A DNA stretch of 33,548 nt from Candidatus Levyibacteriota bacterium (GTDB lineage Bacteria > Patescibacteriota > Microgenomatia > Levybacterales > UBA12049), in contig DAIDHK010000014.1 in the NCBI GenBank assembly GCA_027459725.1, forward strand, positions 1-33,548, given 5' to 3'. The stretch's first letter is position 1. Each line of letters starts with the position of its first letter. Below, one piece after another: positions 1 to 33,548 of this stretch. Under the pieces are notes generated by a model. The model was not told the DNA's origin, ran no database searches, and was given only the letters and a program-made list of their open reading frames with translations. A program made the translations under genes and the position numbers.

Positions 1-275
1 CCAGAAACTAAGACATTCTTTTTAAAGGTTACCAGTTGTGTGAACTCTGTTGGTATATTAACCTGAAAAAGATTGTCCAGTAAATCTGTAGTTGTAGTAT
101 TGGTACCAAGAACCCTTTGTACTTTACCCCCTTGACTGCCGTATCTATTATTTCCTCCTGTCACTTGGTTTAGAAACGATTGTAAACTATGTGGATTTAA
201 AGGAGCCAAAATCACTCCTATTAAGAGTGTGGCTAATACTATTATACCTCCTATCTCAATTAACCGCTTTTTCAT
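1..275 (-). CDS. Membrane-anchored or secreted protein, 3' part cut by the window edge
   Basis: This gene is absent from the ORF track because it runs off the left edge; about 91 residues are visible. It starts MKKRLIEIGG with a Lys/Arg cluster, then a hydrophobic stretch (roughly residues 8-24), which is a signal anchor or signal peptide. A Gly/Asn/Ser-rich segment and a Thr-rich stretch (LGTNTTTTD) follow, typical of extracytoplasmic proteins. The start is supported by an AGAAGG-like ribosome binding site about 8 nt upstream. I do not recognise the family; the C-terminal domain that would identify it lies outside the window. Confidence 0.6.
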   Translation of the reverse strand, partial: MKKRLIEIGGIIVLATLLIGVILAPLNPHSLQSFLNQVTGGNNRYGSQGGKVQRVLGTNTTTTDLLDNLFQVNIPTEFTQLVTFKKNVLVS

Positions 276-489
276 CTGCTATACCTTCTATGATCTATAC
301 AATAATCTTCCCCCTCTATGAGGCCTATTATTAGTAAAGCAACTTTAGTAGTATTGAGTCAAGAGATCATGATGTACTTTCATTAATAATGAATTTATAA
401 CTTTTTAATAAGACGTCTCAACTCCCATCATTGCTTAAGTACAGCGATGAAGTAGATTTCGATCTATTCTCAATAGGAATATAATGGAG

Positions 490-935
490 AGGTAAAATAC
501 AAAAAGCAGGTGCAATGCGTATATCACTGCCAATATCATTTGGTGCTGGTAACGAAGTACAGAGGAGATGTATTTATTCAAGGAGGATTTGCGTACTTTA
601 AGATAAAACTAAAGGCGTAAACTAGTACTACCCAGAGGTAGAATTTGTGTAAGTAAATCAGGATAAAGATCATGCCCATATGTAAGTGGGATTGCCCCCA
701 AAGATAATTGTGGGGAGTGTTGTTCGAATCAGCAAAGCAAATACGTAAAAAAGATTAAAAGAGAAACTCGACTATGTAAAGATATTATGCTGGTGAGCAT
801 ATTGGATTTGGTCAGACGGCTAATTTGTCTGGACATTGGGATTAACGAGAATGAAGTCATACAATAGATTGAGAATCAAGGAAAAGAAGATATCAGACAA
901 GCTATGCTTGAATTAGGTTAATACTATGGGCGTAA
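490..935 (+). pseudogene. Decayed IS200/IS605-type TnpA transposase
   Basis: Several blocks in this gene-free stretch match the intact tnpA at 6020-6451 at the nucleotide level: a start-proximal block around GTATATCACTGCCAATATCA, GGATTTGCGTACTTTAAGAT, a block around GATAAAGATCATGCCCATAT that corresponds to the HUH motif, and a 3' block GAGAATCAAGGAAAAGAAGA up to the stop at 919-921. Stops and indels break every frame. Just after the stop, GGGCGTAAGCC resembles the right-end hairpin of the intact element. This is an old, dead copy of the same IS family. I see nothing in 276-489. Confidence 0.75.
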
Positions 936-958
936 GCCTGTGTAATTTTATTGCTTAT

Positions 959-1936
959 TTATCTCTCAGCACGAAGTATAGCAAGTATGTAAAGAGGCAT
1001 ATGTTTTAAGCTAGCGAAAGCTGCGTATCTTGTTTCCCACGAAGGAGAAAATTTTTCATTAAAAGCTCTTAACCTATGACTTTTATAAAACTTTTCCATC
1101 ATTGAGCTTAGATTAATTAACATATTAGATTTATCTTTTAAAATATTTGAAAAAATGGCAAAATTAAGACTTAATTTTTTTATACCATTTGTTTTAAAGT
1201 ATTCTGCAGACTTAATGATAAGGAATTCATTTGTTCCATTGGGTGAGTCACACCTACGTCTTGCCTGATCTAATGATAAAGTGTAAGATTTGTAGATAGG
1301 TACAAAACAAAGAAAACCTATTGCATATGATTTTTTCATTGCAACAGCAAAAATGCAATCCGAGTCTAGATCATTAGGTAGCCTTTTAAGCGTCATAGAA
1401 AAACCTCGTTCTTTCTTGCCATTATGTTTAATCCAATCAGACGATATCTCTTCAATTTGCGATTTGATAAATTTAGGTAGATTGTTAGGAGAGTAAAAAA
1501 ATATCTCTATACCTAAGGAATCTATATGCTTTACTGCTCTTCTTACTTTTTTCTTTAATAATTTTTTGTCAAAGGTTTCTAGGTTAATAATTGCTTCCTC
1601 ACCAATCTTTGATGTTATAAAACCGTGTCTTTGTAATGTTGGTAAATGGGCAGAATTTAAACTTATAAAACAAGGATTTAATTTCCATGTTTTTGTGTAG
1701 TCTAAAAAAGAGGAAATTAAAATATTGAACTCAGATTTGTCTCCAACCGGTCCAGCAGCGACTATTGCTACCTTATTGAGTATTTTAAACGATAGAAAGG
1801 ACTTACCTGAGGGTGAAAAGAAATAGTTTCGCTCATCTTGCAGGTGGAAATACGACAGTGTGTCTTCTCCGTAGTTTCTAAGTAGAGTTGCAACTTTCTG
1901 TCGGTTTTGGTTTATAGCTATAACATCCAAGCTCAT
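959..1936 (-). CDS. MprF C-terminal-like (DUF2156 / LPG synthase domain) aminoacyl-lipid transferase
   Basis: The 325-residue soluble protein matches the catalytic domain of lysyl-phosphatidylglycerol synthases, two tandem GNAT-like folds. Diagnostic stretches are LSLDQARRRCDSPNGTNEF followed by LIIKSAEYF and LSLNFAIF, the usual 'DLMRR..PNG..EFLI..A....G...SLNFA' signature of the family, near residues 218-262. The N-terminal flippase membrane region of full MprF is absent, so it is a standalone domain as in many CPR and actinobacterial proteins. The family moves an amino acid from aminoacyl-tRNA to a membrane lipid. The actual amino acid and lipid cannot be read from sequence. A lipid phosphatase gene follows upstream on the same strand after about 80 nt. 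Confidence 0.75.
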   Translation of the reverse strand: MSLDVIAINQNRQKVATLLRNYGEDTLSYFHLQDERNYFFSPSGKSFLSFKILNKVAIVAAGPVGDKSEFNILISSFLDYTKTWKLNPCFISLNSAHLPTLQRHGFITSKIGEEAIINLETFDKKLLKKKVRRAVKHIDSLGIEIFFYSPNNLPKFIKSQIEEISSDWIKHNGKKERGFSMTLKRLPNDLDSDCIFAVAMKKSYAIGFLCFVPIYKSYTLSLDQARRRCDSPNGTNEFLIIKSAEYFKTNGIKKLSLNFAIFSNILKDKSNMLINLSSMMEKFYKSHRLRAFNEKFSPSWETRYAAFASLKHMPLYILAILRAER

Positions 1937-2018
1937 TAGGAAATTATATCAAAAAAACTTGAGTGGTATTCATATATCGTAAACTAAACTAGTTGGGTGA
2001 TTATAAATACTATACATT

Positions 2019-2486
2019 TCAAGAGAGATATATTCTAAAGTATTTTAAAATAACATAAGAGATACTTGTAGCTAGAACCGCAATAATGGCTGCGCCTATA
2101 ATATCTAAAGAATGATGAACCCCTGCTGCTACACGTGAGAAACCAATTATGAGTGAAAAAATGGCCAATAAAATTCCCAGTTTACGATTAAATGAAAAAA
2201 TAATAGCAGCAATTGTCATTGTTAAAAGTGTATGGTCAGAGGGAAAACCGTTATCCGGTATATGAGCAAAAAGAGGCTTTATATTAGGATTAACGACAAA
2301 GGGACGAGGATCATTTATGAAAAGTTGAAGGATTTTGGCAGATATGTATGAAAGCGGAAGTGAAATAGCAGATAATTTTACTAGTGATATTCTAAGTTTA
2401 CTATTTATTTTCCAGAAATATATCAGAGCAATAAAAACAACAAAGATAATAAAATATTCCGCTAGAAAGATTATTAAAATGTTCAC
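2019..2486 (-). CDS. PAP2-family phosphatase (undecaprenyl-diphosphatase-like)
   Basis: A 155-residue integral membrane protein with the three PAP2/acid phosphatase motifs in order: KILQLFINDPRP (KX6RP, about 51-62), FPSDHT (PSGH-like, about 81-86, with Asp for Gly) and SRVAAGVHHSLDIIGA (SRX5HX3D, about 117-132). About five hydrophobic helices flank these. Family members remove a phosphate from polyprenyl or phosphatidyl diphosphates at the outer face of the membrane, for example recycling undecaprenyl diphosphate for cell-wall synthesis. It lies divergently from the MFS gene across a 57-nt gap, which must contain both promoters. Confidence 0.85.
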   Translation of the reverse strand: MNILIIFLAEYFIIFVVFIALIYFWKINSKLRISLVKLSAISLPLSYISAKILQLFINDPRPFVVNPNIKPLFAHIPDNGFPSDHTLLTMTIAAIIFSFNRKLGILLAIFSLIIGFSRVAAGVHHSLDIIGAAIIAVLATSISYVILKYFRIYLS

Positions 2487-2543
2487 CCCAAAATCATATC
2501 ATATTCAAAAATTTCTTGATATACTTAAGAGAACCTATATTCT

Positions 2544-3740
2544 ATGATGAATAAAAAGACATTCATAACAAAAGACATTCTTCTAATTTGTTTTTCTGCA
2601 TTTTTTGCTGATCTTGGATATCAGGGAGTCACGGCTTTATTTCCTCTCTTTCTTGTTATTCAACTTCACCAGCCTGTATTTGTATATGGGATTATTACGG
2701 CGTTAAGTTTTGGAGTTGGTTCATTTTTTGCCTATTTTGGAGGTAAATTGGGAGACAAGATTGATAAAAAAACTATAGCTATCTTGGGCAATATCTTTAT
2801 TCCACTGATGTCTTTGAGCGCGCTGACCAGTACTTTGTGGTTAAGTGGAATTTTATTTATATTAGGTTGGTGGGCAAGATATTTTCGTTCCCCAGCTCGA
2901 CGAGCTTTGTTGGTTAATGTTTCAGACCCCCAATATCGCTCCCATGTATTCGGATTACTACATGCTCTAGATATAGGAGGTGGAATGGTATCTATTGTCA
3001 TCGCGCTAATATTAGTTTTAATATTCCGCTTACCTATTAGTCTGATAATTCTTCTATCAGCAATACCCTTGCTGATTTCAACAGTATTATTGATTTTAGT
3101 TAAAAGAGATAAAGTCTATTCTAATAAAGCCAATGAGAGTATTAAGACTAAAACGAAAATAGATCGACGTAACAAATTATTATTTACTGCACTATTAATA
3201 TCAGCTACTTTTTATGGTTTTAGTTTTTATAATCTAGGGTTCCCAATTTTAACTGCAGCATTGTCGAATAATTATAATTATATTCTGGGTATACTGACTT
3301 ATGGTATTTATCTGGGAGTCTCAGCGATAAGTGGATATATTCTTGGAACTCAGAAACTGAAACCTATTCGTGCTCTGTGGACATTAGGTTATATGCCATC
3401 TGCTATATCCTCACTTCTGATTGGCTTTAGTGTATTATTTCACTACCCTACACTTGCATTTTATATTTTCATAGCAGGATTGGGATTAGGAATGGGTGCT
3501 GTTGAAACATATGAGCCTACGGCTGCGTCTCAACTTGTACATTACTCTAATTTATCCTCTGGAATGGGATGGCTGTCTGTTTCCAGAAGTATTGGACAAT
3601 TTTTATCCAACTTAATCATGGGTCTCTTATTTTCATTTAGCCAGTTTTTCTCCTACTTTTATGCTTTTGCTGCGGCCTTAATCGCTATGGTTATTTTAAT
3701 GATCGCCGATTTTACGCATCAACGTGATGATGATCTTTAA
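2544..3740 (+). CDS. Major facilitator superfamily transporter
   Basis: 398 residues, almost entirely hydrophobic, consistent with twelve membrane helices. The cytoplasmic loop after helix 2 carries an MFS motif A variant, GGKLGDKIDKKTI (about 67-79), and RSPARRALL lies in the following loop region. The two halves are separated by a charged loop near residues 190-212. Substrate is not predictable; drug/H+ antiporters and sugar-phosphate exporters share this pattern. Two adjacent ATG codons (2544 and 2547) are both possible starts and neither has a good ribosome binding site. A P-type ATPase follows after 29 nt in the same direction. Confidence 0.8.
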   Translation: MMNKKTFITKDILLICFSAFFADLGYQGVTALFPLFLVIQLHQPVFVYGIITALSFGVGSFFAYFGGKLGDKIDKKTIAILGNIFIPLMSLSALTSTLWLSGILFILGWWARYFRSPARRALLVNVSDPQYRSHVFGLLHALDIGGGMVSIVIALILVLIFRLPISLIILLSAIPLLISTVLLILVKRDKVYSNKANESIKTKTKIDRRNKLLFTALLISATFYGFSFYNLGFPILTAALSNNYNYILGILTYGIYLGVSAISGYILGTQKLKPIRALWTLGYMPSAISSLLIGFSVLFHYPTLAFYIFIAGLGLGMGAVETYEPTAASQLVHYSNLSSGMGWLSVSRSIGQFLSNLIMGLLFSFSQFFSYFYAFAAALIAMVILMIADFTHQRDDDL

Positions 3741-3769
3741 ATATTGAATCTGTTACAATTATACGAGAT

Positions 3770-5602
3770 ATGTTCTCCCGTCCATTTGTTTCAGTGTTGT
3801 TTTCTTTAATTATTGCAGTTGTTTGTTTTTTATTAAATCTAGTTTATCCCACTGTCTTTATTTTCCCCTTATTTGCTACAATTTTTGCATTAATTCCTTA
3901 TTATATTTCAATCATAGAAGCATTACGTAAATGGCAACTTGACCTTTCTCTTCCACCCATAATTACGATTTATTTGTTATTGTACCTAGGTAAAGATAAC
4001 GTTGCATTAGTTTTTATTCTAATCATTCTGTTTGGTCATTTATTTAAAACTATTATTCTTGAACGGGTTAAAGCTTCTATAGCTAAAATATCAGAAAAGC
4101 TACCCAAGACTGCGAGAGTTAAGGTTGATGATAAAGAAACAATGATTGAGATTAAGGATATTAAAATTAGCGACATTCTTGCAGTAAAAAGTGGAGAGCG
4201 GGTAGCAACTGATGCTTTTCTACTCGCAGATGAAGCGATGATAGATGAGTCAGTTGTAACTGGTGAGTCAAAACCTGTGGTTAAGAAAAAAGGCGATAAA
4301 TTGCTAGCAGGTTCGATCAATGCAGGTGATTACTTTGAAGCCGCTGCCGCAGCGACTGCAGCAAATTCTACTTTGTTACAAATTCAACATTTAGTCTTTC
4401 AAGCTCAAAATGATAAAGCCCCATTGGCTCATGTAGTGAGTAAATATGCGTGGGTCACAACGCTGTGTGCCTTTGTTGGAGTAGTCGTTATTTTTATATT
4501 AACTCACGACATTATTAAAGCTCTTTCTTTCTGGATTGCAGTTGTGCCAGTAATTTTTGCAATCATTGTTCCTGTTGCAACCACCATAGGTATAACCATA
4601 CTCGCCAAATCCGGAATTTTAATCAAGAGCAGTCCTGCATTGGAAAATTTGACCAAGGCCAATACTTTTCTTTTTGATAAAACAGGCACGATTACTCAGG
4701 GTAAACCTGAAGTTGAAGATATCTTGGTAGTAAAAGGAGATAAAACGACTATTTTACAACTTACTGCCAGTTTGGAAAAATATTCCAGCCACCCCTTATC
4801 AATTCCTATATTATATGAGGCAAATAAACAAAAATTGGAGTTGATTCCGTTACAAAATGTTAAGACAATTATTGGCAAAGGGATGGTGGCATCCAATAAG
4901 GGTAGAGAGTTAGTTATTGGTAATGACACTCTATTAAAAGATCAAAATATTGAAGTTAATCCTAAAGTCTTGGTAAAAATAAGCGAGTGGGAACGAAAAG
5001 GTGCAACGCCTGTATTTGTAGGTGAGGATAAAGAGTTTTTAGGTGTTGTATTTTTACTGGATAAGTTACGTAGTGAAACTCCTGCACTCTTCTCAACTCT
5101 GGCACGCAATAGTTATGAAACTATTATAGTTACAGGGGATAAGCAAGAAGTAGCACAGTCAATTGCTCAAAAATTGCAAGGTGCATCTTTTATTGCTGAT
5201 GTTCGTCCTGAAGGAAAGGTTGATGAAGTAGATAAAAAAGTGCGGGCAGGAAGAAATGTAATTATGGTGGGTGATGGGATTAATGATGCTCCTGCTTTAG
5301 CAAAAGCCAATGTAGGTATTGCAATGGGTGGTAATGGTGTGGATTTGACCTTGAATGCAGCGGATATTGTACTATTAAACAACAATATTGGTACCCTTCC
5401 TCAAATGATTAAGGTTAGCAAAAAGACTTTTAGAATTATTAAACAGGATGTACTACTTGCTACTCTCATTCATCTTATAACTGCTATGCTTGTTATTGTT
5501 GGGAGTATAAATCTAGTAGAAACTGCTTTAGTACATGAGGTATCTTCTGTACTGGTACTTTTGAACACAATCCGGTTATTTCGGATCAAAATTAAAGTTT
5601 AA
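3770..5602 (+). CDS. P1B-like heavy-metal P-type ATPase lacking the CPC motif
   Basis: 610 residues with the complete P-type ATPase core: TGES (164-167), phosphorylation site DKTGTIT (303-309), HP locus SSHPLSIPI (339-347), VTGDK (454-458) and [10 protein letters not shown] (501-510). The HP locus, two C-terminal helices and the ending LNTIRLF are P1B (metal) features. There is no N-terminal HMA or His-rich metal domain. Aligning back from the GILIK that precedes the phosphorylation site, the transmembrane CPC metal motif is replaced by VPV (259-261). The last helix has HEVSS, reminiscent of HEGGT in P1B-4 pumps. The protein should be an ATP-driven ion pump, but its substrate is unclear because the usual cysteine ligands are gone. 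Confidence 0.85.
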   Translation: MFSRPFVSVLFSLIIAVVCFLLNLVYPTVFIFPLFATIFALIPYYISIIEALRKWQLDLSLPPIITIYLLLYLGKDNVALVFILIILFGHLFKTIILERVKASIAKISEKLPKTARVKVDDKETMIEIKDIKISDILAVKSGERVATDAFLLADEAMIDESVVTGESKPVVKKKGDKLLAGSINAGDYFEAAAAATAANSTLLQIQHLVFQAQNDKAPLAHVVSKYAWVTTLCAFVGVVVIFILTHDIIKALSFWIAVVPVIFAIIVPVATTIGITILAKSGILIKSSPALENLTKANTFLFDKTGTITQGKPEVEDILVVKGDKTTILQLTASLEKYSSHPLSIPILYEANKQKLELIPLQNVKTIIGKGMVASNKGRELVIGNDTLLKDQNIEVNPKVLVKISEWERKGATPVFVGEDKEFLGVVFLLDKLRSETPALFSTLARNSYETIIVTGDKQEVAQSIAQKLQGASFIADVRPEGKVDEVDKKVRAGRNVIMVGDGINDAPALAKANVGIAMGGNGVDLTLNAADIVLLNNNIGTLPQMIKVSKKTFRIIKQDVLLATLIHLITAMLVIVGSINLVETALVHEVSSVLVLLNTIRLFRIKIKV

Positions 5603-5935
5603 TATATTTAGTAAATCATTGAAATAATAGATGTTATTCAATCTCCTGAAATGTTAAATATTGAAAAAACGAAAATTAGTATATGATATATATCATTTGT
5701 AATTTTGACTGAATCTATAAATACCCTAAATTTCCGGTCCATATCGAGTTTTTGAATGTTTTTTTTAATTCTCCCAGAATCCCCTTCTAACTCAACACAG
5801 ATAGGAATTGAGGTTCATGTATAAATATCGATAATTACATTATAGAAATTAAATTTATGTCGTTTTTATCTTGGTTCCTGACAATACCGAAGTTTAGTAG
5901 TGATAAGAATTCAACTGTTTTATTTGTATCTTAAT
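5603..5935. other. Gene-free AT-rich stretch
   Basis: 333 nt between the P1B-like ATPase stop and the IS left end. No frame gives a convincing protein on either strand. In particular it does not contain the missing C-terminal half of the P3A ATPase lying on the other side of the IS, so that half was deleted rather than merely displaced. Confidence 0.5.
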
Positions 5936-6476
5936 TTTAACAACTCCTTACTTAAATCCCCGACCGTAAGGTCGAGGGATGGAGTATTCCCTGCACCTTT
6001 TTTGCGGTAGAATGCAAGTATGGGGTTGATACATATTTCGCACTGTGTATATCAATGCGATTATCATATCGTAATAGTCACTAAATATCGAAAAGCGGTA
6101 TTCAATGAAGGAATTTTTGCATACTTCAAGATCAAGTTGGCGGAAATAACGGAGCATTATCCGCTTATCAAGATCAAAGAAGTGAATCATGATAAAGATC
6201 ATATACATTTGTTGATGTCCATTCCGCCAACAATGACAGTTGGGAAAGCAGTAGGACTGATAAAACAGAATACGGCACGAGAATTGAAGCAAAAATTCAC
6301 CTTTCTGAAGGATGTGTATTGGGGTACGGAATCAGTATGGTCAGAGGGATATTTCGTATCCACTGTCGGAGTAAACGATACAATAATAAGAAAGTATATT
6401 GAGAATCAAGGCAAAAAAGATGCAGGGCAAACTATGTTTGAAATAGACTAAAACCCCGACCGTAAGGTCGTGGGAA
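5936..6476 (+). mobile_element. IS200/IS605-type insertion sequence (tnpA only)
   Basis: A single tnpA flanked by subterminal hairpins in the same orientation at both ends. The left is CCCCGACCGTAAGGTCGAGGG at 5958-5978 and the right CCCCGACCGTAAGGTCGTGGG at 6454-6474. Short non-inverted palindromic ends without terminal inverted repeats are typical of this family, which transposes as single-stranded DNA. No tnpB is present. The right end sits inside a P-type ATPase pseudogene. The first 75 nt of this annotation recur exactly at 33474-33548. Exact outer ends cannot be fixed by eye because the family makes no target duplication; the coordinates follow the shared repeat and the right hairpin. 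Confidence 0.85.
6020..6451 (+). CDS. tnpA: IS200/IS605-family transposase TnpA (Y1 HUH)
   Basis: 143 residues, the normal family length. The HUH metal-binding motif is DHIHLLMSIPP with His61 and His63. The catalytic tyrosine is in RKYIENQGKKD (about Tyr126). The N-terminus HCVYQCDYHIVIVTKYRK is the usual family opening. The enzyme nicks and rejoins single strands at the hairpin-marked ends. The frame is intact, so this copy may still be active. Recent movement is suggested by the exact 75-nt match with the copy entering the window at its right edge. Confidence 0.93.
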   Translation: MGLIHISHCVYQCDYHIVIVTKYRKAVFNEGIFAYFKIKLAEITEHYPLIKIKEVNHDKDHIHLLMSIPPTMTVGKAVGLIKQNTARELKQKFTFLKDVYWGTESVWSEGYFVSTVGVNDTIIRKYIENQGKKDAGQTMFEID

Positions 6477-7753
6477 GTTTATATTCTCTTCTTTTATTCC
6501 ATACCCTTTTGCCAGAGCTAGGGTTCTGTAACCATTAGCGGCAAGTATTTGTACATCCCGCTCAAATTTATCTGAAGTTATATTGTCTAATTTACAAAAA
6601 CTTGCAACGATCTGGGGTGCTCCCAAACAAATTGTCATATCTTTACCTACCTGTTTGGCTAAAAGAGTACTTCTTTTCCTTTCCGAGTCTGCAGGAATAA
6701 AATCAGTTTTATCAATAGAGGGAAGTTTTAAATGGAGGGTTGCATGCTTTTCCAAAATTGCCTGATCTATAGGATTATCGCTCTCAAAATTCGCAATCAC
6801 AGAGGCATAAGTGAGAACATCATTGTGAGTGAAACCATCGTAAGCATATACATCCTGTACTGTTATTTTGTTTTGCGTTAAAGTGCCTGTTTTATCTGTA
6901 AGCAAAAAATTAACATTGGCCAAGTCTTCCAGTGCAGAAAGTCTTCTCACAATAACATTTTTTTTAGCCAAATTTAATACTCCAAATTCAATAATAAGTG
7001 TCATTACTGTTGGCAAACTAATCGGCACTCCTGCAATAATCAAGCTTAAATCAAGCGTTAAGAGCTCCAAAATGGATGTTTTTTTGTAAATAAAAATTAT
7101 GGAAAGGATTACAACGGCAACTAAACTTAGTACTGTCAGGAATTTAGAAATATTAATGATATCTTTTTCCAGTAGACTTTTCTTTTTTACTCTTTCTACA
7201 GAGAAAAGGGTCTTGCCAAAATTAGTTTTTGCACCAATAGCTGTGATTTTAACTATAGCTATTCCGTTGGCAATAAATGATCCGGAAAAAACATCCTCAT
7301 TTTCTTTTTTATCTTTCGGTAAAGATTCTCCTGTTAAGGCCGATTCATTTACACTGACATGGTGTGCCTCTACCACTTTCCCCTCAGCAGGGATTACTTC
7401 TCCTGAGGCAAGTTGTATAACATCTCCGGGGACAAGTTCTCTGGATTCTACGTAGTTCCATTTATTTTCACGGTACGTTTTAATTTTCTGCTGCAGGTTC
7501 TGATTTAATTTTTTATTGCATTATCAGCCTTATTTTCCTGCCAGAGTGTAATTACAATATTTATAATCAGTAGAACGAGGATAAAATATCCATCAAATGT
7601 TTTACCAAGGAAAAACGATAAAGTAGAAGCCAGAATTAACATAATGCCGATCGGAGAAATAAGATTTTTGAATATTTTTGTGGTTAAACTTACGTGTTTC
7701 TCTGGTATTTCATTAAAACCATTTATTTGTCGAAGTTTTTCTACCTCAGACAT
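6475..7753 (-). pseudogene. P3A-type (proton-efflux-like) P-type ATPase, frameshifted and truncated by an IS
   Basis: Two ORFs on this strand (7505-7753 and 6432-7376, extended upstream) form one protein if one base is added in an A6 run (T6 at 7509-7514 on the plus strand). The frame then reads AIKKLNQNLQQKIKTYREN without interruption. Family features are the N-terminal cation-ATPase domain, TGESLP, a membrane segment with PISLPTVMTL, and DKTGTLTQNK, which together match plasma-membrane proton-efflux ATPases. The protein stops at GIKEENINF, where the IS right hairpin begins. The hinge GDGVNDAP motif and helices 7-10 are missing and not found beyond the IS. It cannot be functional. The frameshift alone could be a sequencing error in a homopolymer. 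Confidence 0.85.
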
Positions 7754-7851
7754 GTTAAACCAACATACATTTCATATTCAACTATACTACTTTTTTGTAC
7801 AAATTAAAAACAAAATAACTATTTTGTTTTCGGGGTTTCTATGTGTTTTAG

Positions 7852-8330
7852 TTAATTATGTTGAATAATAAGAAGCCCAGTGTTATATAAAAAAGCTGCT
7901 CCAAAAGCTATGATTGATACTGATTGACTTACCCCTGAATCTCCCGGAGCTAGTTTGGCTTTAACAACTTCTGTATGGATAAGGGTCGATTCAGTACCGG
8001 CGTAGGCAGATATAATTTGTATTGCTGACTCACGCAATCTCTTAGAGTTATAATGGATCTTTACACAGTCATTAAGGCCTTTAGTAGCAAAATTAGAACA
8101 AGTGTAGAACTTTTTGTGTAAACACCTCTTCATATCCATTACATCTATTATTAAATAGTATATGCTCCAGCGGAAAAAGCAACCAGTCCTGGGTTGGAAT
8201 GTCCAACTAATACTGCGTTGAACCATACTGACGCATCTACTGCTGTTGTAATTACATAAGAACCAGTAGTAGCAACTGTACTGTGCCTGGTCGATTCTAA
8301 ACGTTTTGTGTTCCGAGCCGACTTAAAAAT
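7852..8330 (-). pseudogene. Probable remnant of an unidentified protein gene
   Basis: An ORF of 124 codons (7852-8226) has a plausible C-terminal half (AYAGTESTLIHTEVVKAK and a hydrophobic end). The stretch just upstream reads better in another frame, as GSYVITTAVDASVWFNAVL followed by VGHSNPGLVAFSAGAYTI and then a stop. Two protein-like segments in different frames suggest a decayed gene for a surface or phage-like protein. I cannot name the family. The adjoining 8331-8498 holds no gene or recognisable riboswitch. Confidence 0.3.
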
Positions 8331-8498
8331 TGTATGGACGGGACGATATCTAAAGTTTTTTTGGGATCTTTATATAAGTAACTTAGATAAGCTGACTTAA
8401 ATTATTTTTTAAGTTCCACTTTAGTCATCCTATTTCTTAGATTATAACAATATATTGGTATCTTGCTAAAAATAGAACATTATTAGAAAATCACTTAT

Positions 8499-9431
8499 AT
8501 GTTAATTATTACTGGAACAATTGCTTTTGACTATATTATGGATTTTCCAGGTAGTTTTTCGGATCATATTATGTCCGAGCATATAAAGAATGTAAATCTA
8601 TCTTTTATAGTTAACAAATTTGCCAAAAGACGTGGTGGAACTGCTGGAAATGTTAGTTATAACTTGGGATTATTACATACTCCTCATATTTTGTTTTCTA
8701 CAGCAGGAAAAGATATAGAGGAATATAAAAGTCATTTCTTAAAAATGGGAATTGATTTTTCATGGGTGGAAACTCAAAAGAATAATTACACGGCTACAGG
8801 TTTTGCTATGACAGATAAAACTAATAATCAAATCTGGGGATATTTTTATGGTGCAGCTGAAGCTATCGGTGAATTAAAATTAGAAAAAGTAGCTGGTAAA
8901 AAAGATTTAGTATTGATAGGCCCTTCAGGTGCTAGAGGCTCTTTAAGTTTGATTAGACAGTGTGTGAAGTTGGGTATTTCTTACATGTTTGATCCAGGTT
9001 TTATCCTTACACAAGTTAGCAATGAGGATCTAGGGTACGGTATTAAACATGCTAAATATATAATCGGAAATGATTATGAGATAAAATTAATAAAAGATCG
9101 TATTTCTGATTGGCAAAAAATCTTTTACCATAAGATTGTTATTACAACATTGGGAGATAAAGGTAGTAAAATTATTAATAATAATATGTCTTATAATATT
9201 TCATCTGTTCAACCAGCAAAAATCGTCGATCCTACTGGAGCTGGGGATGCATGGCGTAGTGGATTCCTAACAGGTGTTGATAATGGTTTTGATTTAGTTA
9301 CATGTGCGCAACTAGGTTCAGTAGCTGCTTCATTTGTCTTGGAAGAGTATGGAACACAGGAACACTATTATTCAAAAGAGAAATTTCTACAACGTTATTT
9401 TCAATCTTATGGTAAACTAATTAAATTGTAA
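8499..9431 (+). CDS. PfkB-family carbohydrate/nucleoside kinase, probably adenosine kinase
   Basis: 310 residues of ribokinase (PfkB) fold. The glycine-rich substrate motif is RRGGTAGNVSYNLGLL (about 48-63) and the C-terminal catalytic signature is DPTGAGDAWRSGFLTG (about 246-261), with the catalytic Asp in GAGD. The stop is one base before the start of the S-adenosylhomocysteine hydrolase gene, so the two are almost certainly co-transcribed. From that context the natural substrate is adenosine, whose removal pulls the hydrolase in the hydrolytic direction. Sequence alone cannot exclude a sugar substrate. No clear ribosome binding site precedes the ATG. Confidence 0.85.
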   Translation: MLIITGTIAFDYIMDFPGSFSDHIMSEHIKNVNLSFIVNKFAKRRGGTAGNVSYNLGLLHTPHILFSTAGKDIEEYKSHFLKMGIDFSWVETQKNNYTATGFAMTDKTNNQIWGYFYGAAEAIGELKLEKVAGKKDLVLIGPSGARGSLSLIRQCVKLGISYMFDPGFILTQVSNEDLGYGIKHAKYIIGNDYEIKLIKDRISDWQKIFYHKIVITTLGDKGSKIINNNMSYNISSVQPAKIVDPTGAGDAWRSGFLTGVDNGFDLVTCAQLGSVAASFVLEEYGTQEHYYSKEKFLQRYFQSYGKLIKL

Positions 9432-9432
9432 T

Positions 9433-10695
9433 ATGAAAAAGTATGATGTTAAGAATCTAAAATTAGCTGATGAAGGAAAATTGAAAATTGAATGGGCCGC
9501 ACAGGCTATGTCTGTTTTGCAAACAATACAAAAACGTTTTGTTAGAGATAAACCATTTAAGAAATTAAAGATTGCGACGTGTTTACATATTACTTCTGAA
9601 ACAGCTAACTTATTAATTACTTTAAAAAAAGGTGGAGCAGAAGTAGTTGCATGTGCTTCCAATCCACTCTCTACTCAAGACAGTGTGGCAGCAGCTTTAG
9701 TCAAGCATTTTGATATTCCCACATATGCGATTAAAGGTGAAGATAACAAGACCTATTTCGCACACTTAAATGCTGCATTGGACACTCATCCAAGTATTAC
9801 TATGGATGATGGTGCAGATCTTGTGCATATGTTACATACAGAAAGAAAAGATCAGTTAGCTGATATCATTGGCTCCTCAGAGGAAACAACAACTGGTGTT
9901 ATTCGTTTGCGCGCGATGGAAAATGAGAAAGCATTAAAAATTCCAGTTATAGCTGTTAATGATTCTGATACCAAGCATTTGTTTGATAACCGGTATGGGA
10001 CTGGTCAGTCAACCATTGATGGTGTAATTCGTGCTACGAATATGCTATTGGCCGGAAAAACTTTTGTAGTTGGAGGTTATGGTTGGTGTGGGCGCGGTAT
10101 TGCAGCAAGAGCCAAAGGTATGGGAAGTCATGTTATTATCCTAGAAGTTGACCCAGTTCGGGCACTGGAAGCAGTAATGGACGGTTTTGTTGTTATGCCT
10201 ATAGAACAAGCAGTTAAATTGGGAGATATTTTTGTAAGTGCGACTGGAGACAAACATGTCATAAATATCAAACATATGCTTGCCATGAAAGATGGAGCAG
10301 TAGTAGCTAACTCCGGTCATTTTGATGTGGAAATAGATATGGCTGGTTTGGAAAAAATTAAGAAATCCAAACGTAGTATCCGAATGTCAATGCATGAATA
10401 TGTTATGCCTTCTGGAAAAAAAATTTATGTCTTAGGGGAAGGACGATTAGTAAATCTGGCAGCTGCCGAAGGTCATCCTGCTGAGGTGATGGATATGAGT
10501 TTTGCCAATCAAGCTTTAGCAGCCGAATACATATTACATCATAAAGGGAAGTTAAAAAATAGAGTTTATATTTTACCAAAACAACTGGATCAGGAAGTAG
10601 CTAGATTAAAATTAAAATCAATGGGAATTAGTTTTGATAAGTTAACAGCAGAGCAAAAAGCCTATTTATCTTCCTGGGACGAAGGAACGAGGTAA
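9433..10695 (+). CDS. ahcY: S-adenosyl-L-homocysteine hydrolase
   Basis: 420 residues, the shorter archaeal/Thermotoga-type length. Recognisable blocks are the substrate region CLHITSETANLLITL (about 50-64), DDGADLVHMLH (about 125-135), SSEETTTGVIRL (about 148-159), the catalytic Lys/Asp region PVIAVNDSDTKHLFDNRYG and the NAD-binding loop VVGGYGWCGRGIAARA (about 213-228). The long C-terminal Tyr-containing tail of eukaryotic-type enzymes is missing. It splits S-adenosylhomocysteine, the inhibitory product of methylation, into homocysteine and adenosine using tightly bound NAD. The upstream kinase probably removes adenosine. A T8 run lies right after the stop, but no strong terminator stem is visible. 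Confidence 0.96.
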   Translation: MKKYDVKNLKLADEGKLKIEWAAQAMSVLQTIQKRFVRDKPFKKLKIATCLHITSETANLLITLKKGGAEVVACASNPLSTQDSVAAALVKHFDIPTYAIKGEDNKTYFAHLNAALDTHPSITMDDGADLVHMLHTERKDQLADIIGSSEETTTGVIRLRAMENEKALKIPVIAVNDSDTKHLFDNRYGTGQSTIDGVIRATNMLLAGKTFVVGGYGWCGRGIAARAKGMGSHVIILEVDPVRALEAVMDGFVVMPIEQAVKLGDIFVSATGDKHVINIKHMLAMKDGAVVANSGHFDVEIDMAGLEKIKKSKRSIRMSMHEYVMPSGKKIYVLGEGRLVNLAAAEGHPAEVMDMSFANQALAAEYILHHKGKLKNRVYILPKQLDQEVARLKLKSMGISFDKLTAEQKAYLSSWDEGTR

Positions 10696-10754
10696 TTTTT
10701 TTTCTCAAATATGAGTGCAGTATTCTCCTATGAATCTTTAAAAAAATTTTTAGC

Positions 10755-10783
10755 TTGAACAGAAGTATTATGAATGCTAAAAT
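10755..10783 (+). promoter_or_regulatory. Sigma70-like promoter for tRNA-Phe
   Basis: TTGAAC (10755-10760) and TAAAAT (10778-10783) are separated by exactly 17 nt. Transcription would begin about 5 nt before the mature tRNA. Confidence 0.6.
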
Positions 10784-10791
10784 AGCATATA

Positions 10792-12378
10792 CTAGCCGAG
10801 GTAGCCAAGGTGGTCAAGGCACGTGTCTGAAGAACACGCTATCTCAGTTCGACTCTGAGTCTCGGCACCAAGTGTGATGCTCGTATCGTCAAACATACGA
10901 ATTTGTTGATATATCAGGCTAATTTGGGAGTTCGATAAGCTAGAATCGCTCCATACCATTCCAGAAGGGCTAATCGAACTTATTAGTACGCGAATCTGGC
11001 TTAGATTCGACATTTGGTACGTAGTTCCCAGGTTAGCAAACTTTTCCAGCATAAACTTTACTATTGCCTCAAGGTTATATTTCTGTAACAGTTCATCATT
11101 TTGTGCTACATGGATTGCAGCAATTTTCTCTTCAATTAGTTTATTCTGTTCTTTGAATATTTCATCCGAGTATACCCCACTTAAATTCTTTTGAATGAGC
11201 GATTGTCTTAATTCCTTTAATTTTTTTAGCTCGATATCAGCAGTCTCTTTTCGTTTTAACAATTGTGCACTTCTTTGATGATATGTTCTTCGTAGAAGAG
11301 CAATAAAGGCTGCTAGTCCTTCTTTCGTAAGTGAAATTGAAGATAGATAAGAAATAACAGCTTTGTTTAGTTTATCTACCGGTATAGATGCGGAACCACA
11401 ACGTTTATTGCAAATATAATACGCATATTTAGCATGTTCTCCCTTACTCCACGCTCCTGTTAATGGGTTTCCACAGGTACATCTTATTATCCCTCGCAAT
11501 GGGAACTCTGGATTATCTTTTATCCTTTTTGGAAGAGCTACATTAATATTAGTGTTACGACCGTCAAGAACAGCCTGGACGCGATAAAATATCGCTTCTG
11601 TAACCATTGGTATATGTTGTCCTCTTATCTCTTCAGGATACCGCGAAGAAGTTAATAATCCGATATAGAATTTGTTACGAAACATTCGGTTGATTGCTTG
11701 AGGCTGAATTAAATAGTCTTTGCCCTTAAATGCTTGTCTTACTCCGTATTCGTTCAATATATTTGTCATTTCGGAAAGGGTTTTCGTTCCTGTTGCCATA
11801 AGTTCCCACGCTTGAACAAGCTTATCCCAAACTTTTATATCTTTGACAGCATAGCCATTTTCATTTTTATATCCGAATGGTGGTATTGCACTTGGAAGTC
11901 CAGCTAAAAATCTAGCTCTCAGACCGTTTCGTGTTCTCTCGCTTTTTACATCATTATCCATCTGTGCAAAACTAGCTAACATAGACTCAATGAACCGTTC
12001 TGTTGGACTATTACCAGTAGGCTCAGAAGCGGAAATGATTTCAATACTATATTCTGAGAGTTTCTTTCGAATAGATAGATAGTCTTGCAGTTGTCGAGAA
12101 ATTCTATCAAGTCTATAGATAATAACTCCATTAATAGTTTTTTTATTTTTGCGACAATATTCAAGTAATTCGATAAGTGCGGGTCTACCTATAATGTTTT
12201 TGGCGGATCGTCCCTCTTCTTTGAAGACCTTAACAATTTCCATGCCGCGTCTTTCAGCTTCCTGTTTACAAATTTTTTCCTGTGTTTCCAGGGAAAAATT
12301 GTCAACTTGTTCTTCTGTAGATACGCGAAGATATATCACTGCACTATTTCCAATTTTAGTATTATTTAGTGGATCCAT
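10792..12378 (-). CDS. Large serine recombinase (integrase/resolvase family) fused in frame to antisense tRNA
   Basis: 528 residues. The N-terminal resolvase domain has the nucleophile Ser20 in YLRVSTEEQ, then LDRISR and the ERFIESMLASFAQMDND region. A recombinase domain follows, then a zinc beta-ribbon (CTCGNPL ... YYICNKRC, about 302-328) and a Lys/Glu-rich coiled coil (about 365-420). The conserved end is SGMVWSD ... ISLIYQQIRMFDD. The last 25 codons (10795-10869) lie entirely in antisense tRNA-Phe, so the tail is a product of integration. Related fragments at 27.5-31.1 kb have a different, conserved tail at this point. A small gene sits 2 nt upstream in the same operon. The enzyme should integrate and excise the element at the tRNA. 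Confidence 0.93.
   Translation of the reverse strand: MDPLNNTKIGNSAVIYLRVSTEEQVDNFSLETQEKICKQEAERRGMEIVKVFKEEGRSAKNIIGRPALIELLEYCRKNKKTINGVIIYRLDRISRQLQDYLSIRKKLSEYSIEIISASEPTGNSPTERFIESMLASFAQMDNDVKSERTRNGLRARFLAGLPSAIPPFGYKNENGYAVKDIKVWDKLVQAWELMATGTKTLSEMTNILNEYGVRQAFKGKDYLIQPQAINRMFRNKFYIGLLTSSRYPEEIRGQHIPMVTEAIFYRVQAVLDGRNTNINVALPKRIKDNPEFPLRGIIRCTCGNPLTGAWSKGEHAKYAYYICNKRCGSASIPVDKLNKAVISYLSSISLTKEGLAAFIALLRRTYHQRSAQLLKRKETADIELKKLKELRQSLIQKNLSGVYSDEIFKEQNKLIEEKIAAIHVAQNDELLQKYNLEAIVKFMLEKFANLGTTYQMSNLSQIRVLISSISPSGMVWSDSSLSNSQISLIYQQIRMFDDTSITLGAETQSRTEIACSSDTCLDHLGYLG
10795..10870 (+). tRNA. tRNA-Phe (anticodon GAA)
   Basis: 76 nt fold as a full cloverleaf. The acceptor is GCCGAGG/(T)CTCGGC with one G-T pair. 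The D stem is GCC/GGC, the anticodon stem CGTGT/ACACG with loop CTGAAGA (anticodon GAA), the variable loop four bases, and the T stem CTCAG/CTGAG with loop TTCGACT. The encoded CCA ends at 10870. The serine recombinase ORF on the other strand reads through the entire gene and stops just outside it, and the recombinase gene starts directly after the CCA. The tRNA is therefore the integration site of the element to its right and has been kept intact by the insertion. Confidence 0.95.
10864..10890. repeat. Left attachment junction (attL-like, R0)
   Basis: The core GGCACCAA joins the tRNA 3' end to the recombinase 3' end. A degenerate palindrome, GATGCTCGTATCGTC (10876-10890), follows. The same arrangement recurs at 27617, 28451 and 30890, there with the T half in place of the tRNA, and in weaker form at 29356. 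Assignment as attL is inferred. Confidence 0.6.
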
Positions 12379-12380
12379 AC

Positions 12381-12689
12381 TTATCCTTTGTTAATAACTT
12401 CTCTTAAAGTTATTCCGTTAAAAATGTCCTTTTCGAATTCATCCATCCATGTATCAATTAAAAATTGAAAGTTTGTGATAACGCACTCTATTTGTTCATC
12501 AGAAAACGCTTTTCCAATTTCTCCTAAATGTTTTCGTGTTTTGATAATTTTATTTTCTTCTGTCTGATCTAAAAATATAGAATTTATTGCTTTTTCAAGC
12601 GGTGCTCGCGGGTTTTGTTCAGCAGTTTGCTTAACTGGTGTGGTAACAGTTTCAAGTGATGCAAATTGTGGTAATTCAGCAGGATTCAT
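12381..12689 (-). CDS. Small protein of unknown function upstream of the serine recombinase
   Basis: 102 residues, acidic, mostly helical by composition (KTRKHLGEIGKAFSDEQIE; FLIDTWMDEFEKDIF), with a disordered Pro/Thr/Gln-rich N-terminus. No motif I recognise. The stop is 2 nt before the recombinase start, so both are one transcript from the promoter at 12718-12747. Position suggests a regulator or a directionality/accessory factor for recombination, but this is inference from context only. It could also be the repressor that binds the paired operators upstream; no helix-turn-helix is obvious. Confidence 0.7.
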   Translation of the reverse strand: MNPAELPQFASLETVTTPVKQTAEQNPRAPLEKAINSIFLDQTEENKIIKTRKHLGEIGKAFSDEQIECVITNFQFLIDTWMDEFEKDIFNGITLREVINKG

Positions 12690-12702
12690 AGTTAATCTAT
12701 AC

Positions 12703-12747
12703 TATCACGATGAGAATAGTATATATCACGAAGGGAATAGTTGTCAA
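12703..12747 (-). promoter_or_regulatory. Recombinase-operon promoter with two direct-repeat operators
   Basis: On the minus strand TTGACA (12742-12747) and TATACT (12718-12723) are 18 nt apart. An 18-bp unit read on the plus strand as TATCACGAwGrGAATAGT occurs twice, at 12724-12741 and 12703-12720, 16 of 18 identical. One copy fills the spacer exactly and the other covers the start site. The units are 21 bp apart, two helical turns, so two protein dimers would sit on the same DNA face and block polymerase. The regulator is unknown. Confidence 0.75.
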
Positions 12748-12877
12748 GCTTAAATCGAGGCTAATTTAAGAATCCTACCGAATAATTTTCTTCATGCATT
12801 GCTAAAAAAGGGCAGTTGTTTTTTTCAATGCGTGAAAAAATTGCTAAGCTACATTTCTGAAAATGCTGCACAGAACC

Positions 12878-12906
12878 TTGCCACTCTAAGAGCTTTATGA
12901 TATAGT
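12878..12906 (+). promoter_or_regulatory. Sigma70-like promoter for the TraG-like gene
   Basis: TTGCCA (12878-12883) and TATAGT (12901-12906) with a 17-nt spacer. The predicted leader before the ATG at 12938 is about 25 nt. Confidence 0.55.
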
Positions 12907-12937
12907 CTGATCTACTTATGGTATCCTGCTCCTTTTT

Positions 12938-15900
12938 ATGTTATTCAACAGATTTGTCACTGTTGTTCTCCTAGCTTTTCTTGCTTTAATGCTCGTTACT
13001 CCTCATGCGTTTGCAGTTGACCTATCTACATACGCCCAGCAACAAATTGACTATTATAATGCCCACAACCCATATATAAATGGCACTGCGAAAGAACCTA
13101 TTCCGCCTGCAGATACTCCTACCCCAACACCTACTATTTCTTTTGCTTATACACCTTCTTCAACTGATAATCCTAGCGAAGTGGAATTACTGAATAAATT
13201 AAGATATGATGGCCTGTCCAATGGTCAGGTATTACTTCTCTATATCATATTATCAATTCCATTTATTCCATTAGCATGGAAACTGAGTTTATATAACACA
13301 TACTCGGGAAGCCAATTAGCTCATCTTTCTCCATACCAGGCTACTTTGGCTGTTATTTTATGGCCTTTTGCATTGATAATCTTTCTCATTCTCGGATTCA
13401 TCTTCATTCGTTGGTTTTTGCAAACAATATTTCCATTTATTTTGCGTCGATTTGCTAAGAAGGGTTTATCAAAAACATTTCTTCAATTAATATTCCCATC
13501 AGATACGAGTAAATCAGCATATGCTACTGAACAGTTATATGTTCTAGTACATTCATTTGCTCGTCGTAGTAGTTTCTTTGATCAACTTACACAGTTTAAA
13601 AAAACATATTCCTTTGAACTAGTATCCACGAAAGATAAGGGTATACGATATATCTTTGGTATACCAACCAAGGAAGCAGAAATTATGAAAAGAAGTCTAT
13701 TATCTTTTCTTCCTGGAATAAAAATAGTAGAAGTCCCAGATTATATACCTAGTCTGATGGATATACATGGTGCACTAAATATTGCTGAGCTAAAGCTTTC
13801 ATCACATTTCGCATTGCCACTCAATACACAAAAAGCATTGTCACAACATGATCCCATGATGTATCTGACTGGAAACATGACCAAACTTGCCCAAGATGAA
13901 TTAATTTCATTTCAAGTAGTCACCACACCGATATTATCTGGAATTCACCGAAACGTAATTTCTGAGATGCAAAAGCTTAGGTACAAAATGTATAGAAACC
14001 AGCCACTAACTAATACGCTTCAGAAAAACCCAATTGAAATAGTTGTATCTCTTCCAGGGGTAAATATTTTGTGGTTTTGCTTAAAAGCAACAATTCTTAT
14101 TCTTAAATTTATAATTATGTTCGTATTTAGCATGTTAATGGGGTTGATCGATCCCAAGAACACCTCAGCTATTCCATTCTTAGCTAATACCGAAATTAAA
14201 ATTCCATCTGTAATGGTAAATCCATACGAACAGGAACTGCAGAGAATTGTTAAAACAAAAGTTGATCAACAGTTATTTGAAACCTCAATTCGCATCCTAG
14301 TAATAGGTCAAGATCGAAACGAAGTTAGTATGCGAATGAATGGACTTTTATCTTCATTTGCACCAATGAGTAGTACCTATCAAATGCTACTATCCAAAGG
14401 TAGCCTTTTACCAAGAAATATTCGTATCAAACAACGATTACAGCAATTTAGTGATCGAGTACTCGCTATGAATACAGCCTTGAATAAAAATCCTGTTTTA
14501 TCAACTTCAGAAATTGCAGACATTTATCATTTCCCATATACCGATACAACAAAAACTGAGGATATGGTCAAATCTATGAGCCAAGATTTACCTGCTCCGC
14601 TCCTGCTTAAGCAGGACAAAGAGCAAGACGTAGTTTTTGGTAAAAATACATATGGAGGAAGTGAGATTAATATTGGCCTTACTGATGATGAGCGCTCACG
14701 TCATATGTATTTGATTGGACAAACTGGTTCTGGAAAATCAACTGTGCTTTTTCATATGGCAAAAGACGATATTAAAAAAGGACGAGGGATATGTGTTATT
14801 GATCCCCATGGAGATTTAGTTGAGGATTTACTTACAGTTATTCCTGAAGAGAGAATTAATGATGTCGTATATATTAATCCGTTTGACATAAAATATCCGG
14901 TCAATATCAACCTCCTGGAGTTAACCCCAGATCTTGATGAAGACGATTTAGAACTTGAGAAAGAACTAGTTGCGGAAAGCGTTATTTCAATTTTTAGAAG
15001 AATTTTTCAAAAAGATGAACAAGTTGACGCACATCGAATCGAATATATTCTTAGAAATACTATATACACTGCATTTTACGTCAAAGACGCAACCATATTC
15101 ACGATTTTTGATTTACTTACAGATGAGAAATTACGTCAGGAGACGATAACCAAAATTGATGATTATCATCTAAAGAACTTCTGGAAGAGTGAATTCGAGA
15201 AGGCAGGAGATTATCAGGTTATCAAAATGATCAGTGGAGTGACAGCAAAAATTGGTAGATTTCTCTTCTCTCCGATTGCTAAACGAATTTTAGAGCAACC
15301 ACATTCAACTATTTCGTTTGATAAGTTATTAGATGAGGGTAAAATAATCCTTTGTAATGTCAGTGAAGGAAAACTCAGTGAGGACACATCTCAACTTCTT
15401 GGTACAACAATTATTGCCAAAATACATTTAGCAATGCTAAAAAGAGCGCGAACTGATAAAGCATTGAGAAGCGCATTTTATTTATCAGTTGATGAATTCC
15501 AGAATTTTGCTACTCCATCATTTACTAAATTGCTTTCCGGTGGTAGAAAATTTGGTCTTCGTGTGACAATTGCCGAACAGTCGACAACTCAACAGGACAA
15601 TTCAAGAATTACAAATATGATTTTGGCTAATGTGGGAACTGTTATTTGTTTTAAAACTGCCAGTCCAGTCGATGAAGACTTACTACTCCCTCAATTTAGC
15701 CCATTGGTGAAAAAAGGAGAGATATTAAATCTTCCTAGATTTCACTTCTATATCAAACTTGGAAGTATTGAACCACAGGAACCATTTTCAGGTACTACGC
15801 TTCCTATGCAAGACAAAAGAGATAAAAAGGAAATTGAGCAGATCGTTGCAACTTCACAGAAAAATTACGCCAGTATATATGTAAAACCAAAATTGAAAAA

Positions 15901-15985
15901 AGTAACCAATCCTGTTAAAGGTACTACCAAACACAATGGAAAAACAGGTAAGAAACGTAAAAGCGTCAGTACATTGACCGACTGA
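12938..15985 (+). CDS. TraG/VirD4-like conjugative DNA-transfer ATPase (membrane-anchored)
   Basis: 1015 residues. An N-terminal signal-like helix is followed by a Pro/Thr-rich extracytoplasmic stretch and two further membrane segments near residues 100-165. The ATPase domain has Walker A GQTGSGKST (about 593-601), VIDPHGDL just after, Walker B YLSVDEFQN (about 847-856) and GGRKFGLRVTIAEQS, the TraM-recognition/TraG signature. The C-terminus is Lys-rich. Such proteins form hexameric pumps that move DNA through a transfer channel. No other type IV secretion genes are in the window, so this may be a mobilizable element using this ATPase alone or in conjunction with other machinery. A replication-relaxation protein follows after 102 nt. 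Confidence 0.88.
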   Translation: MLFNRFVTVVLLAFLALMLVTPHAFAVDLSTYAQQQIDYYNAHNPYINGTAKEPIPPADTPTPTPTISFAYTPSSTDNPSEVELLNKLRYDGLSNGQVLLLYIILSIPFIPLAWKLSLYNTYSGSQLAHLSPYQATLAVILWPFALIIFLILGFIFIRWFLQTIFPFILRRFAKKGLSKTFLQLIFPSDTSKSAYATEQLYVLVHSFARRSSFFDQLTQFKKTYSFELVSTKDKGIRYIFGIPTKEAEIMKRSLLSFLPGIKIVEVPDYIPSLMDIHGALNIAELKLSSHFALPLNTQKALSQHDPMMYLTGNMTKLAQDELISFQVVTTPILSGIHRNVISEMQKLRYKMYRNQPLTNTLQKNPIEIVVSLPGVNILWFCLKATILILKFIIMFVFSMLMGLIDPKNTSAIPFLANTEIKIPSVMVNPYEQELQRIVKTKVDQQLFETSIRILVIGQDRNEVSMRMNGLLSSFAPMSSTYQMLLSKGSLLPRNIRIKQRLQQFSDRVLAMNTALNKNPVLSTSEIADIYHFPYTDTTKTEDMVKSMSQDLPAPLLLKQDKEQDVVFGKNTYGGSEINIGLTDDERSRHMYLIGQTGSGKSTVLFHMAKDDIKKGRGICVIDPHGDLVEDLLTVIPEERINDVVYINPFDIKYPVNINLLELTPDLDEDDLELEKELVAESVISIFRRIFQKDEQVDAHRIEYILRNTIYTAFYVKDATIFTIFDLLTDEKLRQETITKIDDYHLKNFWKSEFEKAGDYQVIKMISGVTAKIGRFLFSPIAKRILEQPHSTISFDKLLDEGKIILCNVSEGKLSEDTSQLLGTTIIAKIHLAMLKRARTDKALRSAFYLSVDEFQNFATPSFTKLLSGGRKFGLRVTIAEQSTTQQDNSRITNMILANVGTVICFKTASPVDEDLLLPQFSPLVKKGEILNLPRFHFYIKLGSIEPQEPFSGTTLPMQDKRDKKEIEQIVATSQKNYASIYVKPKLKKVTNPVKGTTKHNGKTGKKRKSVSTLTD

Positions 15986-16060
15986 AGAAACAGTGTATAC
16001 CCATGTACACCATATTTACGTATTTTTGAGCCTAAAAGAGATAATTCTTTCTCTTCCTTA

Positions 16061-16076
16061 CTCTTATATATAAGAG
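16061..16076. promoter_or_regulatory. Perfect 16-bp palindrome upstream of the replication-relaxation gene
   Basis: CTCTTATATATAAGAG is a perfect inverted repeat that runs into the strong ribosome binding site AGAGGAG, 12 nt before the ATG at 16088. It could be an operator, or an RNA hairpin masking the ribosome binding site. Confidence 0.5.
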
Positions 16077-16087
16077 AGGAGAAAACA

Positions 16088-16882
16088 ATGAAAAAACAAA
16101 CACAACAAAATAACACAAAACAAACCACAATCCTAAAACTTAAACAAAGACAAATAGAAATACTAGAATTAACCTTTCGATTCAGATTCCTCAATACAAC
16201 ACATATTCAAAACTTACTAAATCACAAATCAAAAGATAAAATTATAAAATGGCTAAATGAATTAGTAGAAAACCATTATTTATTCAAATTCTATCAACAA
16301 CAAGTTCCAAGCATTCCAGCATTGTATTGTTTGGATAAAGAAAGTATTAATTACTTTAGAGCTAAAGAAATAGAGGAAAAATTACTAAAACGTATTTATA
16401 AAGAAAAAACTTTATCCGTAAAGTTTAGAACTCATTGCCTATTATTAGTACATATCTATATCTCTCTACAATCACTTGTTAAAACAACAAAAGCAACACT
16501 TACGTTTTATACAAAAACTGATTTGGATAATATAAATCACCTGATAGAACCTGCCCCGGATAGTTATTTTATAATCACAGAGAAAAATAAAATGAAGAAG
16601 CGCTACTTTCTAGAAGCTTATGAGCCGTATAAACCCTGGAAAACGTATAAATGGCGTGTGCGGCAATATATAAACTATCACAAAAGTGATGATTGGCAGG
16701 ACAATACAAAAAAACCATTTCCTGAGCTGATCCTAATTTGCCCAACTAAAGAAATACAAAATTGGCTAGCAAAACAGATAAAAAAGCTTCGGAGAACTGT
16801 AGAACCGAAAATATATTTATCAACTTGGGAAGAAATACATAAATTTGGTATATCTATCCAGGTATTACACAAGATTGACTGA
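16088..16882 (+). CDS. Replication-relaxation family protein (plasmid/conjugative element type)
   Basis: 264 residues. The N-terminal winged-helix region (LTFRFRFLNTTHIQNLLNH; KIIKWLNELVENHYLFKF; PALYCLDKESINYF) matches the Replic_Relax family often found beside TraG-like genes on mobile elements. The second half holds charged segments such as EAYEPYKPWKTYKWRVRQYI, probably the DNA-processing part. It has a strong ribosome binding site. The first 100 nt of coding sequence are nearly free of G, unlike neighbouring genes. It probably initiates replication or transfer of the excised element; the exact reaction is not established for the family. It converges on the next gene with a 22-nt gap. Confidence 0.75.
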   Translation: MKKQTQQNNTKQTTILKLKQRQIEILELTFRFRFLNTTHIQNLLNHKSKDKIIKWLNELVENHYLFKFYQQQVPSIPALYCLDKESINYFRAKEIEEKLLKRIYKEKTLSVKFRTHCLLLVHIYISLQSLVKTTKATLTFYTKTDLDNINHLIEPAPDSYFIITEKNKMKKRYFLEAYEPYKPWKTYKWRVRQYINYHKSDDWQDNTKKPFPELILICPTKEIQNWLAKQIKKLRRTVEPKIYLSTWEEIHKFGISIQVLHKID

Positions 16883-16904
16883 GTAAATTGGGCAGGATTT
16901 GAAA

Positions 16905-17246
16905 CTACCTATTTTTGTCTAGACACTCAATTGAGCAATATCCTTCGAATGCACTAAAATCTTTCTCCTCATTTATCGCATCATGTTGGGTTCCTTCATA
17001 GCCACACTGCGGACAAGTATAGAATTGGACAATATATTCTTCTGATTCATCCAAAACTCCCACGTTATAATCTTCATCTGAAAGAAATACATACCCACTA
17101 GACGTATTAAAGTTCAGTGTTAATCCACTTCCCAAAAACTCTGCACCATGCTCTAGATATGCTTGTAAAAGAAGTCGTGCAAACATTAACTCTCGTATCC
17201 CAAATTGTGATAAATCCGCTGTAACAACTGTATTCATAATATTCAC
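16905..17246 (-). CDS. Small zinc-ribbon protein of unknown function
   Basis: 113 residues. The N-terminal half (IRELMFARLLLQAYLEHGAEFLG) looks helical. The C-terminal half has a zinc-binding pattern, FYTCPQCGYEGTQHDAINEE followed by YCSIECLDKN, which is two Cys pairs plus a His. I do not recognise a named family. A purine-rich AAAGGGG site lies just upstream of the ATG. It starts beside the palindromic control region at 17283-17381 and so could act there, but that is only context. Confidence 0.65.
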   Translation of the reverse strand: MNIMNTVVTADLSQFGIRELMFARLLLQAYLEHGAEFLGSGLTLNFNTSSGYVFLSDEDYNVGVLDESEEYIVQFYTCPQCGYEGTQHDAINEEKDFSAFEGYCSIECLDKNR

Positions 17247-17282
17247 CCCTTTCTGGCTGCGTAAATTTGATAATTGTTTTTT

Positions 17283-17381
17283 AGGAAGCAGCCTGCCTGC
17301 TTCCTATACATGCGTCAGCTTAAGCAGGGTGAATTTTGCAAGGGTCCCGATTGCAATCGGGATTTATATACCCTTGCAAAA
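17283..17381. other. Palindrome-rich intergenic region: candidate oriT or control site
   Basis: Three strong inverted repeats lie within 100 nt. AGGAAGCAG/CTGCTTCCT (17283-17305) has 9-bp arms around 5 nt. TCCCGATTGCAATCGGGA (17345-17362) is perfect. It is nested inside 12-bp perfect arms TTTTGCAAGGGT (17334-17345) and ACCCTTGCAAAA (17370-17381). The region lies between the 5' ends of two divergent genes, so it is not a terminator pair. Proximity to TraG-like and replication-relaxation genes makes a transfer or replication origin plausible; no nick site is proven. Confidence 0.5.
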
Positions 17382-17452
17382 GAGGGGCGCAGCCCATTAG
17401 ATAAATAATTTGTGACTAGTCTTGTAATTGACAGTTTGCTAGACTAAAACTA

Positions 17453-17839
17453 ATGAACGCAAAGTTTTTAATGACATGGTTTAGTACTATTTCTCTCATT
17501 CTTGTATTGTGGGGTATAGTCTTTTCTTTCTTTGGCCTTGATATTCTTCCTGTAATCAATAAAAGCGTTTTATTGTCTTGGGAGAGTGCACTTTATGGAG
17601 CAATTATGATTGGGTGGGGTATAACTCTTTTCTTTATTGGAAGAATTGCTTTTCATAGAGGAGATACGCAACTAATGAAAATTATGGCATTTGGGCTTAC
17701 CAGTTGGCTTGTTATCGAAGGGTTATTCTCAGCGTATCTTGGGGTATGGTTTAATGTCGGAGTTGATATTGTAGTTTTATTTCTTTTTACTTTTCCGCTT
17801 ATAAAAACCATTAACTCAGAAAGAAAGAAAAGCAAGTAA
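17453..17839 (+). CDS. Small four-helix membrane protein of unknown function
   Basis: 128 residues with four hydrophobic helices (about 7-28, 44-63, 75-95, 98-115) and a Lys/Arg-rich C-terminus (NSERKKSK). No catalytic or metal-binding motif is evident. It ends 11 nt from the convergent CDF exporter gene. No ribosome binding site is visible. I can offer no function; it may belong to the metal-resistance cargo. Confidence 0.7.
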   Translation: MNAKFLMTWFSTISLILVLWGIVFSFFGLDILPVINKSVLLSWESALYGAIMIGWGITLFFIGRIAFHRGDTQLMKIMAFGLTSWLVIEGLFSAYLGVWFNVGVDIVVLFLFTFPLIKTINSERKKSK

Positions 17840-17850
17840 ACATGTGGCTC

Positions 17851-18735
17851 TTATATTTTTTCAGGTGTACATTCTGTTAATTCTGTTTCAATAGTTGCAT
17901 GTTCAATATGAAATTTTTCTTTTAACTTATCTTTAATGCTCTTAACTATTTTTATACTTTCCTGAACATCACAATCCTCAATAACTATATGACAAGACAA
18001 TGCGGCATAATGAGACGAGATAGCCCACAGATGCATATCGTCCACACCTTTGACTTTTGGTGTTGTTCTTATGAGCTCTTTTACTTTTTCAACATCCATA
18101 CCTTCAGGGATACCTTCGAGTAGGACATGTACTGCTTCTCTTGCTACTCTGAATGCCGCATAGAGCAACATGATACCAATAAAGATACTGATAATTGGAT
18201 CAATGACTGACTGGTGCGTCATGCTAATCAGAAACCCAGCAATAAGTGTACCCACGAGTGCTATGGCGTCAAATGCCATATTGATAAAGGTGCTTTTTAC
18301 ATTTAAATCTTTTTTATCTTTTGAAAGAATAAAAGCTATTGTTCCATTGACCAGAATGCCAACTAAAGCAACCATCATTATGGTCAGTCCTGAGACTTCG
18401 CGAGGATGCGAGAAAATACGATGTGCCGCTTCGTAAAAGATATAAAAGGCTAAGAGCACAAGAATCCCTGCGTTTAAAAGCGCAGTAAGTATTGATGCTC
18501 TACCATAACCATAGGAGTGCTCAGGGTTTGCCTCTCGTTGAGCAACTTTATTACCAAAGATGGAGATGATAATACTTAATGTATCTGTTAAGTTATGTCC
18601 TGCGTCAGAAAGTAAAGCTAAACTTCCAGACAGAATACCCACAATAAACTCAAAAATTGTGAAAGCAGTATTCAGAACAAGACTTACTTTTAATTTAGTA
18701 TCAGAATTAGCGGCATTATGATGTATGTCACTCAT
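17851..18735 (-). CDS. Cation diffusion facilitator (CzcD/ZitB-type) metal exporter
   Basis: 294 residues, six membrane helices plus a C-terminal cytoplasmic domain of the CDF family. The helix-2 signature is LALLSDAGHNLTD (about 39-51), with His47 and Asp51 as metal ligands. The helix-5 site reads NMAFD (152-156) in KSTFINMAFDAIALVG, where zinc exporters have HxxxD, so one ligand is Asn. The C-terminal domain keeps VDDMHLWAISSHYAALSCHIVIED. CDF pumps exchange Zn, Co, Cd, Fe or Mn for protons. The Asn substitution leaves selectivity uncertain. It lies 45 nt downstream of the copper operon on the same strand and is the last gene of the metal block. Confidence 0.92.
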   Translation of the reverse strand: MSDIHHNAANSDTKLKVSLVLNTAFTIFEFIVGILSGSLALLSDAGHNLTDTLSIIISIFGNKVAQREANPEHSYGYGRASILTALLNAGILVLLAFYIFYEAAHRIFSHPREVSGLTIMMVALVGILVNGTIAFILSKDKKDLNVKSTFINMAFDAIALVGTLIAGFLISMTHQSVIDPIISIFIGIMLLYAAFRVAREAVHVLLEGIPEGMDVEKVKELIRTTPKVKGVDDMHLWAISSHYAALSCHIVIEDCDVQESIKIVKSIKDKLKEKFHIEHATIETELTECTPEKI

Positions 18736-18780
18736 AATACTTATTGTAACGCATGAAGGATTTTAACAGAAGGAGTATGT

Positions 18781-19353
18781 TTATTTCTTCTGTATATGTT
18801 TCCAAAGCCAAATGCCAGCAAGAATAAGGTCGATAAATACAACCAGCCAGACTAAGAAACCGAGTAATCCAAATCCCCAACCAAAACTGCCATTCATCAT
18901 AGTGCCATAACCATTACCACCCCAACCCATCATAGGAGATCCACCCCCTCTCGGAGTACTGTTTTGTGAAGATGCAGTAGTACATCCAGTTACATTTCTT
19001 CCAATTTGGATATGCATCTGCTCTTCACCAGTATTTCCTCGCATCTGTTGTATTCGTTGGTTCATAGCAATATGAGCTGAGGTATTACCTCCAAACATCT
19101 GACTCATGGTATATTCACCAATTTTCTCAAAATCGCTATCAGTTAGTTTCACACAGGTTGTTTGTTGGTTTTGCAGTTGGTCAAAGAATTGTTTGCCCTG
19201 TGCTTCTTCCTGTTGCTGTTGCTGAACCTGTGTAGGATCGACAGTAATAGAGGAATTACCATAGTTTCCCATCATCATTTGTGCATGCACTTGTACAAAC
19301 AGTCCGCTTGTTGCAAAGAAAATAAGAGTAAGAAGTAAGATTTTTTTATACAT
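18781..19353 (-). CDS. Met/Gln-rich exported membrane protein of the copper operon
   Basis: 190 residues. It has a signal peptide (residues 1-24, ending VHAQ), then MMMGNYG, a Gln run, and a central domain with two cysteines (TTCVKLTDSDFEKIGEYTM ... RNVTGC). A Gly/Met stretch (GGGSPMMGWGG, GTMMNGSFGWG) and one C-terminal helix with a basic end follow. Clustered methionines outside the membrane are typical of Cu(I) ligands. It is the last gene of the CsoR-headed operon after the rhodanese. I do not know a named family; copper binding is inferred from Met clusters and neighbours. Confidence 0.75.
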   Translation of the reverse strand: MYKKILLLTLIFFATSGLFVQVHAQMMMGNYGNSSITVDPTQVQQQQQEEAQGKQFFDQLQNQQTTCVKLTDSDFEKIGEYTMSQMFGGNTSAHIAMNQRIQQMRGNTGEEQMHIQIGRNVTGCTTASSQNSTPRGGGSPMMGWGGNGYGTMMNGSFGWGFGLLGFLVWLVVFIDLILAGIWLWKHIQKK

Positions 19354-19361
19354 AGTTATAG

Positions 19362-19700
19362 TTATTGCGTTGTATATCCTTTTGCCCGCCAGGCTAATAA
19401 TCCACTCTTCATATCATATACGTTCGTATATCCAAGTGCAACCATGGCAGCAACAGCATGGACGCTTCGTGAGCCACTCAAACAATAAACATAAATAGTT
19501 TTATTTTTATCTGCAAGCACTTTTTCAACCGTATCTTGCACTTTATCTACAGGAAGGTTAATACTTCCTGCAATGCTTCCTTTTGCAAATTCTTGTTCTG
19601 TCCGTACATCAAGCAAAACAATATCAGATGTAGCATCAATTGCCTTCTTTACATCACTTGCATCAATTTGTGGCACGTTTGGTACTGAAAAAGTAAACAT
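19362..19700 (-). CDS. Single-domain rhodanese-like sulfurtransferase
   Basis: 112 residues from the ATG at 19700 (MFTFSV). The ORF track start at 19751 would overlap the upstream gene by 47 nt, whereas 19700 leaves a 4-nt gap, so I prefer it. The domain is complete: IVLLDVRTEQEFAKGSIAGS, then YVYCLSGSRSVHAV with the active-site Cys loop CLSGSRS, then GYTNVYDMKSGLLAW. Rhodaneses carry sulfur as a persulfide on that Cys. In CsoR-family operons they often accompany persulfide or metal stress genes. The partner here is unknown. Confidence 0.88.
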   Translation of the reverse strand: MFTFSVPNVPQIDASDVKKAIDATSDIVLLDVRTEQEFAKGSIAGSINLPVDKVQDTVEKVLADKNKTIYVYCLSGSRSVHAVAAMVALGYTNVYDMKSGLLAWRAKGYTTQ

Positions 19701-19704
19701 AGTT

Positions 19705-20208
19705 TTACATGCCCATTGCGTCAGTTCCATGGTCTGACAGCTGTGCATCAAACCATGTGTGGATACTCGTTACAAGACTGGTATTACTTGTGGTGTAAGT
19801 AATTTGTCCTCCATTTGGTACATCTTCATACACAATTTTTATCTGTGATGCTCCATTAGACAACGCTTGCAATCCTGGCATATTGCCTCCATGTAGTTTT
19901 GCTGGGTCTTGAAAATCTCCTTTTTGAAATAACTGTGCTTCCATCTGTAAGTGCATACGGATTAAAGAAATTTGAGAGGTGTTATTAGCATCTTTGACCA
20001 CAACTTCTTGGATACCTCCTGTATCTGTTTTTTTGAAAATATGGGTTGTTTGGTTGAGGTTAAATGGCATAACTGTTGCTCCTTTTTGGTGTATCATCGC
20101 TTGTCTAGCTGTTAAAGAAGCTTGATGGGTATTATACAGATAAACACCAGAAACTCCTGCAACAAGGATAATAAAAAAGAGTAAGATTAGTAATGTATTT
20201 TTTTTCAT
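19705..20208 (-). CDS. Conserved membrane-anchored protein of metal loci
   Basis: 167 residues. One N-terminal helix (about 5-25) anchors an extracytoplasmic domain. The stretch MPFNLNQTTHIFKKTDTGG, then ISLIRMHLQMEAQLFQKGDF, DPAKLHGGNMPGLQAL and HTWFDAQLSDHG, recalls a widespread small protein family that databases sometimes mislabel as aspartate carbamoyltransferase. That is from memory, not a search, and the true role is not known to me. His and Met (THIF, RMHLQM, KLHGGNM) could bind metal. Start and upstream CsoR-type stop overlap as ATGA (20205-20208), so the genes are translationally coupled. The name aspartate carbamoyltransferase should not be used. Confidence 0.75.
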   Translation of the reverse strand: MKKNTLLILLFFIILVAGVSGVYLYNTHQASLTARQAMIHQKGATVMPFNLNQTTHIFKKTDTGGIQEVVVKDANNTSQISLIRMHLQMEAQLFQKGDFQDPAKLHGGNMPGLQALSNGASQIKIVYEDVPNGGQITYTTSNTSLVTSIHTWFDAQLSDHGTDAMGM

Positions 20209-20471
20209 TTCTTATGTAGGTTAAGTAATTTTTCTAGCTGTTCAAGTCGTTTCTCAGGAATTGCCTTTCCTTCCATGAGATCATATTTGATAAATCCTCG
20301 AAGTGTTCTTGCCCGAAGCGTATCAAAGGATTTAGCAATAGAGGTAGCAAGTGAGGAAATTTCTTCACATGAACGGTTTTCTTCAACATATTTTTTCAGC
20401 GTTTCCATTTGTCCTTGAATACGATTGATATGATTGAGTGTTTCTTTGTGATCTTGGTGTCTTGTGTCCAT
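20205..20471 (-). CDS. CsoR/FrmR-family repressor lacking the canonical copper ligands
   Basis: 88 residues of the all-helical DUF156 family (RIQGQMETLKKYVEENRSCEEIS). CsoR binds Cu(I) through Cys-His-Cys. Only the first, Cys34, is present. At the positions of His and Cys (25 and 29 residues later) there are Phe59 and Asp63. It therefore probably senses something else, such as persulfide, formaldehyde or another metal, or is a constitutive DNA binder. It has its own promoter and G/C-tract operator over the start codon, and heads the group with the conserved anchored protein, rhodanese and Met-rich protein. The ligand loss is read directly; the altered effector is inferred. Confidence 0.85.
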   Translation of the reverse strand: MDTRHQDHKETLNHINRIQGQMETLKKYVEENRSCEEISSLATSIAKSFDTLRARTLRGFIKYDLMEGKAIPEKRLEQLEKLLNLHKK

Positions 20472-20514
20472 ATACCCCCACCCCTATATTAGAGTAAGAA
20501 GATATTTTTGTCAA
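20470..20514 (-). promoter_or_regulatory. Promoter and operator of the non-canonical CsoR gene
   Basis: TTGACA (20509-20514), 17-nt spacer, TAATAT (20486-20491). An operator-like G/C tract, read on the plus strand as ATATACCCCCACCCCTATAT (20470-20489), overlaps -10, start site and ATG. Its centre is a C tract rather than an inverted repeat, like the FrmR/RcnR class of site. The same G tract on the transcript doubles as ribosome binding site. Confidence 0.7.
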
Positions 20515-20528
20515 TTATTCATGCGGTG

Positions 20529-21047
20529 TTAAAATAGTTTTTTCAAAATTGCCTGATATTTCTGTGGGTTTTCAACCCCTGCTAATAAAATATCCTCCTG
20601 ATATCCGCCTGACGCACTGATCTTGAGAAAAATATCACCATAATGAAATAGTTTTCCTAACCACGATTGCTTAATAGCAATTGAGCGTATATTCTCGTAA
20701 TGATACGTTTCTTCACTAATGTGGAGGATACCGCTTCGTCTTATGATATGCTTTTCGGTCAAAAAATACATGTCAGTTGCCCATGCTAATATGATATTTA
20801 ACAGTAGAACTACCTGAAAAATGATATTTATCAATTGCAGACCAAATAATGCCTCAGAGATATGTATATGATGCTGTAAGTCAAATGGTAAAGGGATACC
20901 TAGATTTAATACATAGAAGATAAACGTATATAAGCCATCAAAGACAACCAATAAAACTAAGAGCTTTACTGTTAGTATCGTAATGCTCCCACGTATTGGT
21001 TCAAGCTCATGATTGCAATCTTCATGTTTTCTATTAAATACTTCCAT
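20529..21047 (-). CDS. Membrane protein with bacterial PH (bPH2) domain
   Basis: 172 residues. Two membrane helices (about 24-48 and 70-95) are followed by a bacterial pleckstrin-homology-like domain: YFLTEKHIIRRSGILHISEE, YHYENIRSIAIKQSWLGKLF, then GDIFLKISASGGYQEDI. This domain type is found in small membrane proteins of unknown role. It starts 1 nt from the DUF5676-like gene and is the last gene of the CsoR1-headed group. The reason it is in a copper operon is unknown. Confidence 0.82.
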   Translation of the reverse strand: MEVFNRKHEDCNHELEPIRGSITILTVKLLVLLVVFDGLYTFIFYVLNLGIPLPFDLQHHIHISEALFGLQLINIIFQVVLLLNIILAWATDMYFLTEKHIIRRSGILHISEETYHYENIRSIAIKQSWLGKLFHYGDIFLKISASGGYQEDILLAGVENPQKYQAILKKLF

Positions 21048-21048
21048 A

Positions 21049-21315
21049 CTATTTTACCCACTTGTTATAAAGAGAGGCTGAACGATAAGTCAAAATCCAG
21101 ACAGTAGCTCCTAAGGTTATTACTCCGATAACAACTGAGCCAATATTGATTGATGTTGCGACTCCATGAACAGAACCCACATTTAGAAAATGGAACCATG
21201 TTTGTGTAATAGAAAATGACAGGTCTGGAAGTAACACTACAAATAAAGCACAAAGCACGTACGCTATCATCAAGACAGTTGTAACTGCATTAGCTAATAT
21301 AATTGGTTTTATCAT
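21049..21315 (-). CDS. DUF5676-like small membrane protein
   Basis: 88 residues with two membrane helices (about 5-30 and 53-75). The pattern ANAVTTVLMIAYVLCALFVV and the TWFHFLNVGSVHG region resemble the DUF5676 family. That family has no known function and often sits near metal-resistance genes. A strong Shine-Dalgarno, GGGGTGAT, lies 7 nt before the ATG. A frame-shifted shadow ORF (21065-21253) is not real. Confidence 0.72.
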   Translation of the reverse strand: MIKPIILANAVTTVLMIAYVLCALFVVLLPDLSFSITQTWFHFLNVGSVHGVATSINIGSVVIGVITLGATVWILTYRSASLYNKWVK

Positions 21316-21332
21316 ACGAAAATCACCCCCCT

Positions 21333-21554
21333 CTATTTATCAATTGGTTGAGCCGTGTACCCAACCTTTTTTATAATCGCTACTATCTTATCTTGAGTCA
21401 TTTTATCTGTATCAAATTCTACTTCTGTCAGTGCTTTGGCATAATTCGTATTCGCTTCTTTCACTCCTTCTGTATCCTCTAATTCACCATCTATATTCAT
21501 TGCACAGCTTGTACAGTGCATACCTGTTATTTTGAATTTTGTTTTTGCTGTCAT
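21333..21554 (-). CDS. CopZ-like heavy-metal-associated (HMA) domain protein
   Basis: 73 residues making a single ferredoxin-like HMA domain. The metal loop is GMHCTSCAMNID (CxxC at Cys14 and Cys17). This is the size and pattern of copper chaperones that deliver Cu(I) to CopA. Its ATG overlaps the stop of the TauE/SafE-cupredoxin gene as ATGA, so translation is coupled. A CopA with its own HMA domain is encoded upstream in the same operon. Confidence 0.92.
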   Translation of the reverse strand: MTAKTKFKITGMHCTSCAMNIDGELEDTEGVKEANTNYAKALTEVEFDTDKMTQDKIVAIIKKVGYTAQPIDK

Positions 21555-22702
21555 ATGACGTTTATCACCCCCCGATACATTCCCATACTACACATAAAAG
21601 CAATTTGTCCAGGCTGACTAGGAGCAGTAAACGTAATGTCTCCTGATTGTCCAACTGGCACTATCTTTTGAATACCAAGTTGCGGAATATTAAATGCCTG
21701 TATACAACTAGTACCGCTTTGATTTTGCAAATGCAATGTTACCTGACTGCCTGCTTTCACAGTTATTGCATTCGGAATGTATGCTGCGGAGCTTATGGTG
21801 ATTGTTGCTTTACTTACTGGATTTCCTGTTTGTGTATTGCTACCACTAGCATTGGTACAAACACTTACAGTACACCAGACGCTTTTTGCTAGATTATCCA
21901 AAGTCAAATTACTTCCAGTTAGAGCAATGGCATTGTTCAAATTAAAAACAGCAAGAAGAATAAGAGCAAATGCTGCAAGACGCATAAACTTCTGCTGATA
22001 GATATCTCCTAACTTAGTCGCAAAATAGCCTAAGAGGAAAAATACTGGTGTTGTGCCGATAATAAACGAAAAAAGTATTGCTGCTCCAAGAATTGGTTTA
22101 CCACTGGCTATGGCAAGAGCCATCATTGCTTGTGTTGTACCACAAGGAATAAAGATCGTAAACGCTCCAAGCGTTGCTGGTGCAAATAAGTCTTTGCTCT
22201 TTGATTGTTTTCTCACCATCCTCGTTAAGAATTTGGGAGGTTGGATAATAAAGTAGCGAAAGATTGGATGAACATTAAGAATATTTAACGCAGTTCCTAT
22301 CATAAAGACACCCACAGCAATTTGTAAAATGACTCTCGTCATTATTGACAACTGAAAAAACGAGCCAAACCAACCAAGAAGTAAGCCGAGAAGTGTGTAG
22401 GCAACAAGTTTTGAAGCTAAAAATGAGAGAATAGGGAGAGCTGTCCCTTTCTTAGCTTTCTCCTTCAAGCGCTCTTCTTCTCTTTGCGCAAGTGTTGCAG
22501 CAAGGAGTCCTCCCTGTACTGCCATACATGTTAATCCTCCTGTCAGAAGCCCTGTCAGGAAAATAGCGAGAAGACTTGTACTTTGCCCACCTCCTGATGA
22601 GATATTTCCTGAAAATTTGGTAATAACAAATAGGATTCCAATAACGCCAAGTGTAGTTATACTTCCAATTTTAATTGCTGATTTTTTTATTTGTATTGTC
22701 AT
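21551..22702 (-). CDS. TauE/SafE (UreH-like) membrane domain fused to a cupredoxin domain
   Basis: 383 residues. Residues about 1-270 have seven or so helices with the family motifs LTGGLTCMAVQGGLLAA and FIPCGTTQAMMALAIASG, each with Cys in a membrane helix. After a linker comes a cupredoxin-like beta domain (about 290-383). Its probable copper ligands are Cys in SGTSCIQAFNIP and Cys/Met in FMCSMGMYRG. Similar fusions in metal operons are thought to handle copper or electrons across the membrane. The Cys pairs within helices suggest metal or electron passage. It begins 55 nt after the CopA stop. The fusion is seen directly; transport of copper is inferred. Confidence 0.85.
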   Translation of the reverse strand: MTIQIKKSAIKIGSITTLGVIGILFVITKFSGNISSGGGQSTSLLAIFLTGLLTGGLTCMAVQGGLLAATLAQREEERLKEKAKKGTALPILSFLASKLVAYTLLGLLLGWFGSFFQLSIMTRVILQIAVGVFMIGTALNILNVHPIFRYFIIQPPKFLTRMVRKQSKSKDLFAPATLGAFTIFIPCGTTQAMMALAIASGKPILGAAILFSFIIGTTPVFFLLGYFATKLGDIYQQKFMRLAAFALILLAVFNLNNAIALTGSNLTLDNLAKSVWCTVSVCTNASGSNTQTGNPVSKATITISSAAYIPNAITVKAGSQVTLHLQNQSGTSCIQAFNIPQLGIQKIVPVGQSGDITFTAPSQPGQIAFMCSMGMYRGVINVI

Positions 22703-22757
22703 AAATAATTATTCTAAGTATACCTTCTCTTTTTTAGATTACAATATCTCTCTCAAA

Positions 22758-25010
22758 CTATATTTTTTGTTTTTTAAGTAATAAAGAATTTGAAACCACT
22801 GAGATACTGGAAAGTGCCATTGCTGCTGATGCAAAAATAGGGTTAAGTAACAAATGAAAGAAAGGATATAACCCACCCATTGCAACAGGTATCAAAATGA
22901 TATTATAGCCAAACGCCCAACCCAAATTCATTTTTATTGTTCTCATCGTGTTTCTTGAAAGGACAATCGCAGACGCAATTGAAGAAAGATTTTTATTGAC
23001 TAGCGTTATGTCTGCTGCCTCAATTGCCACATCTGTACCTGACCCCATTGCAATTCCCAAATCTGCTGCTGCTAAGGCAGGTGCATCATTGATACCATCA
23101 CCAACCATTGCGACTTTTTTTCCTTCATGTTGGACTTTTTTGATTACCGCTTCTTTTTGGTCTGGCAACACTTCGGCAATAATTCTTGTAATACCAAGTT
23201 TTTCTGCTATTGAGTGTGCTGTACGCTCATTATCACCTGTAAGCATAATAACTTCTATACCCATCTTTTGTAATCTTTTTATTCCTTCTACTGCACTTTC
23301 TTTTACTGTATCGGCAACCGCAATAAGAGCAGCCAGTTTGCCGTCAACAGAAAGAATCATTGCTGTTTTACCTTCATGTTCTAGCTTTATTATATGTTCA
23401 TCTACATGAGTTATGCTAATGTTTTCTTTTTCCATAAGTTTCCTGTTGCCAAAGAGAACCCGTTTATTTGCAATTTCTCCCTCAACACCAAACCCTGGAA
23501 TTGCCTTAAAGTTTGCAACTGGCAATAACGTAACGTTTTGTTTCTCGGCTTCTTTGACAATGGCATCTGCCAAAGAATGCTCTGATGCTTTTTCCAGAGA
23601 GGCAACAAGTTGCAAAATTTCTTGATTATCTGCAATTGTATTGCTAGTTACTATGTCTGTTACCACAGGTTTTCCGTTTGTGAGCGTTCCAGTCTTGTCA
23701 AAAACGACTGTGTTTATTTTATGTGCAATTTCAAGACTTTCCGCATCTTTTATTAGGATCCCTTGTTCCGCACCTTTTCCTGTCCCGACCATGATTGCTG
23801 TAGGTGTTGCCAATCCCATAGCACACGGACAGGCAATAATAAGAACTGCCACAGTATTAAGAATTGCAAAGAGTAGTGCAGGTGTTTGTCCAAAGTCATA
23901 CCAAATCGCAAAAGTCGCAAGTGCCAGCATTAACACAAACGGAACAAAATAAGAGGAAATCATATCGGCAATACGTTGAATAGGTGCTTTACTTCCTTGA
24001 GCTTCCTGAACAAGTTTTATAATTTGAGAAAGCATAGTATCTTGACCAATCTTATTTGCTTTGTAAAGGAATGTACCATGTTTATTGATTGTCGCACCAA
24101 TGACAGTATCTCCAATTTGCTTCTCAACAGGGATACTTTCACCAGTAAGCATAGATTCATCAACGCTTGATTGTCCTTCAACGACTTCACCGTCCACTGG
24201 TATCTTCTCACCAGGCTTTACCCGCAGCATATCGCCAATCTGGACTTGTTCTAAGGGAATATCTATCTCATTGCCATCTCTGACAACCCTTGCTGTCTTG
24301 GCTTGTAATCCAATGAGCTTTTTAATAGCGTTACTGGTTGCAGACTTTGCTCTGGCTTCAAAATAACGTCCTAAAAGGATAAGACCGATGATGATAGTTG
24401 ACGTATCAAAGTACGGCATGGGGTTAATACCTAACTGTTGTACTGTGTTTGGAAAAAAGGTAACAAATACGGAATAAAGATAAGCAACGGATGTACCAAT
24501 AGCAACAAGCGTATCCATATTTGCACTCCTATGTCTAAGTGAGGCAAATGTAGCTCTATAAAATTCCCACCCTGCCCAAATTTGCACAGGTGTTGCAAAG
24601 ATAAACTGCACAAGTGGATTTTGCAAAAATGAGGGTGAGAATTGCATAATCCAAGGAAAACTACCCCAAAGAATAAGTCCACCAAATAACAGACTAAAAA
24701 TTACTTTATTTCGTAAAGCGTTTAATTCTCGTTGCTTTTCTTTCTTTTGCTCTTCCTCGCTTTTTACCTCCTCGTTCACCAATGCTCTATATCCTACATT
24801 TGCAACTGCCGAGGCAATATGCACTTTTTTCACTTTGTCCTTGTTATATGTTACTGTTGCTTGCTCTGTAGCTATATTCACGGCACAATCCTCTACGCCA
24901 TCAACCTTTTTTATTGCTCTTTCAATAACATTCACGCAGGAGGCACAGTGCATACCCTTAATAGGAAAAGTCTTTTTAACTGTTTGGTTATTTAATAATG
25001 ATTTTTCCAT
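22758..25010 (-). CDS. copA: Copper-exporting P1B-type ATPase CopA
   Basis: 750 residues. One N-terminal HMA domain has [13 protein letters not shown] (CxxC at Cys22 and Cys25). The pump core has TGES (289-292), the intramembrane copper motif CPC (394-396) in [20 protein letters not shown] (438-442), [10 protein letters not shown], and the last helix [11 protein letters not shown], the copper (P1B-1) signature. The nucleotide-domain motif normally SEHPL reads SEHSL (476-480): His is kept, Pro becomes Ser. It should export Cu(I) from the cytoplasm using ATP. Its start overlaps the cupredoxin gene by 23 nt, so both are one transcript under CsoR1. Confidence 0.96.
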
Positions 25011-25347
25011 GATACATATTCATCCCGCAGGCAAACGGGAATTCTCCTTCCTCTTGTGGTTTTATCTCAACTGTTACTTTTTTATTTAATGGCAAAAACT
25101 TTCTTGTTTTGAATTCTCCTAGTACCACTTCTTCTAAACAGGTTGAGGGATCTTTCCGAAAAAAATTAAGTTTTATAGTTTGTCCTTTTTTGACAACAAT
25201 CGTACTTGGACTGTATCCGCCGTCAACAATAATATCTACGCTATCTACGACTTGCACCTGTTTGTCTCTCTTCATCAAGAAAAACCAGTAGACAAATCCA
25301 ATTGCCAAAATATCAATAATAGTAATAAGTAATTTATCTATTGGCAT
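24988..25347 (-). CDS. Membrane-anchored cupredoxin-like protein
   Basis: 119 residues. An N-terminal helix (about 6-25) is followed by a cupredoxin-like beta domain. It has [34 protein letters not shown] and [12 protein letters not shown], putting one Cys in each half and Met residues near the end, as in blue copper and related Cu-binding domains. It resembles the C-terminal domain of the TauE/SafE fusion in the same operon. It probably binds copper outside the membrane. The 3' end overlaps the copA start by 23 nt; the 5' end is 3 nt from the preceding gene. Confidence 0.82.
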
Positions 25348-25350
25348 ACG

Positions 25351-25869
25351 TTAATCTCCACATGTTGTGCTTTTCTTTGCTTCTGCTATGATTTGTTGCT
25401 TGGTGACTGCTTGAGAAAGTAACGTTTTGTCATTTGTCCCCATGAAGACGACTAAACTATCGAAAGGGCGGATTGGGTGATCTTGAAAGTCAAAAACTTG
25501 TTTGTTATTGATATATCCAGTCGCTTTAGCATAAGCAATAGGATAGTTCATATTTGTAAACAAATCCTTCCATAGTGCACCTGGTTGTTCCACATGTACT
25601 AAATTCCCAACATCCTCATGTAGATGTGCTTTCTCAAGTTGGATAGTATGAGAATCAGTGCTCTCTTTTGCACCACTCGTACACGGTTCTACATACATAT
25701 ACTTACTATCTGAGAAATCAAGTTTTTTGTTATTTTGGAATACGACAAATCCTGCATGGTAGTGTACCTTTTCTGTTTCGATAGGCTTTTTCAAGTAGAT
25801 AAAGTATGTATATGCTCCGATAATAATAAGGAGGCAAACAATGACCGTAGCAAGAATCTTTTTATTCAT
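25351..25869 (-). CDS. His-rich membrane-anchored protein of unknown function
   Basis: 172 residues. One N-terminal helix (about 5-25) is followed by an extracytoplasmic domain with HYHAGF, KAHLHEDVGNLVHVEQPG and WKDLF. The clustered histidines look like metal ligands. Cys pairs (EPCTSG; TTCGD at the C-terminus) could form a disulfide. No family name known to me. It lies between csoR and the cupredoxin gene with 3-nt gaps on both sides, so a role in copper binding or sensing outside the membrane is likely but inferred. Confidence 0.7.
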   Translation of the reverse strand: MNKKILATVIVCLLIIIGAYTYFIYLKKPIETEKVHYHAGFVVFQNNKKLDFSDSKYMYVEPCTSGAKESTDSHTIQLEKAHLHEDVGNLVHVEQPGALWKDLFTNMNYPIAYAKATGYINNKQVFDFQDHPIRPFDSLVVFMGTNDKTLLSQAVTKQQIIAEAKKSTTCGD

Positions 25870-25872
25870 ACA

Positions 25873-26145
25873 TTATGATTTCTTCTTAAATACTTCCATG
25901 ATCTCACTAATTGCTTCGTCTTTCTTCCCTTTACTAATGGCATCGGCAACGCATGTTTTTAAGTGGTTTTCTAGAACAACATTTCCTGTTTCTTTGATTC
26001 CTGATTCCACAGCTTGCATTTGATGAAGCACGTCAATGCAATAGCTATCTTCTTCAACCATCTTAATTACTTTTTCAAGATGACCTTTAGCAATCTTTAA
26101 GCGGTGAATAATTCTTTCTTGTGTATCTTTTGGTCTATAAGCCAT
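25873..26145 (-). CDS. csoR: CsoR-family copper-sensing repressor (canonical ligands)
   Basis: 90 residues. The three Cu(I) ligands are at exact family spacing: Cys36 (EEDSYCIDVLHQMQA), His61 and Cys65 (NHLKTCV). CsoR represses copper genes and leaves DNA when Cu(I) binds. It is the first gene of an operon running through copA to the PH-domain gene. Its own start codon overlaps a 25-bp operator, so it is autoregulated. The short leader (about 13 nt) uses the operator G tract as ribosome binding site. Confidence 0.94.
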   Translation of the reverse strand: MAYRPKDTQERIIHRLKIAKGHLEKVIKMVEEDSYCIDVLHQMQAVESGIKETGNVVLENHLKTCVADAISKGKKDEAISEIMEVFKKKS

Positions 26146-26193
26146 ATATCCCCCTATAAGGGATATATTAACTCATACCAGAATTTCTGTCAA
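26144..26193 (-). promoter_or_regulatory. Copper operon promoter with CsoR operator
   Basis: TTGACA (26188-26193), 17-nt spacer, TAATAT (26165-26170). The operator ATATATCCC-N7-GGGATATAT (26144-26168) has perfect 9-bp arms and overlaps -10, start site and ATG. The promoter geometry is identical to that at 20486-20514. Confidence 0.82.
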
Positions 26194-26356
26194 GACATCA
26201 TTTATGTTATGACAGGTGAATTACTTATAGATTGATGGTAAACACTTTATTATTTCATCAAAAAATAGTTACCAATTTACTATCCGTAAATGTACGTCAT
26301 TATTTATTTAGACTATGTAAAATAGGGAAATGAAATCGAAGTATGTGGTATCGAAA

Positions 26357-26620
26357 ATGCAACATCGAATAATTAGCAAAATAATTGCAATTAGGTTGCG
26401 TCAAAATAGAACTCGTCTCGATGTAGCTGTAGTTGCTGATATTAATCCTAATTACTATGGATGAATCGAACGACTTAAAACTGGAAATATGAGTAGTGTA
26501 ACATTAGAAAAGATAAAGCAAAGCCTTGGAGTATCATGGGAGGAAATTTTTTCTCCAGCCGATCACTTATTAGCATTCTTTAAAATGCTTGAAAAAGAAA
26601 ATCTAATTACGAATGAGTAA
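26357..26620 (+). pseudogene. XRE-type HTH regulator with one in-frame TGA
   Basis: Not in the ORF track. Read through one stop at 26462-26464, 87 codons give an HTH protein: IAIRLRQNRTRLDVAVVADI, then NPNYYG-stop-IERLKTGNMSSVTLEKIKQSLGVSW. The TGA falls where relatives have Gln, Arg or Lys, so a CGA to TGA change is the simplest cause. An alternative ATG lies at 26330. Its end overlaps the next gene by 8 nt (ATGAGTAA), which suggests an ancestral coupled pair. It is broken unless the stop is read through or is a sequencing error. Confidence 0.7.
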
Positions 26621-26843
26621 AAAGAAAAGACTTAACAAGAAAATTCCAGATAGAGCTTCACCTTATAGCCATTTATCAACAAATGAAAGGCTACAAGTAT
26701 TCGCAAATATCATAGTTGATCGAATTATTGAAGAAGAACAAATATATAAAGAGAAGTTAAAGACTGATCGTGATGCAAAGAGAATTTACGAAAACTGTGC
26801 GTGCGAGAAGTGCAGGATTAAAAGACTAAGAAAAGCCAAATAG
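26613..26843 (+). CDS. Small basic protein of unknown function
   Basis: 76 residues, Lys/Arg-rich at both ends, with a central helix LSTNERLQVFANIIVDRIIEEE and a Cys cluster CACEKC (C-x-C-x-x-C) near the end that could bind a metal. It overlaps the preceding HTH pseudogene by 8 nt. No family recognised. The upstream stop may also reduce its translation if the two are coupled. Confidence 0.55.
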   Translation: MSKKKRLNKKIPDRASPYSHLSTNERLQVFANIIVDRIIEEEQIYKEKLKTDRDAKRIYENCACEKCRIKRLRKAK

Positions 26844-26907
26844 CAAGGAAAACTTACATGTTCTTTATTTCCCAACGAATAAAAACTTAAATCTAATTGG
26901 ATTTTTA

Positions 26908-27174
26908 CTACGACCATTGAATGTATTTTTGTTTGTCAATTACTGTTTGTGCAATCTTTTTCATTTCAAAAGCCATTTTCTCTGCATAGTTTAAATTTGC
27001 ATTAGTGGGATCATTTATTCGCAATGTTTTCATTATTGCATTAATTACCTTAGGTTTATCGTTCTCGTTTAAGGTCATCTTAAAAATTTCTAGTGGTATC
27101 TGGCATAGAAACTCCTTATAAAGATCATTGGTAATATATTTTTGTATTTCATCCCACGTTAAATCTTTAGCCAT
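26908..27174 (-). CDS. Small hypothetical protein
   Basis: 88 residues, Lys-rich and helical by composition (LTWDEIQKYITNDLYKEFL; NYAEKMAFEMKKIAQTVI). No motif recognised. It is divergent from the next HTH gene across 76 nt, an arrangement common for a regulator and its target, but no function can be given. Confidence 0.5.
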   Translation of the reverse strand: MAKDLTWDEIQKYITNDLYKEFLCQIPLEIFKMTLNENDKPKVINAIMKTLRINDPTNANLNYAEKMAFEMKKIAQTVIDKQKYIQWS

Positions 27175-27234
27175 GCTGTAATTCTAGCAAACACTGCCAT
27201 TTTACACAAAAATGAAAATTATAGCCCAAAGATG

Positions 27235-27240
27235 TATAAT
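27235..27240 (+). promoter_or_regulatory. Consensus -10 box TATAAT before the small HTH gene
   Basis: A perfect TATAAT ends 10 nt before the ATG at 27251, so the transcript would be nearly leaderless. No good -35 is seen. Confidence 0.5.
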
Positions 27241-27250
27241 AGGTGTGATT

Positions 27251-27454
27251 ATGAGTTTTCAAGAAGAAGTAGCTAAAATTTTTAAAGAAGCTCGCGAAAA
27301 ACAAGGCTTAACCCAAGAGCAGGTAGCAATAAAGGCAAAAATTAATGTAAATTATTATGCTCAAGTTGAGAGAGGTGAACGTAATGCTCGAGGTGACATT
27401 TTGAATAAAATTGCCAATGCACTAGGAATAAAACTCAAACTCCCAATCGAATAA
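27251..27454 (+). CDS. XRE-family helix-turn-helix regulator
   Basis: 67 residues from ATG 27251 (MSFQEEVAKIF). The track start at 27212 lies upstream of the TATAAT box and is unlikely. It is a complete HTH domain: AREKQGLTQEQVAIKAKINV, NYYAQVERGERN, then ILNKIANALGIK. Such single-domain regulators control mobile-element genes or pair with small toxins. It is the last gene of the main element before the R1 repeat. Confidence 0.85.
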   Translation: MSFQEEVAKIFKEAREKQGLTQEQVAIKAKINVNYYAQVERGERNARGDILNKIANALGIKLKLPIE

Positions 27455-27472
27455 GGCTACCTACTTCCCTCT

Positions 27473-27718
27473 TTAGTTCACCTTTTTTGAATAGTAAGCT
27501 TTTGAGTATTTTTTATTTTCACTACCAAAGATATCAGTATTGCTAGAATCTTTATCATAAATAACCATCAATTTATCAATCCAGGCACAAAAAAGTTCGA
27601 TTGAAAAAAGACCTGGGGCACTAGGTGTGATGACGTCGTCATCAAACATATGAATTTGTTGATATATCAAGTTAATTTGAGAGTTCAACGATATCTTCAC
27701 TTTTACTCTAGCAAGCAA
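27473..27718 (-). pseudogene. Recombinase 3'-end repeat R1: T tail joined to P remnant
   Basis: An 81-codon ORF. Its first part, LNSQINLIYQQIHMFDDD, matches the end of the serine recombinase (SNSQISLIYQQIRMFDD). After the GGCACT core it continues as the T tail, APGLFSIELFCAWIDKLMVI, ending KAYYSKKVN. The rest of the recombinase is absent. T (27473-27616) appears to be the right end of the main element and the recombinase piece (27625-27718) the left end of the first cassette. It is not a functional recombinase. Confidence 0.7.
27617..27643. repeat. Junction core R1 with perfect palindrome
   Basis: GGCACTAG, then GATGACGTCGTCATC (27629-27643), 7-bp arms around one central T. The equivalent sites are at 10864, 28451 and 30890, with a degraded one at 29356. 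Confidence 0.65.
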
Positions 27719-27763
27719 TATTTATAGATTTGGCCTCAAAAGAGTTCGACTCCATGTGTCCTA

Positions 27764-27791
27764 TTGACTTTGTGGCACATTGAGATACAAT
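27764..27791 (+). promoter_or_regulatory. Promoter of the first BrnT/BrnA cassette
   Basis: TTGACT (27764-27769), 16-nt spacer, TACAAT (27786-27791). The start site would fall at or next to ATG 27799, giving a leaderless mRNA. Confidence 0.6.
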
Positions 27792-27798
27792 AGAATTG

Positions 27799-28062
27799 AT
27801 GGTAGTTATTAAAGGACTTATCTGGGATGAATGGAATAAGGCTCACATTGCTGAACATAAACTAACTGTTGAAGAAGTTGAGGATGTGTGTCATTCGAAA
27901 TTTGAGGCCGTTCAAAGCTATAGAAAAAGAATACAAATTAGTGGAAATACGAAAAACGGTAAGAAGTTAATAATAATTTTGTCTCCAGAAGATCGTAAGT
28001 TGCACTTATATCCAGAAGGAATATATTATCCAATAACAGCATTTTATGAGGAGGTGAAATAG
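27799..28062 (+). CDS. BrnT-type ribonuclease toxin
   Basis: 87 residues from ATG 27799; the track begins at a TTG one codon earlier. It resembles BrnT: IWDEWNKAHIAEHKLTVEEV (family pattern 'W D..K...N..KH.v..eeA'), then RKRIQISGNTKNGKKLIIIL. The C-terminus YPITAFYEEVK replaces the usual ISAR..t..E...Y, so it is a divergent member. BrnT toxins cleave RNA and are neutralised by BrnA. The partner starts 1 nt after the stop. The small divergence makes a non-toxic variant possible. Confidence 0.72.
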   Translation: MVVIKGLIWDEWNKAHIAEHKLTVEEVEDVCHSKFEAVQSYRKRIQISGNTKNGKKLIIILSPEDRKLHLYPEGIYYPITAFYEEVK

Positions 28063-28063
28063 T

Positions 28064-28324
28064 ATGAATAAACCAAATGATTCAATCTTCAAAGATAGAG
28101 ATAAAGAAGCAGAGTTTTGGGAGAAAAACTATAAAGAAACATGGAAGACTGGTAAACCAGTAAATGTTAAGTTTGCCAAAAATCTTTCGGAGACACTCAA
28201 TATTCGTTTAGATCCAACCACTATTAATAGTGTTCGAAGAGAAGCGAAGGAAAAAGGCTTGGGTCCTACGCAATTGATCAGAATGTGGATTATGGAAAAA
28301 TTGGGAACGGCTTCCCATGCCTAA
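28064..28324 (+). CDS. BrnA/CopG-type antitoxin
   Basis: 86 residues with a charged N-terminus (DRDKEAEFWEKNYKETW, the usual 'EEREFWE.hd' opening of these antitoxins) and a ribbon-helix-helix end (SETLNIRLDPTTINSVRREA, then GLGPTQLIRMWIMEKL). It has a very strong Shine-Dalgarno, GGAGGTGA, in the end of the toxin gene. It would bind the toxin and repress the cassette promoter. It begins 1 nt after brnT and ends 10 nt before the T2 half. Confidence 0.82.
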   Translation: MNKPNDSIFKDRDKEAEFWEKNYKETWKTGKPVNVKFAKNLSETLNIRLDPTTINSVRREAKEKGLGPTQLIRMWIMEKLGTASHA

Positions 28325-28333
28325 TTATATAAG

Positions 28334-28523
28334 TTAATTCAGCAATTTTTTAACTATAATCATGTCATTATCGATTTTATGTGGATTTTGATATGCAAAA
28401 ATTATCTTCTCGATCCATTTACAAAAAAGTTCGATTGAAAAAAGATCTGGGGCACTAGGTGCGATGAAATCGTCATCAAACATGCGAATTTGCTGATATA
28501 TCAAGCTAAACTGGATTTTGACA
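28334..28523 (-). pseudogene. Recombinase 3'-end repeat R2
   Basis: Not in the ORF track. On the minus strand it reads FSLIYQQIRMFDDDFIAPSA, then PDLFSIELFCKWIEKIIFAY and on to a stop at 28334. This is the recombinase end joined to the T tail at the core (28451-28458). Only about 20 recombinase codons remain. Most of 28325-28634 is this repeat plus the next promoter. Confidence 0.68.
28451..28477. repeat. Junction core R2
   Basis: GGCACTAG followed by GATGAAATCGTCATC (28463-28477), a partly decayed form of the R1 palindrome. Confidence 0.6.
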
Positions 28524-28597
28524 AATTTTACTCAATATAATCATAAATTAAATTCGACGAATTTAGCCACAAAATGAGTTCGACTAGCATAAACTAC

Positions 28598-28626
28598 TTG
28601 ACTTGCGTATATTTCAGTATCATATT
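28598..28626 (+). promoter_or_regulatory. Promoter of the second BrnT/BrnA cassette
   Basis: TTGACT (28598-28603), 17-nt spacer, CATATT (28621-28626). The start site would be 1-2 nt before ATG 28635. It shares its upstream GAGTTCGACT with the R1 cassette. Confidence 0.5.
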
Positions 28627-28634
28627 AAATTAAT

Positions 28635-28946
28635 ATGGATATATTGTCAGAACCTGTTTCATTTGAATGGGATAAAGGCAATATTGATAAGAATTTTAAG
28701 AAACACTCAGTCACTAACAAAGAAGCTGAAGGAGTATTTAATAATGATCCAATCTTTTTATTTGAAGATGAGCGTCATTCTACAACTACTGAAAAATGAA
28801 GTATGATTTGGGGAACAACAAAAAGCAGGAGAAGATTGACAATTATTTTTACTGTGAGGAATAATATTATTAGAGTCATTTTAGCGCGTGACATGAATAA
28901 AAAAGAAAGGTGGGAATATGAAACTAAAACAAATACCAACATTTAA
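28635..28946 (+). pseudogene. BrnT-type toxin with one in-frame TGA
   Basis: The first 54 codons read SFEWDKGNIDKNFKKHSVTN and DERHSTTTEK, then a TGA at 28797-28799. The same frame continues SMIWGTTKSRRRLTIIFTVR, then NNIIRVILARDMNKKERWEY, to a stop at 28944-28946. With Arg at the TGA this is a full BrnT. The track ORF 28603-28806 is in another frame and is a shadow. The 3' end overlaps brnA by 29 nt. The toxin is probably dead while the antitoxin is intact. Confidence 0.8.
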
Positions 28947-29193
28947 AAACGAAGGTGAAGAACGTGAGTTTTGGGCAAACGCAGATAGCTCAGAATACTT
29001 TGATTGGAATAATGCAAAAAGAGTTGTTTTTCCTAATCTTAAACCTACAACAGAATCAATTTCATTGAGGCTACCTTCTTATTTGCTTGCTCGTATTAAA
29101 CAACTGGAAAATAACAAGGATGTACCATACCAATCACTTATGAAAATATTTTTGAGCGAAAAAGTAGATCAAGAATTAAAAGTCACAAAATAA
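28918..29193 (+). CDS. BrnA-type antitoxin of the second cassette
   Basis: 91 residues. Opening EGEEREFWANADSSEYFDW and ribbon-helix-helix end ESISLRLPSYLLARIKQLEN with VPYQSLMKIFLSEKV are typical BrnA. Shine-Dalgarno AGGTGG is 7 nt before the ATG. Its toxin carries a nonsense codon, so it may act as an orphan antitoxin that protects from related toxins, or may be drifting. Confidence 0.85.
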   Translation: MKLKQIPTFKNEGEEREFWANADSSEYFDWNNAKRVVFPNLKPTTESISLRLPSYLLARIKQLENNKDVPYQSLMKIFLSEKVDQELKVTK

Positions 29194-29214
29194 TAATTTT
29201 CTCTTGTCTATTTT

Positions 29215-29395
29215 ATTTAGTTCACTTTTTTTCGAATAATAAGTTTTTGAGTATTTTGTATTAGCAAATATGACAGTATCACTCGTATATGATTCATAAA
29301 TATCTATTAATTTCTCTATCCAAGCACAAAAAAGTTCGATTGAAAAAAGATCTGGGGCACCAAATATGATTATCTCATCAATTAACTGAAAACGA
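29215..29395 (-). pseudogene. T tail repeat R3, lacking clear recombinase sequence
   Basis: The minus strand encodes GAPDLFSIELFCAWIEKLID, then KYSKTYYSKK, almost the same as R1. On the other side of the core (29356-29363, GGCACCAA) the recombinase sequence is replaced by sequence reading QLIDEIIIF, with only faint similarity to MFDDDVITP. It may be the right attachment junction (T next to the original chromosomal flank), or a very decayed P half. The 29397 gene starts directly beyond. Confidence 0.6.
29356..29363. repeat. Possible right attachment core (R3), direct repeat of the tRNA end
   Basis: GGCACCAA is identical to 10864-10871 at the tRNA end, in the same orientation. If R0 is attL, this is the best attR candidate in the window, giving an integrated length near 18.5 kb. 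Eight bases alone would not be significant; the case rests on the T half beside it. Confidence 0.45.
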
Positions 29396-29396
29396 T

Positions 29397-30671
29397 ATGG
29401 ATGATCAATTAACTCAAAATAAACAAATAATCACCCCTCCTATGGGTAATGTTTCAGTAGTTAATGCTTCCAAAACAAAATCTTCTCTATTACACATAAT
29501 AGGACTCATTATTATCATTCTTATTATTTTGGGGATAGTCAGTTATTTTTTTATTACTGGAAACAGTAAGAAACTCACAAATGATAAACAAGCAGCTAAC
29601 AACATGCAGTCAACTAAGATAGATGTAAGTCCTTCATTTGGCCAGTCCTCGGTAACTATTAATCAAGTTACCAAGATACCTACTATTACTCCTATCAGTA
29701 ATTCTAATAATGGCTGGCAAACCTTCACCGATCCGCAAACACATATATCTGTTCAATATCCGCCTACATGGACAATGCAGACAATAAACAGCGGTGCTGG
29801 ATTAATCCTACAAGGCCCACAGGGCACAATTAATGCTCAGTGGGCACAGAGCGGATTCGGAGGCGTATGTGGCTCTCAACAATTTGAGAGCGTACAGATA
29901 TTTAATCAGCAAGTCAATAGTTGTTATAGTGTCCAAAGTAATGGTTCAGATACATACGGTCTTATATGGCCAAAACTTCCTAATCTAAACTTTAGCGCTT
30001 CCGCTATAGTCAACCCACCAAATAATGCGGCCAATGGAATAACTGTTTTTAAAATTCTTTCGACATTTAGACTTACTACCCCTGCCGCCTCTGGGTGGAA
30101 AACATATACAAATTCGCAATACGGATTTCAGATAACATATCCCTCCGAAGGAATTGTCATGAGTAATGGATGTTTCGGTTTAGATTCAAAACAATGTACA
30201 TATAACCTTAATACATGCGGTAACGATATACACTTCGATGATCAATATCAGCCGGTTAATGACAGACTTTTAGTTGTTGACAATTTTTTTAGTGTTTGGA
30301 TTACACCTATCAGCATGTCTCTTTCTGACTATATTAAACAAATGGATCCACAGCAAGTGTATGTTTATCAGACAATAACTGGCTCAAATGCAGATGAGGC
30401 AGTACAAATCATAGGGCTAAAACCCAGCGTGCAGCTAAACGGTCCCCCGCCTTTTCCATATATTTTTAGTCTTTATAAAAAAGGCAATGATCTCTTTAGC
30501 ATTAGAAAATTGCAAAACGATGGAGGAGTCGGTGGGTGTGTGATTGGTTGTAGTTGGCCTCAACAAATTGGCGAACAATCGTCATATAATGTTTCTCAAC
30601 AACAATGCTCCTCTGTTCAGCAACAATTTGTTTCCTGGAATATCCCCTTAAGTTTCAAGTTTATAAATTAA
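29397..30671 (+). CDS. Membrane-anchored protein with two PsbP-like domains
   Basis: 424 residues. A cytoplasmic N-terminus of about 30 residues, one helix (about 31-53) and a Ser/Thr linker precede two similar outer domains that begin WQTFTDPQTHISVQYPPTW (about 105) and WKTYTNSQYGFQITYPSEG (about 235). This opening is typical of PsbP-like domains in secreted bacterial proteins. The second domain has several cysteines (GCFGLDSKQCTYNLNTC). Function unknown. The gene starts just after the R3 repeat, its ATG 33 nt past the core, and ends about 100 nt before R4, so it occupies a whole cassette. Confidence 0.65.
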   Translation: MDDQLTQNKQIITPPMGNVSVVNASKTKSSLLHIIGLIIIILIILGIVSYFFITGNSKKLTNDKQAANNMQSTKIDVSPSFGQSSVTINQVTKIPTITPISNSNNGWQTFTDPQTHISVQYPPTWTMQTINSGAGLILQGPQGTINAQWAQSGFGGVCGSQQFESVQIFNQQVNSCYSVQSNGSDTYGLIWPKLPNLNFSASAIVNPPNNAANGITVFKILSTFRLTTPAASGWKTYTNSQYGFQITYPSEGIVMSNGCFGLDSKQCTYNLNTCGNDIHFDDQYQPVNDRLLVVDNFFSVWITPISMSLSDYIKQMDPQQVYVYQTITGSNADEAVQIIGLKPSVQLNGPPPFPYIFSLYKKGNDLFSIRKLQNDGGVGGCVIGCSWPQQIGEQSSYNVSQQQCSSVQQQFVSWNIPLSFKFIN

Positions 30672-30771
30672 TTAATCATTTACAGAAATTAATTTGTGAT
30701 AATAGAAACCTCAGTAATAATTAAAGAATCAATGCTCCCAAATAATTAGTTCAATTTTATAAAATACTCTT

Positions 30772-31092
30772 TTTAAAATATTATGCTCTCTGATAGTAAA
30801 AAAGCTTGCTTGGGGTCATAATTTTTTTGATACAAAATCATAAATTTGGCCAGCCAACACTGAAATAGCTCGAATAGGAAAAGACGTGCGTCACCAGGTG
30901 CGATGACGTCGTTGTCAAACATACTAATTTGTTGATATAGCAGCTAATTTAGGTGTTCGATAATCCTAGATAGCCCCACACAATTCCAGAGGTGATAATC
31001 GAACTTAATAAGACGCGAATCTCAATGAGACTCGACATTTTATACGTTTTACCTAAGTTAGTAAATTTATCCATCATAAACTTTGGTAATAT
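30772..31092 (-). pseudogene. Recombinase 3'-end repeat R4, longest remnant
   Basis: The minus strand encodes a longer end of the serine recombinase: FMMDKFTNLGKTYKMSSLIE, then IRVLLSSIITSGIVWG and LSNT, matching FMLEKFANLGTTYQMSNLSQ and following of the intact enzyme. A frameshift and stop follow, then LYQQISMFDNDVIAPGDA and a divergent T tail, LFLFELFQCWLAKFMI. It is more diverged than R1-R3, so older or from another lineage. Core GTCACCAG at 30890-30897. It fills most of the gap between the two flanking genes. Confidence 0.75.
30890..30916. repeat. Junction core R4
   Basis: GTCACCAG followed by GATGACGTCGTTGTC (30902-30916), one base off the perfect R1 palindrome. Confidence 0.6.
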
Positions 31093-31113
31093 GTAATGTT
31101 ATTTAATAGACAC

Positions 31114-31119
31114 TTGACA
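31114..31119 (+). promoter_or_regulatory. Consensus -35 box before the glycoside hydrolase gene
   Basis: TTGACA, with AATATT/ATATTA 18-19 nt later as a weak -10. This would place the start site near 31150, which favours ATG 31162 over the track start at 31096. Confidence 0.4.
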
Positions 31120-31161
31120 GCAACAATAAATTCATTGAATATTAATACTAAGCAATATATA

Positions 31162-33087
31162 ATGTTTAAGAATTATCTGCCTTCTAAGAAACAAATTATT
31201 TTAACCTCCTGGGTAATTTTAGTAATTGTGGTAATAGGGGTAGAAGTGATCTTAAACCTTGAAAGAGCACAACAAACTAATACAAGTCCACTAACCAATA
31301 CGAGTCTGCAAACCAACAATGCATTAGCTAATACTAGTTATATTTTTGGTACCTTGCAGACTAATCCAGCAAATGCTGCTACAGAATATAAAGATGGCAT
31401 AACTTTAGCTCATATTGATCTCAACTGGGCGCAATATGAACCTCAGCAGAATGTTTATTCAACCAGCTATATAAGTTCGATACAAGCTCAAATAAATCAG
31501 CTGCGTTCATCTGGTATGCAAATAGTTTTGGGCTTCGGCACACAGTATACACCTAATTGGATATTTAATATTCCTAATAGTCGATATGTTGATCAATATG
31601 GTGATCAATATATCTCAACTAGCCCAGGTAAAGATGTACCTAATTTTGTTTTCAACCAAGCTGTGCGGGACCAAGTTAATTTGTACTTGAGTCATGTATT
31701 TTTCGATTTAGGAACCAATTTTTTTGCAGTACGAGTTGGAGGTGGGTGGTATGGAGAATTAAATTATGGCGAAGCGAATTATAACGGACATACTAATTGC
31801 TACTGGGGATTTGGAAATCTTGCACAAGGAATTGCTAGCGGACTTGCAACTGGTGTGAATGTAAATCCAGTCCCAAATTGGACCCCGGGTACCCCATCAT
31901 CTAATCACTCCTCTGCAGTTGCCTTTCTTAATTGGTATGTAAATAGTTTACAGGAATATCAAAACTGGCAAATTATCACTGTTCGAAAATACTATAAAGG
32001 TAATATAGCTGTATTATATCCCTCTTGGGGTATACGTCCATCAGGCTACACTGCGGCTATTAATGATGACTTGAATGGGTCATCCGGAGAAGAACAAACA
32101 GGAGAAGTGCAAAATGGCTGGGACTTTGCTCAAATGATCTCAAGTATTACTGATCCCAATGTTATACCGTACACTACTTGGATTGATTCCAATCCTTCAT
32201 ATGGTAATGATAATTCTTCCGATCAAACGCTATGGTCTCCGGCTCACTGGATAGCTTACTTAGCCCAAACAAATCCTCTACATCTTCGTGTGTGGGGAGA
32301 AAATACAGGATCAGATAGCTATACTAATATGCAACTTTCTCTAAGTCGTATGGTTCAATATAACTATATGGGGATTATGTGGGCTTTTGATAGTCAATTA
32401 AATTCGGGAACTTATGCTTCATTATCACAATATGCCAACTTGATTGCTCAATATAATCGATCTTTGCTTCCATCTGTATTGGCACCTTCACAATTACCAT
32501 CACCTACTCAGACTGTATTAGCAACTCCCACTATTTATTCTAATCCTTCACCTACTTCTCAAACACAATCCTCCTTATCTCCACTTTGCAGTACACCTTC
32601 CAGTCAAGCCTGCGGTTATACCAGTACATGTTCAGTAAACGGATCTACTTGTGAATATGGTTGCTTTGCCGGGGGATCAAATGTTTATGTCTGTCAAAAT
32701 GGGAAATGGTATTTCTCAAAGTGGAGTACACAGGGGACATGTAGTCTATGTAATAATTCATCTCAGACTATTCCACTTTTAACCCCTACTCCAACTTTAT
32801 CTTCATTTCCAAATCCATACCAAAATACAAATATTACCCCCACCTCATCTCCGGTAGTTACTACTACTAACTCTAATAATATGGTCTGTAGTACTAGTTC
32901 AATACCCGCCTGTGGATATACTGATAACTGCTCAAGTACTGCTAATGGAACTATCTGTGAAGTAAATGTTAATGGATGTACTAGCTCCAGCTCAGGTTCT
33001 AATGTATATCTCTGTAATAACGGCAAGTGGGTCTATTCCAAATGGGTAAATACTGCTAATTCTGCCTGTAATTTCTGCACAAATTGA
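31162..33087 (+). CDS. Membrane-anchored GH42-like glycoside hydrolase with two Cys-rich C-terminal repeats
   Basis: 641 residues from ATG 31162 (MFKNYLPSKKQ), which begins with a basic stretch and one helix. The track start at 31096 adds an unlikely 22-residue lead inside the repeat region. The catalytic part resembles GH42/TIM-barrel beta-galactosidases: LAHIDLNWAQYEPQQNVYS, QIVLGFGTQYTPNWIF, then RVGGGWYGELNYGE with the likely acid/base Glu, and LRVWGENTGSDS as a possible nucleophile region. A Ser/Thr/Pro linker carries two related modules, ACGYTSTCSVNGSTCEYGC and ACGYTDNCSSTANGTICEV, each ending NVY(V/L)C.NGKW. It probably acts on glycans outside the cell; the substrate is not known. Confidence 0.7.
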   Translation: MFKNYLPSKKQIILTSWVILVIVVIGVEVILNLERAQQTNTSPLTNTSLQTNNALANTSYIFGTLQTNPANAATEYKDGITLAHIDLNWAQYEPQQNVYSTSYISSIQAQINQLRSSGMQIVLGFGTQYTPNWIFNIPNSRYVDQYGDQYISTSPGKDVPNFVFNQAVRDQVNLYLSHVFFDLGTNFFAVRVGGGWYGELNYGEANYNGHTNCYWGFGNLAQGIASGLATGVNVNPVPNWTPGTPSSNHSSAVAFLNWYVNSLQEYQNWQIITVRKYYKGNIAVLYPSWGIRPSGYTAAINDDLNGSSGEEQTGEVQNGWDFAQMISSITDPNVIPYTTWIDSNPSYGNDNSSDQTLWSPAHWIAYLAQTNPLHLRVWGENTGSDSYTNMQLSLSRMVQYNYMGIMWAFDSQLNSGTYASLSQYANLIAQYNRSLLPSVLAPSQLPSPTQTVLATPTIYSNPSPTSQTQSSLSPLCSTPSSQACGYTSTCSVNGSTCEYGCFAGGSNVYVCQNGKWYFSKWSTQGTCSLCNNSSQTIPLLTPTPTLSSFPNPYQNTNITPTSSPVVTTTNSNNMVCSTSSIPACGYTDNCSSTANGTICEVNVNGCTSSSSGSNVYLCNNGKWVYSKWVNTANSACNFCTN

Positions 33088-33151
33088 GAGCTGCTAAGCT
33101 AGAAATTTTAAGACAATCCTTTTTATACTTCCATATTTTCGATACTAAAAT

Positions 33152-33473
33152 TTAATAGCTATAACAAATCTCATCGGTCATATCACAATTCGGAAAAATT
33201 GGAGGATGTAACTCACTAGTTAGTTCATTCCAGTTGCTTGCATCGGGGTGTGGTTCAGTAAGAGCTTTGTAATATGCACTCGCTATCTCGGTCTGACATG
33301 CATTGGAGGGCACTGATATTGGTAGTGGAGTTTTACCATTATATGCATTATAACCATTGTGTTTACAGCTTGGATCCGACCAGCACAGCCCAACACGAGA
33401 ATTAGGTTTTGGACTAAAGCCTATAGAGGGATTTGGTGGATATGATTCGCTGTCTTCAGTTTGTACAGCTGTA
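33152..33473 (-). CDS. C-terminal part of an unknown Cys-containing protein, 5' end cut by an IS
   Basis: The track ORF (33152-33481) starts at a TTG inside the IS end. The real gene sequence begins at about 33473, so this is the C-terminal fragment of a longer protein. It reads RVGLCWSDPSCKHNGYNAYN, ACQTEIASAYYKAL and FPNCDMTDEICYSY. The paired cysteines suggest an exported protein. Family not recognised. The N-terminal part, if present, lies beyond the window. Confidence 0.5.
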
Positions 33474-33548
33474 TTTAACAACTCCTTACTTAAATCCCCG
33501 ACCGTAAGGTCGAGGGATGGAGTATTCCCTGCACCTTTTTTGCGGTAG
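33474..33548 (+). mobile_element. Left end of a second IS200/IS605-type copy, cut by the window edge
   Basis: 75 nt identical to 5936-6010, including the hairpin CGACC-GTAA-GGTCG and the sequence leading to tnpA. The copy has inserted in the gene above. The window stops inside the repeat, which fits a contig end caused by a repeated element. Confidence 0.9.

Follow-up and report, generated by a model that had tools for sequence, protein, structure and literature searches.

Does an element that integrates into a tRNA gene also rewrite the enzyme that put it there? The question is raised by a recombinase gene that runs antisense through a tRNA-Phe gene in the window analysed here, which comprises all 33.5 kb of contig C14 from a draft genome of 1.5 Mb. 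An earlier note on this DNA held that integration swaps the C-terminus of the recombinase, giving an antisense tRNA tail when integrated and a conserved tail, T, when circular, and that this swap could bias the direction of recombination. We confirmed that the tail-swap observation is right, general, and stronger than first stated. A functional direction switch is plausible but unproven.

The two ends of the main element

The left end of the element carries the following features:

10792..12378, minus strand: large serine recombinase (LSR), integrated form, 528 aa, with Resolvase, Recombinase and Zn_ribbon_recom domains
10795..10870, plus strand: tRNA-Phe (GAA), the attB target, from ARAGORN and translation
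10864..10870: left junction core GGCACCA (antisense TGGTGCC), joining the tRNA half of attB to the P half of attP
10871..10915, minus strand: P half-site, which encodes the stretch of recombinase immediately preceding the junction
12381..12689, minus strand: small conserved ORF of 102 aa directly before the recombinase, present in 54/55 family loci

The ARAGORN call and the ORF translation agreed with the claim that the recombinase ends in the full antisense tRNA-Phe: the 25 final codons of its 528-aa ORF (12378-10792, minus strand) are positions 10795-10869, the whole tRNA in antisense. Matches to PF00239, PF07508 and PF13408 all exceeded the cut-off, and the protein also matched the phrog_95 integrases. 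Its domains follow the LSR order of a Resolvase catalytic domain, then the Recombinase domain, zinc ribbon and coiled coil, with the long helices expected of an LSR coiled coil at residues 352-399 and 405-426 of an AlphaFold model. The confident fold of this model ends with a helix at 488-494, and the last 32 residues (497-528), including the tRNA-encoded tail, are predicted to be disordered (pLDDT < 50).

The other end of the main element is followed by a series of related junctions:

27473..27621, minus strand: T end of the main element, core GGCAC, coding for the putative circle-only C-terminal tail APGLFSIELFCAWIDKLMVIY...KKVN and stop
27617..27718, minus strand: R1, the P remnant of an older recombinase; its T-P joint is an attP-like junction (T-P repeat 27473-27718)
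28330..28546, minus strand: R2, second T-P junction, with a T tail of 39 codons (T-P repeat 28386-28520)
29227..29414, minus strand: R3, third T copy (T-P repeat 29291-29414)
30755..31089, minus strand: R4, fourth T-P junction, decayed, with a longer recombinase remnant (T-P repeat 30825-31089)

When the recombinase's own P half (P0) was joined to T (27473-27621) at the GGCAC core, an uninterrupted ORF of 552 aa resulted, as the earlier note had predicted from the segment 27473-27616. The in-frame tail of this ORF is LGAPGLFSIELFCAWI...KKVN, with the C-terminal end ...SITLGAPGLFSIELFCAWIDKLMVIYDKDSSNTDIFGSENKKYSKAYYSKKVN; taken from the T end near 27616, the tail of the joined product reads LGAPGLFSIELFCAWIDKLMVIY...KKVN. 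Its expected length of 50-60 residues did not hold, as 39-48 codons were measured. The R1, R2 and R3 copies stay open in frame for 48, 39 and 60 codons, compared with 10-20 in the other two frames. R3 has a damaged frame: an A run immediately ahead of the stop has gained 1 nt. The P half of R3 has diverged. The three further T-P junctions to the right of the main element are progressively decayed, and we infer that the array records repeated insertions beside the same tRNA, with the newest adjoining it. This arrangement is not a matter of chance, because it recurs across the recombinase family with other tRNAs.

tRNA targets and their recognition across the family

Sampling one genome per species yielded 72 loci, nearly all from Patescibacteria, and 68 intact recombinases were counted, including that of the window and a viral contig homologue (L086). 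The 3' end of the recombinase gene overlapped the 3' end of a tRNA gene in 57 of these 68, covering 11 isotypes (Leu 13, Glu 11, Gly 6, Phe 5, Ser 5, His 5, Arg 3, Gln 3, Lys 3, Pro 2 and Ala 1); a terminal tRNA was not called in the other 11. Where the T-loop could serve as an anchor, 50 of 52 members shared the same codon phase. Residues beyond the core were arbitrary among integrated members, running from 2 to 87 codons, and integration replaces the C-terminal residues of the enzyme as in the class formed by phage Mx8 and the rumA integrative and conjugative elements (ICEs). Serine recombinases of this class that are more distantly related likewise terminate in an antisense tRNA (Leu, Gln, Asn, Gly, Trp, Val or Ser; loci L004, L005, L015-L018, L020, L023, L024, L026, L027, L029 and L036), and the overlap of gene and tRNA reaches beyond the T-tail family. 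Two family members come from records titled Anaerolineae (L182, 54%) and Acidobacteria (L226, 30%), which are either misbinned contigs or cases of transfer outside Patescibacteria.

Transcription of recombinase and tRNA was convergent in every case. An overlap this general would suit an improbable alternative in which the recombinase is switched at the level of expression: the 3' end of its mRNA would be antisense to a tRNA gene with strong transcription, which would lower the amount of enzyme through convergent transcription or duplex processing, and the tail would be irrelevant. This scenario leaves the protein-like conservation and fixed length of T, described below, unexplained.

Profile searches for T found it detached in 29 of the 374 class genomes, and in 24 of the 40 genomes holding a family recombinase. 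Seventeen recombinases had a T on the same contig and strand, on the distal side. In all 17 pairs, T begins by repeating the 3' end of its own recombinase's tRNA target in the same codon phase, although the 17 joints are not independent trials because codon phase is inherited. Core identity between attP and attB spans 5-15 nt in these pairs (longer in tandem copies), within the short cores typical of LSRs; one 15-nt example is TTTTGGTAGTCCCAA, from a tRNA-Glu locus (L166). The letters of the core change with the target, and the longest match was 9.3 nt for cognate and 4.6 nt for non-cognate combinations. None of 20,000 permutations reached the cognate value, and the same was true with tandem cases excluded. 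Natural T-P junctions at two loci (L163 and L216), in which P matches that of the recombinase itself perfectly near the core, display the in-frame joint directly, though not within an intact gene.

The T-loop of the tRNA, TTCGAAC in antisense, lies at a fixed distance from the core. The motif recurs in T, and in 11 of 13 pairs its distance from the core is greater there by exactly 5 bp; for the other two, with an ambiguous core register, the difference came out as 4 and 2, and as 5 in the alternative register. The T end in the window has the T-loop-like ATCGAAC 22 nt from its core. In serine integrases, the motif bound by the zinc-ribbon domain (ZD) is 5 bp nearer the centre in attB than in attP (PMC3783163). 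The shift found here, on the T/tRNA side only, matches that displacement and independently identifies T-P as attP and the tRNA as attB. Recognition of the T-loop would also explain how a single family uses many tRNA isotypes. We considered a tyrosine-integrase tRNA island of the Islander type and rejected it: the recombinase is a serine recombinase, and the distal end consists of a 5-15 nt core and T, without a tRNA fragment.

The T tail as half-site and as protein

If T were only the DNA half of attP, its frame would be open by chance and the tail would be no protein feature. The first 33 nt are compatible with this reading: differences among 570 pairs of T copies fell on the three codon positions at 33/31/36%, indicating conservation as DNA without codon periodicity. 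From nt 33 to 63 the shares were 33/21/46%, and dN was below dS in 124 of 140 usable pairs, both from copies found by protein profiles and biased towards protein-like sequences. R1 and R3, found by DNA similarity, differ once in the first 33 nt and then 5/5/12 times by codon position, albeit in a small sample. T lengths peak at 47-51 codons, with much shorter tails of 24-30 codons in some subfamilies. Many T tails, from many genera, end in YSxxYYxKKxN and a stop, and a shallow AlphaFold model of the R1 ORF places a helix at residues 40-58 (pLDDT about 80). The conserved helix and stop, the 17 of 17 joints in phase, and the long open frames of R1, R2 and R3 all argue against a chance frame, which was already disfavoured and which we regard as very improbable.

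In our reading, T starts with an attP half-site of about 25-33 nt and continues as what appears to be protein-coding sequence under selection. The sequences show T as a conserved amphipathic helix with a conserved stop, found in integrated elements only in detached form. The attachment site attP spans the 3' end of the integrase's own coding sequence, both P and T halves being coding, so that recombination with the tRNA 3' end exchanges T for antisense tRNA and leaves the integrated enzyme with an arbitrary end. The claim that T tails are conserved across homologues stood. The tail swap and the conserved circle-only tail are well supported because cognate joints are in phase, T is protein-like, and integrated tails are arbitrary and disordered. 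As the joint is in frame, this anatomy also upholds the claim that the excised circle encodes a different enzyme: one made from the circle would carry T, whereas one made from a single integrated copy would not.

The earlier note had suggested looking for T tails in un-integrated copies, but T was seen only detached at distal ends or in tandem T-P junctions. No contig with an intact recombinase joined in frame to T was present in the 374 class genomes, the 72 genome loci or the viral contigs. Phage and plasmid collections contained no close homologue, and searching viral contigs for T gave no confirmed match. Two candidates were discarded. One recombinase with an apparently natural T tail, in genome G351, has an ORF that crosses an antisense tRNA-Lys into a neighbouring element's T by coincidence, and the viral contig copy, a 72% homologue, likewise ends in antisense tRNA-Phe. 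Comparisons with two genomes (G001 and G060) revealed no clean empty site: the sequence downstream of tRNA-Phe in G001 had no useful match in the window's genome, and of the relatives searched, a single one had the gene that flanks the G060 element, with no tRNA close to it.

Because attP lies inside the gene, integration would be carried out by the circle-made enzyme with T, and excision by the enzyme of the integrated copy without it. Since T appears to be maintained as a protein, it should matter in the circular state. Our best explanation, to which we give slightly better than even chances from the anatomy of the sites, is that an attP-spanning LSR swaps T on integration, that T functions in the circle and favours integration, and that the tail reports the state of the element. 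The helix would be functional only in protein made from the circle, favouring integration or conferring full activity and stability; alternatively, it might sustain enzyme activity up to the point at which the helix is lost by integration. Excision would necessarily fall to the T-less form, produced once the element has integrated, and this form may be weaker or differently regulated, probably together with the product of the small abutting gene. The tail would then signal, from within the enzyme, the free or inserted state of the element.

A simpler possibility, which we consider unlikely though worth weighing, is a neutral overlap: T would be an ordinary C-terminus that is dispensable once integrated, there would be no switch, and directionality would come from the ZD shift and the small protein. 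The 5-bp shift by itself makes attP and attB asymmetric, as in known serine integrases, the small gene adjoins the recombinase in 54 of 55 loci, and the arbitrary integrated tails imply a core enzyme that tolerates any tail. On the other hand, T stays constrained like a protein far past the half-site and has a conserved stop there, implying a role as protein that it can play only in connection with P.

The small gene bears on the switch in another way. The earlier note had proposed that direction could be biased without a separate factor, which is doubtful because this gene of about 100 aa, belonging to no known family, abuts the recombinase in those 54 loci. It had no match in Pfam, PHROG or NCBIfam, its family shares a conserved C-terminal EFQFLIDSWLDEFEKxxFxGxTLKELL, and it is a candidate for a directionality factor or a regulator. 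A W-(L/I)-D patch occurs both in this ORF and in the T tail, but homology of the two was rejected at an hhalign probability of < 1%.

The tail swap itself has precedents, which fit the mechanism proposed; what is new is that serine integrases target tRNA genes and that the tail is conserved. Streptococcal ICEs in rumA have a single serine integrase with its att site inside the integrase gene, and after excision they code for an integrase whose length and C-terminus are altered, as in the family of the window; the authors suggest that the two forms may differ in function (PMC4701971). These ICEs insert into a protein-coding gene and change the reading frame of both proteins, whereas our family uses the 3' ends of tRNA genes of 11 isotypes. 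No conserved detached tail is described for them in the passages considered (PMC4701971); here every joint preserves the frame and leads into a conserved helix. In Myxococcus phage Mx8, attP lies inside int and integration creates a new int 3' end (IntP to IntR), which has been called a molecular switch (PMC6070905); 13 residues replace 112 C-terminal ones and the modified enzyme is less active, according to the rumA report (PMC4701971). Mx8 shares the swap of the integrase C-terminus with our family but is a single phage with a tyrosine integrase and no family-wide conserved tail. Mycobacteriophage BPs has attP inside a gene whose C-terminal tail is removed by integration with regulatory effect, but the gene is a repressor and the tail a degradation tag (PMC4557955). 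The large serine integrases of Listeria LI/A118 and other phages have the same domain order and 5-bp ZD offset, with targets and att architecture described without tRNA genes (PMC3783163). SSV-type archaeal integrases, a case cited by Islander, likewise extend across attP. They differ from the present family in being tyrosine integrases. SSV-type integration splits the integrase gene rather than swapping a short tail.

A swap previously seen in one tyrosine phage integrase, Mx8, and noted for the rumA serine ICEs recurs here across many Patescibacterial lineages, with a conserved tail that would be translatable only from the circle. This makes built-in directionality a directly testable question. 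Serine integrases on many tRNA isotypes run counter to the stated position that tRNA genes are not among their targets, and integrase tools would benefit from so simple a rule of recognition (T-loop motif, 5-bp shift). This tRNA-targeting family may be no less worthy of attention than the tail swap. At somewhat less than even chances, we would extend the proposal to a phylum-wide group of integrases that recognise tRNA genes through the universal T-loop TTCGAAC, with integration removing from the enzyme a conserved, regulatory helix and directionality partly hard-wired in the gene's coding sequence.

Backbone, cargo and tandem cassettes

The main element spans about 10.87-27.62 kb and encodes a HerA/TraG-like ATPase, a Replic_Relax protein and copper/metal genes. 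Two of its genes form a conserved backbone:

12938..15985, plus strand: HerA/TraG-like (VirD4-type) ATPase
16088..16882, plus strand: replication-relaxation (Replic_Relax) protein

This pair (12938-16882) is divergent from the recombinase, and related ORFs occur in 49 family loci, which suggests a conserved mobilizable or conjugative element backbone in Patescibacteria. The recombinase's element is an integrative, probably mobilizable, element of this phylum. Genes for cation efflux, DsbD/cupredoxin and heavy-metal P-type ATPases, together a metal-resistance island, are among its cargo at 17851-25869.

The interval 27.6-31.1 kb of the window is occupied by short tandem cassettes that have T-P junctions at their borders and lack an intact recombinase; the short units lying between later junctions encode CopG-type antitoxins. 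Similar cassettes occur at L119 (G315), L118 (G050) and L039 (G005), and they look like non-autonomous units mobilised in trans. Finally, the contig contains a perfect 75-nt direct repeat at 5936-6010 and 33474-33548, the second copy being its very end.
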